From Acanthococcus lagerstroemiae (Eukaryota; Arthropoda; Insecta; Hemiptera; Eriococcidae): DNA of 64,000 nt. Below, one piece after another: positions 1 through 64,000 of the stretch (position 1 is its first letter; each line of letters begins with the position of its first letter). The stretch lies in the NCBI GenBank assembly GCA_031841125.1, contig CM063109.1, positions 6,920,321 through 6,984,320 on the forward strand, given 5' to 3'. The translations under genes were made by a program, and so were the position numbers. Below the pieces are notes generated by a model that ran no database searches, had not been told where the DNA came from, and worked only from the letters and a program-made list of their open reading frames with translations.

Positions 1-645
1 CACTGCTCTGTACATCAAGCAAAGTTTATCTGATTGTGTTTCAGTTTTGCTACGTAATACCTACTATAATAGACTATAAAAGTCATCCTAAATATTATGC
101 ATTTGGTTGTTGTAGACTTTCTCTAAATTCTGCGAGAAACGCATCTTCTATTTAGGAGATATGAGTTTAATTAAAATCTGGAAGTGACTTCAGCTTTTGC
201 TGTGTTTGTTTAAAGTGAGCCTCAACAGAGCATTTTTAAATGAGAGGGGGGTAGGTATAGGTACAATCCTTTTTAAAAACATCATTCAGGCTCGACAGTT
301 TCAGACGCGTGTTGATTTTCAAACAAATGCCAGTTTCATGTAGCATATTGTTTACTTTCTTCACATTTGAACAAAATGGGATTTACACGTCCATATAATA
401 CTTACTTTTCGTTTTACGAGAAAAGAATCGTTTTGCTGAAATCCAGACTATACCAATATCGTAGAATAATAACTCGGCAGGAGGCAACCACTTTAAATAT
501 CTAGCTAAGACACGAGATCAGCAAATACGGGGTTCGAATGCAAAAATATTTACCCTGTGAAATTGATTATCCAGCTTTCACGCTAATGGAACTTTTATTT
601 CTGCGGAAAAACTGAGCCATGTGAGCCAGAGACTCGTACATAAAG

Positions 646-669
646 TTTTTTTTTTTTTTTTTTTTTTTT
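646..669. repeat. poly(T) run
   Basis: A run of 24 T. The flanking sequence 1-788 is AT-rich and shows no exon, RNA gene or element that I can recognise. The run could be the tail of an old retroposon on the minus strand, but no head sequence or target duplication was found. Confidence 0.6.
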
Positions 670-845
670 AATAAAAGCGATTACTATACAGGTATACAGA
701 TATAAAATGTTTACTCGCAAGCGTCGTGGGAACTGAAAACGTGCGATAATCTTCCTCTAGAGTTTGTTCAATACCTATGCAAACAAACTCATCTGACACA
801 CATCCGCCAGCTTATAAAATATGGAAATAAAAGAGTCGAGCTTAC

Positions 846-1087
846 TGATGGTGAAAGTCCGGTAGGGCTCGGACTTTTTTTGAGGTAATGAGACGTAACG
901 CCGGTCGCTGGACTCTTTACTGCTGGTGTTGGTTTACGGTGAAGGGTGAGTGGTTTCTGCGGGGTGTCTTTTCTGATTTTCTGATGCTGAATCCTTCTCC
1001 ATAATATGCGGAAAACAAACACCAGAAATACGACTAGGATAAGGAAGACGATCACCGAGAGTATGATCCACATCGTCTGCGAGTGTT
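846..1087 (-). CDS. Transmembrane/cytoplasmic exon of a single-pass membrane protein
   Basis: On the minus strand a strong acceptor (TTTTGTTTCAG, just above 1087) opens a frame. It encodes a short juxtamembrane stretch, a very hydrophobic helix (WIILSVIVFLILVVFLVFVF) and then a basic stop-transfer sequence (RILWRR) with a Ser/Pro/Lys-rich tail. A consensus donor (GTAAGC) follows at 845; if unused, the frame runs to a stop at 789. This is the topology of a type I receptor-like protein with a short cytoplasmic tail. The incoming phase (one base) fits the outgoing phase of the exon at 7413-7609, so I infer that both belong to one gene with a 6.3 kb intron. The family is not recognised. Confidence 0.5.
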
Positions 1088-3443
1088 CTGAAACAAAAGA
1101 AAGCATTTTTGTATGTTTGGTAGAGCATCGCCATAACATCGATGGAATTTCGATGTTTCGATTAAGCCTTACGATAACTGGAAGATTCTTCGCAGGAAGT
1201 AAATAATTATGTCAAGTGTTCAATTCTGAAAGGTTTTATCGGATTCCATGAATCCTCTATACTTAGTGCGAGGTTGCTCTCGTTCCATTAGATGACACAG
1301 CTGCCGTGGAATCTTCTCTTTTTGACCTTATACGTACCTTGATACGTCTATACCAATTTACAGTTCGAGACATTATGGATGGTACAGTTCAGTTCCTGAT
1401 ACACGAGAGAGGAAGTGGGGCAATTGCTTTTTCCGGAGAGAAAAATGAAACTTGAAAACGCTAAGAAAATGGCAAAGTCTCATCAAGTCTGAAATAAGAC
1501 TGCTAAAAGTTTTAATGAGTCTCGAAGGATCTTAAATAAGTTAACAATATCTTGAAAGTTGTAAACAAGTGCTGAAAAGTTTTAAAAAATTCAGACGAGG
1601 TCTTTAAAAGTCGTGATCAAGTTTTGAAGAGTATTGGTCAAGTTTAGAGAAGTCCCTATTAGGCAATGTCGTCAACTGTCATGACATCTCACTGGTGGCA
1701 AGCTGTCTGTTATCAATGGCATTTACACGATTTCAAACAGACAATTATTTTCCAAATAGTTCATCAAGTCGGCATTTATATAAAAAATCATAAGAGTAAG
1801 TCTTGTTGAGATTAAAATCTTCTTCAATTTGGGTAAACTTCCAAGTTTCATATCCGTTAAAATTTCTATCATTACTCTCCCATGAGCAAATGTACAAGTG
1901 ATGTCCACCCAGTGAGCGTGCTCGACATTGCCTAATAAAGTCTTGAGCAAGTATGGAAGAATTATCGATTCTTAAACGAGTCTTGAACATTTGTATTAAT
2001 AAAGTTTTTTCTCCACTTAAGTAGTGGACATATTTGTCAAATACATCCTACAACATGAGTGAAAGAGGTACTTGTATTACAAAATTTTTAACATTTCATT
2101 TACATCTCAACGAAATAGAAATTCAAGTCCGGAACAGAGACTTAGAATATTTAGAAAGTTTGAAAAAGCCGTGAAAAGCGTCCGCCTGTCTTCAATAAGT
2201 ATGAAAGAATCTATATAAGTCCTGAACAGGATTATTACACACTGGATCCGCCACTAGTACAAGTAAAGTAATAATTATTCTTGGTCTCTTTTCGAAAATC
2301 ATAATTTTGGGACGAAAGTTCCAAAATGAAGGATCAGACAAAGTCGGGGCCCCAAAAACACCCAGATCCGAAGCGAGTCCCTCTTCTCTCTCTTATCAAA
2401 CCTGCCGAGTTACGGGTTATTCATGTAAATTTAAAAGTTCACCCTTGAGTCAGCCGAATAAAATTTAGTATTCATTTCTATTCGCAACAATTACAGCCGA
2501 TAAACTAGGAAAATGTACTTAACATGCTAAATGAGAAGAGAATGATATAGTGTTTTTATGTCGTGTCGTGTAAGAAAAACGAGTGGGCACCAGATTAATA
2601 TCATCCATGCTTTTACGCCTTACGCGCCTTTGTTATTCGTTTTTCAGACCAGTGAAAAAAATAAACTCATTCAAGCCCGAAAGACTAGCCACGTGAATTG
2701 TACACGTGCCTGTCATTCTCAGTTGACTATCAAAAAAACTGATTTCGACGTCTAGAATAGCATAAAATATGTATTGTACATTAGTCTCTTATGTCGAGTC
2801 AAAACTGGAGGTACCCAAAAGTACATGGAAAATTTAGGGGGGGGGCGTATTTCAGTTACCAGCACTTTCCTTGAATGTTCAGTATATTGTACTGAATTTA
2901 TTTTCTAATGATTTCATGGAGCATAATCTCCTTCATGTTTTTTAACCATGAACATATGTGCCCCTCCCAGTTGCCGAACAAATCAGTTAGAGGCTGGAAG
3001 TTCCGATCGCCATGACTCTCTGTTACTACTTACATCCTCAAATCTTAATTTCGCCAAGCTATTGTTATCAGGCTTATTTTTTGAAGAAAAAAGATTAATA
3101 CTGATAACTGGACGTGCATCATATTTATGACCCGTAGAGAAGCCCTCAGTTGGCAAACTCCATTTTCGTTACATCACCGTGGTCATGTTTTTGACTTGTC
3201 CTTGCTCTCTGATTTTAGTTATACTACTTCAGTTTTATGATGAAAATGCCATCCCCAAACAAAACTTTGGATACCAGTTTACTTAAAGTCTACAAATAAA
3301 AATCCCTGAAAATTTCCGGTTTTACCATTTTCCATGTCCGTCGCCGTAGGTCATAATTTCTCTGCCCTGTGGTAATGTATTCACCAGAAAAAATGGAGAA
3401 AACTTTTATTTAATAAATACTAGGGTGTCCCTTATTTTACAAG
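1088..3443. other. Non-coding, AT-rich stretch
   Basis: No coding exon is supported. If the two minus-strand exons on either side belong to one gene, this is part of its intron. It contains the degenerate repeat patch at 1490-1660 and a similar weaker patch at about 2130-2230. The short open frames here have no homology that I can see. Confidence 0.5.
1490..1660. repeat. Degenerate AAGTCTTGAAAAGTTTT-type short repeats
   Basis: Loose tandem copies of a 20-30 bp motif built from 'aagtctgaaataag', 'aaaagttttaaa' and 'aacaagtgctgaaaag'. The same vocabulary, in the opposite orientation, returns at 18740-19035, 53740-53900 and 60930-61270, which points to a dispersed degenerate minisatellite family rather than chance. 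Confidence 0.5.
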
Positions 3444-3829
3444 TTTTCGCCAGTTGATTAGGGTCGCACTGAAATTTGTTCCAATGGACCTAGAAACTCG
3501 CAATAAAAAATTTGAGCTCAATCTGAGGTCATTGACCCGTGCCGCTTTGACCTTGAAGTTACCTGTAATACTGAGATTTTACAAAACACCGCGAATATCT
3601 CGGAACATATCAACTTCAGGACCGAAATGCACATAACATTTTGTTCCTTGTTACACTTCCTATAAAAACGATCCTATACAACTTTTCTCCAGAATACATA
3701 TTTGCCGAGATAATCGCAATAATGTGTGAAAGTTTCAAGGAACGTGGCTTTTGTTATTTTTTCTTTCATTTTATTATTTTATTTTCTTACAGCTTTGACT
3801 AACAGTGTACAATACAATTTTCTCAAACA

Positions 3830-4817
3830 TTCAGAGCTTTGATGTAGCTACGAGCTATCGTCCAGTCTGCCCATTTGAGAGCGTAAGCCTCTGGCACGTT
3901 TTTCCAGTATATTTTATTTTGGGCGTTGCTGACCCAGTGAGGACCTGCATACCTCTGAATTTCATCTAGCCATCTTGTATTTAGGCTTTCCTCTGTTTCT
4001 TTTATTGCTTCTAGATATTCATTGAGTGGTCAACAAGCACCATATCTCCCAGCCTTCCTGGCTATATATAGCCTACATATACTTGAACTTGAGTTTTTTG
4101 ATCTGGTACCCAATATTTCGGATTTTGACTTTATTTACAGTTTTTTTAATGCTAATTTTATCTTTAATTTTGATTTTCAACATATGTCTCATCATTGAAT
4201 GCTGAGTTGTTTTTAGCCTAAAAACTTGTTTCTTGGTTAATGACCATGCCTGACATCCGTATCCCAAATATTCGCATTATACACATGTCTAGAACGTTCA
4301 TTTTTGTGTTTAATTTCGTATTGCATTTGAGTATGTATTTTGTCGCCCAAAATACTTTCTATGAATTAGATATTTAGATATTCTTGCACTTCCTTTGATG
4401 CTCCCCCCCCCTGTAGAGAGATGATTTGTCCTAGATATCTGTATTCGTCCCCTTTATTTATTACTAGGTTGACTATTTGGATATGGTCTACATGATTTTT
4501 ACTTTCGCGCATTCTTGCCTCAGATCAATTCCCATTATTGCTAATTCTGTTACATTTTTTTCCATCAGTACGACATTATCCGCGAACCACAGATTGTTTA
4601 AAATATTTGTTGAAAGCGGGTCATCCTGTTTCAAACCCCACTGTATCCAGAACGTTCCTCCCTTTTTATCTATTTTTATAAATGTTTGTCCATCTTCACC
4701 CCATGAACGATGAGATGAAGAAAAAAATGTGCAGGTTGCTCGTGCGAGTAAGAAAACGTAAGTACTTAATGGACACATGCAGAAGTGTTTGCGATTGTTA
4801 AAAGCTTGTATTTGCAA
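3830..4817 (-). pseudogene. RTE-type non-LTR retrotransposon, decayed reverse-transcriptase fragment
   Basis: Minus-strand frames give ruined reverse-transcriptase motifs. GLKQDDPLS stands where GVKQGDPLS is usual, followed after an internal deletion by FADNVVLM (usual FADDIVLM). Further on come a YGCQAWSLTKKQ block and a C-terminal IQRYAGPHWVSNAQNKIYW block, all typical of RTE-clade ORF2. Frameshifts and stops are scattered throughout. The 3' end (left) is rich in TTTTA, like the tails of the better preserved copies at 39363 and 44904. It lies between the inverted arms of the surrounding structure and cannot be functional. Confidence 0.7.
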
Positions 4818-5369
4818 GAGGTAGGACTGTTGGTCGGACCCTAATGATAAAAAATTTGCGGAAGAGCCTAAAACTTAAACGTTAATTAGGTATCCGTGAG
4901 CCATAATTAATTCCAAATTCAATGATTGAAGAAAACCAGTTTTGCGACTAGGTTTAACAAACTGTTTTTATTGAGTCTTGAGCATCCTAAGATTCCGTTG
5001 AAGACTTGGTATGGTAGACTTGAGATAATGTATATCAACAATAGGAAACAGCGATTTGTTCATAGGAAATGACACTGAATTCTGAGAACACGTGACTGCG
5101 TTCCTTAACAGCACAATGTTATATCTTTTGCGCAAATTGCTGACTATTTTGTTGATAATACATACATGATTCGAGGTCTGCTCTATAGTAAGTACCCAAT
5201 AAACTGTCATGAGCGTAGCCGGGGGGGGGGGACAAACTGGGGCGCTTGCCCCAGTAGACGGAGACTGAAGGTATATTGTAATACGCATTACCCGACATTA
5301 ATAGATATTTCAGCCGTAAAATAATAAAAAAACCTATGTTTTTGAAGATTACCTATGTTTTTTGAAGAT

Positions 5370-5700
5370 TCCACGCATTTTTGCGATTATCTCGATAAAT
5401 ATATTTTTTAAAGAAAAGTTGTATGGGACATTTTTAAAGAAAATTTGATAAGGAGCATTTTATGTTATTTGCATTTTGGTCCTAAAGTGAATATTTTTGT
5501 AGATAACTGCGATTTAGCTAGTAAAGATCGGTTGATGAAAGAAAAAATAACAAGAAGACACGTTCCTTGAAACTTTGACACATTTTTGCAATTATCTCGG
5601 TGAATATGCGTTCTAGAGAAAAGTTGTATTGGACTTTTCTCATAGGAAATTTAACAAGGAACATTTTATGTTATTGAAGTTGGTATGTTCCGAGATATTC
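5370..5700. repeat. Degenerate direct repeat of arm sequence
   Basis: 5370-5482 and 5578-5695 are diverged direct copies sharing 'cattttatgttatt', 'agaaaagttgtat' and the order of blocks between them. The second copy is part of the right inverted arm, so the arm unit has itself been duplicated. Confidence 0.55.
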
Positions 5701-5831
5701 GTAGTTTTTTTGTAAAATCTCCGAGGTCAAAGCGGCAGGGTTAATGACCTCAGATTAAGCTCAAATTTTGTATGGCGAGTTTCTAGGTCCATTGGAACAA
5801 ATTTCAGTGTGACCCTAATCAATTGGCGAAA

Positions 5832-7412
5832 GAACACCGAAGTACTAAAAATTGCTCGAAAATACTTTTGTGCCTATAGATTTGCATTATTAAAAGAAAT
5901 TTCTTGAAACGTGATTGCCTTCGTCGTGGCTACGGCGATTTGGTTAATCACGGCGAAAGAACGAATATCCACAACGTAAGACTTTGCAGATTTAAGATCT
6001 TCTGATCCATTTTATTCGCTTATTTTATTTCAGACGTATATATTTTCATTTCATTTGATGAATCTGTGATTATTTTCGACACCCTGAAGAATGGTAAAAC
6101 CTGCAAGTTTCAAAAACTTTTGGTCTGGTTGAAGGAAGTTCTTACTCCGCGGGTATTGAATCTTGGAAGTTGTCCGCCCCCTCTCCTGGTAAAATTGAAT
6201 TGAATCTTGCTTATGAAAAGAGCTGAATTTGGTGATCAAGTAATGATCAAAGGTTTTCTTAAAAATTAAGACAGAAACAATATGTCAGATTAATTTTAAA
6301 ACCCTCTAAGTGCCACCGTGCAAATTTTACAGGAGAGACAAAAAAGAATTAAGGAGGACCATTTATTCAAATGTTGAACATTTTTTTCATTCCTTCTTAA
6401 AAAATTTTCAAGTCGTTTTAGAATGTTTTGGTTATTCATAGGGTGCGGTGTCACTTCTATCTCAATCAACAAAAAAGTCATTTTACCAAAATTGGCGCTT
6501 AGAAGGTTTTATAATTGAGCTGACGAATAGGTAGTATTGAAGTACCTATGCACAACAGATCTGTTCAGAGGTTATACAACAAAATTACGATAATTTTATC
6601 TATAGCCACAGAAACCTTTAACAGAACAACTTAATGTCCCTTCAAGATAACGAATATGCAGAATAAATAATACCAACTTTTCTCATCGAACAGTTGGCAA
6701 TAATCCCGCCAAGTCTTCCAGCATACTGTAGAATGACGCCTACACTTATTTGCAACAGGAAGCTATTTAATACCCGTATAAGCCTTTGTAAGCTATATTG
6801 TTACTAAATTATCAACCAGATGCCAATCGTGATTATGGCTGAAAAAAGACATGGGTAGGTAGCTGAAAATTAGGCCACTGAAGCAATAAGATTTCATCGG
6901 AACGAGAAACGAATCCGTACACTTTCATCTCGCAATCGCGGCAACCGGGGAATTGTGCAGCTTCTCAGTTGCATAGAAAACATTGGAATCGATTCGTGAA
7001 ACAATACATTCTAAGAACAGCTCTCTCAGTCCTGATTGCTGCATTCACGCCCCGTGGTAATTTAAAATATTTTCCCTTATTTCACGTTTCAAATCAGCTG
7101 CTATAGTAGAAATAAACAAGCTGGAAGAACCGAACGAATTCGAATGCCAGCAGATACTTCCTCATCCTTACTGGGCCGGAAAGTACCCAAAAGTAGGTTA
7201 TACCTACTAAATGAAGGCGTCGGCGACAAAATTCATTTAGTTACGTTCAATTTTCTTAATTTACCTCCGTCTTAACACTCCTTTCGTATTCCGTTGTATT
7301 TTTTTTTAATCATTTCTTCACTCAGTTTGAGGAACGAAAACGTATCTGAAAGTGAAACTCGAGGGAAGTTTCGAAAAGACTATCAATTATAAAAATCGTC
7401 TTTCTTACTCAC
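5832..7412. other. Non-coding stretch
   Basis: AT-rich sequence with no exon, RNA gene or element that I can support. It would be intronic if exons 7413-7609 and 846-1087 form one gene. Confidence 0.4.
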
Positions 7413-7609
7413 TCGCATTAGTTCTATCTACGACTGGTGTTGAGTTGCTGAGAAAATATTTATAAGATCCTTCGATTCGACCGTGTTCTACACCGAAATG
7501 CCAATCAATACCACATGGGTTTTCCTTGATGACGTCACTCATCTGGTAAAAAGCGAGGTAGCAAATACATGGAAATTTCTGCTTCGCAAAGGTGCCTACG
7601 AAGGGACAG
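7413..7609 (-). CDS. Internal exon, Cys-containing extracellular-type domain
   Basis: Minus-strand exon of 197 bp between an acceptor (GCTGCAG) above 7609 and a consensus donor (GTGAGT) below 7413. The incoming phase is 2 and the outgoing phase is 1. The frame is open and encodes a domain with five cysteines (SCPFVG..., KFPCICYLAFYQ, ENPCGIDWHFG). The spacing FPC-x-CY-x3-FYQ...ENPC...HF vaguely recalls a chitin-binding type-2 (CBM14) domain, but two of the six expected cysteines are missing, so I do not assign that family. The outgoing phase fits the transmembrane exon at 846-1087, giving an ectodomain followed by a membrane helix. The opposite strand also has a 73-codon open frame, which lowers certainty. 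Confidence 0.45.
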
Positions 7610-10254
7610 CTGCAGCGCATACCTCGTTTTTATACGAATTGCAGGAGGGAGGGAATTGCATGCATTTCGAAACATGTCATGGCATTTGGTCAATTACTCT
7701 GTAGAAATTTCTTCTCTGGATAATTTTTCTACTTTGGTTTAACAGCGAATCATCAATAGTAAACCCGAAATTCGGAGAATAGTTCTTAATTTCTGTGGTC
7801 CTATGAATTATTCTTAGAATTCTAGAGATATACTATGTGACTGAAACCAATGGCTGAGGCTGCATTGCTGTGAAGAGTAAAAATACTGCATCTCGTACAC
7901 CCCTTATTAATTTCAGTTTCAGAATGAATAATATTGAGGAGGGAAAAGGACTGTTGTTTGTTGGCACATTTTGGTGAGTAACAAAGTGAGTCAGTCTGAC
8001 CCCTCTCAAAAAGAATAGTCATCTTCCGTATGAGTGATAAAAGGAAATTTGAAACATTTTAGCCACATTTTACATTTCAGATTTGGTGAATATAATTATA
8101 GGCCATAAGTATGTTAATTTTTTGGAAATCGTACATAAAATCCTTTATGGTTGTTAATGTGTGTTTTTTCATGTTTGATCAGATGATGCCAGTTTCCTGT
8201 TATATATTAATTACAAAAAACAGCTCCTGCCAAACTTATGCTATCCCGGAGGTCAATTTTTCATCGGAAGTGTGCTGCATTCCTGTGTTGCTTGTATTTG
8301 TGTTCATATACGTGTGTATTTACTTCAAACCTGTCAGTACCTTTCTGAGCAGAAAAGTTTGCTGATTTTGGTAAGCAAGGAAGTTTTGCTTAATATGATG
8401 ATTTGGTAGGATAACATAATATATTCATTACTCTTATGTGTACATTGTCCACTTCCTCAAGTATTATTTTGCTGCAATGGTACACTTTTTTTTTTATTCC
8501 TGAGCGAAATATTCAGATTTTGTGACATTCTGCTAGGTTCGACGCGAGCGGGTGACGAAAAAATTGAGAAGATGAAAGAGTGTTTTCATTCAACGCCCCC
8601 CCTCCTCCTCCTTTAATGAATTTCCCTCAGGCCGGGCCTCTAATCTGCATAGATAAAGCCAAGAACTTCAGGTTTATACGGTTTATCTGCTTTATTGTTC
8701 AGCATTTCACAGAATATCTTTCAAAACTGCTACCAATTCTATTCAGTTTATCAACATAATGCAGGGTGTGAATCCATATTATTGACATTTATATAATTTT
8801 GGAACTCGAAAAGTTGAACGCTCAAAGGGTCTGTATCTTTGAATGTCGAGGATTATAACATAACAGATATAGGTTGACTGCACTTAGTTGTTTTGTCTTG
8901 ACCAATATAATGGAGAATCAGTGGAGTCACAACTGGGCTGCAGATAGTGATAAAAACGAAATAATATCTGTTTTTGGCCAATGAATAATAGATTGATAAA
9001 TAAATTGAAAATATCAACTTCGAAACATAATTTTTAGGAAAAATAATCGTGAAAATGCGATGAAATACGGATTAATGATTCTCTAAAGCCGAGTTGCATG
9101 TCTCTGCACTTATTCACCATATGTGTGTCAAATACTTTTTACTACTGCGCAGTCCAATGTAAGATCTATGTCGAGGATTTATTTCAGTAAGCTACTGGGT
9201 ACAAGAGAAATAGCTATAATTGGAACCAATGGTCAGTGAGGGTCATCTAGTTTTATTCCATCGATATCGTAATTCATGTTTGGTGATAAGAAAGTACCGA
9301 AAGTAGCTTATTTATGACTTAATGCGTTGTCGTTTTTCCTGTATCTACATTGATAATATACAAATGAGTTCTGTTTCATCTAATGATGTAAAATTACAAG
9401 AACTTAAAGACTAATAACCTTATCATCATCATCAATATGTAGGTGGAATGCGACGTACCATACGTTTTGAGATCTCCCCTAAACTGTATAATTTTCTTCA
9501 TGCGGGGCTGTTAATCCAGCAGAATTAGGGAAAAAAATGCTAAATTTCTCGGAAATCTGAATTTTGGCACAATTTTTACTTGGATATGCTCATTAGCGTA
9601 CTAAAACTCTCCATAAATCCGAGTATAGATTCGCCCCTCCCCTAGCTATAGTCAGATAGGTCCACAAAATCGAACCTTTGATGATGAGTCGTTCCGATCG
9701 AATAATGTTTTAAATAAAAAGTATTCCTGACTCAGTTGTTCCCAGGAGAAGTTCTTTGAATTTTTTTTTGTAACGACCCGGCCTAGAACCATCATAGGTG
9801 GGGAAGGGGTGTTCAAAATGATTCTTACCTACACTATTATGCATTAACACAGGCCTTATGGCAGAAATTTTTGTTGAATTTTTGACATTTATCTAATGTC
9901 ACGAGGTTCAGCGAGTGGTGAGGTTGCCAACTCTTCCCGGATCCGTTTCTCTACCTCTCATTCTACTGAGTCCTAAAAAATTTTTTTGTTCCTCTCCCTA
10001 TCCTTAAAAATTAGGTACAGTTTGAAGTTTGTGTTTTTCTGTGTTTCAACTCTTTCAGTAAGGACACTTTAGTCGAGAAATTTTACACATTAGCACGAGT
10101 ATAATCACATCGTAGTATCATTTTTAAGAAGTGTCCAGGGCTATTGAATTCAAGTTAGAGATCGGTTCCACACCAAGTGGGAAATTGTGGTATCTAACTA
10201 GGAGACGAGGGTTGAAAAAAATACAATGACTCCGTTTCATAGGTCCATAAATTC
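7610..10254. other. Non-coding stretch
   Basis: AT-rich, with scattered short open frames only. No splice-bounded coding segment, RNA gene or paired repeat was recognised here. Confidence 0.4.
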
Positions 10255-10830
10255 ACCAAGACTCATTTTTGATAATAATTCATCTCTAAGCTGTAAACTG
10301 AAGCATCTGAGGGTGGGTGGAGGGGCGGGAGGGGAGGTCACAAGTGGAAAAATTAATAAATACAACATGGACATCATTTTAGTGGCTTGAAAGGCCGGTG
10401 AACTCATTTCTAATGATGATTTCACCATTATGTGAAAATTGGGGGATCTAGGGAGAGTAAAAAAGAGGATTGAAAAGTAGAAATGTTGATATTTTCAATA
10501 TGGATGTTATATATGTGGTTTGAAAGGTCGTTGACTTTATTTGTGATAATGATTTTACCCTAATGTGAAAATTGGGCATATGGAGGAGGAGGCTCAAAAA
10601 TTGAAAAATCAGCAGTCACAATAAAGGTATCATTTCAATGGTTTGAACAATAGCTGAACTAATTTTCGATAATGGCTTTATATTATTGTGAACATGGAGT
10701 CATCTGGGGCGAGAAAGGAGGCTCAGAAGTGGACATGTCGATATGTTCATGTCAGTAGTTTTGATAAGTTGATGAACTCATAATGATTTTGCCTCAATGA
10801 GAAAATTGAGGCATGCGAGATAAACAGAGA
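10255..10830. repeat. Degenerate tandem repeat, unit about 125 bp, 4-5 copies
   Basis: The block 'gataatgattt.acc.taatgtgaaaattgggg.at' followed by G-rich sequence, 'gaggctca.aagtgga', and 'gtttgaaaggt.g.tgaact' recurs near 10270, 10408, 10540, 10665 and 10776. Spacing is 111-138 bp and the copies are well diverged. No coding potential. It looks like an old minisatellite or local duplication series. Confidence 0.7.
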
Positions 10831-13289
10831 TGGGGGATGCCTGGATTTACCTTCTGACAATGCTTTTGAGCAGGTGCAGCAATTTTTTACAAAAAATTTA
10901 AAAAAAAAATAAAGATTTCATTTTTGTGATGTTTTGTCCACGACTACATGGGAAGTGCCGCGGGGGAAGGGACTAAATATATTTTAGAAGCTGCAAATTT
11001 ACTTAAAGCACGGGGTGGCAAGATGAATCCGGCCTTGGGAGGGGGCTTATTAACTTCACACTGTAAAAAAACAAATCCCGTGAGCTCGATAATGCATTGC
11101 TCCCTCACCTCCCCTTGTTCCAACAGCCCCCTGCCACCCCACCATAACAGAAAATCCGAAATCGGCCAGAACCTTTGATTCTTTTTCGACATTTGGACGG
11201 GAAATTGCCCCTGGTTGCCCCCTTTACTTCTGGAGAAATGGTCACGCTACGGGCCTGGTTTGAGGTACTCTCCTGGGCTATCACATACGCTAAGCTTGAT
11301 TTAGCCGTGACCATTTAATTTATTTCAGTCGAATTCTTATCTTAAAACCCAACCATTCGTCTTTGACTTGTCGCTATAAAGATTTCTGCTTAAAGAATAT
11401 GAGCCGATTACCAATTTGCAGATTATTAATCTTATTATTTCAGAAAAATGAATGATAAACCGACAAAACCGAGATAACGGCTCACGATATAGATGATATG
11501 TATTTATACATCTTGCCAATTATGCCCCAGCGCTGATATTGTGTTCTCAACATTTCCACGTTCAATTTTTCCGATATTTTTCATTAGTTTGAATTACAAA
11601 TTATGGAAAGTGTTTGCAAGTTTAAAAAGCCTAATCAAAAGTCTAACTCACGTTTTTAATAACTAATTCCGTTGCATTTGTAGCTGATCGTGTTCGCGAT
11701 ATAATATGTTTACAAATGAAAATCCTATTTCAATTTTCGACTTATTTGTAAATAATAAAATGAAAACCTGCGACCGTCGTTCATCTTTGACATTTTTATT
11801 TTTTCGAGGAAAAGAAGCTTTATCGTCTGTATAGCAGTCGTTCTGAACAAACGCTGGTTTCTCGCGCTGCATGTCAGAATTAACCTAATTTTATTGGGTT
11901 GAAATTTTATACGCTCATCGTTAACGCAGGCTCGGCTCGTAATTTTCTTATAGGTACCTAGCTGGTCTTATAATGCAAAACATTGGCTAATTAGTTGCCA
12001 ATAAGTCGTTTTGTGCCACGTGTGAAGAATGTTGAAAAACGTACCCATGAAACTCATGCTTGAGTCTAGTTGCACCTGGTTCCGCTGCTCCTACAGATCA
12101 GACAGGATTTTTATTTTTATTTGTTCCTCCGATCACAAAAAACTGAGCACGAAGTATTATTTAGTTGATAGCACATCCTATTGTAGCTGCCTACTACTCT
12201 GCAAAATGTAGAAGTCGAAGTAATAGGAGTGCCCCTCTCCCCTCAGTAGCTACCATAATAAAGTCTTGTACGTATCACAAATCTAATCACCAGATTGCGT
12301 TTTTTTAATGGAAAACTTATTTCTAATAATCTATATGTAGGCACTTAAAGTTGGTACATTGTGTCTGCTTTTTCTAAAATTTCGAGTTTATTATACTTGA
12401 GATATTGAATGCAGTTCGTGTTGATATTGGCCGTGTCATACCTAACACACTCAGTTTTCCATCTAGACCCCTACTAATATAATCTTAATAAATGCCAATA
12501 AAACAAAGTGGTTTTAAAGTGAATTACAATAACGCATCTATGGATTCGACTTCGCTACTTTGGCAAGGACCAAATTTCTATAATGTTTTATAATGTTTAT
12601 AATAATGCTTCTCGTTTCGTCTGCTAAGTACATATAATTGCGTGCGTATAATACTTCAGTTTGGAAAATTCTACCCCAATTATACGAATTAGGTCGCCCG
12701 CGAAAATTATAAACGAACGCGTAGTTGTATTTACAACTACAGTGTTCGGTTAGTGGGTTTTAGTTAATTTAACTTAATGTGGAGGACAAGACAGTATTTT
12801 TTTATTTTTTCAGAACACATTTGCAGAAACGTATCATAACTCTCCGTAAGCTTTCTGAAACAGGTGTTAATTTCAGTTGTGGTTTGAGGAAACGATTTCA
12901 AGAAACTTTTCTTCATCGCGGCCGCATTATGAAATGCTTGTGTTGAAAATCGTTACATAGGCAAGTCTCAGAGATACCGCGGTTAGATTACAAAATTCGG
13001 GAAACTCTGTACCCAAAGTGCTTGACGGAACATGTTCAGGTGATGTCTGAACGTGTATTCTTCTTCAAATTTACCGTGGAAATAAAGCCAGGGCAGAAGC
13101 TAAAGAGTTTCTTGAGAGAGTGGAGGAGTGTAGACTGTAGACAATAAACATGTTAATTAAAATGGGAAGCATTTCTGTTGGAACCTAAAAAAAAAAAAAA
13201 GGAAAAAGTGAAAATGTTCCAACTTTTTCAATTTAGCCGACTTGGTACCTAACTTGCCGAATGCTGACTTTCTGAACAGCCCAATATAA
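10831..13289. other. Non-coding stretch
   Basis: The part 10944-11250 has slightly higher GC and overlapping open frames on both strands ('cggccttgggaggggg', 'cctggttgccccctt'), resembling debris of an old repeat. The rest is AT-rich and featureless. Confidence 0.4.
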
Positions 13290-13532
13290 ATATGAAGGGT
13301 AAAGAATCAAAACTCACATTTGCCATTTTACTTCAAGGGCACAAATAGGTAAAATACTGTACCCGAGTGCAGGAATATCTTTGCTGCGCCTGTGAATGTG
13401 CGATATGTATAACATACTCGACGTCCACAGGCGCAGCAAAGATATTGTCCTGCACTCGTGTACAGTATTTTGCTTATTTGCGCCCTTGAAGTAAAATGGC
13501 AAATGGGAGTTTTGATTCTTCACCCTTCATAT
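13290..13532. mobile_element. Foldback element, about 105-bp arms
   Basis: 13290-13394 is almost the exact reverse complement of 13426-13532 (a handful of mismatches), with a 31-bp spacer. Both ends read 'atatgaagggt.aagaatc'. There is no coding content. It is a MITE or foldback candidate; the target duplication is not clear. Confidence 0.8.
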
Positions 13533-14436
13533 GTAGGTTGAGAACCAGGATACGACCCTGAACGGAGTGACCTTTGACATTCATATTGTAAGTCGTAATT
13601 TCCAAACAAAAATCTTGTCCCAGGTCTGGCTAGTTTTTGTTTAATACTCTTGCTGTGAGTTTTGGCCTCATGGCCAAATAAAATTTAATAAATTGTTAAC
13701 AGGACAATGATCGTGATTCTGAAAATACTCTCTCAAAATATTTAACCATCTGGAGTACGATGTACGCTGACGGCAAACCCGATTATTCCATGTTATGGAG
13801 TTCCATTAGCCTCTTTCACCCATGCCTGATGTAGTAATGTACACACTTGGCGTGTACTAGGTAATTGAAAAGGTGAATGTATGACAAAATCAGATTTTTT
13901 TATGATGCTCATTGAGGCTAGGTAGTCGAAATTCTCTTCCTGAAATCCTTGTTTTCTTCTTTATTCTGTATCAATTTACTTTCAGGTATTCTTAGTACAA
14001 CTCTCACATCTCTCAGTCTCCAAATTGCGGAGATTGTGATTGAGAAAACTGCTTGACGCACATCGTTTTCGTGAGACCCGCTGCCATATGAAAAATAAAA
14101 ATCCTAAAAGTTGTATAAAATCATATAGAAAATTATCAGTGATTTCCAGAGTTCTTTAGTTGTACTATGTGTACGTGTTGGACAGACATGTCTCAATATG
14201 TTCTGTTATTACAAGTGGAATCAACAATATCAATTCATAATATTATGTATTGCATTTTAGTTCTCAAGTTGGGACGGTGTGGCTCGTATTCGAGCTTTTG
14301 AAGAATTATACTGGTCTCTAGAAAAATAATCACTACGAGACTAATTATGTGAGCTAGTGAATCATCAAACTAGAAATGTATAACATAGGCTTGCAATAAT
14401 GAGATCATAACATTTTTGATCCACCCGTTGGAACTC
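13533..14436. other. Non-coding stretch
   Basis: No supported feature. Confidence 0.4.
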
Positions 14437-14705
14437 AAAATTGGACGCTATTCAGCAAGAGGGAACCAACTAACATTTGTAAACAAAATGAGTTATTAAT
14501 ATCGCTGGGAAGAGAGTAAAAATAGATTTTTTTTTTTTTTAAATTAGGCCCCGATTTAAAAATGTGTACTCACGTTAAAAAAAGCTTACCAGTAAACGCG
14601 GTGTCATATAGTTTCTACATGGCTCTTGAACTTCGAATCACGTGTTCTCAAAAAGTGGATTTTGCTAGTTGGTTCTCTCTTGCTTAATAGCATCCAATTT
14701 AACCC
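14437..14705. mobile_element. Small inverted-repeat element
   Basis: Left arm 14437-14475 ('aaattggacgctattcagca') pairs with right arm about 14669-14705 ('tgcttaatagcatccaattt'). The terminal motif TTGGAYGCTNTTNAGCA also occurs at 17577 and 60296, so the ends belong to a dispersed family. Confidence 0.6.
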
Positions 14706-14932
14706 TACGCGTGCCTACGCTCAGTGCATATTTTCACTATGTAATCGCTATGATGAGCAATTTGATAACGTAGAAAAATTAAGTAATACATAAAAATGTA
14801 CCCTAATTCTGCAGTAAGGGACTAGAGTAGGATCCTTTATAATGGAGAGAACCCCGACAACCCAATGAAAATATCAGTGGTACCGCGTTTGAGAATTTAA
14901 AAAATAAAAACGTTATACGTTGTAAAATAGTT

Positions 14933-15184
14933 GAAGGGTACAGGGAAAAAGGTTCAATGTCACATTTTTTTGAAAATGAAGATATGGGCATCGTTGGATT
15001 CAGGATGAGGTGTAGAATCATCCTAAGCACTCATCCGCCGAAAAAACTCTATTTAAGAGGTTGAAAATAGCCGGAGAAAAAATAGTAGCACAGGGAAATT
15101 AATAAAGGTGAATGTCACACTTTAAAATGATTTTTCTTAAAAACACAAAATTGTGACATTGAACCTTTTCCCCCTGTACCCTTC
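14933..15184. mobile_element. Inverted-repeat element, about 32-bp arms
   Basis: 14933-14964 ('gaagggtacaggg' then 'ttcaatgtcaca') is the near-exact reverse complement of 15152-15184. It ends a few bases before the larger TIR element that starts at 15191. No open frame. Confidence 0.65.
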
Positions 15185-15190
15185 AGTTTT

Positions 15191-16750
15191 AACTATAGTC
15201 CGTTCCAGATAAGAGTATCAAAAACTCTGAGACAGACCACAGACTAATACGTTCACGAGTTCAATTTTGCAACCAATCACGTATCACTTCCTAAGAACGT
15301 GCGCTGCGTCTTTAACGCGTTCAGTGTGAATTTCTTACTTCCCTTTTCCCCTGTGATATACCGCTACGTCTATGGGTTTTTAGGGTGTTTGCCCGCGCGC
15401 AGCGCTGCAAGCACCCTATTGCAATAATTGCTTTTTCATGTTTTCCCCCTTTAAATAAGAGTGAATTGTTTACAGCTCATAGTTCAAGTTTTAGCTCAGT
15501 TGCGTTTAGATCGTTAGATCGGTCTTAAAGCGGAGGCGTGTGGAAGATGAGAGTGTTAACCTCAACAGATTCTCATTCTGACGTTTGTGGCGTATATTTG
15601 TTTTATCGCATAGACGTTGGTACCAGGGCTGTGAACCGGAATAATTAACTTAACGGATTAACGGAAAGATAACGTTACCAGAACATATAATTAACGGAAC
15701 GGAACGTAACAAAAAGAATCAGTCACGGAATACCGGAAACATTTTTACCCGGTAAATGGGTAAATCTTGGGGTGCGTTCAGATTGAACAAGAGGACGAAC
15801 ACTGGGTGAAGGGTGAAGACCCGACTTTTGTGTGATAATTTGACCTCCTTCAGGGCTGCCGTTCCGGCAACACGGCATAGTGTGAAATGGGCCTTAGACT
15901 CAGTATCAGTCTATCAGTAGATAACAATAGAAGTTCTCAATTTAACTCTAATGTATAGTGAACTAAAGCCCCTTTTGAATTTCAATTTGTAGATTGCTAA
16001 GATAAAAAGTGTATAACAGACACTGGAAATACTGTAGGGTACAGTGTATATAAGGCCTATTTCATTACTAATATAATTTACGTAATCTGATCAACACCTG
16101 TGTCAGTAGCGTACATGTTCAACGTCCTCTCATCTATCGTGACTTAAAAATGAACAACTTTACTTTTTCGTCCCACCCCCACCGCATATGTTTACCAAAT
16201 CGGCGCCTCTATACAAATAAAAAATTAGGAAACTCCACAATATTTAACTATTAGTTCCTTGTTCTTCAGTGAAATATAAACGTATAGAACGAAGCAACAA
16301 AGTGGGCGTAATGTGAAATTCTTATTGGTTTATTATTATCTTAATTAACATTGGTAACGGATACCTTAACGTAACGTTACCAAAACAATACCGTAACCAG
16401 TTGTAACGTTATTTACCGGAACCGTTTACCGGGATGAAGCGGTAATAATACCATGTTAACTTAACTAATCCGTTCCGTTATCACAGCCCTGGTTGGTAGG
16501 TACTGTGTCTGAATATTAGCTTCAAAGCTTAAACATTTCTGATTTGGTTTTGTTTTATCAATACCAGTGTAGGAAGTTGGCGCAACAACACCAGAATGCG
16601 GAGAAGCCGGAAGTTTTTGCAGTTTTAGGATAAATTTGAGAAGCCAGAAGTTGGAAACTGAAAGTTTTTCAGCTTAAGCAAACACCCTCTTACTACCTCG
16701 CTATCTGCGAGGTAGCTTGTTGATACTCTTATCTGGAACGGACTATAGTT
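15191..16750. mobile_element. TIR element (31-bp inverted ends) with a nested insertion
   Basis: The left end 15191-15221 (aactatagtccgttccagat...) matches the reverse complement of 16720-16750 over 31 bases. A second subterminal inverted pair, 'agggtgtttgc' at about 15388 and 'gcaaacaccct' at about 16678, supports one original element. About 870 bp of the interior is a separate hAT-like insertion (15624-16491), so the host element was about 0.68 kb. The superfamily is not assigned: TTAA precedes the left end, but TTTG follows the right. Confidence 0.65.
15624..16491. mobile_element. Nested non-autonomous hAT-like element
   Basis: The left end CAGGGCTGTGA is inverted at the right end (TCACAGCCCTG). 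It is flanked by 'gttggtac' (15616-15623) and 'gttggtag' (16492-16499), an 8-bp duplication with 7/8 identity. An 8-bp duplication and CAGGG ends are the hAT signature. The subterminal regions are full of 'taacgttacc' and 'ggtaa' motifs in both orientations, as expected for transposase-binding repeats. It has no transposase frame. Confidence 0.75.
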
Positions 16751-18739
16751 TGTTTCTGAGTCCTGCGCTTTACATCCCTGCCGTTATCTCTCGCCTTCAT
16801 AACAGTTACAATGACATTGCAAAAGTCACAAAGATCAGTATTGACGATTCCTGTAACTTTTATCGTGTGAACATTTTTATTTGCAAACAGTGGTGTTATA
16901 GTGTCCATAATTTTGTTGATTTGTTGAACTTGTATTTTCTATCTTCTGAACCTCTTCCAAAATTGATTTGAATCTTAGTTGTGTATTGTTGATCCAGTTG
17001 GTCTCTATTCACTATAGTCAGTGGAATGATATGTTGTCGAATAATGGATGTAGACCTTTTCTGCTGCTGTAAGTACTCTTTTGAACATATATGTAGATAC
17101 TTGCGTTAAATGCTCGGAAGCGGGGTATGCCTTAGGAAAGTTGATAGTAACAATGGCGATCTAAAACGGATATTGCTATCAGCAAAGTTTCAAAGATGAC
17201 TCACATGCAACAATAATATATGCAACATTGCTGGTTATTGTTATTGTTAGAGCCGGTCTGATTCGAATTGGATAAGTTGTAACATATTGCTGTCAGCATA
17301 TTTCGACTAACTCCAGTGTGAACGAAAATACTTAACATCCAGCAAAGTTGGCTACAGCAATGCTGTTAGCCTCAGTATAAATGCACCATCATGCTTGTGA
17401 AAATAATAATGCGTATGATTCCTTCATTCGAACTTTCATGGTAATCATGTATCTATATATCAAAATACATACCATAACTTAGAACCATTCCAAAATCAAA
17501 CTTGTGAATTACCAAAAATGCAGTTTTGTAAACCCATTTTAAATTTTCTCAATCCATATGGCGTTTAGTTTGTAATTGGACGCTGTTAAGCAAAACTGAG
17601 TGACAAAATCTGTTTTTTGAGAAAAAGTAATATTTTAAAAGCCCATGATGAATGATGCCGGCTATATGGACACAGCATGATAAGCTTTTTCCAACGTGGA
17701 TACGCAGTTTATATTGGAAACCCCAATTTAAAAAAATTTTACATTTTGAAAAGCTTGCGTACTCCCATGCAATTAGACAGATAGTAGCAGTAGTTAGGAA
17801 ATTTGTAATGTTTTTCAAATATCGGGCATTGTTGCCTACCCACGAAATGGCAATAAGAATACCTGACACCTTTTGTCAAATTTTTAAGCCGAAAATCTTC
17901 TTATAATACATGAGAGAAAAATACTTTTAAAAACTTATTTAGAAATGGATCTTTTGTAAGTTTTATAAACTCATATTATTCACAAAGCAACACATACGAA
18001 TTATTTAAAAGGAGAATGAGGAAGATATTGTGTTCCTGAAGTCTGACAATAATTTTCTTCAGAGAAATGATTGTTTGTATTTACCTAAGCAGTTGTTTGT
18101 GAAAATGAGGGTAAGAAGAGTGCTCTTATATACATACATATTTTGATAAACATATCCGAAGAATTTCTTTGAGTAAGTACAGTTGGTGAAAGATGTTTTT
18201 GGCAAAATACTTTTAAAATCCGCTCAAACTTGTGTGTTTCTCAGATAGTCCTCAAAAGAAAAATTGAACAGCTCGATTAACTCCATTCTTATGTTCTTCA
18301 GTTGTATATGAGACTTGATTTCTCAATTTTGTATCACTTCATGTTGATTCTACAGTTATTGGTCACCATTACACAGTGGTGAATTCGGCAAGTAATCCTT
18401 GAGGAACGCTTCAAAACATATGAGACTATAGGTAGTTATAGTTTTATCGGTTTTCTCCTCCTGAATAGTTTCATCACTTTTTCATTCTTATAGTACTAAT
18501 TGGAGGAGTAGATAAGTGGAAAGTATTTAGACTTTACTACTGACTATTTTCTTATTAATGTTGAAAATGAAGATACCTTCCAAAAAGTAGGATGTCAGGT
18601 TTTTTCAACTCATTGGATTCTAGATTAGGCGTAAATTTTCGGAGAATTTTCAGTATTCATCGCGGTACCATCAAGTTTTTTCCTTTCTAGGGAGGGGGAG
18701 CAATTCTCTGGACTAGGTAAGATTATTCAATCTTCAGTG
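16751..18739. other. Non-coding stretch
   Basis: Includes overlapping antisense open frames at 17549-17906 that I cannot assign. One end of that region carries the TTGGACGCTGTTAAGCA motif (about 17577) shared with other repeats in the window. Otherwise AT-rich and featureless. Confidence 0.4.
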
Positions 18740-19035
18740 CCCATGTAAAAATCTCTTAGACTCTTTAAATGCGTTAAAGTTTTCTAAACTTATTTAGGCT
18801 TTGCTAAGATTGTTCGAAATTCTTTTGTGACTACAACTCTTCCAGACTTGATTATATATGTGTGGCTTTCCTAAGACATAATCGAGACTTTTCAGAACTC
18901 TTTTACATCTCATATAAGGACTTAGAAACTCCTTGAAACTAAACGAGATTCTTCAATGCTCGTTTAAAACTCTCTCTTAGACTTGTTTAAAGCTTTTTGA
19001 GTTTCTTCTTGAAAACTCACGTACCTACCTATTAG
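18740..19035. repeat. Degenerate AGACTTGTTTAAAACTCTT-type short repeats
   Basis: Loose tandem series of 'cttagactctttaaa', 'gacttttcagaactctttt' and 'ctcttagacttgtttaaag'. Same family as 1490-1660 (reverse orientation), 53740-53900 and 60930-61270. Confidence 0.5.
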
Positions 19036-19345
19036 GAATAAATTGAATCGCTCACTAGGATCGCTACAGTTGACTGACACTAGCACTGAATAAATTTCTT
19101 CTATTATTTTACCAGCGGAACTAAGATCACTCTTGTTTTATGAAAATTAGAAGGTTGATTTTCTCTGGAAAACTAGTTTTATTTGTGATGAGTCATGATA
19201 ATAGTGTATAATAATATTGATAGTATTGATAGTTTCCCGTAAAATAAGCACCTATACTGCCAAACTATTAATAAGCCTCTCTTTACTAAATATCAGCAAT
19301 ATCAAAAGTTTTGATGCAATTATTAATAATTGTCTTTGATAAAGG

Positions 19346-19359
19346 CCTTATTTATAAAT
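19346..19359. repeat. Target-site duplication, left copy (R1-type LINE)
   Basis: The 14 bases ccttatttataaat are repeated exactly at 22472-22485. Together they bracket the LINE and fix its ends. Confidence 0.9.
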
Positions 19360-19630
19360 GGTGTTGTGGGACGTATGGCGATGCACGCATGCCAAAGTGG
19401 CCCCTGAGACACCGCACCCCCGGCACCGGAAACTACCCTTTCGGGCATCGCATCAGTACCGAGGGGAACGCTTTGGGGCCGGGCCCGAGCCCCCATTTCT
19501 CCTGGCCGGAACGGTGCGCGCGTCCTGCCAGGGCCACCACGGGGTTCCCTACTGACCGAGGTCCGCGCTCCCAGAGCACTCGCCTGGAAATTTCAGGTCC
19601 CCCGCAGCCGGACGCGCTGCCTCTTCCTCT

Positions 19631-21775
19631 TCACTCACTCGTCGTGTGAGACTCTCCCGATTGAAGCTCCAGCCCTTGCACTGCGGGCGAGCTCTGCTCC
19701 AGCCCTGGTACAACGGGCGAGCTTTGCTGGATGGTATCCGCCGCCGCAGTAGCAGCAGCAACATCCGCTTCTCCTCCTTGCGTCCTTTGTCTCGACCACT
19801 CAGCCTCCATCTTCTGTCGCATGATGGCCGAAACGAAACCCGACACCCGGTTCCAACCGCTTCGGCTTCTCAACAGCTCCGGGACCAGGGTGTCCGGCGC
19901 AAGACGGTCGATCACGCCGTCTCCGGGATCGATCGTGACCGCCCCGCGCCTCTCCTCATCCCAGGCGTCGCACTCGAACAGCGTATGCCACGGCGTGTCC
20001 TCCTCTCCGCTTGCACAATGGGTGCACTCGGCGCTCCCCGCCAAACCCATCCGGTGCAGGTACGAGCCGAAACAACCGTGTCCGCTCAAGACCTGGGTCA
20101 GGTGGAAGTTCAGGCTTCCGTGCTTCCTGCCTAACCACAGGTCGAGCTCACCGATCAGCTCCCGGGTCCACTCGCCTTTCGAAGACTGGGCGAGCCTCTC
20201 CGTCCATCGCTGAAGCGTGGTCAGCTGAATGCCACGCTTCGCCCGGCGTGCCTCCTGCCGCGTCCTCGCCTTCTTCTGCGCCTTGTAGGACTGCGCCAAC
20301 TCGTCTACCTTCAGCTCGATGGGTGGAAGGCGCGCCAGCACGCCTACCGCCTCCGTTGACACGGTGCGATACGCGCTGACGCACCTTAACGCGACTCTCC
20401 GCTGTACCTTCTCCAGCTCCACTCTCCGGTACGGGATCTGGACGGCGTCCGCGAATACCGGTGCGCCGTACGTCAGGACCGACAGCACGACGTTCGCGTA
20501 CAGCCTCCGTTTCTGCTCCCGCGGGCCGCCCAGGTTCGCCATCAGTCGCGACAGCTGCCCGGCGACCCGGTCCGCCTTCTCCGCCGCTCTCCGGAAGTGC
20601 TCGCGGAACGACAGCTTCCCGTCGAACCACAGCCCCAGGTACTTCAGCGCCGGGCGTGGAGCGATCCTCTCGCCTTTCAGCACGAACGTCGGTTGTTCGT
20701 ACTTGCGGCGCGTCGTGAAGAGAACTGCCTCCGTCTTCTGCACCGCCAAGCACAATCCCGCCGACTCGATCCATCCGGTCAGCAGCTCCAACGCCCGGTT
20801 AACTTTGGTCGCGACCTCCGCTGTTGTCGCGGCTTGGCACACCACCAGCGTGTCATCGGCATAACAGATGAGTTTCACGCCTGGTGGGACCGCCAGCCGC
20901 AGCAACCCGTTGAAGGCGACGTTCCACAGGATGGGTCCAAGGACCGACCCCTGAGGGACGCCGCACGTCATCGCCCTCGTGACTGGTCCTGTCGCCGACT
21001 CCATCTCGATCCGACGCCCGCAGAAATAACTCCGGATAATCCGCACGAGGTAGCCCGGCACCCGCGCCTCCTCCAACGCCGACACCACACATGAGTACGG
21101 TATCGAGTTGAAGGCATTGCGAATGTCGAGACTGACCGCCACACAGAACTCTCCGTCGCGTATCGCCTTCGCCGCCATCGCCTTCAGCCTGAGTGCTGCA
21201 TCCGCTGTCGAACGGCCGGTCCTGAAGCCGTACTGGCTGTTCGAGATCGTCCTCCGCCTCTCCAGGTGCGCCTCCAGCCTATCTACAATCGTCCGCTCGA
21301 ACACCTTCCCCACGGTGTCGAGCAAGCAGATTGGCCGGTATGAAGATGGCTGCCCGTCTGGCCTCCCTGGCTTCTTGATGAGGGCAAGCCGCGCCGCCTT
21401 CCATCGGTCCGGAAACGTCCCCTCCTGCAGCGCGCGGTTAAACACGTTGGTCAGTAGGGACGGCTCCACCCGATGCACGGACTCCCACACAACGTTCGGG
21501 ATCATATCAGGCCCTGGTGCCTTCCGCTTCTTCGTCCGGATCCTCTCGATGGCACTGTCCACTTCGCCGGTGCTCAGTGGACAGAACTCCTCCGTGGCCT
21601 CTCCAGATGACGATGCCGGTAGTGGTGGGCGCTGCGGGAACAGCTCCTCCACCACCTTCTGCAGCACTCCCGACTCCATGCGGCTCGTTACCGACGGCCC
21701 CCGGCCCTCCGCATCACAACATGATACGGCTTGCCGAAGGGGTCGCGGTCCGCCTCCTGTCGCAGCTCCTCCCAC
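19631..21775 (-). CDS. R1-clade reverse transcriptase (C-terminal part of ORF2)
   Basis: Open frame of 714 codons; the first 30 or so residues are probably out of the ancestral frame. Reverse-transcriptase motifs are in order: RKAPGPD near residue 89, SYRPICLLDTVGKVFER, QYGFRTGRST, VSLDIRNAFNS, GVPQGSVLGPILWN and the catalytic CYADDTLV (Asp-Asp present). The thumb region has YLGLWFDGKLSF. The C-terminus carries a Cys-His motif (ECTHC...DTPWHTLFEC) characteristic of the R1 group. The enzyme would copy element RNA at a nicked chromosomal target. The copy cannot jump alone, because its endonuclease is truncated and in another frame. GC content and codon use differ sharply from the surrounding host DNA. 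Confidence 0.92.
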   Translation of the reverse strand: MGGAATGGGPRPLRQAVSCCDAEGRGPSVTSRMESGVLQKVVEELFPQRPPLPASSSGEATEEFCPLSTGEVDSAIERIRTKKRKAPGPDMIPNVVWESVHRVEPSLLTNVFNRALQEGTFPDRWKAARLALIKKPGRPDGQPSSYRPICLLDTVGKVFERTIVDRLEAHLERRRTISNSQYGFRTGRSTADAALRLKAMAAKAIRDGEFCVAVSLDIRNAFNSIPYSCVVSALEEARVPGYLVRIIRSYFCGRRIEMESATGPVTRAMTCGVPQGSVLGPILWNVAFNGLLRLAVPPGVKLICYADDTLVVCQAATTAEVATKVNRALELLTGWIESAGLCLAVQKTEAVLFTTRRKYEQPTFVLKGERIAPRPALKYLGLWFDGKLSFREHFRRAAEKADRVAGQLSRLMANLGGPREQKRRLYANVVLSVLTYGAPVFADAVQIPYRRVELEKVQRRVALRCVSAYRTVSTEAVGVLARLPPIELKVDELAQSYKAQKKARTRQEARRAKRGIQLTTLQRWTERLAQSSKGEWTRELIGELDLWLGRKHGSLNFHLTQVLSGHGCFGSYLHRMGLAGSAECTHCASGEEDTPWHTLFECDAWDEERRGAVTIDPGDGVIDRLAPDTLVPELLRSRSGWNRVSGFVSAIMRQKMEAEWSRQRTQGGEADVAAATAAADTIQQSSPVVPGLEQSSPAVQGLELQSGESHTTSE

Positions 21776-22471
21776 GCCGTCTTCTTACTTTGCCGGATGG
21801 CCGCCTTGAGGGCTCGGCGCGCCTGCTGGTACCGCTGCGAGGCTTCACCCGTCCCTCCGTCATCTCGTCCTATCCGCTGATAGCGGCGACGGAGGCGGTT
21901 ACATTCCTTCCGCAGCTCGGCAATCTCGTCGGTCCACCAGTACACTGGGGGTCGCGCACGTGGCGGGCCGACGCGGGGCATTGCGCTATCGCAGGCCGCT
22001 GCCACCGTCCTGATGACGTCCTCGGCGGCGGCCTCGGCGCTCCTTTCTGCGGCCCCGTGCTCTCCCTTTTCCCAGGTGAGAGCCAGGAAGCTTGCCTCTA
22101 ACCGATCGGCGTCTAGCTTCCGGATTGCCCATCTTCCCGGCTTCTTCTTCGGTACAGCGACTACGGTGTGACCCCTGTCAAGCTGAAACGCGATGTAGCG
22201 GTGGTCACTCCCGGACTCCTCGTCGAGCACGGACCAGCCCTTGATCCAGCGGACCAGTCCTGCTGACGCGAAGGTCACGTCGATGACTGAGCTCCATCCC
22301 TGGTGGAACCTCGTTGGAGTGCCGCCCACATTCGTCGGAACGAGGTCTAGCCGGGCGGCAAGCTCCCCCAAGGCGTACCCTCTGCGGTCGGTCCGGCCGG
22401 AGTGCCATTCCTCTGACTTGGCATTGAAGTCTCCGGCCACAATCACCCTTGACGTCCTCCTGGCGACGCTC
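21688..22471 (-). pseudogene. Truncated AP-like endonuclease domain of the R1-clade LINE
   Basis: The frame is open from the truncation point at 22471 to a stop at 21688. It contains the endonuclease motifs VIVAGDFNAKSEEW, a middle segment (PTRFHQGWSSVIDVTFAS) and SGSDHRYIAF (the conserved SDH). The N-terminal endonuclease motifs are missing. Towards its end (VVMRRAGGRR) the frame falls out of register with the downstream reverse transcriptase, which continues as AEGRGPSVTSRMES in another frame. So a single-base-class frameshift lies near 21695-21715, in a G-rich run. Confidence 0.88.
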
Positions 22472-22485
22472 CCTTATTTATAAAT
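22472..22485. repeat. Target-site duplication, right copy (R1-type LINE)
   Basis: Exact copy of 19346-19359. Confidence 0.9.
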
Positions 22486-22770
22486 AATAATATTGTTGAC
22501 AATAAAAATGGACCCAAAGGTATGAAATGTTACCGCACGTTATAGTTCTCTTTGATTAAATGATCTGAAAGTTTAGTGATTTGCGATTTTCAGTTTTTAG
22601 TGATTTTTTTTTTTTTTTCACTGATGTTTGAATTCTTGATTCACTATTGCCTATTGAGATCATGGTTACTGATTATTGAACTAACAGAGTAAGTGATAGT
22701 GCTGATACATAGTTACCATTAATAACAGTGACAAATAACAACACTACTGAACAAAATGAAATTTTTTTGT

Positions 22771-23190
22771 TTGCACAACGCATTTAAGGAAGTGCTTCTT
22801 TAGTACTTTTCAACGCTGAATACAGTGCCGTCGGCCGTTTTTCTCTATCACGTCTAGTTTTTCTGATCAAAAACTATAAAAAATTCAACTAAATGTGTTA
22901 AAAAAGAGGTTTAGGAACTGAATGTGGTCATACTGATTCGTGTTGTTGTGTGTTGCGGTCGTGTGTAGTGGTGTGTATTCCGTCTGTTTGTTTTCTGTTA
23001 TTGTGGTCTGAAAACACTGATAATATCTATCAGTCAGTGGTACTGCTTATTCCAATGCAAAAACAAAATGGAAACGAATTTCAGTCGTTCAGAACTCCAA
23101 ATTGTGACGTGATAGAGAAAAATGGGTCGCAGTATCGTTTTCAGCGTTAAAAAGTACCTCAGAATCACCTGTCGAAATGCATTGTGCAAA
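22771..23190. mobile_element. Foldback element, about 84-bp arms
   Basis: 22771-22854 (starting 'ttgcacaacgcattt', ending 'tttttctctatcacgtc') is an imperfect inverted copy of 23106-23190 (starting 'gacgtgatagagaaaaa', ending 'gcattgtgcaaa'). The spacer is about 250 bp and has no coding potential. Class unknown. Confidence 0.65.
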
Positions 23191-23832
23191 ATAGTTGCTC
23201 AGTAGTGTAATCAACATTTAGGGGAGAGATAGATGGCGAATGAAGCTGAGCAGGAGTAAACCATTATTTCAATAACGCTCCATAATAAGAATAATCTTGA
23301 AATGATCTTAATCTAATAAGCAGTATAATTATCTAATGGATTTCACCAACATTACTGATTTTGGTATTCTAAAAGTGCCTAAACGGCAAATGCATTAAAT
23401 AAACACATTATCAATTTAGTAAAAAATTATTAATTTTTCAATTCAAATTTCAATTTGACAGATAAGAAACACTTCCAAAAAACATCAGTAGTATTTAGTT
23501 GATCATGATCAAGATGAAATAGATATTACTTAAATACATTGAGTAATAGAGTAATTAAATGAATAATTAATTTCATATATTTTTAATCAAGTGATAAGGA
23601 AATACTATCAAAAAATCCTTGACAGAAACTGAAATTGATAGCGTTGATAGTATTTTTCAACTACTATCAAACAGTTAATAGTCTTGAACTATCAATTACC
23701 AATACATACATGGCTAATTCATGATGCACGAAATTCTGTTCAGTGAATATCTGTCTTCAAGAAACAGTAAATTCAAGTATATCTACCCAGTAAGAGCCCA
23801 TGTTGTTCAGACATAATCTGAGGTATTGTGAG
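23191..23832. other. Non-coding AT-rich stretch
   Basis: Contains 'actatcaa'/'ttgatagt' motifs in both orientations around 23620-23700; similar 'ttgatagtattgatagt' lies at about 19215, on the other side of the R1 element. The LINE may have landed inside an older repeat, but I could not define ends. Confidence 0.35.
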
Positions 23833-24643
23833 CAGGACTGCTTAGCCAGTTGGAAGGGCTAAACAATTAGCTAAAGCTAACGTTTCCAAACGATTAGCTT
23901 CGGCGAACAGCTAATGGCTAACATAGTCTCATTGGCTAGCTAGCGGTTAGCTAAAAGCTAAAAACGTCAATATGGGTATCATTTTACAGGTTTTTTAAAG
24001 CTCTATTCAAATAAAATGCAAAAGCTCGGCTAATCGCATTATCAAAGGAAAATGCGTAAAATTCTTACGACTGCAAATTACGAGGAAGCTGTACTCTTTA
24101 TCAATATCAAGTATTATCAACCTTCGAATCTAATGTTCGAACTCGACCCCGAACGCTGAAGAAGTGAAGACTGAAGTTGAAGTACGGAAGAGTGAAGACA
24201 TAGTGAAATGCGTCTATAAATTGTAAGTTTGTAACTGTGACTACCGTGAGGACTGAGGCAGTAAGGGTGTGGGCACCTGAGGCTGAGGCCACTGTGGGTT
24301 ACAACTTACAACCTTACAGAGTTACGACTCAACAAGAGAAAGGATCCGATCGTTACTCTGGCAAGAGAACCCTTCCTGATCATTTCATCATATAGGTATG
24401 ACTGGCATTGGCATTGTGTTCGACAAAAGAGTTCTCTTGTTGAGGTGGCGATTGGCCCTTTCTTCTTGTTTTCTATGATTTCAAAAAAAAAACAAAAAAA
24501 AAACTGTTAGCAAATCAAATTTTAATAGCTAATGGCTAAGCTAATTGCTAACATGATTTCATTAGCCAGCTAGTGTCTAGTTCATTTTGAGTCAAAATCG
24601 ATCGACTAACGGCTAAAAACTGCGGCTTAGCTAAGCAGCCCTG
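23833..24643. mobile_element. Non-autonomous hAT-like element, 811 bp
   Basis: Left end CAGGACTGCTTAGCC and right end GCTTAGCTAAGCAGCCCTG are inverted. Flanking 'attgtgag' (23825-23832) and 'actgtaag' (24644-24651) look like a diverged 8-bp duplication (6/8, both changes transitions). Both subterminal regions are packed with GCTAA/TTAGC motifs, as in hAT elements. No transposase frame, so movement would need an enzyme supplied from elsewhere. Confidence 0.72.
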
Positions 24644-24651
24644 ACTGTAAG

Positions 24652-26228
24652 ATTTTTTATAGTAAACGCGATGTTGCCGTATCGCTACCCAAATCTTTTG
24701 GAGTTTGCCTCCGTAATTTTTCAATGTCACAACAGGTGGAAAACTTTTTATTTGGCCTCGGGGCTGTAAGGCTGATCAAGATGTAAATGCGGCGCTTACG
24801 TTCAGCTTGCGTTCAGCTAGTTGCGAAATGTCGAATCATCACCTGTATATTTCTTGCTGACGCGATTCATTTTCTATACCGTAACCTTTCTGTGAAGCTT
24901 TTCTTGTTTCAGTATTTTTCTCTGGGAGGGTCAATTGTCCCTATTCCCTATTGCTTTCGCGTCCACGTCCGCCGCTACTCGGATCATTCATCACTGCTCA
25001 TGCTAAGAAACAAGATGGACTGCAGATCAGTGTGGCTGCAATTACAACGTAGATTTCTGACATAAGCCATGCTTCTCTTTGATTTACAATACTTTGTATT
25101 AATTTCTTCTCTTATAGAGGTTCTCTTCCAGTCGAATCGATTTCTAACGCATAAAATAGGTAGTGCAGGTAGGGCTCTGTACTGTGTATGCTAGATGAAT
25201 CTGACGTGGGATCCATTAGAAAAAGTGAACGTTAAGGTTAATCGACGTACCTGAAGGTATTCGAAACTAGCGTTAATATTCACACACGAACGTAAACAAA
25301 CACGAAATGGACGTATCGAAATATCGACGCGCACATTGCGAAGGAATCCAAGCTAATTTGCGAATATCGTTCGGAAGCATCGAACACGAGCCGCGGTACA
25401 AAATTCATCCTGTTGCGTCTGTCAGTCGCACACGTGAACTGAAGTCCGATCAGAAAATTAGATGAACTAATAACGAACACGACGAACAAACAGAGACTAA
25501 CTGAGAACTCATGAATATTAAAAAACATCCGAAATATATAAATTTGCCCGTAAAAAATTCAGTAGTTATGGATAGCTGTGTATCAGAAATTTGGCGTACA
25601 TTCCAGTTTACTCTGACGAATATATACTTATGCATGGATTTTAGGCGAGCCTACTTCTTAGCACACATTTTGTAGGGTAAAAAACTGGTCCCGACTAGTT
25701 ACCGGTACAGGTTTGAAGAACTATAACTTGGCGACCTGGGCGAGCGTGGTGATTCTGCTGAGGCTTGCTGTGGAAGTTCTACACTGTATGAACGTAGGAA
25801 GAGCTAATTAAAGGAAGGTAGATCTTGTTATTCTCGTCGCGTCACATCAGTGTAGAGATCAACTCTCGGTCAGTATCACATTCTTAGCGAGCGAACTGCA
25901 AGTCAATGTCTGAGAAGTGTAGTGAAACCGCATCAAGGTTTGATGGGTAAACAGTGACGCCGGAACTAAGGGCCGAAGGGGCAGTTGCCCCCTCACCCAC
26001 TTATGAACGTGCGAAGTCAGTATAGTATCATTTTGCTCTGTTCAGTTTCAACTCTAAAAATTGTATAAAATATAAGAACTTGCTTCCACCAAGTAATACG
26101 GGAACGCCACTTTTCCTTCAACCCGGCAAGTGAGAATATGGCTCATTTTCTTCAGAAAATATTTCATGAGTCATCACACCTGAGACAGTTGGAAGGCTAA
26201 GGGTACTACTCACGTGGCTGAAAATTTG
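24652..26228. other. Mostly non-coding; a CpG-richer patch at 25200-25450
   Basis: The patch 25200-25450 has many CpG dinucleotides. A minus-strand frame starting at 25528 begins with a signal-peptide-like sequence (MFFNIHEFSVSLCLFVVFVI), while a plus-strand frame also crosses it. A possible start context lies at about 25906 (plus). None of these has confirming splice or homology evidence, so no gene is called. Confidence 0.3.
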
Positions 26229-26243
26229 AGTGGATTGGGCCTC

Positions 26244-26462
26244 TCTTTTCTAATTTTCCTCTCAACCCGAGCCCTGGAATCCACCCTTTCGAGCATTACT
26301 TCGGAAACGTCGGGGAGGCTGTTAAGGCTGCGTTAGCCCTCTTCTCGTCTTGCCGAAAAACCGGCCTAGGTCGAAATGTAGCGAGTTGCAACGTGGGCTT
26401 GAACCCGGGACCTCCGGATTCCGAGACCAGCGCGCTATCCAATCAGCTAATCAGACCCCACA
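26244..26462 (-). mobile_element. tRNA-derived SINE, 219 bp, with intact target duplication
   Basis: Flanked by the exact 15-bp duplication gagtggattgggcct (26229-26243 and 26463-26477). The minus strand starts with a tRNA-like head: A box TAGCTGATTGG (26439-26449) and B box GGTTCAAGCCC (26395-26405), about 33 bp apart, as in a polymerase III promoter. A tRNA-unrelated body of about 150 bp follows, ending in an A-rich, not poly(A), sequence. The tRNA cloverleaf is imperfect. Such elements are mobilised by a partner LINE. The perfect duplication argues for a young or well-preserved copy. Confidence 0.85.
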
Positions 26463-26477
26463 GAGTGGATTGGGCCT

Positions 26478-28829
26478 AAAGTTTAGCATACAATATGCAT
26501 TATATATTTGGTTGTAATCTGAACTATCTTAACCTCGAGCGGCAGCCCATTATTCCTTCCTTATCGTTCTGGTGTTAGTAACAAAGATGGACTTACACTT
26601 CCTTACTTCTCAAAATTTTTCCCGCCAAATCATTCCATTGTACTTGTTTTCCTTGCTCCTTAAATCTTGCTCACCCATTCAAACCCCGTGATTTTGTTGT
26701 GTTAACGTGTTGTTGGGATTAACTTAGGACCAAGAAGATCTTGAATCTTGGAGTGCTCAAGTTAGGCGTTTTGAGGAGGTCGGACAGATTTTCCCTCCCC
26801 TTAACGAGGAGCTGAAAGGGGCCTATCAACCTGGAAATTTTAAATATTTTTGAGAAAAAACATGGAAACCAAATTATCGAAATAGAGGCTTCTTAGATGA
26901 TTCGTCAGATTTTCAATCCAGCTTCGATTTGGATATAAAAACAAGAATTTTATCCTTTGAATGGGCAAAAAGTGTACTTAACAAATTAAAGTGCCGAAGC
27001 ATATGATTAGAAAGTTTGTTTCAAATAGAATACAAATACGTGGAGAAAGTCTGAATTCCTCCCCCACTTCACCAAATAATTGATCAGAAACGAAATTGTG
27101 ATGGGCAAAATCAACTCGGCCAAAAAATTAAAAAAGCTATTGAAATTTTTTTTGTTGTTAATTTTGAAAATTGTGTAAAATTAGTAATATAGTCCCAACT
27201 TGGACCACCAGAATTCAAAATTTATGATGAAGATAACGATTTCACTATTTTTACATGAGCCCCCATCTTCACAAACGTCAGCATGAAGCTTGTGTAAAAT
27301 AAAATTACAAAATTTTGTTGGGAAAAATCGAGATTCCTCATCTTGGGTTGCAAACGACTTAAGAAATATAGCTTGCTACTCGTATAAACAAAATTAAATT
27401 AATCAGAAAATTTAAATTAAAAAAAATCACAACTAAATAGGGGTTATTTTTATTAGTTATTAGTTAATTATTACGTTAAATGTTTGATCCAACTCCGATT
27501 TCAGTTCCCAAAATTAAAATTGTACAGCATAAAACTTTTTCTTAAGCTTTTCATCTCCAATGGAGCTAGGTGAAATAAGACGACTGCAATACTCAATATT
27601 ACCGACCACGGAATCACCTTTTGATTTTTCAACTTTCAAAACTTGAACTTTCGATAATCATAATTTTCTTTCATTCAACAAATTGCTTCTTGGGATTATT
27701 CTTCCTTTATCGCAGAACAATCTTTTGATTCTGTAAAATTAATTCACACCATCGTTTCAACGGCTGTGTAAAGGATAATTTGATGTCCAAAATTTGATTT
27801 AGTTTCAATATTTTACTTCAAAAGATAATAAATTGATTATTCTTTAAAAAGAAGATAATTATAAAAAAAACAAATTTCATTGTCAAAAATTGGAATTTAA
27901 CAGGTCTAATCAATAACATGTGATTACAAAAATAGTCGAAATTTTTCTATGATCCCAATTTGATTTTGGGCAGTTTTACAATCAAAGTGTGCCTTTTGAC
28001 ATACTGTGAGTTGAAAGGTGTTAACATTTCATTTCAGTTTTTCGCAACGTCTCTACGACAAGTCTTCTAACGAAGTAGGTGAAGCGAAATTTTTCTGAGG
28101 AACAAATTTTGCGAAAATTATCAAATTATATTTTAGGGGTACAAAAGTTAGTGGCTAAAAAAAAACTAGCCAAAAAACCCTGAATTTATTTTGTCATTAG
28201 CTTCGTTCAGAGTCAATCAATGTGCTTATTTCCACTGTCTGAAAATTCCGTTTGTATTCTTTAGCAAGCTTTTCGCGTATTATATGAAAACTTAAATTTT
28301 AAAATATTCTTTATTACAATATCTCTTACGAATTTGGATTGACTTAATTCATGAATACAAATACGAAGGTATTCGAAAGTTGATTTAAATGAAAACACGA
28401 TAGTTTTGATTGATTCTGCAACGTCTATCAATGGCTCCTTTCAGAAAGTAATTTAACTTTGGGCTGTATTCAGTGACTTATCGAAAATCTATCAATAATC
28501 ATAATCAGTAACTCCAAAAAAACTTTTATTTCGATATTTCGTTGTATGGTTTAAGCCAAGTCAGTTTCGCTAGTTTGAAGGATGAAATTTTCAGTTTGAG
28601 TCCGACATCAGATATGATTGAACATTTCCATCTGGTGAAATATTCAAACTCACCTAAGCAAGAAACAAAGAATTTGGGTAGACATTTCGATATCTTTTCT
28701 CTAGAAAATTTGAAGTTTATGGACATCCAGCCTCCACTTTCAAGAACCAAAATCCTACCATATTTCATGATTTTGGTTGGTTTCCTTCTGAGCTGTTTCA
28801 AATTTTTGAATGCATAGGTTCCACAACTC
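26478..28829. other. Non-coding AT-rich stretch
   Basis: No exon, RNA gene or paired repeat recognised. Two overlapping 91-codon antisense frames at 28526-28817 have no assignable homology and no convincing splice context. Confidence 0.4.
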
Positions 28830-28832
28830 TTA

Positions 28833-29013
28833 GGGCTAGTATTCTAGAGCTTGGTGAAAAATAATCGACGGTTAACCGATGGTTAAAATGCGAATCCGGT
28901 ATTATAACCTCCGGTTTAACAAAGTGTTTTTTAACCCACCGAAATTAGCGGGTTAATCGCGTTTACGGATTTTTAAACAGAATCCCGTTAACCAGACTTT
29001 ATAATATTGGCCC
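28833..29013. mobile_element. PIF/Harbinger-like MITE, interrupted at its right tip
   Basis: The left end GGGCTAGTATTCTAGAGC is inverted at the right (CTTTATAATATTGGCCC), with some mismatches. TTA precedes the left end (28830-28832) and, once the hAT insertion at 29015-29319 is discounted, TTA follows the right end (29327-29329). A 3-bp TTA duplication with GGGC ends fits the Harbinger superfamily. No coding content. Confidence 0.55.
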
Positions 29014-29014
29014 T

Positions 29015-29319
29015 CAGGGACGTACCGAAGAGCTTTTCTGGGGGCGGGGGGGGGGGGTAAAATTTGTGAAAGTCTCAACTAACTCAACTCAAAATCCTCA
29101 AGTATCAAAGCAATAAAAAAAAATTTGACCTGTTGGATTTTTTCAATTGGCTCAACTCAATTCTTAAGATTCAAAGCAAAGAAAAGCCTTTTAAGCTTTC
29201 AAACTTGTTGGATTTTCCCAACTAGCCTGTCTGAAATGGTGAATTTTCCCAACTGCTGAGTAAAAAATTCCTACGGGGGGTGTAAGTAGCCCCCTCCCCT
29301 CCCCATCGGCACGTCCCTG
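29015..29319. mobile_element. hAT-like MITE, 305 bp
   Basis: Inverted ends CAGGGACGTACCGA and TCGGCACGTCCCTG, flanked by 'ttggccct' (29007-29014) and 'ctggccct' (29320-29327), 7/8 identical. The duplicated bases are the tip of the Harbinger-like MITE, so this insertion is the younger of the two. The interior contains G-runs and near-repeats of 'aactcaactcaa'. Confidence 0.72.
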
Positions 29320-29756
29320 CTGGCCCTTACATAACTGAACCATTCATTTATCTGCAGTATAATTTAGAGTTGAAGATGATGGGCTCTTCAAGTGAACCAG
29401 CAATAGCAAAGTTTACAGTTTGGAATTTTCATTTTGTGGAAAAAAAATTTAACAGTATCCTACCTACTTTTTATTCCTAATGTATCCCGCAGTTAGCACT
29501 GACGTGTATACCGTCTAACTATTTGATCTCCAAGGTCTTCGAATAATGAAAAACTAGCGTGCTGCAACATTGAAAGTGATTTTTTGGTTGAAAAATAATA
29601 GTAGTGCAGGCATCTTACTTTTGGAGAATTCAACATGATGTACGTTATTTTTTTTTTACTTAAAATTTTAAGTCTTACAAGCTTAATCGCGGACTACCTA
29701 TTCAAGTACTTACTCGTAGTAGCTCTTAATTAATATATTCATCGACCTTGATGTAG

Positions 29757-30058
29757 TGTTAAGTGATCTCAATCTGCATTCTCTAATGTTCCTCCCTGTT
29801 GGATCGAATTTTAAATATTCACCTAATCATACCTACTGCGAACTAGACGGTGATCCCGTAGTAGCAGTTTTAGGTAAAAATTACTTTCAGAAGGCAACCA
29901 CTCGATTTCTGGATTGCGAAAAAAAATTTCATCGATTAGACACTTACATAAACGAAGTGCTACCTTACAGTTATAAGGAAAATTTATCGCAATACAGTAA
30001 TAATAATAATTATTTATTATTATACTTAAACGTCACTGACATTTTTTTCTCGCGTTGA
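29757..30058 (+). CDS. Candidate coding exon, possibly of a small secreted protein
   Basis: Open frame of about 100 codons with protein-like composition (LPVGSNFKYSPNHTYCELD..., two Cys in the first part, then KNYFQKATTRFLDCEKKFHR), ending at a stop at 30056-30058. Just upstream, ATG ATG at 29635 begins a signal-peptide-like frame (MMYVIFFLLKILSLTSLIA). Two short-intron joins (about 58 or 85 bp) would connect it in frame, but each uses a weak site. The tail (SNNNNYLLLYLNV) overlaps an AAT microsatellite and may be non-coding. No family recognised. Confidence 0.3.
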
Positions 30059-31129
30059 AAACGAAAATAGTGATTTTAGGTTCAGTCTGTGCGTTCGTAC
30101 GAAATCAATGAATAATGTGGTGCCAAATGAAATGGAAAATACCTATCACGAGTTGAAGCAGTCCAGTAATTCAATCTGAATTATTATTAATTTCCCCAGA
30201 GACGTTCGGCGTATCGGCCCTCCAACGCATTTTCTTGTGTTGAAGAAAACCGATTGACTTTGAATTTGATAATTAATGAAACTTCATTGGGTTGCCGTGC
30301 TTCACTGATTATTAAATAAGCATACGGATCCGTTTTAGGTGTCTAGGAATTCCAGATTGTTTATTTAATTAATTTTCAAAGGTTATCTCGGTTATAGAGA
30401 TAATGTCAAAAAGTATTCTTGAAATATTCGTGCCTATTTGAAATGTATTAGTTGCAACGAGTCACGTTGTATTCGATTTAAGGTGTTTCACTTTTCAGTC
30501 AGAGTAAACTATTTCATTATACGTGCTGCGCCTCGGAGCTTCATTAATATTCCATCCGTATCAGCCTTTAAACTTTCTGGAGTTGATTTCAATCCCTCTC
30601 GGATTGTTTAGATGCTCATTTTCTTCAGTCATTATACGAGTAAAACATCTAGAATGATATTGAAAGTTTATCAGTAGATTGGTCCATTTCATATTGCTCA
30701 CTCGCTGCTCGCTTGGAGATGAATCAGGAAAACAGACTGAGTGCTGAGTACCTACATTTTTTATAATGGATACGACTAAAATGTTTGGTTTTGATTGCAA
30801 TACGTAATGCCGAACCTCCTAATACCGGAAGGAGTGAACTTTTGGATGAAAGGCTATTCCATGTCAATGGATCCCTTCGATTTTGACTGAGTTGTATGCT
30901 TGGAAAACCTTAGCAAACTGCTCATTTGATTTTAAAGTTTCATGGTTTTTCAGTCAGCCAAAAATACAGAAGTACACCACTTGCAATTGTACCTACTATG
31001 TGCCAGGTTCGCTATTTTGTTGGGTAGAGGAGGACAGAATTTCAGCTTATCCAGCGCTTTAGAATATCAATTTTACCAATTTTGAAATTTAGTGTCCATG
31101 TTGGAGTGTGACTGAAATTGATAAATTCT
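30059..31129. other. Non-coding stretch
   Basis: No supported feature. Confidence 0.4.
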
Positions 31130-31514
31130 GTATGTAGGTTGCGCCAATCCACAATTTCTTTTTCTGTATTCCAGAGTGCTTTCGGCTGTTATACCACCTG
31201 GAGTACCCTGACACTTTTCTCTTTGTCGTCCTCTTCTTATAGTGGTGTGCCTATTAAACACAACAACTAACTTTCAAAGTGAGAACCTATTCCAATTAAT
31301 AACATAAGACTCACTGATTGGACAGACTACACAACCACAGGCAATCAATAGGAACACACCAGATAAGTTTACCATACAGTACTACATACCCCTATAAGGT
31401 ACAGGACGACAAAGAGAAAAGTGTTGGGGTACTCCACTGAAGAATGGCGTAACAGCCGAAAGCGCTCTGGACTACAGAAGAGAGGAATTGTGAATTGGCA
31501 CACCCTACATACAC
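31130..31514. mobile_element. Foldback element, about 115-bp arms
   Basis: 31130-31243 pairs with 31389-31514. Shared blocks are 'gtatgtagg', 'ccagag.gctttcggctgtta', 'ggagtacccc.acacttttct' and 'ctttgtcgtcct', in inverted order. The spacer is about 145 bp. The 119-codon open frame at 31421-31780 crosses the right arm and is not considered a gene. Confidence 0.7.
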
Positions 31515-33019
31515 AATTTTGGAATTGGTTGTGGTTACAGGGCCGAAAGAAAGATTTGAATTTATCAATATACATTTTGCCTATTCTGAGGATTCCATTT
31601 GACCATCTTAGATTGTCCGAAAGTATGTCGATCGGGGGGGGGGGGGTCCTCTTCTTTGGTATGTCTCTGAGTTACTTTGGAATGCTCTTTCTGTTTTCTT
31701 TCGCAACTATTGACCGCTGGACTCGTGGACTCGACAATAAATTCTTTGGCTCACAGAAATGTTCTTCGAATTTTTTATAGCCAATGCTTCCTCCTTGAAT
31801 CGTTTTATGGGTGAATTTTATTTTATTTTGGACAATATTTTACCCTCTTTCGCCCATTGCAGTACATGGATAATGGATATGTATTAAAAAAAGGAGCAGA
31901 AACCGGACGATACACAGCTGAGCCAAAAGCTTAGGCGCAACCATCACCAGCTTCCACCCCTTCCCCGATGACCACTCCCATGCACGTATACTATTCATTC
32001 TAGATCCATGGGCTCAGTTCCATATTTACTCAGCCAGGCAGTAATCGACTCATATACAGTTAATCAGACATAATTTTTCATTTTTTAGGATTTAATTTAG
32101 TGAAGGGGAAAGATAGAAGAAAAAAAATTGGCGTTGATAGTATTTAGTATTTAGTTTTCAAAATTTGATCTTATGTAAAGTTTTTATCAGGCCGTCCCTG
32201 CCTTTTGGGTCTAAGATTTTTAATCATAGAAGCGTGCCCGCCAGGTGTGCCTGCCGAGTGTGCTTGGGCACACTCTACTTTTTGTAGAATCCCCCCTCCC
32301 CACCACCACTAATATAGTCACGATAATATGAAATACGAGTATTATTCATTTTTCATTTTCATTCAAAATTAGAGCTAATCCTTGGTCAATTTTGGAATTT
32401 GCCAAAGTTGCAACACTGACTATCGAAAATATAATTTTAATATTGCTATCAGCTTGGAGCGTTCTCTTCCTACCTATCAGCAGGAGTGGACAATCCTGCT
32501 TTTGGCACATCCTACTCAGAAGGTCCAGACACGCTTATGTTTCTAATAATGTTTATAATGACTTAAGGTTTCATTACACACTCTCTACTTCTGATAATAT
32601 AGCGGAATTTGTATAAATTTCTGTTTTGTGTAGAGGTAACCGAAATATGTTATTAATGCGGCCTGAAAGTAGTCTTGGTACAGGTAATGGAATTTTATCA
32701 AACAAGTTCGAGTCCGCGATGTGAGAAGTCAATAAATATTTTTTGAAAATTACCATCGCTACTTTTCAACATATGTTCCTCAAGTAATTCACTGTTGGTT
32801 AGCTCACTAGGATGATATTAAAATTATTTTTTGTATAAGAATTGCAGAAACATTTTTTGAATTTTTCAACCAAGAGTCAGTTTTTGTTTTTAGCAGGGCG
32901 TCATATTATTGATCCTAATTCTAAATTTGATCTCACTAATGAAATGTAGAGGGTCAGAAGAGTCAGAAATGATTTGGGGTTTGAGACGGTATATAAAGTC
33001 TAGTAGGGACTTACCTTTT
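31515..33019. other. Non-coding stretch
   Basis: Includes a 12-base G run near 31636 and the low-complexity 32290 C-rich tract. No exon or paired element was identified. Confidence 0.4.
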
Positions 33020-34300
33020 TAATTATTTATTATGATAGGGAATAAAAGTCAGCTTGGAATCAAAAAGTATTCCCAAGTCCCTGATCTCTGATTTAATATC
33101 CATCAGCGAATGCCCCCTAATGGAGTAACAAAAAGTTACCGGCTGCCTTTTATTTGTGAAGTTTATTTGATAGCATTCCTCCATGTTCAGGGGCAAATTG
33201 TTTGGTATGCATCCGAAATTTAGTATATTCGGGTCTTCTAGTAGTTCCACTGCATCATTTCCACTACGTATTTGTTTGAATAATTTCAAATCATCAACAT
33301 GTAGTAGTGCTTGTGACGACCTTAATTTTGTAGGTAAATCATTTATGAAAGAGTTGAAGAGTAAGAGGCCCAAGTGTAACCCTTGGGGCACACCAAAAAC
33401 AGCTATATTATGGTGACGAAATTACTCCCTGAAAATGTACATTTTGTATATTTGTATTCTGGTGTGAAGATATGATTGAAGTGTAATCTAGTCCCTGAGA
33501 AAAATCATATGATTTCAATATCGCTACCTAATATACCTAGTTGATTATGATAAATTTTATTGAATGCCTGTTGGAAATCGGTATTCAGTATAAATAACGT
33601 CAGTCTGTGTACCGATATCAATATTTTTTGCCAATGTATCATAACAGTTACTTAAATTGGTGACAACGCTCCTCCTAGCTGTGAAGCCGTGTTTTTGATC
33701 ACAGATTCTATGTTTTACCTGAATATAGATCCCGTTATATATGATCATTTTGAAAATCTTCCGTGGCGTTGGAAGGATAGTTACAGGTCTGTGCAAAGAA
33801 ATATTGTGTTTTTTGTTTCGGATATTGGGATTACCTTAGAAACCTTTTCCAGATATCTGGAAATATTGATTTTGTAATAATCAAGTTAAAAATATGCGTA
33901 AGAAGCATGATCAGTCGTTCACTGCAAGCCTTATGTATGTATATACATTATGATGGCGGAGCTCCATCTGGACCAAGTACTCTTTTTGTTGGCATTTTTT
34001 TAAGAGCATTCAAATTTTCTTTTTCAGAAATAAGGTTCACGTTGATATTATGAAGGCTATAATGATTCATTGATGGAAGTGGGTAGTTATTTGGTTGGGA
34101 ATAATTTTGAGAAAAACTTTTGGCAAATACCTCAGAAATTTCAGTATGTTTTGTGAAGAATTTTATCATCAGATTTGAAGATTCTTCCAGAGGCTCCCAC
34201 CCGCCTTTTTGTAGCCAAGTAATTTCAGAACTTTCTTTGGATTGTAGGCAATTTGTTGTTGTTGTTGTTTTTGCTGAGGTTATTTCTTTACGTTCTCGAA
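33020..34300 (-). pseudogene. Jockey-type non-LTR retrotransposon, decayed fragment
   Basis: Reading right to left on the minus strand. About 34290-33950 gives the pre-RT linker and GPDGAP (KKMPTKRVLGPDGAPPS). 33796-33557 gives RPVTILPTPRKIFKMIIYNGI and the DQKHGFTARRSVVTNL block. 33391-33023 gives PQGLHLGLLLFNSFINDLP, a mutated catalytic box (HVDDLKLF, usually FADD) and the IRDLGILFDSKLTF thumb motif. The pieces lie in different frames with stops, and both ends are missing. The wording of these motifs matches jockey-clade reverse transcriptase closely. It has no possible activity. Confidence 0.85.
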
Positions 34301-35054
34301 TGAGTCTCAATCGTGAAAATTCTCTTGTATGATGTGTTCGGTGTAATAAAAGCAAACACGTTTAAGAAAGTCATAACCAAACGGATTATTGAAAATTCTC
34401 ACTCATTTTAGAAATACATATTGTCGTCAGTTGAGGGAAGCACTTCAAAATGCATTTCTGTGGGGGCCTTGGAAAGGGCTGACAGTGAATATCTAAAATG
34501 GAAGATGGTTCGTGGAAAAATAATTTATTTGTATTTGATTAATCGGAAATAAAACATGCCTCGTGAAAGCATAAGCGAATGATAACGTGAACGAATTTCA
34601 TAGGTCGACATTGACATTGTAAACCTACGATGGTTTTGTTAATGCAGTTGCCTATATTACGCTATCGAAGGAGATAAATAACGTATGCTAATTTGGATAT
34701 TTTCACGTCATAATTGCAGTGGAATTTTACGAATGGTTTCAACTCTTTTACAAACATTTCTTTGCACCTGTGTAAAGCTTTTTTTTTTCTCCAGTACTTG
34801 GTTTAAAGTATTTTTTAAAGATGACAAAGTACTTTCGCGGAAAACCAGACAACCTTAACGTGTATTCTGAATATTCTATACTCGCTGTATTCGTAGCATG
34901 TATTTGCGCCTTCATTAGGTCATGTTAGACAACCGCACCAGTCGAAGAGTTACTAGTCAATGTTCTTGCCGCTGCAAATCTTCAGCTATCTTACTCTGTT
35001 TTTCCGAAACTAAGTCAAAATCTTGTAAAAACGTGCGTATATCATGTCAGCATT

Positions 35055-35057
<3 letters not shown>

Positions 35058-35116
<59 letters not shown>
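35058..35116. repeat. (CT)n microsatellite, about 29 units
   Basis: Uninterrupted CT dinucleotides. The surroundings (34361-35412) are otherwise non-coding. Confidence 0.95.
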
Positions 35117-35119
<3 letters not shown>

Positions 35120-35412
35120 GTTTCTGAGTTTTACCCGTATTTTTGATTTGCGTCAGAGTTACATGCATGCGTGTCGTGTGTATTTAATAGCTTATGGGAA
35201 AACACCTGGCTCTGTACTTTCTCTTGCCACTCTGTTAACTAATTGAATTTTTCCTGAATATTGTTCCTTTGGGTCTCAAACACCGATCATAAGTCCAACT
35301 TTAGAAATAAGGACACCGACCATATACCTAACTAACAGGCGAGTTCGTTCGGTTTTCAAGTCGTTTTCATTTTCGAACCCGCTCAAAACGATCACACTCT
35401 TCGAAGTACGTA

Positions 35413-35544
35413 TATTTTGACCAGTTAAAAAAACAAAGCGAAAATCTATCATTTGTTATTTTGACCAGTTAAAAAAACAAAGCGAAAATCTATCATTTGT
35501 TATTTTGACCAGTTAAAAAAACAAAGCGAAAATCTATCATTTGT
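35413..35544. repeat. Perfect tandem triplication of a 44-bp unit
   Basis: Three identical 44-bp copies starting at 35413, 35457 and 35501 (tattttgaccagtt ... atcatttgt). No differences among copies were seen, so the array is very recent or homogenised. It would lie in intron 1 of the gene starting at 35685 (minus). Confidence 0.95.
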
Positions 35545-35636
35545 TTACATATAAACAGAATGCAGTAGCCCATCCCAGAAGTAAAAAATTTGACGTCGTT
35601 ACATTAATTACACGGTTGTTTACACTCGGTACTCAC

Positions 35637-35685
35637 CAGCCACGATTGATTTTTGGTCCGATTCGTCGTCCTCGTATTCGGACAT
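35637..35685 (-). CDS. Probable first coding exon of an unidentified gene (N-terminus MSEYEDDESDQ)
   Basis: On the minus strand, an ATG at 35685-35683 in a good context (GGGAAAATGT) starts an acidic sequence, MSEYEDDESDQKSIVA, and runs into a consensus donor (GTGAGT) at 35636 in phase 1. The 270 bp upstream is markedly CpG-rich compared with the region, as expected for a promoter and 5' UTR. An acidic N-terminus without a signal peptide suggests a cytosolic or nuclear protein. No downstream exon (below 35637) was recognised, and the family is unknown. Competing longer frames on both strands in this patch have poorer contexts. Confidence 0.42.
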
Positions 35686-35960
35686 TTTCCCGAACCAAGT
35701 CGCCCAGTTCGAGGCAGAATAATTGAAGTCGCGGGGGTCGTTAAGATCACGATTTCGCGTTCAACGAAAATTCGAAAAAATTTCTGCCATACTGTCTTGT
35801 GCCTGCGTTTTATCGCGCGCCCGAAACCGAGATGAGACTTCGCAAAGGCATCACGAAGAGTGAATGTGGGCGAGAGAACCCCATTCCACGGTACCAAATC
35901 CGCTCAATATTATCAACAGTTTAGCCCGCCAGTCATCGCGCAGGCGTCACTTATCAAGAC
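35686..35960 (-). promoter_or_regulatory. CpG-rich putative promoter/5' UTR region
   Basis: Dense CpG ('cgcgggggtcg', 'tttcgcgttcaacg', 'tatcgcgcgcccg') in an otherwise CpG-poor, AT-rich neighbourhood, directly upstream of the proposed minus-strand start codon. No TATA box is evident. The assignment is inferential. Confidence 0.35.
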
Positions 35961-36227
35961 TTTTCACGCTGTACCACGTTAAAGCTCTTTTTTTTTGTGT
36001 ACGTATCATTTAATTACACCTATATACTCCTTCGCGATCGCATCCGTTTTCCATATTGCACGGTTCCGGAAGTAACTCGCTGGAAAACTGCTGGAAACGA
36101 TTGCGAATACCTACAGTGCTGTTATTTTCCTGTACTATGTATTCGTCTGTTGTTGGTAATACAGGTCGAGAATTCTCTCTTCCATATGACGGGTTCAATT
36201 GTGGGCTAGAATTACCAGTAGTCGGAC

Positions 36228-36755
36228 ATGAGCCGGAAGTTTTTACCATGCGAACGACTCTTTTTTCTTTCAGATTCTACTTTTTACTTGGTCTTACGAA
36301 GTTCCAGAATTCATTTTCTGTATAGTTTATCCGCAAAATATTCAAAATTGCAGGCGAGTAGTCATAAAAAAAGTGTGAATGTGTCACACTTTTATGACTT
36401 CTTCTCCTCTCTTTTCATTCTAAAAAACGCGTTTTTCAAAATGCTCAATGAACTTCAACAAACTCAAAATCGATTCAAGAACCAATTTTCAACGTATTCA
36501 GTGAACTTCAACGAACTCAGAATTGATTCAAGAATCAATAATCAGCACTTAGCAGCTGCTCGTAAAAATTCTGACTCACATTTAATATACTACTATTCAA
36601 CCGAAAAACCTGTATCATATTTAATTTATCTCTACTCAAGCGAAATTCCACCATCAAATTCTTTACGGTTTCAAGTCCGTAGATCCAGACTCACCTTTGC
36701 CGGTATGTTCATCGAGCTTCAACGGGATTCTACCAATATATTCATTGAATATTGA
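36228..36755 (+). CDS. Unassigned 175-codon open frame
   Basis: One of the longer non-transposon frames in the window, but its sequence is low in structure (many Ser, Tyr, Asn, Gln). It also contains a 53-bp tandem duplication (36445-36550), and a second, shorter one ('tcacatttaatatactactattcaa' style) lies near 36580. No domain, splice support or homology recognised. It may be open only because of the repeats. Confidence 0.15.
   Translation: MSRKFLPCERLFFLSDSTFYLVLRSSRIHFLYSLSAKYSKLQASSHKKSVNVSHFYDFFSSLFILKNAFFKMLNELQQTQNRFKNQFSTYSVNFNELRIDSRINNQHLAAARKNSDSHLIYYYSTEKPVSYLIYLYSSEIPPSNSLRFQVRRSRLTFAGMFIELQRDSTNIFIEY
36445..36550. repeat. Tandem duplication, 53-bp unit
   Basis: 'tcaatgaacttcaac.aactca.aat.gattcaagaa' occurs at 36445 and 36498. 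A diverged third echo lies near 36712. Confidence 0.7.
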
Positions 36756-37599
36756 CTGAAAAGAGATTACATTATTGAACCCCTCAAATATTTCCTCAGC
36801 AAGCTCAATGAAATTCGACGTCTATAGTCGTAGTTCCTCCGCTTTATTTTGAATGTATACATGCTTCTAACAACAAGGAATGAACGAAATAAATTGAACA
36901 CAAATTCTTCTTAAAAAATGAAAATGGGTAATTCTAAAAAAAAAGAAAGGGCATATTCCAGTTACTGTACATTTTCTCAAAGACAAATAATGCAATCTGA
37001 TTTTTTTTCTTCTTTGCATAGAACATTGTATTCTCAACCTTTTCCAGTTATGAACATGAGAGCCCCCACCCCTCCACTCCACAAAATCAGTGAACGTGCT
37101 GAAAAGTTCCATCGTAGTGGCTGTTACTGATCATGTTTATGAATCTTCAGACCAGCAAAATGGCGCAAATGAATTAATATTTCTGTTAAAAAATATAATG
37201 AATATCATTGATAAAGGAAACAAAGAACCTTAATAGGTAGAATGATGACCAAACATGCATCACATGACCTGAAAATAAGGTCAAAGTTTGGTTACGCACT
37301 TTTGGTTCCATCGTAGTGGCGATTTTTCGTTTGCTTGTACTGGCTCTCTGATTAAACCTTTCATGCTGCAAAGTAGCTGCATTGCTTTAGTCTTCTGTGA
37401 AGGAAAACGTTTGGCTGTCAGACCTCGAACCAAGTATAGTTTATCTATCCTGTGAGATGTTGTCTATGAAAATCCTGCTATTTACAACTTTTGGTATCTT
37501 CCGTAGTGGCTTATCAGTTCTCATCTGTTGGCGGCATGATCACCTGGGAAAAAAGATCGAAATACTCAAATTGATAAGTATTTCAATATTTAAATGTTG
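36756..37599. other. Non-coding stretch with a recurring 'cgtagtggc' motif
   Basis: The string 'ccatcgtagtggc' or 'ttccgtagtggc' appears at about 37107, 37307 and 37500, roughly 190-200 bp apart, perhaps the remains of a tandem array. No exon supported. Confidence 0.35.
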
Positions 37600-38340
37600 A
37601 AAGGAAAAATCTCTGACAATTTTGAAGGAATTTCAGCGGAAATTGTTGGGAAAAATTTCGATAATGTCCGAAGAATCTTTTTTTTATTTTAACTTTAACG
37701 AGGTATTTACTGCCCGAGGGCTCATCGGAAACCTTTAGAAAAAATTTCCTATAATTTCCAAAAAGTTTCATCAAAATTCTTCGAGGAAATTTTTCCGGTA
37801 ATTTTTAAAGCTTGTCATAGGAAATATTCGGGGGAATACTCCAATGGTTTAATAATTCAAGAATTATCGGAAAATATTCTCGAGGAGTTAAATGATTTTT
37901 TTTTTTTGGAAATCATTGGAAATTTTTCCTTAAGATTTCCGATGAGATTCTTTGGAAATTATCGGAATTAGTTTCCAACAATTTCCGATAAAATTCCTTA
38001 TAATTTATCGGAAATTCTTCCCGAGTTCCAATGAAATTCTTTAAAAATTATCAAAGATTTTTCCCGAGTATTTCCCAGAAATACCTCAAAAATTATCGAA
38101 ACATTTTCTTGAAGAATTTGGATGACATTTCTTGGAAATCATTGGAAATTTTTTCGAAAGATTTCTGATGAGATTCTTCGGATGTTATCGGAATTTTTTC
38201 CAACAGTTTCCGATGAAATTCCTTAAAAAGCATCCAATATCTTCCCTGACGTTTCCAAAAAAATTCTTCGGAAATTCTTGAAATTTTTTCCTGACAAAAT
38301 TCCGGTGAAATTCCTTAAAAATCAGGAGAGATTTTTCCGT
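37600..38340. repeat. Degenerate tandem array of TTCCGATGAAATTC-type units with a 226-bp higher-order period
   Basis: The whole stretch is made from variants of 'ggaaatt.ttcc', 'atttccgatgaaattc' and 'aaattatcgg'. A 95-bp block starting 'ggaaatcattggaaatttttcc' at 37908 recurs at 38134, giving a 226-bp higher-order repeat above the short unit. No gene. Confidence 0.75.
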
Positions 38341-38345
38341 GTGAC

Positions 38346-38830
38346 ATTCGGAATCAGCGATCTCGAAAACCCCCTTTTCGATAGTCTGTTTGCTAGGTCA
38401 TGATACTTCAATTTTGGACGGATTTTGATCATCTCTAGGCCCCTTACCCCCAAATTTGAATGAATTTTGAAATTTTTCTCATGGATTCATACTCTGGAGG
38501 AAGTTCCCTATTCAACGATGTGCGTGAAACCACTTTGATTATCTGCATTCAGAAAGTCAAAATTTTGTGAATATGGAACCAATTTTAGGTTGAAAATTTG
38601 GATTTTAATGCCCTAAACCGGGTTAAATCGTGTATTCGGAATCCGTGACCGCGAAAACCCCCTTTCAATCGTTTGTTTGCTAGGTTATGACACTTTAAGT
38701 TTTGATGGATTTTGGTCATCTTTAGGCTCCTTGCCCCCCAAAATTGATGAATTTTGAAATTTTTTTCACGGATTCGTATTTTGCAGGATATGCCCTTTCC
38801 AGCGATGTGCGTAAAGGCATACCTTTCTAT
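38346..38830. repeat. Direct repeat of about 190 bp, period 288 bp
   Basis: 'attcggaatc...cgaaaaccccc', 'gtttgctaggt.atga.actt', 'gaattttgaaattttt' and 'cgatgtgcgt' occur in the same order starting at 38346 and 38634. Diverged copies; no coding potential. Confidence 0.75.
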
Positions 38831-39346
38831 TTAAAATTCCGAAGTTGGTGACACGTTACAGCCCCCCCCCCTCATAAATGGGGGAGAAAATTTTTCAAAC
38901 CCTAGAGAAACTAGACCTTACCGCAGGAAGATCGCAATTTGTCCGGCAAAGATCCGCCGATCGGTTCGGGGAAAAATGGAGGGGGAGAGGTGGAGGTAAC
39001 TTTCGTGGAACGCCCGGTATTAAAACCCATCTAGGTGTTTATAACTTCTCATAAAATAGGACAAGTCCCTCGTGAAAGAACACGTCTCCTGCATCCCCCG
39101 AGCACCCAAAAAGTGAAAATTGATTTGTTGACGCACTAGGTGGGTTTTAAGGATCTTGCTGCATGCTGCGTTCCACATCGTTCGTCATTATTTCCTCGTT
39201 TTCTCTGAAGGTCGTAAACGGTCGCAGCTGAATGATGATAGGATCGTTGGATGAATGTTCAAAGAATAAAACTCATATAGTATATTTTCGGATCGACTTG
39301 GATCAGGGTTCTTCCAGTCCATAAAGGGAAGGTATTTGGTAGGGCA

Positions 39347-39362
39347 TAATGGACAGTAATGT
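39347..39362. repeat. Target-site duplication, left copy (RTE element)
   Basis: taatggacagtaatgt, repeated exactly at 40774-40789. Confidence 0.9.
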
Positions 39363-40773
39363 GAGATACCAAGCGAATGGAAACTTGCAGATATAATTAT
39401 AATATTCAAAAAAGGAAATGAACACAAGATAGAAAACTATCGCCCCATAACTTTAGGGCCAACCCTTTCAAAAATATTTTCGAGACTAATACAAAAACGT
39501 ATCCAAGCAATTTTAAATATTCAACAACCTAACGAACAAGCAGGCTTCAGAAAATCATTCTCAACTATAGATCACCTGCACAGTATAAATTAAATTATAG
39601 AAAAATGCACTGAATATCAGAAAGATCTGTTCTTAGCAACGATAGACTATACAAAAGCCTTTGACTCTATAGACCATCAATTTATGATCAAAACTTTGAA
39701 CAACCAAGGGGTCCCTAAATGTCTCATAGATATAATAGAAGAAATGTATACTGGGCTGAAAGGGAGAATAATTACGGACGTTGAAGGACAGTATTTTGAA
39801 ATTAAAAGAGGCGTAAAACAGGGAGATCCTTTATCATCAATTCTCTTCAATAGTGCGTTACAGGAAATTATTAGAAAACTAAAATGGGAAGAAAAGGGGT
39901 TGATTATAAATGGAGAAAGATTGTCAAATCTCAGATTCGCCGACGATATCATACTCTTAGCGAACACAGAAGAAGAATTAATAGAAATGATAGATGAGTT
40001 AGATGAACAGGGAAAACCTTCTAAATTAAAAATAAATGAAACTAAAACAAAAATATTAACCAATAAGGGGATGGCTGGCAATATCAAAACAAAAACCGCG
40101 AAATTCGAAATAGTGAGGGAAGCCACATATTTGGGACAACAAATATCTTTTGAAAACAAAATGAAAAAAGAAATAAATACAAGAATATCAAAAGCCTGGT
40201 CGAAGTTCTGGTCTCTAAAGAACATACTCAAGGGTCCTTTTAATAACTATCATAAAAGCCTAGTTTTTAATATGTGTGTCGTCCCTACATTGACTTATGG
40301 TTGCCAAACATGGACACTGACCGAAAACAATTTAGAAAAAATAAGAATCACACAGAATAATATGGAAAGGTCTATGTTAAACCTAAAGAAAAAAGATCGT
40401 ATCAAAATTTCTATGATAAAACAAAAATGTAAATACAATACAAACATAGTAACATACATTAGAAGGCAAAAATGGAGGTGGGCGGGGCACGTTGCACGAT
40501 TAAAAGACGATAGATGGACATACAAGACCACGATATGGCAACCCATAAACTATTGCAGAAAAATAGGAGGGCAACCAGCAAGATGGAGGGACGACATCAC
40601 ACAATTTCTAAGAAACAAAAACTACGAACAAATTGCAAACGTGAAAACCGAATGGGAAAGATTGCAGGAAACCTTTGCTCGTTACGGGCCGAGGAATAAC
40701 TATATAATAGATTTAGAACAGCTTAAGCCACAACCACTAAATATGTACATCCTCAATAAAGGTTTATTATTAT
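39363..40773 (+). mobile_element. RTE-type non-LTR retrotransposon, 5'-truncated, 1.4 kb
   Basis: Bounded by a perfect 16-bp target duplication. It starts inside the reverse transcriptase (EIPSEWKLADIIIIFKKG...) and ends in a short 3' region with AATAAA (40755) and a TTATTATTATT tail. Very short 3' UTRs ending in microsatellites are characteristic of RTE elements. Confidence 0.9.
39363..40773 (+). pseudogene. RTE reverse transcriptase with one in-frame stop
   Basis: One frame runs through the element: NYRPITLGPTLSKIFSRLI, EQAGFRKSFSTIDHL, TIDYTKAFDSIDH, IKRGVKQGDPLSSILFN, LRFADDIILLAN (catalytic Asp pair present), TYLGQQI, LTYGCQTWTL and WAGHVARLKDDRW, the usual RTE order. A TAA at 39591-39593 replaces an expected sense codon (probably CAA, a C-to-T change). 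The frame stays open past the element into flanking DNA to 40922, so about the last 50 codons of that open frame are not LINE-derived. Lacking the endonuclease and 5' end, it is immobile. Confidence 0.9.
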
Positions 40774-40789
40774 TAATGGACAGTAATGT
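40774..40789. repeat. Target-site duplication, right copy (RTE element)
   Basis: Exact copy of 39347-39362. Confidence 0.9.
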
Positions 40790-41667
40790 TGAACTTAATA
40801 CTTATTTTGAGGTTAGAAACGTGAAAAGTTTCTTTTATAAAGAACTCATTCAAATTGAACTGTATTCACAAATATCAAGGAATAAGAATAAAAACGTAAA
40901 AAAATTCTACGTCAAGTTCTAGCTTCAGTACCTATTGTCATTTGAAACTACCCTTCATTTCATCATCTTTTAAAATAGTGTACTTCAATTTTGAAATATT
41001 CAAATTGATATCCAGCTCTGCCTCAAAATTATATTTTTGGGGAGATAAATTGTGTTGTTATTAGGTCATCTGATATTAAAGAATAATTGTTTCCACCATG
41101 TATGTAAATTTGGCTCGCTTCATTTTATGGAGTTTTGGCCGCCTAAAACCAGCATTTCGACCAGTGTGTGTCATCCAGACCGTGGGCTTAAGTGAGTTGG
41201 TTCAAGTGAATTCGATAGAGAAACATTAGTATCTAGTTCTGTATCGCAGTACCCGTAAATTATTATACTAATCAAACGAATTATTTGATGCACAATTTTC
41301 CTCACATTTGGATTCCAGTCTTGGGAACGTCTATACTTTATTTTAGGTAAACGTGTGTTTAAAAATGTGCAGATTTGCGAAACTGTATCATTGTGGATCA
41401 AGATGACCATTTTGGGGAGGAAAATGGCAGAAGGAAAAGCGTATGGAAATTTTTTGCTGTCCCTACCCCACAGAGATCCCTTACTGATTTTCCCTCCTTC
41501 TCCGCGCTGATTTTCCTCTTTTTTTTTGGGGGGGGGGGGGGTTCCCCGTGGATCCGCGTCTGGTGAATGTATGCAGTACATATTACGAGTATGCAAACCT
41601 TTCGCCACTAAAATACATTCAGTTCCAAACCTTTTTTATTATAGGAACGAATTCTGCAGCAATATTG
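40790..41667. other. Non-coding stretch
   Basis: Contains a 14-base G run near 41530 with C/T-rich flanks. No exon or complete element recognised. Confidence 0.4.
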
Positions 41668-42064
41668 TTATGCTGTAAGTGCCCTCGGCCCTTTAAAGTC
41701 AAAGGTGTATCTCACCCTCTCCCACTCTACTCTATCTTGAGCTATTCTGTGGTAGAATTTGTGTTGAAAGAAATGATTTATTTCATCTACCCATTTCTTA
41801 CATTGACCTTTTCTCCTTTTCATGAAAGGAAAAGCCCAAAATGTCGTTTGGTGGGTCCATCTTTCGGGTGGCATTCGGGCGATGTGCTCCGCCAACCCCA
41901 TGTTTTTGGTTCCTAATATGGACTATTGCGTTTTTGAGATTTGGGATTCTTTTTCTTAGTGTGTCGGTACTGATTTTTTCTATTTTTCTTACTCCCAGGA
42001 TAGACCTCAGCATGTCATTTTCCGTTGTAGGTATCTTCGCTATTTGTTTATAGTATTGATGCAA
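41668..42064 (-). pseudogene. RTE reverse-transcriptase C-terminal relic
   Basis: Two overlapping minus-strand frames together give the RTE C-terminal region: TTENDMLRSILGVRKIEK, RIPNLKNAIVHIRNQKH, then after a frameshift AEHIARMPPERWTHQTT (compare GHVARLKDDRW in the copy at 39363) and CKKWVDEINHFF. Both ends are ragged. It is a separate copy from those at 39363 and 44904. Confidence 0.8.
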
Positions 42065-42182
42065 TCAATCGACTGCCTTTTAATCTTCCTTTCTTTCCGT
42101 TTATGGTTTCCTTCCGGCGCGTCTGACTGTCGATACTCTCGAATGAATTAAGTTTCAGCAGAGGTACACAGTTCATTGTAAT

Positions 42183-42889
42183 GAGGAGCTTGGTTTCAAA
42201 CCCAACCTTATCCATTTTCGGCAAATATGAGTTAGGCACGGTTTCGGGTAGTACTCGTCACCGGCTATCACGTGAGCTCATCACCGCTGTCCTATCATGT
42301 CTCATTCCTGTAGAAAAATGCTCTCAAAGTAGTGCCTTGGTTTCAAAATGAACTTTATCCAGTGGATATAGTTCAGTCTGATTCCAAGCTATTTTTTTTC
42401 TGTTTACTGATGAGAAATTCGTCTGATAAACATGCCATGATTTACGTTTCTACCCAATTCTAAAGATATTTATTCTTAATATTCGTGTTGAAAAGGTTTA
42501 AAAATGTCGGATAATGTGAAAAAGAAAAACTAGAAGCAAATCTAATTTCGACCGTACTGTTGTCAATTTCAACCGTACTTTTGTGAAGAAACGTTGATTT
42601 ATTGATTTGATACAACTTTATTCGTAAATTTTGCCAAGAAACGTTCATACTTCTAAAAAAAAATCCACCTTGGAGTCAAAATGAACTTTATCTAAAAAGG
42701 AAGTGGTAAATTTCGGAGGTGGTGGGGAAAATCAGGGAACTTTTTATGGAATGTTTTTCTAAACTGGCTGGCAATGTTTTATACCTAAAACCATCTTCCT
42801 ACTGTTTGCCGATTTATCTGCAGCAGTTTATCGTCTCTCCTAAAAAAAAGTGAATTTTGGATAAAGTTGGGTTTGAAACCAAGCTCCTC
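42183..42889. repeat. Cluster of four copies of a 26-32 bp motif, outermost pair inverted
   Basis: Copies of CTTGGTTTCAAA...(C/G)AACYTTATCCA lie at 42183-42214, 42335-42361 and 42668-42694 on the plus strand and at 42858-42889 on the minus strand. The first and last form near-perfect 32-bp inverted termini (gaggagcttggtttcaaacc...). Between them 'cgaccgtact'/'caaccgtact' and 'aagaaacgtt' are also duplicated. This could be a MITE with subterminal repeats or another repeat-built structure. Confidence 0.6.
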
Positions 42890-44075
42890 GTGTACGTTCT
42901 CATGATCGGGTTATTCTCTTGCTCTACTTTTGTTTGGTTACGCAAAACTTCTTCATCCTTCGTTGTATTTATTTGAAGCGAATCACTATATTTTGCTCTG
43001 GTGGTTGATGATGCTCCTTTCCGTATTTTCGAGTTCCATACACTCGACCGCTAATCTCGTTATGCGATATAACAAGGCATCGGATTTCCTTTGATTGATC
43101 ACAACACTCCTCAGGTTCCTGTTCTCTTTGACATCGTCCTAATTTTATGAGCTCTTGCTCTACATTGTTTCGGTACATGATGTTGATCGTAGGTCGTTGT
43201 TTTTAAAGCTATATTGATATTTATTAACTTATCCTTTATTTTGCAAGGTGTTTTCGATCCATTTTTGAAACCCAATAGTTGTATTCCTTTTAGCTGATTT
43301 TATTCGTCTTGTCCCACCTGCATGGGTTGAATGTGGGGTTAATTTTTCTCGACATTTCATAAAGAAGGAAATCGAATGATACTAATTTCTGGAGTTGAAA
43401 TTAATGAATAATGATGAAACTTAATTAAGAGGTTGAAGTATGTTATTACTAGACTTATTGATTTTAGTTGAAATCGGTGCCATAATTCCCGAGATCTTCC
43501 CGATTTTCCAGCTTACTTTTCCGTGATCTCAAGTAGCATGAAACTTATGCTTCCCAGATTTCAGCCTTCTGGGACCATATTGACCACTGTGAGGTTATCT
43601 CAAATTCTAAAAAGGGAGGGATTATCAATGCCGTTTATTCCGCGAGCACGCAACTCGCTTAAATCAAGGTACTAATCATGGAGTCTCAAACGAATGATTC
43701 TCCTTCAACTGAGCACGTAGGTAATTAATCTTGATGTGTAGATATGTTTGCCTATCCTGATCTCTAAAGGGACTAAATATGGTCAATCGTGGAAATTATG
43801 TTTTTGTAAAAGCGTAATATTACTCGTTAATTTACTCATTAATTAGGCGAAGGTTACCTTGGGTGACGTGCGTTTTCAGATAGCCCCTCCTCCATCCATA
43901 TCCCTTTTTAACGTAAATCACCCGACAAAGCCATATTAAGAGTTTTTATTTTGTTGAATGTAATTTCCAAATTTGTTGCCTCCACTGTACTCGGACGATA
44001 AGTAAGAACATTTAAGATGGAGCCGATTTGCTTGACGTGCAACGCTGCGGCGCCCAATGATTCGGAATTTCTTAC
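42890..44075. other. Non-coding stretch
   Basis: No supported feature. Confidence 0.4.
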
Positions 44076-44214
44076 CACGTTTACTTTTTCCGAAAAAATT
44101 GAGCGGGAAATTGGAAAATTATTAAGTTGTAAATGCGTTCGTGGTTCATCCATATCACCATTGTTTTCCAGTTTTATTTTCAATTTCTCCGTTATTGCTC
44201 GCACGTTTCCTTGA
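44076..44214 (-). CDS. Possible internal exon (unrecognised), strand ambiguous
   Basis: Minus strand: acceptor (AAAGATTCAG) above 44214, a 139-bp open segment (GNVRAITEKLKIKLENNGD, then MDEPRTHLQLNNFPISRS and SIFSEKVNV) and a consensus donor (GTAAGA) below 44076. The composition looks like a real protein linker. However, the plus strand of the same DNA starts MEPICLTCNAAAPNDSEF and runs 65 codons with KIEREIGKLLSCKC, vaguely like the N-terminus of a ZAD zinc-finger protein. Only one can be right; I slightly prefer the minus strand because both splice sites are good. Confidence 0.33.
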
Positions 44215-44561
44215 CTGAATCTTTACCGAAAATGTCAACTCGGTAAATGAGTTGGCAAAATTGATCGATCTGGCAGTTTGAAAATAGTAATGCGGTATGA
44301 GCTAGAAACCCTGCCCTGTTCCCGAAAACAACGTCAAGCGGGTTTGCTGAGGTCCCTCAAAGTTTACTCAAATTAATGTTCAGCATAAATTAGAAATATA
44401 ATCCATTGCCATTGTATCCAATTCCGACACCACTAACTATAGAGAGTAAAGACGTGCATCTTTTTTATCTTATTATCAATTTTATAAGAATTAAGCAATT
44501 TATTGTTTTGTTGGGGTCCATATCGGTCTTCCTTAACCCCCTAAATTATCTATGGGAAAAC

Positions 44562-44903
44562 GGATGAGTGATTTTGTGCTTTAAAAAAAAGACTTAAATC
44601 CGCCAAAATTTTAAATATTGGAAAATCTATTTATCGAATCCCTTGAAATATACATGGATAGAGGAGTGATAAATGTTGTTCTGGTAACCTGATTATATTC
44701 CTCCTCTTTTTAGTGCAGAGCTTAACATAAGCTATGTTTTTCATTTTATACATTTCTGCAGAAAATTTTTGTCACGTATAACTCGAAAGTTCAACTTTTT
44801 TTTATTTTATTTTAAAAACTTGACTACGTAATTTTTTTGTTTCATGAATTAAGAATGCAAATCAGTGCTATTCGCGTATACTCTTTTTCTATTTTCCTAA
44901 CAA
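44562..44903. repeat. Long direct repeat flanking an RTE element, left copy (342 bp)
   Basis: About 98% identical, indels aside, to 47401-47748. Differences seen: tgtgctt/tgtactt, a short A-rich indel, ctcttttt/ctcctttt, gcagagc/gcacagc, gttcaac/gttttac, catgaatt/tatgaatt and gcaaatc/gcagatc. It starts and stops exactly at the LINE ends, so it behaves like an exceptionally long target duplication. Confidence 0.85.
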
Positions 44904-47400
44904 TTTTTATTTTATTATTTTATTTATTTATTTATTGAGCTTAGCCCAATTAGGAGCTAACAAGGTATTTATACTAGGTAGGCGAATTCACCTCTCACTG
45001 ACTCCTCCTTCGGGTACCCATTTCTGGGTATAGCTCTCCGTCACTTCCCTCCATTTGTCCCTTATCTCTGGCCAGGTACATCCATTGGGTCCCCGCGCCT
45101 TGCACCAGTTCGTCAGACCATCTCCTGACCGGTCTACCTCTTTCCCTCTTGCCTAGGTCTGGGATCAATGTTGTCAGGATTTTGTTCCATTTGAGTCCCG
45201 ATTCTCTTACCACATGACCAGCATACTTCCATTGTAGCCGCTTGATGACAACCCAGATGTTTTTGGCTTTAGTCCTATTAATTATTTCCTCTATTTTTAT
45301 GTGGTCTCTTAGTTTCACTTGGAGAATGCTCCGCAACATTGATTTTTGGGTCGTATTAATCTTAGTTTCCTGTTTTCTGATGGTGGCCCAGGTCTGGGCC
45401 CCGTAGGTCAGGACAGGGAGGATAGTGTTTTCCCAAATTCTTATTTTAGTGTTCAATTTCATTTTACTCTTCAGTATGTTACTCTGTGCCCAAAATGCTT
45501 TCCAGGCATTCGCTCTACGAATTTTTAGCTCTTTTTCTGTTTTATTTTTGGTTGATAGAATCTGTCCCAAATACCTGTATTCCGTAACCTCTTCTATTTT
45601 TATGTTGTCAATTTTGATTTAGTCAAGATGTTGGATGTTTATTATGATTTTTGTTTTATCCTGGTTAATTGTCAGGCGAACTTTCGCACTCTCTCTCTCC
45701 TCAGATCCTCCGCCATGATTTTAAATTCGTCCCCATTCTTTGCTATAATCGCGATATCGTCTGCAAATCTAATGTTGTTTAAATATTTATAGTGGAATAG
45801 ATTTTGGTCTCTAATTTTGATTTTGATCCCCCTTCCCTGCCAATTAATTTGCCGAAAAACATGTTCTAAGACTGCGTTGAAAATGTTTGGGGATAATGGA
45901 TCCCCTTGTTTTACTCCGCGTTCAATTCTAAACCACTCGCTTTCTTTATTCAGTCTAACTTGGGCTTTTGAGTTTTCATATAAATTTTTTAGAATTTTGA
46001 TAATCTTTTCCGGAACTCCTTGCCGAGCTAACGTGAGCCAGATTTTGTCATGAAATAGGTAGTCGAAAGCTTTATTGAAATCTATGAACATAACTGCCAA
46101 ATTTATGTTGAATTCGTTGGTCTTTTCTAGGAGTTGACTAAGTGTTTGAATATGGTCGATTGTGTTAAAGTTTTTTCGGAATCCCGCCTGCTCCACTGGC
46201 TGTTGGTCATCTAAAATCTTGTAGATACGATTTTTCAGAATTTTCATAAACCCTTTCCCAATATTCGTGGACAGACTGATCGGGCGGTAGTTATTGATCT
46301 CTGCTCGGTCTCCTTACTTGTGGAGTAAGATGATCTCTGAATGACACCATTGTCCTGGGGGAAGACCCGAGGAGAGCACCCAGTTGAATAGTTTAGCCAA
46401 TGGTTCTGCCAATATTTTCCCAAATGTTTTTAAGCTTCCGTTTTGAATCCCATCTGGCCCTGGGGCCCGATCTGGTTTTAATCTATTGAGGGTTTGTTCT
46501 ATTTCCGTGGGGCTTATGGGGGTAATATCTTCCTTGTTGTGCACATTCTCCTGCCACCTGTGTGGGTTGCCTTCTTTGGGATATAAATCCTGGTAGAAAT
46601 CCGTGGCTAGTTTGGCTATTTCTTTGTGGTCACTAATTGCTCCCCCTCGTTTGTTTTTAATTTTTGGAAGGGAGCATTTTCCTTTAGCAAGGGCCCGGTA
46701 CGTTTGTTTGGTAGACCACGTACTTTCAATGATATTTTCCGCAATTTCATGTTCGAATCGGGCTATATCCTCCCTGATTTTCTTTTTTATCAATTTCCTT
46801 AATTCTATTAGTTCGATTTGTTCTCTTACCACAAAATTAATTTTTTGTTTAATTTCCGTTCGCTTCTGAATTAGTTGTGTGGTGCTAAGGCTCAGTTTGT
46901 CGTCTGTTTTTATTTGTTTTTCGTCAATTCCTACTTTTTTGAGGACCAGATTGATTGATTTTTCTAGGTAGTTGTAGTTATCTTGAAAATTTGACGAGTC
47001 TGCTTTTTCCCATTTGATTTTGCTCAATTTTTCTCTGAGCATTTGCTCAGCTTCATGCCTCCTGTGTACTGGGATCCATAGGTTACCAGTGTTGTTCGCT
47101 CTCGAGGTGTCTACTACTTTCGGAGGGGAAAAGGCAGGCCGACTCAATTGGATTTTGCATCTTACAGGCCGATGGTCTGACGAGAACTGGAACGTGGCCA
47201 TCGCACCCACGTCCGCAACCATTTTTATATCATTAATTAACACATGATCAATCTCGTTTCTGGTACGGCCGTCAGGCGATTCCCATGTCCATGTTCTACT
47301 GAATTTTTTAGTAAAGAAGGTGTTTGCTATTTTTAGGTTATTTTTCATTGCAAATTTAGCTAGTTTGGTTCCATTTTTGTTTGTTGGTCCAGTTGCAGCT
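44904..47400 (-). mobile_element. RTE-type non-LTR retrotransposon, 5'-truncated, 2.5 kb
   Basis: Minus-strand LINE lying exactly between two copies of a roughly 345-bp repeat. The 3' UTR is about 90 bp and ends in (AAATA)n/(AATA)n, seen as TTTA repeats at 44904-44936. The 5' end is cut inside the endonuclease domain at 47400. Confidence 0.88.
44995..47400 (-). pseudogene. RTE ORF2 (endonuclease end plus reverse transcriptase) with three lesions
   Basis: Endonuclease C-terminal part: FAMKNNLKIANTFF, WTWESPDGRTRNEIDHVLI, SSDHRPV. After a basic linker come the reverse-transcriptase motifs RAPGPDGIQNGSL, NNYRPISLSTNIGKGF, EQAGFRKNFNTIDHI, MFIDFNKAFDYL, ERGVKQGDPLSPNIFN and IRFADDIAII (catalytic Asp pair present), then VLTYGAQTW and YAGHVVRESGLKW. 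Lesions: an in-frame TAA at 46314-46316 (LLHK*GDR, probably from a Lys codon), a frameshift in a GA dinucleotide run at about 45690-45702, and a TAA at 45619-45621. The rest is well preserved, so decay is moderate. Confidence 0.88.
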
Positions 47401-47748
47401 GGATGAGTGATTTTGTACTTTAAAAAAGAAAAGAGACTTAAATCCGCCAAAATTTTAAATATTGGAAAATCTATTTATCGAATCCCTTGAAATATACATG
47501 GATAGAGGAGTGATAAATGTTGTTCTGGTAACCTGATTATATTCCTCCTCCTTTTAGTGCACAGCTTAACATAAGCTATGTTTTTCATTTTATACATTTC
47601 TGCAGAAAATTTTTGTCACGTATAACTCGAAAGTTTTACTTTTTTTTTATTTTATTTTAAAAACTTGACTACGTAATTTTTTTGTTTTATGAATTAAGAA
47701 TGCAGATCAGTGCTATTCGCGTATACTCTTTTTCTATTTTCCTAACAA
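47401..47748. repeat. Long direct repeat flanking an RTE element, right copy (348 bp)
   Basis: Counterpart of 44562-44903. About the first 50 bases happen to be open in the LINE frame, which is why an apparent reading frame extends into it. The 330 bp that follow (47749-48078) show no feature. Confidence 0.85.
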
Positions 47749-48078
47749 ATGCACTGATTATTATGCCAGTCTACCTGTGCACTTATGCTTAGTAAATTTT
47801 CCTCTGTTGATAAAACTAAAATAACAAGATAATTCACGATGTATTCAATTACCAGATGGTGAGATGATAAAATACTGTTTCTACACAGATTTTCAAATTT
47901 GAACACAAATGGTAGTACCCGAAATGAAAAACCAAAATTCTTCATAGCAATTTAGTAGATTCACTCTTCGTAGTACACGCGTCTGAAGTGTGCATAAAAT
48001 TTCTCTGCATTGATTTTCTGTCCTCGCAATACATAATATTCAAATTATAAGCGGCCTATACTAAGTGTACGCCTGTTG

Positions 48079-48084
48079 TATATA
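48079..48084 (+). promoter_or_regulatory. TATA-like box
   Basis: TATATA in 'gttgtatatattacg', about 30 bp before a plausible transcription start (about 48110) and about 65 bp before a donor site (AAAAG|GTATGC at 48145/48146) that would end a short 5' non-coding exon. Confidence 0.35.
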
Positions 48085-48277
48085 TTACGTTTGCTGTGAA
48101 GTAAAACTGAACATTGGCAGCCATTAGTTGGACTGACGGAAAAAGGTATGCGAGTTAATGTTTTTGACAAAAACTTAATTCAAACTTCATTGATATATTT
48201 AACTGCGAGTTATAATAATCAAGTTTTAATTATTTATTTATTTATTTTTTAAAATCAGGCTTGGAAAGTAAAACGCA

Positions 48278-49557
48278 ATGGAAATATTTGTAAAATTGAT
48301 TCCAGTTTTAGTTTTTCTGCTGTTTAATATAAATTTTATTCTGGGCGTCGTTTATACACAGCCGAATGAACGGAGAGTTGAACGGATTTACCTAGACGGA
48401 CTACTGCCAGGTAAATTGCTAGGTATTTCATCATCGCATCGGTGGCATAATATTAAAGTAGGTATGTAGTTGAACATTGTAACCGAAGGGAAAAATAGTA
48501 GGTTTGAGCTGTTGAGAAAATTATTTTACCAAATCAGTTGCACAGTTGTTCAGCCCTTGTTGTCATTAACCCTTTAATGGCACACGTGCGGTTCTGAAAT
48601 TCACCACCACTGCACTGTAACTCCACGCGCTGCGGCTGTTGGTGAGAACTCAGCCTGTACGCTCGGTGTTGGTGCACCTGAAATAAAACTTCAATTTCCG
48701 CTACAGAATTGGCTGCATACTTTCGATTTTTAAGGGGCAATTCAATATTATTATTTCTTTTAAAATGCTGATAATAATTTCAAAAATTTTTAAATAAAAA
48801 ATTCAAATATGGTATTTCATTGTTCATACTATTTGTGACAAAATACTTTTTAGACATAATTGTCTATCTTCAGTATTGAAGGCGCAAAAAATTTACCAGA
48901 AATATCAATATTTAAATAATATATGGCGTCTCCTATTTTGAGAATAGGTAATTCTTTTGGGAGAGATTTTTTGTATTGCTGTAAATAAAGTAACATACTG
49001 AAGTGAGTTTCCCCACTTAGAAATATTACAGAATTTTTAAATAAAATCTATAATTGACGTATGCTGTTTAAGGGGCAGATGAATAATTTTCCGTCATACT
49101 TCTTCGTACTTGACGAGATACATGCCTTTTACCTAATAAACAGTAAAGCGACGTTATTCTTACTTTCTTTACAGCGTGGTTCTGGTATAGAGTTTACCGC
49201 TTTTTTTCATTACCATGGTCTGTGGATCCTGTGTGTCGGTTAGATGGTAGCCAGAGAGTTGCTTTGTGTGAAGAAATAGCGGAGATTCCATATTACAGTA
49301 CTACTTTGAACATTCAAATGGAGTATATTGACAATGAGTTCCTGTTCCAACAGTGTTCTGCCCGTCGGCTTAAATTCAGGCATTTTCGTAATGCAGATGT
49401 GTTACAATCGACGATTTTCTGTCCTTCAGATCCCTACCTTTTCATTTCCAGAGGTGACAGAAAGAATACAGTATTCATATACCTGATGACCTCAGATCAC
49501 AAACTTAAATTGGATATGTACGCTGAAGGGGTTGAAGTTCTTCGGAATAGACCTTAA
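48278..49557 (+). CDS. Unrecognised small secreted protein, two coding exons (48278-48461 and 49175-49557)
   Basis: Exon A: an acceptor at 48258 (AAAATCAG) precedes the ATG at 48278. It encodes a hydrophobic signal peptide (MEIFVKLIPVLVFLLFNINF, cleavage probably near GVVYTQ) and ends in phase 1 at the donor GTATGT (48462). Exon B: acceptor TTACTTTCTTTACAG; it starts at 49175 with the two matching bases, giving WFWYRVYRFFSLPWSVDPVC, and stays open for 127 codons to a stop at 49555-49557. The joined product is about 188 aa with four Cys in exon B (VCRLDG, ALCEEI, QQCSARR, IFCPSD), enough for two disulfides. AATAAA follows at 49584. No membrane helix follows the signal, so it should be secreted. 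I do not recognise a family. A salivary or haemolymph protein is conceivable but not shown. Confidence 0.68.
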
Positions 49558-49583
49558 TTTCTTCTGTTGTAAAAACAAAGATT

Positions 49584-49589
49584 AATAAA
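49584..49589 (+). terminator. Poly(A) signal of the secreted-protein gene
   Basis: AATAAA 27 bp after the stop codon of the gene at 48278-49557. This would give a 3' UTR of roughly 50 bp. Confidence 0.55.
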
Positions 49590-49605
49590 CTAAATTATTT
49601 AAGTT

Positions 49606-50149
49606 GTATAACTTCCATTGACTGTATTAGCCCTATATTTGGCTTTAAAAATGTTCAATAAGTTTTCGTTTTTCTCGATGCATCCTGTTTTGTATAAGCA
49701 CGTAATTTTTAGGGTATTGTATCATCAAATGACATTTCTGGTGAAAGGAAACTGTAACTATTCTTTCAAACTATTACAACAAAAACTGTGTAAGGTTTCC
49801 GCTAGGGCTTGAACGATTACGATTATTTCGTCGATTAATCTACAATATTTGTACTCGATGAAAGGCGTAATTTAGAAGTACGATGATTGAGTATAGTCCA
49901 GTCATGTTAGCAAATTGTATGGAAAAACTAGGAGAAAGCTGATTGATACTGCTTACTACCCGTTGTATATTGAATTTAGACGGAAAAATTTGGAGTAAAA
50001 TTTGTAGACTACTGAAAAATACATAAATTATGTTCCATACAAAATCTTTGTACGACGCTTAGTTCAGAGATATTTGAAGGTAATGAAGGATCAGTTTTTT
50101 CATAATATGTAAAATATGCACAGGGCATGTCTGTTTTTATATAAAGTAT
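49606..50149. other. Non-coding stretch
   Basis: A short open frame at 49618-49812 has no support. Nothing else seen. Confidence 0.4.
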
Positions 50150-50743
50150 GTGGCAGTTTCTAAGGGGTAACTTTGTTGATCCGACGAATTTTGAGTTACG
50201 GATAGTAGGTACACGTAATTTAGAGGAATGAATGCACTTTCCAAGGAGCTATCGGCGAGATCTGTTGCGTTTTCCTTTGCGGAGATACAAACGGTCAAAG
50301 ATGAGTGTAACGAGAATGTGCGAAAACACGTTTTTGAGAAAAACTCGTCTAAAGTTAGATACACCTTTTCCTCCCACCCTTCAAGCGGCCATAACTCACC
50401 GCGGAGTCACGTTACCAGCCTCACCGATGGGTAATTTTTCGCTCTTCTACGTGGTAACAATTCAGAACATCGGATTTATTCGTGAGCTCCGAAAATCCAC
50501 GAAGAAGCGACGCAGACATTCGCATTCTTTTCTCATGCTCTTTCATAATTCTCTTTCTGTCTCTCCCTCTTTTCTCTCACATCCGTAAATTTTGTCTCTT
50601 CGTTATTGCGATGTTTTTTCTACATAAATCGACCAAAATCTCAAAATTGATTTTTTTGACCAAAAAATTTTGTTTTTCTTTTTTTGCGTTTTCTGATACT
50701 TTGATCGATTGACAAAGTTACCCCTTCTTATAGAAACTGCCAC
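50150..50743. mobile_element. TIR element, about 594 bp
   Basis: Left end 50150-50176 (gtggcagtttctaaggggta...) and right end 50712-50743 are inverted copies, except for a 5-base insertion in the right one. The 118-codon open frame inside (50232-50588) is not recognised. The GGGTAACTTTGT box also occurs in the hairpin at 62274-62509. No clear target duplication. Confidence 0.6.
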
Positions 50744-51388
50744 ACATGTAAAAACCAAAATTACATTAATACGTAGGTATTATAGATAATAATTAGTAAT
50801 TAAATCTCCGAGTCTACTAGTATTTCTGTGCGGTTGGTGCAACTGCCAGTAAAATTACATACATTGTTGCATTTTGGAGGCCACTCTTATGACAGCCACG
50901 TTTTGTTACCATAACCTTTACTACAACTACAAAATATTACCGGGGCAGTTTGTTGAGTAGTTGAATTGGAGATGACCCATTTTTTGCCGGCCCGACCACG
51001 TTTGTATCTGCAAATACCTATAGACGTAGAAAATGCATAGGTATGGGTAACATCCACTGTTGATGGAATTGCAGCCAGCTGCTTTTTTTAAAGTAACTGT
51101 TGCTATAATTTGAATCCTAAATTATTAATACGTATTTTCATCACTCCCATTAGTACCAGTAGACATATAATAACTCGACGATTCGTTTTGCTCTCTTGTT
51201 TAGCAGCTATATCTATTATAAAATGTTATTAAATACGGGAACATTTTCTTATTTTTTGTCAAGTTGAAAATTCGATTTTATCCTAATAGGGGAAAAAAAC
51301 ACAAAACTAAATGATTACAAAAGGCAAAGGCCTTCAATAGGAACGTAAGTTGTACCATATAATGTGCACTGTATACCTATAATAATGA

Positions 51389-51396
51389 TTAATGAA
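51389..51396. repeat. 8-bp target duplication, left (hAT)
   Basis: ttaatgaa, identical to 52088-52095. Confidence 0.85.
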
Positions 51397-52087
51397 TAGA
51401 GACCGGATTCCTCGGCATTTGTCAAGTCATTTCCTTGATAGGCAGACGAGTTATTTTGAGAAATAAGCACAGATCATGACGGTAGGGGGCTAGGAAAAAT
51501 TTTTTATTTTGCCGAAAAATGCCGAAAACGGGTTAAATGCCAAAAGATGCCTTACGTGCCGAAAAATGCCGAAATATGCTGTTTTGTCAACACCAGGTTT
51601 GCCTTTACACGGTCAAGTCGAGGTCATAGAAAAAGTGCGTCGGAAAATTCAGATCATTCCAGGGGCTCAAAGATACCTATACTTCAGCAAAAATTAGAAC
51701 AAGTTTTTTCAAAAAATGAAGGGTTCGTGTTACTTCGAGAATTGAATATTTCTTTCAGTGACAGTTCTTACCAAGTACTTGCACGGTTTCTTGTGATCCA
51801 CAAGTGTTGTCTGCATATAATTTTGCTCTGCTAATATCTGTTGATTTAGAGCGTTCATTCTCAGTTTACAAATTAATATTAAGTGACAGGGGCCATCAAT
51901 TCACTCAGCAAGATTTACGAAAACATCTCGTCATTATGTACAGTCAGAATCTTTTGTGATTTTAATTAAACATTTTGATTTATCAGATTATTTTATGGAA
52001 AGATAAGTTGTTTTTTTTTTTTAAATGCCAAAAATGCCGAATTCTGCAGATGTTGCTATTTGTTAATGCCGAAGAACCAGGTCTCTA
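51397..52087 (+). mobile_element. Deleted hAT element, 691 bp
   Basis: Inverted ends TAGAGACC.GG.TTC.TCGGCATT with a perfect 8-bp duplication (ttaatgaa), which is diagnostic of hAT. Subterminal TGCCGAAAA repeats fill the left end. The interior still carries the 3' end of a transposase gene, so this is an internal-deletion derivative of an autonomous copy. Confidence 0.88.
51580..51959 (+). pseudogene. hAT transposase C-terminal remnant
   Basis: First frame: GLPLHGQVEVIEKVRRKIQI, with IIPGAQ. After a frameshift: LEQVFSKNEGFVLLRELN. Then, in another frame, the hAT dimerisation-domain signature SVDLERSFSVYKLILSDRG with FTQQDLRKHLVIMYSQN, ending at a stop at about 51957. The N-terminal and catalytic parts are absent, and at least two frame changes disable the piece. 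Confidence 0.8.
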
Positions 52088-52095
52088 TTAATGAA
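52088..52095. repeat. 8-bp target duplication, right (hAT)
   Basis: ttaatgaa, identical to 51389-51396. Confidence 0.85.
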
Positions 52096-52098
52096 CAT

Positions 52099-52578
52099 AC
52101 AAAATATATCCACTATTACCTTCAACTATTTCAGGAACTAAGCATCGTACAATGATTTTGTAGGGAACGTAATTTCTGTATTCTTTAGTGCTCTACAAAT
52201 TTTCCTTCAAACTTTTTTGTGTAAATCCAATATTAAACGAGATATTGACAAAAAACCATTTTAGGCTACACATTTTACCCCGTAGGGGAAAAAGCAAGTG
52301 TCATCTGGTTTGCAACTTTTAGTACCTATGTTGTTCAAATGATTCATATACAAAATATATCCACCATTACCTTCAAATGTTTCAGGAACTAAGCATCATA
52401 CAAAGATTTTGTAAGGAACATAATTTCTGTGTTCTTTAGTGCTCTACAAATTTTTCTTCAAACTTTTCTGTGTAAATCCAATATATTAAACGAGATATTG
52501 ACAAAAAACCTTTTTAGGCTACACATTTTATCCCATAGGGGAAAACGCAAGGGTCATCTGGTTTGCAACTTTTAGTAT
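52099..52578. repeat. Tandem duplication, 251-bp unit, two copies
   Basis: 52099-52335 and 52350-52578 align end to end ('acaaaatatatccac', 'tttcaggaactaagcat', 'aaacgagatattgac', 'catctggtttgcaactttta') with roughly 8-10% divergence. It starts right beside the hAT element. No coding potential. Confidence 0.85.
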
Positions 52579-54591
52579 ATTGTTTAGGGTAGTAAGAGGT
52601 ATCATTATACCCAATTTCAGCTTTCCCCTAATTCTTCCCTACTTTGATTATTTTTTCGTCGAATATGGCTGGACTCTAAATTATTAATTGAGTATTGTTC
52701 TTCGTGTTAACGCTAGCAGCGTGGACTGTCAAGCTAATGCAAAACTGATCGAAATAATCGAAAAAATAATCTTGATAGGCACCAATGAATTGATTGGGAG
52801 AATCGAGCCATTTTATCAGTTGAGTATAGGTTTTCAAGAAGTTCCTGTCTTATCACAGGATCCTCAAGAACGATAAAACCATTTTGACAACCCAATACTT
52901 CGACCCGCTTTTATCCTGTGACAAGTCTATTTACTCTGACAAGATGTTAACGTGTCTATCTCCTTGTATTTTCGGTAAGGGTTAAATGCCATATTATACT
53001 CGTAAGTATATGTACTAGTAAATTGTAACAAATGAATTGATAATCTGGCTTGCAATCTAAAAACTGAACTGAAATAACGAACCAAATAATAGGCACTTGT
53101 ATTTGACAACCAGATGGTGAGTTGGCAGGAATGTTCGTACACAGTTTTGTATATCTGAAATTTAAACATGATAGAATATCTGAAATTTGAAACAAAAATT
53201 TTTCCATACAAAAGGAGCAGAAAACAGTCGGTAGATATATTTAATATTGTAACAGAGAGATGTACTGAAGACTCGTCTGTGGCGTGCACAAAATTTTTGC
53301 TTAACAATAGTACTACCTTGACATTGCAAACATTCGATTCATTAGTACCATGTGTAGGTCTGTGTGTTACCTTACGTTTGTTATGATTTACTAAAAGTGA
53401 TTTGAAAGTAGAATTTTTATTCGATTATAACCATCAGCAGTTGAATGAATGTGAATCACTTCTTACATTTTAGGTATAAAAGTGCTTAGAGGACCTTATT
53501 CATACAATTGCTAGGTACCTGGAATCAAGTTTTCATATTTTATCAAGCAGAAGAAGAAGAAGAAGTATACATTGACATCCATTTCTTTTCTCTTCTATTT
53601 TTTTCGCTACCTAATATGAATCCAGGAATTACTTTTTACTGACGAAGTGCCATACAAATGCCAAGTTGAAGATATTCTTATTAAAAAGCGATAAACACGT
53701 AACTTTTGAAGGCTTACTAACTTTTCGACACTCGTTTTAAAGTTATTGTGACTCCTCCAAACCACTGACTGTTCAAGACCTGATCATGACTTTTGAAGAT
53801 TCTTCTAAAATTGTTTAAACCTCGCTAAGGCAGTGCAAGGCTTGATGAAAGACTTTTTGCGACTTTTTCAGACTTGATTAGGACTCTTTATTTTACTCAG
53901 TCTGTGACTTAGAACACTTCAAGCGTGGTAGACAATTTTAACCGTATCCATATTCTTGCGTATATCCGAGTGAGCTCTATCTGAACTGTTGTGCTCAGCC
54001 TCTCATTTGTGAATGGAATTCTTATTATCATAGAGCGGAAGCAGTGCAGCCACTTCGCCAAATAAAAACTGGAACTGTTAAACCAAGACAGGTCAACATA
54101 AAGTGACCACACGATCATAGAATAAAATGTGAGTTGGCAATTTTTCGGTTTCTGTGGAGGTCATAATGTAGGTATCTGTTTATAGATCCCATGGTTCATA
54201 TTAATCTTTTACTGTCATACCCTATCGTAGAGTTGTCATGCTTTTCCCGCACCAAAAGGAGGAAAAAACAGTAACAACAATCTGGAGAAAAGAAAATTTG
54301 AGAACGTGACTGGTGACCACAGTAACAGCTGTGGGTATGGAACGTTTTCAGCCCCTTTAACTGATTTGTTGGTTTGTTGATGAAGATGGCACACATGTTA
54401 CTGGTTGGAAAGATGAAAGAGATACTGCTTCATGACCGCCCCCCCCCCCGCCCTCATCAAAAAATTCTCCAGTATTTTCAGTGCATGAGTTATGAGCTGA
54501 TAACTAAAATATGCAACTTTTTGAGAAGTATTCACTTGTCATCTTCAATGAATCAATTCTTTCGTAGTTGAGAAAATATGGAAAATATACC
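52579..54591. other. Mostly non-coding; two weak plus-strand open frames
   Basis: 52688-52876 (NASSVDCQANAKLIEIIEK...) and 53168-53386 (SVDIFNIVTERCTEDSSVAC...) have protein-like composition but no convincing splice sites, start context or homology. An AGAAGA microsatellite lies at about 53550. The degenerate AGACTT-type repeats are at 53740-53900, and there is a 9-base C run near 54440. Confidence 0.3.
53740..53900. repeat. Degenerate AGACTT-type short repeats
   Basis: Same vocabulary as 18740-19035 ('gacttttgaagattcttctaaa', 'cagacttgattaggactc'). Confidence 0.45.
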
Positions 54592-54768
54592 TTAGGCCCC
54601 CATGAATGGATTGAATACAGTTATAACAACTCCTAAGATCGATAATAATGACCAAGATCTTACGAAACTTTCTATATTTAACGTTGCATATAACACGTCA
54701 TACCAATCATACAGGGTTCTGGTCTGATATCGGCATCTCCAGTGCATGTATTTCTTGTGAACTATTGA
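54592..54768 (-). CDS. Legumain-like gene, last exon with hydrophobic C-terminus
   Basis: Acceptor ACCTGCAG, phase 0. It encodes HWRCRYQTRTLYDWYDVLYA, which resembles the YALRHLYVLVNLC end of the legumain prodomain, then SLLSILGVVITVFNPFMGA and a stop. The final 20 residues are hydrophobic, so a membrane anchor or GPI signal is possible; typical legumains lack one. If the donor at 55064 is not used, translation would instead stop eight codons later, without this tail. Confidence 0.6.
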   Translation of the reverse strand, partial: SIVHKKYMHWRCRYQTRTLYDWYDVLYATLNIESFVRSWSLLSILGVVITVFNPFMGA

Positions 54769-57700
54769 CTGCAGGTATTTTTGGCGGCTGTCGTGATTTT
54801 GTCGTGGGAGATATTTTGAATGCACAGTTTTGCTAAAACGTCTGTGTGCATCATCAGAATAAATTTGTTCTGTTGACAAATAGTGTTGCATTAAAGATGG
54901 AATTGGCGTTAGATGACATGTTACATAAATAAGATAAAGAAGAGCGTCTTATGCGTTTTAAAGAATACTGAATATTAGACGTTTTGTCGTAAGTCTACCT
55001 CATACTTTAAGGTAGGTATAATGTTGCAGGAAGTGTATTACTCGAATAATAAATAAAAGTTAACCTCCTTTGTTCCGCAGTGGGTGACAGCTCCATTGAT
55101 AGCCTTTTTATAACAGTCGTACTGGTTCGGTGCTAAATGTAATGGAGTTTTCTCAATGTCGAATTGTGTTAACTGGGTTCCTTCAATAGATTTTGAAACG
55201 ATTTCCCCAACAGCATGTTTCAAGAATTTCTATAAAAGAATTAAGAGCGATAAATATAATTACAGTCACTGATTTCAGTAATATAAGTTTAGAATGTTGA
55301 GTTATAATTTTGTAATTCAATCCTATTATATACTCTCTCTTTTGATTTTTGTAACAAAGTCTTCGCTTACAGCTGCGAGCACATCTGCAGAAGCATGGAC
55401 GCCTCCAGACGCGAGACTTTTTTAGGGAAAGGGAAGAAAAGTGTCACCTTTCGTAGGAGAAAAAACTTTTTTATTTATTTTAGAATGATGCAGTTTTGGA
55501 AATGCAGGGAGGTTATATAAGTATTCCGTTTATCCCCTAGCAATTTTCGTTTACCAACAGTAGAGTGTTTCTCAAAGATATGAAGAAAAGATGTCGAATT
55601 TTTAAAAGTCGTACCCCTATTGGTTGCTTGCATGATCAAATTTGTGCGTTAAAAAAAAAAATAGGTAATTCAGCTGGGGCCTCAAAGACCCTTATGGAAA
55701 AATGCATGTAAAATATATGACTTTTTGTCTGAAGTATGAAAGGTCATGTAAAATATTTATGAGTTAAAATCTTGTGTAATATGTAATTCAATAAAGGAAA
55801 TATACGTCACATTGATGAGAGTCGATAAAGAAAGATAAGGCAACAAACCATTTTGTTCCCGTCATGGATTTTACAAAAATTCACATTTGTAACAAAAAAA
55901 AAATAAAATAAAATAAAATAAATAATAATAATAATAATAATAAAAATAAAATAAATGAAAAGCGAGTTTTCTTTTTTGAAATAGGTCTGGCCATCTCCTG
56001 GAAGTACCTTATTCCTTTTTAATTTCCATTCATTCTCGTCTTACCGCTTCTTTCAACTCGCCATGGATTTTTAAAAACACGTAGGGGAGACTGGGAAACA
56101 GTGTAACACCGGGAATAGTGTAACAGTGATAATTAAATTGCTTCATAACACTCTAAAATGTTGCCGTTTTGGTTACTAGATAGTAATTTTAGAAAGGAAT
56201 TTGTGGGAAAAAAATGCAATGCCTCTACTTTCATCTCCACCAAAAAAATTTTTAATTGATTTTTTGGTCTTTCCTCGCTGTAATTTTAAATATTTTTGAA
56301 TCAGAATTTTTTTCATTAAAATTTATCCTTTTGACGATCTAAATAGTATATAAAAATTACAAGAAAAGTATGCATTTTTTAATCAAGCAGTATAATGTTT
56401 TTCGACAATATGTCGTACTTGATAAAATGATGTAAGGTGGAACAGTGTAACAGTATTTTTTTCTTCCATACGTCTGTTTTCTTTCTTTCATACATCTGTG
56501 TACTGTCGTTTATGAAATGTTTACATTTTGATATGCCCGGTATTCGCTAATTTTGATAAAACTGTAGTTTGTATGTTGTATCCGAGAGATTTTTGGATCT
56601 ATTGTTCAGAAAATTCTGGATTTTTCCAAGCTAAACGACTATCCTATCAACTTTTTGGCGGTGTTATACTATACTCAGGTACTAGGGTTCAGTGTAACAA
56701 AAAATACATAGCTAAAATAATTTCTAGAGTTTTCAGATTTTAACATTTTCAGGCGGTAATAACACTAAAATGTAGCCAAAGGTTGTATCTTTCAGATAAG
56801 GTGTTAAAGTCTAAATACAAAATTAATTTGTAGTTTACAGATCAAAATGGACGAAAAGTGTTACACTGTTCCCCAGTCTCCCCTATTCGCGATGAAAATA
56901 GTGTTTCTTTCGTAATTAATATTGCTCTCTCCTGTCAGTCCCTTCTTTTTCTTTGTCCCCCCCTATTATCAAGAAACAGTATGATCATTGTTCAATAATT
57001 TTATGATTATGTTGTATGTAAATGAAAAGTATTTTTCTATGATGTCTAACTTTTTTGTGTGGGGGTGGGGGGGGGGAGAAGGGTATTTGAAGTGGGTATT
57101 CTAATGTGCTAAAAACGTATTTCAAGAAGAAAAAATCGTATTTTCACAAGATTGTAAATGTGCATTAGGGTGCCACTTATTCTATAATTTGTTTTCTTCG
57201 AATACTGGAAAGCGTACTAACGTACACTGGGATATTATTACACCAAAAACCTCAAAAGAAGTACCCAAATTTTGAACAGGAAAATTTAGAAAAAAAACTT
57301 ATAAGCGGGAATTTGGTTTAAACTGTTTGCACAGGTCTCTTATTTTTATTTAGAACAAAAACAAAAAATATGGAGAACTATCAAATTTAGGCAAAAATGT
57401 TGCTAACAGATTTGTTTCGTAATATTTTACATGAGTTGTTATTTTAAATTTTTGTGCGCCCCTTTAGAATTCACGGAAAAGGGAGTTCAAAATGGCTCTT
57501 CTCACTTGCTACGTATTAACACAATCCGTACGAAGGAAAACGTAGAATTTTGGTAATTTTTCCGAGATCACTAATTTTCGTGACCAGTCGGGGTCCAAGT
57601 TACCTAACCATTGTACTTATCCACCAGTTGAATATTTTCTTAGTCCTCTGCTCTCTTTGAATACTGCTGAAATACCAATACGTTTCTCATGTATGGTTTT

Positions 57701-60700
57701 ATTTCGGAAAATTTTAATAAGTAAATTACTGAAATATAAGCATGAAGAAAAATTGATAACGAGACTTTCAAGGCTACGAAATTCATTCTTCGTGTCTGTT
57801 TTCCCTACCTTAAAATTTAGGCCCTCGTGCGGGAGGTAAGGGTCAAAAATCCCAATAACTTCAATATGTAATCGATACTTAAGTTTCTTTGGAAAGAATT
57901 CGGTTTCAACATCGATTCTGAGCTAACTTGGAGATTGTGGCACCCCAGGATGATGAGGCTAAATAATAGGAAAGCATTTACAGATTCGAGGTACATATCG
58001 TTTCTTTGGTTTCTGGGGTCGTGGAACTGAGCTTCGATATCACTTTTCAGTTGCCATGAAGATTCAGACATTAGGGGAAGAACTCCAACTAGGAAAACAT
58101 GCACTGGTACAATTATAGGCTTCGTTTCTTATGGGTTTCGGAGCTTGTGGAATTCGACGTTGACCTTAATTTGAAGCAAAAATTTAATTTATCTTTTTAG
58201 ACCCTAATGTATGGTAGGAGTTCTGGTATTCGCTTGTTCATAAGCGTGCTAGAACCTACCAAAACAGCATAAATTCTGTGTTATTCTGCTGGGGAATAAA
58301 TCTGTTCATTGTGAAAATCCGTAAGCGTGATATTAACTTACCGATACTTGTATCGCCGTGAGCTGTTGTCTCTCAAATAGTTGCTTGTTTTACAAAAACA
58401 TATAGGTATACATATATTAGATTTTGCGAAATTCTTTGGTTCCTACCTTTTGTTTTTCAGGTACACTATCATCATTATATAATGCTTTTCTAATCGGAAT
58501 TCCTCTTTTGACAACCTTGGCAGCCTTTTGCTGTTGAGCCTGAACCTTTGAATTCCATGTAAATGCGTTATTATTTTATTTGATAAGATATTTAGTTTCT
58601 TCGTAAGAAAAGTAAAACTAATTAGTACTTACTTGCGACTCCGACTCCGATACGGTTAGCTTAGAACTTTTCGATTTTTGTGAACCATAAAAGATGCTCA
58701 GTTTTTGACTTCCGAGCTTTAAATTACCGTACATATTATGGGAACCAAGTATTGAATACAAGCTTGCAGAACTTCTACCAGCTAAATATTCATCATTTAT
58801 GGTTACATCTCCTTTATAGTTCTGTTTCAAGATCTGTAAACAATTATTATTATTATTTTTTCAATAAGTGATTGGTAAAATAAGTTTTAGTTATTGCAAG
58901 TCCTATATACAATTCTACAGTACAGCGCACGATCATCTCTGGAAGGAATCTAGATTTAACATTTCAAAAGAAATTGTATTCATTTACCGGTTCGAGGGTA
59001 TATGAATGAATGTACGATGAACAGGTGGATGTGTAAGCTCTAAGTATTGTATTAGGATGACAAAGGTATAAATCGCTGTATCTACTACCAAAAGAGCGAG
59101 CAATTACTGAAAATAGAAATCAATTTGTGATAATTTCATCTGATTGTCGATTTGTTTTCTGGCTTAAAATATTTGTCATTTATTCATCACTTACTGTTCT
59201 TGCTTTCAATCAAATCGTCAAACATTGCTCCAGGATTTTGAGTGTCCATATTGATGTATATCTGCAGTGCACAAAAATCGAACATAGTTTAATTGCGCTA
59301 TTCTTGGTCATTTTGTTTTCATGGAATAAAATCTACTTGAATAAAACCAAAGACTGGTGATATTCTCATGCAGTAAATGCATATAAAAGCGTCAGCATAC
59401 CCCGCTACCCTTCTCTTACACAAAATATGGAAATGTAAGTAGTTAGATCTTCCAACACTTGGGACCCTGTATCAGTTACACAGTTTATGAGTAATTCATA
59501 AAATTACATTTACTTTTTATTTCTCAAGTGCAGTTGCAGATTTAGCGCATAATCCGAACCAGAGAACTTCCTAAAGGGGTCCATCATCACTATAAGGTTA
59601 AAAAAAAGGTTCGACTGTTTTATTGAGACTTCTAAAACGTATGACTTTTCTGTTTCTTAATAGTTGGAACTCCAGAAGAGGACTTCTCGGACAGAGCTTT
59701 CTGATGCAAGTTAAATTCACCAATGCTTAAGTGACCAAAATGAACAAAAATGTGATTCAACAAAGATCACATTTACAAAGTTGAATTTCCGGTCGGCGAT
59801 GCTGAAGCAAGACTGGAACTAGAAGCGCTTTCAAATTTTCCATTCAGTAAGCAAATTTGAAGCGTTTAATTCCAAAACTTGCTAACCACCATTTTGCTGA
59901 TTTCCGGTAAACGGCGAAAAACGGTTGCAGTCTTTTTAGGAGTGTTAGCGAGCTAAATTATCTTCATTTCGTGAAATGGCGGCGCTGTAGATATATTACC
60001 CTTTTTTTCCTCCTGAGAATCATAGTATAAGAACAGGATGGGATGTGTTTTAGCACACTGGAGAAGCCATTTTGGCCCGGCTTTTTCAATTTTCCTGAAT
60101 GATACTGTTAATCTGTTCTTCCTCTTCCAAGATTCTTCCAGCTTTCTACGATTTCTGTGAGACACTTCCCACTTCCAACATCTTTCTAACCGGGTTAAGA
60201 GTGTTTCAGACTTGTTTATAAGGTTCCGTAAATCGGGGCGATGACTTTGCCGATTCCCATTTTTGACCATATTACTGGCCTTGTGACGAATACAAATGGA
60301 TGCTGTTAAGCACAACAGAAAATTCGAAAATGGTGGTGATATGACCGGAGGCAAAGCTTCAGCCACATACAAGATACCAGTTAAAAGAATTTATAATTAT
60401 CTTCACAAAACAGATAATGATATCCATCGGAATCCGGGAGGACGAGTAATATCAAAATAGAAAAAACATTTTCAACTGAACGATAATTTAGATTACGTAA
60501 AATTTGCTGCTATCTAGAGTTTTACCTGAGTCCATTGAATCCCGAGGAGTATTTATCTTCCCCGAAGACGTAATTTAACTTGAACTGCAAGTTTTCTTTC
60601 GTTTTTATGGCCTTTTGTAATAAATTTTGATCATTTTCATTCCTTTTCTATGCATTTCTTATGTACCGCAATGTCACTCTGTGCGCAGATAACTTTGGCC

Positions 60701-63653
60701 GATTTATCTTTAGGCCTTTATGGGAGAGGGCAGCGAAAAAGAAATTTTAATTCCCTCTAGCTAATCTTATTCCCAAAGCTTCAAACAATCCGGAACAGTT
60801 TTTCGATTTCCTGTATCTCCGATAGATCGCGCGCTACAGCTGTTTAAATTTAGAAAACTCCAACATTTTCGGCAAAGTCAACCCGGTTTACGGTTCTTCA
60901 AAGTTCGGTTAGGTTTATTATAAGTTTTACAAAAAAAACTCTTTCAGACTTGAATGGAATGCGGCAAGTCTCTGCTAAACTCCTTTAAAACTTTTTAATA
61001 TAATTGCGACATCTCCCGAGACTACGTGAGACTTTCTAAAATGCAGTCAGGCTTATTTGAAACGCAGCGAACTGCTTCTGAACTCGTTCAAAATTCAAGC
61101 AGTTTCAGTCTCCTCCAAGTAAGACTTTTTAGACCTCTTCAAACTTCTCTAAAACTTCTCAGGACTACATCATATATTTTTTAAGATTATGTAAGAAACT
61201 TCAAGCATTATTTAATACAGTTAAAGACTGACTAATTATCTTCTAGACTCGTTTAAAACTCTGTAAAGCACAAAAGAGCAATGGCCTCATTCGCACCCCT
61301 GGTTAAGACCCGATGAAATACAGTGAATATTGCCAACTCTAATCCAAACTCAATTTATGCTATTACAATCGTGTTCATTTGAAATCAGATCCGTAAATCA
61401 GATACCCAAGAAGGAAGAAGAAGGGCTTAATGAATCCTTATGATTTTTCAGAATTAGCATCACACTTTATTAGACGGTGAGTGGGTAGGGAGAAAAACTG
61501 GTTTGCTACACCCTAACAGGAAAGTCCAAGTCGCAGCCTCTGAATACCGGCACAAAACATCACTTCTCTTCCCTATTTATGGTTATGAAAAATGAGTTGA
61601 ATATCTGGTATTTATTTACTTTTCCAAGTTTCTTGTTATCTTGCAGTTCTTCTAGTGCATAGATTAAATCGTCCGCGAAAATTGCGTAATCGTTATTCAA
61701 AAAGATGTATCCGAAATTTCCAGCACCAAAGTAATACATCAACACAGTATCCTTGGGTTTACTAAAAGGAAAATAAAAACCAATCGTTATTAATTTTCAA
61801 GTGACTTAAGTAAAGTTTTCAGGTATTCATTTTTAGATTTCTGGTGTAAATATGGATATTGTTTTAAATATAATAGTTATCCTACCAGTGTAGCACTCTT
61901 CCAGATCCAGTTCCATTGACCTCGGTTGCATTTCCACTTAGTATTGCGTAAAATTGTTTAGGAGTTAGCTGAAAATTGATACATGTAATATATGTAGATA
62001 AGTACAATGAGCCATAATAAATGAAAACCTGTTAAGAAGCTGAATTTTGGCACAGAGGGTTATTCATTCTTATTGTCTGCAGTACCTTCTCCCCCTTATT
62101 TTACAGTATGAGGCACTGGCGGAATTAGGCGGTGTGCACAATGTGCACTGGCACACCTCTTCCTTCAACCGAAAGTTTATTTTATTCACTTGTGTTCATG
62201 TAGTTACTTTATCAATACATTACATTTAAAAAAAATGTTCTTTAGTAATTATAGACATCATTTAGTACCTATACCGTACAACGGGGTTACTTTGTGACTG
62301 GCGGGTAACTTTGTGAAAAAGCTGCCGCGCAGTCCTTACAACGGGTTAGCCAGCGAATAGGAATGACTAACACGCTATACCTCGGTTACCGATTGTCCCT
62401 ACAGAGAGCGTGTTAGTCATTCCTATTCGCTGGCTAACCCGTTGTAAGGACTGCGCGGCAGCTTTGTCACAAAGTTACCCGCCAGTCACAAAGTAACCCC
62501 GTTGTACGGTACCTACATCTCTACTTATATATTTAACGTGATCTTTTTATTTTTTCGCTCTATTCTTTAATTAAAAATTATATTTCGCATTACTTCGAGT
62601 ATTTATACTATTACTTTCTTATTTTCATCTTCATAAAATTTGCCTGACACAGAGTGAAGTATCATTTATAGGGGGGAGGGGAGGGAGTGGTAAACATTGT
62701 AAATCTTACAAATTTGAAAAAATAGGTATCATAACATGTTTGAAAAGTGGCACGCTTGATCACAGGCACGGTCTGGTGATTAAATTCTTGAGATGCAAAA
62801 CGTATAAAGTATTCGGTCAATAAATTTAAAAAAATGTTCAGTGGTGTTGTGGATTGCGGCAAAAGTACCCACTAAGCCATAATAAGTTGAAAAGCTCGGG
62901 ATGCATTTGCATCTCCGCACGCCCAGCCCAGGCCGTGCATGCTTGATCAAAACGTCTGGTTCCCCCTGTGGTATGAGGATGAGTTTTGTAAGAATATTCA
63001 CTAAAAAGTTTGAGTAAACGTATCCCATATTGGAAGTCCACTAATTCAAAATCTACTTGATAATAGGTGCAAACAAATAGATCTCTGATAAGGTTGTTAT
63101 AAAATTTAGAATGACGTCAGATAAATTTTCATAGCCCAATGAAGACAAAATTCTGCAGCTTCAGCATTGTACTGCAAACTATATCGCGTTAAAATTGTTA
63201 TTTGCCCTACAATTTTAGCATGATTAGCATTACCACAACTGATGGAGCTAAAATGTAAAATAAAGATCGAAATTCGTGAATAACAAAAAATCGAAAAATT
63301 ACTTTTTACTTAGGTTTAAGCAAGTTTTGTGGCAACAGTATAACTTACCTTAGCACTGCTATCGTAGTCGACTGTTACATTAGCGTAAACATTTGGTTCG
63401 CCTTCCGGACTACCCGTTATGCTCGAGCTTACAATGCCAGGGAATTGATTTCTAATGTCAGTTTGAAAGATGAATTTTAGCTTGTTTTCTAGAGAGTATC
63501 CAATATTTTCTTTCAAGAAAGAAAGTCAAGTTGATGGATTTGTTCGTATACTCACAGCGGATGAAAAGCAACTGAATCTGGACTGATCAAGATGATATTT
63601 TTCGCTGGAATGCCTTGTTGTAGAAGTAAATTATAATGCTTATACACCATGGC
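54592..63653 (-). CDS. Legumain-like (peptidase C13) protein lacking both catalytic residues; eleven exons, 5' end outside the window
   Basis: Exons, 5' to 3' on the minus strand: 63653-63556, 63451-63349, 61968-61886, 61761-61620, 59261-59195, 59106-58988, 58833-58633, 58539-58447, 58383-58342, 55229-55065 and 54768-54592. All are joined by GT-AG sites in compatible phases, totalling 1290 bp (429 codons plus stop). The order matches legumain: HYNLLLQQGIPAKNIILI (compare NGIPDENIIVMMYDD), NQFPGIVSS, LTPKQFYAILSGN...GSGRVLH (TPENFL.VL.G...GSGKVL), the His-region, the Cys-region, SILGSHNMYGNLKL (SHVMQYGN) and a C-terminal prodomain with QYDCYKKAINGAVTHC. The catalytic His of DHG is Gly (YFGAGNFG) and the catalytic Cys of EACESGSMF is lost (INMDTQNPGAMF). 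NAT, NGT and NVT sites suit a secretory protein. The last exon ends in a hydrophobic tail. Weakest joins are exons 8, 9 and 11. Legumains cut after Asn in lysosomes; this one should be inactive as a protease. Confidence 0.82.
55065..55229 (-). CDS. Legumain-like gene, prodomain exon
   Basis: Acceptor CTTTTATAG, phase 0 in and out. 55 codons: KFLKHAVGEIVSKSIEG fits the helix before the prodomain (compare LIEKSVRKIV), and QYDCYKKAINGAVTHC fits the conserved CY...HC motif of legumain C-termini. It is separated from the upstream exons by a 3.1 kb intron that contains a MITE. Confidence 0.75.
55898..55955. repeat. AAATA/AAT microsatellite
   Basis: A-rich run, then (AAAAT)n, then (AAT)n, in an intron of the legumain-like gene. 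Confidence 0.85.
56084..56883. mobile_element. TA-flanked TIR element (MITE), 800 bp
   Basis: Ends GGGGAGACTGGGAAACAGTG... and its inverted copy at about 56858-56883 match over some 26 bases, with TA on both outer sides (56082-56083, 56884-56885), as after Tc1/mariner-type insertion. GTGTAACAGT motifs recur inside. A 71-codon open frame at 56528-56743 is not recognised. It lies in the 3.1 kb intron of the legumain-like gene. Confidence 0.7.
58342..58539 (-). CDS. Legumain-like gene, two short linker exons (58539-58447, 58383-58342)
   Basis: The first encodes KRGIPIRKALYNDDSVPEKQ, similar to the DVPL.I.KRKL...ND linker of legumains. The second encodes QLFERQQLTAIQVS, the start of the prodomain helix. 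Both are phase 0. The acceptors (AAGGTTCAG and AAAACAAG) are weaker than elsewhere, so boundaries may shift by a few codons. Confidence 0.6.
58633..58833 (-). CDS. Legumain-like gene, exon 7
   Basis: Acceptor TTTACAG, donor GTAAGT, phase 0 in and out, 67 codons. ILKQNYKGDVT corresponds to TL.KQY.LVK, and SILGSHNMYGNLKLGSQKLS to the SHVMQYGN...S motif. The Ser/Lys-rich tail (KSKSSKLTVSESESQ) is longer than in typical legumains. Confidence 0.78.
59195..59261 (-). CDS. Legumain-like gene, exon 5: site of the lost catalytic Cys
   Basis: Acceptor CTGCAG, donor GTAAGT. 22 codons IYINMDTQNPGAMFDDLIES(KN) align with FYIEACESGSMFEGLLPKN of active legumains. The position of the nucleophile Cys is Asp, with extra residues inserted, while the flanking GxMF and the leucine-rich end are kept. 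Confidence 0.8.
59953..60372 (-). CDS. Unassigned 139-codon open frame in a repeat-like region
   Basis: Lies in the 2.4 kb intron (59262-61619) of the legumain-like gene. Basic and Trp-containing sequence (ERCWKWEVSHRNRRKLEESW...). It overlaps the TTGGATGCTGTTAAGCA motif (about 60296) shared with 14437, 14705 and 17577, so it is probably part of an interspersed repeat. No domain recognised. Confidence 0.2.
   Translation of the reverse strand: MYVAEALPPVISPPFSNFLLCLTASICIRHKASNMVKNGNRQSHRPDLRNLINKSETLLTRLERCWKWEVSHRNRRKLEESWKRKNRLTVSFRKIEKAGPKWLLQCAKTHPILFLYYDSQEEKKGNISTAPPFHEMKII
60930..61270. repeat. Degenerate AGACTT-type short repeats
   Basis: The most extended patch of this family: 'ctctttcagacttgaatgga', 'gtgagactttctaaaatgc', 'agactttttagacctcttc' and 'ctagactcgtttaaaactc'. 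Intronic. Confidence 0.5.
61620..61761 (-). CDS. Legumain-like gene, exon 4: site of the lost catalytic His
   Basis: Acceptor TTTTCCTTTTAG, donor GTAAAT. DTVLMYYFGAGNFGYIF, then FADDLIYALEELQDNKK, aligns with HVFIYFTDHGSTGILVF and the YAKDL...L..MY..KKY stretch. The His of the DHG motif is replaced (AGN), while the fold-determining hydrophobic strands are conserved. Confidence 0.82.
62274..62509. mobile_element. Nearly perfect hairpin element, about 103-bp arms
   Basis: The left arm (ccgtacaacggggttacttt...ctaacacgct) is reverse-complementary to the right arm with only one or two mismatches; the loop is about 30 bp. It is flanked by 'tacctata' (62266-62273) and 'tacctaca' (62510-62517), 7/8 identical, which looks like an 8-bp target duplication. 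It lies in the 1.38 kb intron (61969-63348) of the legumain-like gene. No coding content. Transcripts would fold into a long double-stranded stem. Confidence 0.8.
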
Positions 63654-64000
63654 CTTTGTAAAAGAAAAATAAATATTTAGTTCATAATTATTGAACGTGA
63701 AAACGACCGCTTTTGGCTTTTTGTTGATCTGTTTATTCTCAGTCTACCTGTCTATTCTCAAACTGTCTGTATGCAGCGGTGGCAGCCTTTGTATAGCGTG
63801 TGTAGCAAGTTGCTACACCCCAAAACAGCTTGCTACACCTCGGAAAAACGTTTGCTACACTTCAAAAATGTTTGCTACACCTCGAAAAATCTCCCTTTCT
63901 TCAGAACTTTTTAATCTAAAATCATCTTCATCTAAGAGGATAGAGTACAGACAGGTTTTGCAGTTGTAGTAAAATAAGTAGAGAGTTTTTGCATTGAAGA
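63654..64000. other. Intronic/upstream sequence of the legumain-like gene
   Basis: No exon carrying the expected N-terminal legumain motifs (GSxGWxNYRHQAD) is visible here, so the 5' exons lie beyond the window. It contains the minisatellite at 63810-63890. Confidence 0.5.
63810..63890. repeat. Minisatellite, four copies of a 20-22 bp unit (TTGCTACACCTCGAAAAA)
   Basis: 'ttgctacac' recurs at about 63810, 63830, 63852 and 63872 with related spacers. The plus-strand 92-codon open frame here is a by-product of the repeat. Confidence 0.8.

Follow-up and report, generated by a model that had tools for sequence, protein, structure and literature searches.

A multi-exon gene on the minus strand of the 64,000-nucleotide stretch of Acanthococcus lagerstroemiae DNA analysed here (the window) belongs to peptidase family C13 but has lost both the catalytic histidine and the catalytic cysteine of legumain, and we consider it likely that its product is a secreted, non-catalytic protein on the prolegumain scaffold, one of an insect pseudo-legumain family, which works by binding. 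Besides one canonical-looking legumain and one PIGK-like gene, the 658-Mb genome contains at least four intact legumain-like genes in which catalytic His and Cys are both missing: the window gene, a tandem pair (A and B) and a more conserved gene (C1-type). Dead protease paralogues are already known as a kind; here a single genome combines a canonical-looking legumain with four or more intact pseudo-legumains, two of them under measured purifying selection, and provides a natural set for exploring the roles that a legumain scaffold may take on after catalysis is lost. For annotators this is a caution: some of the genes tallied as digestive legumains in sap-sucking insects may be dead.

Structure of the gene

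Within the window the gene consists of 11 in-phase minus-strand exons (63653-54762, 408 codons and a stop) and, counting a first exon outside the window, the complete gene has 12 exons and encodes 454 amino acids (Table 1). All introns are GT-AG and the 12 exons are open and in phase throughout. The earlier note had described a multi-exon, legumain-like minus-strand gene of 11 exons and 429 codons ending at 54592; the gene and its 11 open GT-AG exons in the window stand, while its extent was changed at both ends, the first exon lying beyond the window, and the codon number was corrected to the values above. The 3' end at 54592 was rejected in favour of the stop codon TAG at 54764-54762, which is in frame with the prodomain cysteines and in an exon aligning to the last exon of a paralogue. 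The frame leading to 54592 stays open for 118 amino acids, a run that 63 of 300 shuffles also attained, and it gave no match in Pfam; the membrane attachment suggested earlier appears to rest on this frame and has lost its basis. If the second of the window exons is begun at an acceptor at 63509 the reading frame is lost, and 63451 was used instead. For exons 9 and 10 no homology support was found, and the window holds no other convincing legumain-like exons.

Table 1. Exons of the window gene and repeat-bearing stretches in its introns (positions of the window, or of its extension for exon 1).
Feature	Position	Strand	Remarks
Exon 1, first coding	window-extended 65396-65259 (L007 1396-1259), 1.3 kb past window end	-	signal-peptide-like start
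Exon 2, first inside window, 98 nt	63556..63653	-	acceptor ..acaaag, donor gtgagt; 98 nt in 5/5 assembled legumain-like genes
Exon 3, 103 nt	63349..63451	-	103 nt also in A and B; 82 nt in canonical and C1-type genes
Exon 4	61886..61968	-	canonical legumain of same genome matches, 48% over 27 aa
Exon 5, former catalytic-His loop YYFGAGNFG, His148 to Ala	61620..61761	-	assembled model and alignment
Exon 6, former nucleophile segment DTQNPGAMF, Cys189 to Gln	59195..59261	-	assembled model and alignment
Exon 7, 119 nt, former S1-pocket segment, Asp231 lost	58988..59106	-	119 nt in 5/5 genes
Exon 8	58633..58833	-	assembled model
Exon 9, linker	58447..58545	-	splice sites and phase intact; paralogues give no convincing match
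Exon 10, linker, 42 nt	58342..58383	-	weakest exon; models of A and B have one exon less
Exon 11, prodomain, first two of four Cys	55065..55229	-	assembled model, Pfam, alignment
Exon 12, prodomain end and stop TAG	54762..54869	-	last exon of paralogue B aligns, 46% over 24 aa
Inverted repeat, 105-nt arms, 30 nt apart	62272..62511	.	arms 99% complementary; intron between exons 3 and 4; putative hairpin-like mobile element
Stretch with 28-nt terminal inverted repeats	56082..56885	.	96% complementary; intron between exons 10 and 11; putative non-autonomous DNA transposon

Loss of the active site and the S1 pocket

Of the residues of active legumain (EC 3.4.22.34), the window gene has neither the catalytic pair His148 and Cys189 nor, in the alignment, those of the S1 pocket, and its product is expected not to be an active legumain. 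When aligned in gapless register, the motif DHG is replaced by GAG (His148 to Ala) and EACESGSMF by DTQNPGAMF of unchanged length (Cys189 to Gln). The earlier note was thus right that both catalytic residues are replaced, although its readings of the two motifs, AGN and NMDTQNPGAMF, were not those of the gapless register. Exons that might restore His and Cys were searched for by scanning 54001-64000 on both strands for DHG-like and EAC-like motifs, and none was found.

The S1 pocket of legumain is described as consisting of Arg44, His45, Ser216 and Asp231 (PMC4357240), and at these positions the window gene carries G, M, L and T, a one-residue insertion making the register of the first two uncertain. 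In an alignment of 16 rows, His148, Cys189, Ser216 and Asp231 are absent from all six pseudo rows (the window gene, the C1-type gene and P0121-P0124) and all four are present in the ten others. Both catalytic residues are gone in the tandem genes A and B as well. The position of the old cysteine is always polar among the eight pseudo members (Q, N, N, T, S, S, S, S), while that of the general-base histidine is occupied by A, L, L, Y, L and F in the six alignment rows and by F and L in A and B. A legumain variant of Schistosoma, likewise a C13 homologue without the nucleophile, reportedly departs from the canonical enzyme in one residue only, Cys197 being changed to Asn, and A and B share with it the Asn at this position.

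Between A and B conservation is lowest over the 21 residues that begin at the old His position (5 of 21), which speaks mildly against a peptide-binding role for the old cleft. Together with the loss of the S1 residues this makes the peptide binding proposed in the earlier note less likely.

Relationship to legumains and to other pseudo-legumains

The C13 profile scores 109.8 bits with the window gene against a curated cut-off of 22.8, placing it in peptidase family C13. A Pfam search, the check proposed earlier, gave Peptidase_C13 (E 7.9e-27) and Legum_prodom (2.2e-6) for the part inside the window and confirmed the assignment, Peptidase_C13 reaching E 2.2e-31 once the first exon is added; NCBIfam gave no match for the gene. 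The prodomain match is of 27.8 bits, just over the cut-off of 25.2, and extends to position 97 of 97 with the four conserved prodomain cysteines kept. Since A and B show no Legum_prodom match and the C1-type gene scores 20.0 bits, under the same cut-off of 25.2, the pseudo-legumain family may be losing its prodomain.

The window gene has the domain order of legumain, or asparaginyl endopeptidase (PF01650 and PF20985), its exon phases and its four prodomain cysteines, but is without the catalytic His and Cys, Ser216, Asp231 and the NYRH motif, and the identity to vertebrate legumains and to the canonical legumain of its own genome is 22–24%. The GPI-transamidase PIGK/GPI8 also belongs to family C13 but differs from the window gene, which has a legumain prodomain and lower scores with PIGK chains (35–37 bits among solved chains, compared with up to 92 bits for legumains). 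The PIGK-like gene of this genome, at C1:18.62 Mb, was recognised through the sequence NYRHVANVLS, which we take to be a PIGK motif. Exon phases and exons of 98 and 119 nt are common to all five assembled genes including the canonical-looking legumain (the last exon of which was not found in 20 kb downstream). Together with the prodomain this places the window gene in the legumain lineage and not with PIGK, and the shared exon structure shows that it arose by duplication of a spliced gene, not by retroposition.

The window gene forms a clade with A and B (support 100/100). In the best tree the C1-type gene and its kin group with the window gene, with a support of 92/97 that is under the mark of the tool for a sure branch, and a tree joining the window gene, A and B to the canonical gene was not rejected (p-AU 0.355), so that both a single loss of the active site and two independent losses are compatible with the data. 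The kin of the C1-type gene, with 39–48% identity in a homologue search that included ncbi and uniref proteins, are also dead, among them the mealybug protein P0123 (Planococcus citri 'legumain-like isoform X2'). Their active site is dead in the same way as that of the window gene but, unlike it, the C1-type gene and its kin keep His45 and the Glu/Asp two residues before the Cys position, have a shorter exon 3 and have lost prodomain cysteines that the window gene keeps. A profile built from C8, the C1-type gene, the window gene and a hamster chain found 2186 proteins, the best 120 of which were nearly all vertebrate and uninformative on insects. In the literature, the titles and abstract openings among the papers listed gave no report of a pseudo-legumain, the coverage of subscription journals being small.

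Selection and possible function

For A compared with B, dN is 0.25 and dS 1.03, a ratio of 0.244 (codon-bootstrap 95% range 0.177–0.325, with dN/dS of 1 or more in none of 1000 replicates), and this tandem pair is clearly kept by natural selection. With the window gene itself synonymous sites are saturated in comparison with A (pS 0.77) and nearly saturated in comparison with B (dS 1.96, dN 0.78). When neutral drift was simulated to 60% protein identity a stop-free frame remained in 0 of 2000 runs with either start gene, and at 80% identity in 6 and 2 of 2000 runs.

That the gene was recently silenced and is decaying, with an active site no longer maintained and a frame open by chance, would agree with its very long branch (4.07 changes per site in the tree that did not yet include A and B), with the two mobile-element-like stretches in its introns and with the part inside the window alone having found no homologue at E up to 0.001 among 3317 candidates. 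However, its identity to the nearest kin is 31% or less and yet all 12 exons are open and the splice sites intact, which drift rarely or never achieved in the simulations, and the intact family of at least four dead enzymes, with an equally dead sister pair at a dN/dS of 0.24, makes a decaying pseudogene very unlikely; the earlier statement that the gene is not dying is well supported. New catalysis in a rebuilt cleft, using a polar residue (Gln, Asn, Ser or Thr) in the place of the old nucleophile, is hardly credible, for although this position is polar in eight of eight pseudo members the general-base histidine is absent from all of them, and A and B have little in common in the stretch behind its position.

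A non-catalytic binding protein could act in more than one way, and two special cases were considered. As a decoy it would engage cystatin-like inhibitors, of the insect itself or of its food plant, and shield active cysteine proteases, among which the canonical-looking legumain of the same genome is available for protection. A direct precedent from another cysteine protease family is TrCB1.6 of Trichobilharzia, a cathepsin B paralogue without activity that is described as expressed and cystatin-binding and for which such shielding is proposed. Its nucleophile is changed from Cys to Gly, and endopeptidase activity came back when this Gly was mutated to Cys (PMC7054455); it too stands beside active enzymes, but the window gene has instead lost the whole site. 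Mycocypins, the one class of legumain inhibitors considered, are described as binding the active site in a substrate-like manner and exosites in addition (PMC9579014), whereas the window gene is without active-site and S1 residues and the tandem pair is least conserved from the old His on, so a decoy, for which exosite binding is possible, is conceivable but rather doubtful. Also unlikely is a protein secreted from salivary glands or gut that binds plant or symbiont targets, though the signal-peptide-like start, the fast divergence of the window gene and the mealybug origin of the only relative with a name in the pseudo rows are in keeping with it; for aphid cathepsin B proteins of oral secretions, catalytically inactive mutants are described as still raising aphid fecundity (PMC12266115), but the dN/dS of 0.24 for A and B, being gene-wide, gives no sign of an arms race.

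The preferred reading, a secreted pseudo-legumain acting by binding, embraces both cases, and as one of a dead-enzyme family in which two genes are kept by selection the protein probably has a working, non-cutting role. A spliced legumain gene would have been duplicated to found the family, the catalytic His and Cys and the S1 specificity would then have been lost, and fast divergence would have followed with the frame and much of the sequence retained. The protein would be secreted and keep a legumain fold, and its scaffold of peptidase-like domain, linker and prodomain would engage another protein through surfaces lying outside the old cleft, the most plausible candidates being a protease inhibitor (for which it would be a decoy), a protease such as the active legumain, or a target encountered after secretion. 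A wider proposal, put forward tentatively and given not quite an even chance, is that the sap-sucking lineage (Sternorrhyncha, as suggested by one named relative) has a pseudo-legumain family of secreted binders without catalysis or substrate recognition, with a conserved branch shared with mealybugs and with the window gene and its tandem cousins as a fast offshoot of lineage-specific function (inhibitor decoy or effector).

Structure model of a mealybug relative

The predicted model of P0123, a relative and not the window protein, matches prolegumain structures (Foldseek E 6.7e-24), with an rmsd of 3.5–4.1 Å against peptidase-domain targets and of ~10–12 Å against full-length targets; 88 of its 446 residues are under pLDDT 50. 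The Planococcus member is annotated as 'legumain-like' and the jgi member as 'legumain', though both are without the catalytic His and Cys.

Structure of the window gene

The window (G000:C4:6920321-6984320, in a genome of 658 Mb) holds 11 exons of a minus-strand legumain-like gene, all in phase and with AG and GT at the borders for splicing, running from 63653 to a TAG at 54764-54762 (408 codons, not counting this stop). A Pfam search with this part gave Peptidase_C13 (E 7.9e-27) and Legum_prodom (E 2.2e-6), and solved legumains align with it over nearly the full length, with E values down to 3e-25. Exon 1 was found outside the window in the adjoining contig stretch L007, with an ATG, 46 codons and the correct phase at its end; its product has a hydrophobic start and contains TWAVLICG, aligned to the first strand of legumain. 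Adding this exon raised the C13 score from 94.8 to 109.8 bits and gave a full model of 12 exons and 454 aa.

An earlier note had placed the 3' end at 54592, which belongs to another frame; the 118-aa open stretch of that frame has no Pfam match, and when the region was shuffled by dinucleotides an open stretch as long arose in 63 of 300 cases. In the frame ending at the TAG the cysteines of the prodomain are present, and its sequence can be aligned to a paralogue's final exon. Since the 54592 frame is not upheld, the proposed membrane attachment, an idea that can probably be traced to the hydrophobic end of that frame, is left without support.

Loss of the active site

Catalytic residues His148 and Cys189 were defined according to PMC9579014, and the S1 residues Arg44, His45, Ser216 and Asp231 according to PMC4357240. 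The alignment consisted of 16 rows: the window gene, the pseudo-legumain gene at C1:2.04 Mb (C1-type), the legumain gene on contig C8, the database proteins P0121-P0125 and P0128, and seven vertebrate proteins, while P0126 and P0127 were excluded as N-terminally incomplete. His148, Cys189, Ser216 and Asp231 are absent in all six pseudo rows and all four are present in the ten others. The window gene also lacks Arg44, His45 and the catalytic Asn of NYRH, although one inserted residue in this region leaves the precise register in doubt; His45 is kept in the C1-type rows (n=5) and the NYRH Asn in 2/5.

The motif replacement reported from the sequence alone stood, though in other registers, the gapless ones being DHG to GAG and EACESGSMF to DTQNPGAMF. 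Alternative exons restoring the His and Cys motifs, named beforehand as evidence against a dead enzyme, were looked for at window positions 54001-64000 and not found.

Legumain-like genes in the genome

Of the six matches in a C13 family search of the genome, three lie at C8:17.36 Mb, two at C1:2.04 Mb and one at C1:18.62 Mb, the last in a gene carrying the PIGK-like motif NYRHVANVLS. The C8 gene (415 aa recovered) contains SNGYENYRHQ, SDHG and EACNAG and, judged by these motifs, appears to be a canonical legumain; inspection of 20 kb downstream (stretches L010, L016 and L017) did not reveal its last exon. The C1-type gene is intact, with 11 exons and 457 aa, His being replaced by Leu and Cys by Thr. 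When the 454-aa protein was used as query, 12 of 16 matches were the window gene itself and the search drew attention to C1:3.03-3.05 Mb (E 0.021 at best), where two intact tandem genes, A and B, each have 11 exons and 446 aa; His is replaced by Phe and Leu, respectively, and Cys by Asn in both. Searching with B revealed no further locus in the genome. Because each search scored the best candidates only, the four pseudo-legumains are a lower bound and the genome contains at least four.

Weak matches with stop codons inside were seen for the C1-type protein at G000:C1:27715783-27715908 (E 0.44) and for the window protein at G000:C9:2553889-2554155 (E 1.33); inspection of the C9 stretch around 2.55 Mb showed nothing convincing.

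Exon phases are the same in the five legumain-like genes (window gene, A, B, C1-type and C8), and in all five exon 2 is 98 nt and exon 7 is 119 nt, thus the duplications copied spliced genes, introns included. Exon 3 has two lengths, 82 nt in C8 and in C1-type and 103 nt in the other three genes. The prodomain varies more across the family than the exon structure does: for Legum_prodom the window gene passes narrowly (27.8 bits against a cut-off of 25.2), C1-type falls below it with 20.0 bits, and A, B and the incomplete C8 model have no match. The tree, built from 19 proteins, groups the window gene with A and B (support 100/100) and joins this clade to the C1-type clade at 92/97, lower than the tool requires for a sure branch, and a constrained tree placing the three with C8 was not rejected (p-AU 0.355). 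The trees are compatible both with one loss of the active site and with two.

Selection

The identity between A and B is 61%, with dN 0.252, dS 1.033 and a ratio of 0.244 (bootstrap range 0.177-0.325; no replicate out of 1000 reached 1), the ratio being 0.227 for codons 1-270 and 0.273 for the remainder; two other estimators gave dN/dS of 0.27/1.00 and 0.26/0.92. As the nucleophile position is Asn in both, its loss is probably older than their split, and the constraint would be one on dead enzymes. For the window gene, which shares 31% identity with its nearest kin, synonymous sites are at or near saturation, which makes the dN/dS test unusable, and its own evidence against neutral drift is the intact frame. 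In simulated neutral drift to 80% identity a stop-free frame was kept in 6/2000 runs starting from C8 and in 2/2000 starting from the window gene, while after drift to 60% identity or less it was kept in 0/2000 from either start; only substitutions were simulated, and indels would make an open frame rarer still.

Relatives in other species

The window part alone as query gave no homologue among 3317 candidates. With a profile of C1-type and the window gene, eight of the 7997 candidates scored had E values of 0.001 or lower. P0121-P0124 cover 98-100% of C1-type at 39-48% identity and lack His and Cys, and P0125-P0128 are four more legumain-like proteins with DHG and EAC kept. P0123 is from the mealybug Planococcus citri (Sternorrhyncha, Coccoidea), while P0121, P0122 and P0124 come from intronless contigs of 1522-1657 bases encoding 423-486 aa, which probably represent transcripts. 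P0122 and P0123 are named 'legumain' or 'legumain-like' in databases despite having no catalytic His and Cys.

The AlphaFold model of P0123 (mean pLDDT 71, pTM 0.75, 88/446 residues under 50) is matched best, among the matches listed, by plant and mammalian prolegumain structures, with an rmsd of ~10-12 Å for full-length and 3.5-4.1 Å for peptidase-domain targets; on the basis of this model the peptidase fold seems to be kept in the P0123 group.

A literature search, with most subscription journals outside it, gave no pseudo-legumain family in insects among the matches listed. In Schistosoma there is a legumain variant without the nucleophile. Dead paralogues of cysteine proteases are already on record (PMC7054455). 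A 2012 survey (PMC3407033) counted 19 legumains in a spider mite and, as the most among other species, three in pea aphid; such counts may include members with a lost active site.

Possible function

A comparison of A with B by 21-residue stretches shows the lowest conservation (5/21) in the one that begins at the old His position and extends behind it, whereas the one preceding it ranks among the highest (19/21). In 15-residue windows with the old His, Cys, Asp231 or Asn position at the centre, 8, 6, 9 and 9 residues are conserved, and the same or lower scores occur in 176, 80, 228 and 228 of 432 windows; the old-site windows are ordinary or only mildly low. The low conservation behind His is a hint rather than a test; taken with the loss of the S1 pocket, it argues that the function of the pseudo-legumains may now be seated outside the old cleft.

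We conclude that these pseudo-legumains are probably secreted, non-catalytic binding proteins. As to the partner, a decoy for inhibitors and a secreted protein related to feeding appear about equally plausible by analogy, with cathepsin B precedents described in PMC7054455 and PMC12266115, and a putative regulator of active legumain is somewhat less so.

Mobile elements in the window

The 4-kb block 20001-24000 has a GC content of 52%, the other blocks 34-39%.

Mobile and repeat elements identified in the window
Element	Position	Strand	Features
Non-LTR retrotransposon, GC-rich	19631-22473	-	RT ORF of 717 aa, RVT_1 E 2.2e-37; adjoining endonuclease ORF, Exo_endo_phos_2 E 2.4e-18
Retrotransposon remnant	39594-40922	+	RVT_1 E 5.1e-27
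Retrotransposon remnant	44995-47474	-	Weak endonuclease match, 19.9 bits (below cut-off 27.4); RT-like frames beside it, judged by eye
804-bp stretch	56082-56885		28-nt inverted repeats TAGGGGAGACTGGG.. at borders; in an intron of the window gene
Hairpin-like element	62272-62511		Arms of 105 nt, 99% complementary, gap 30 nt; in an intron of the window gene
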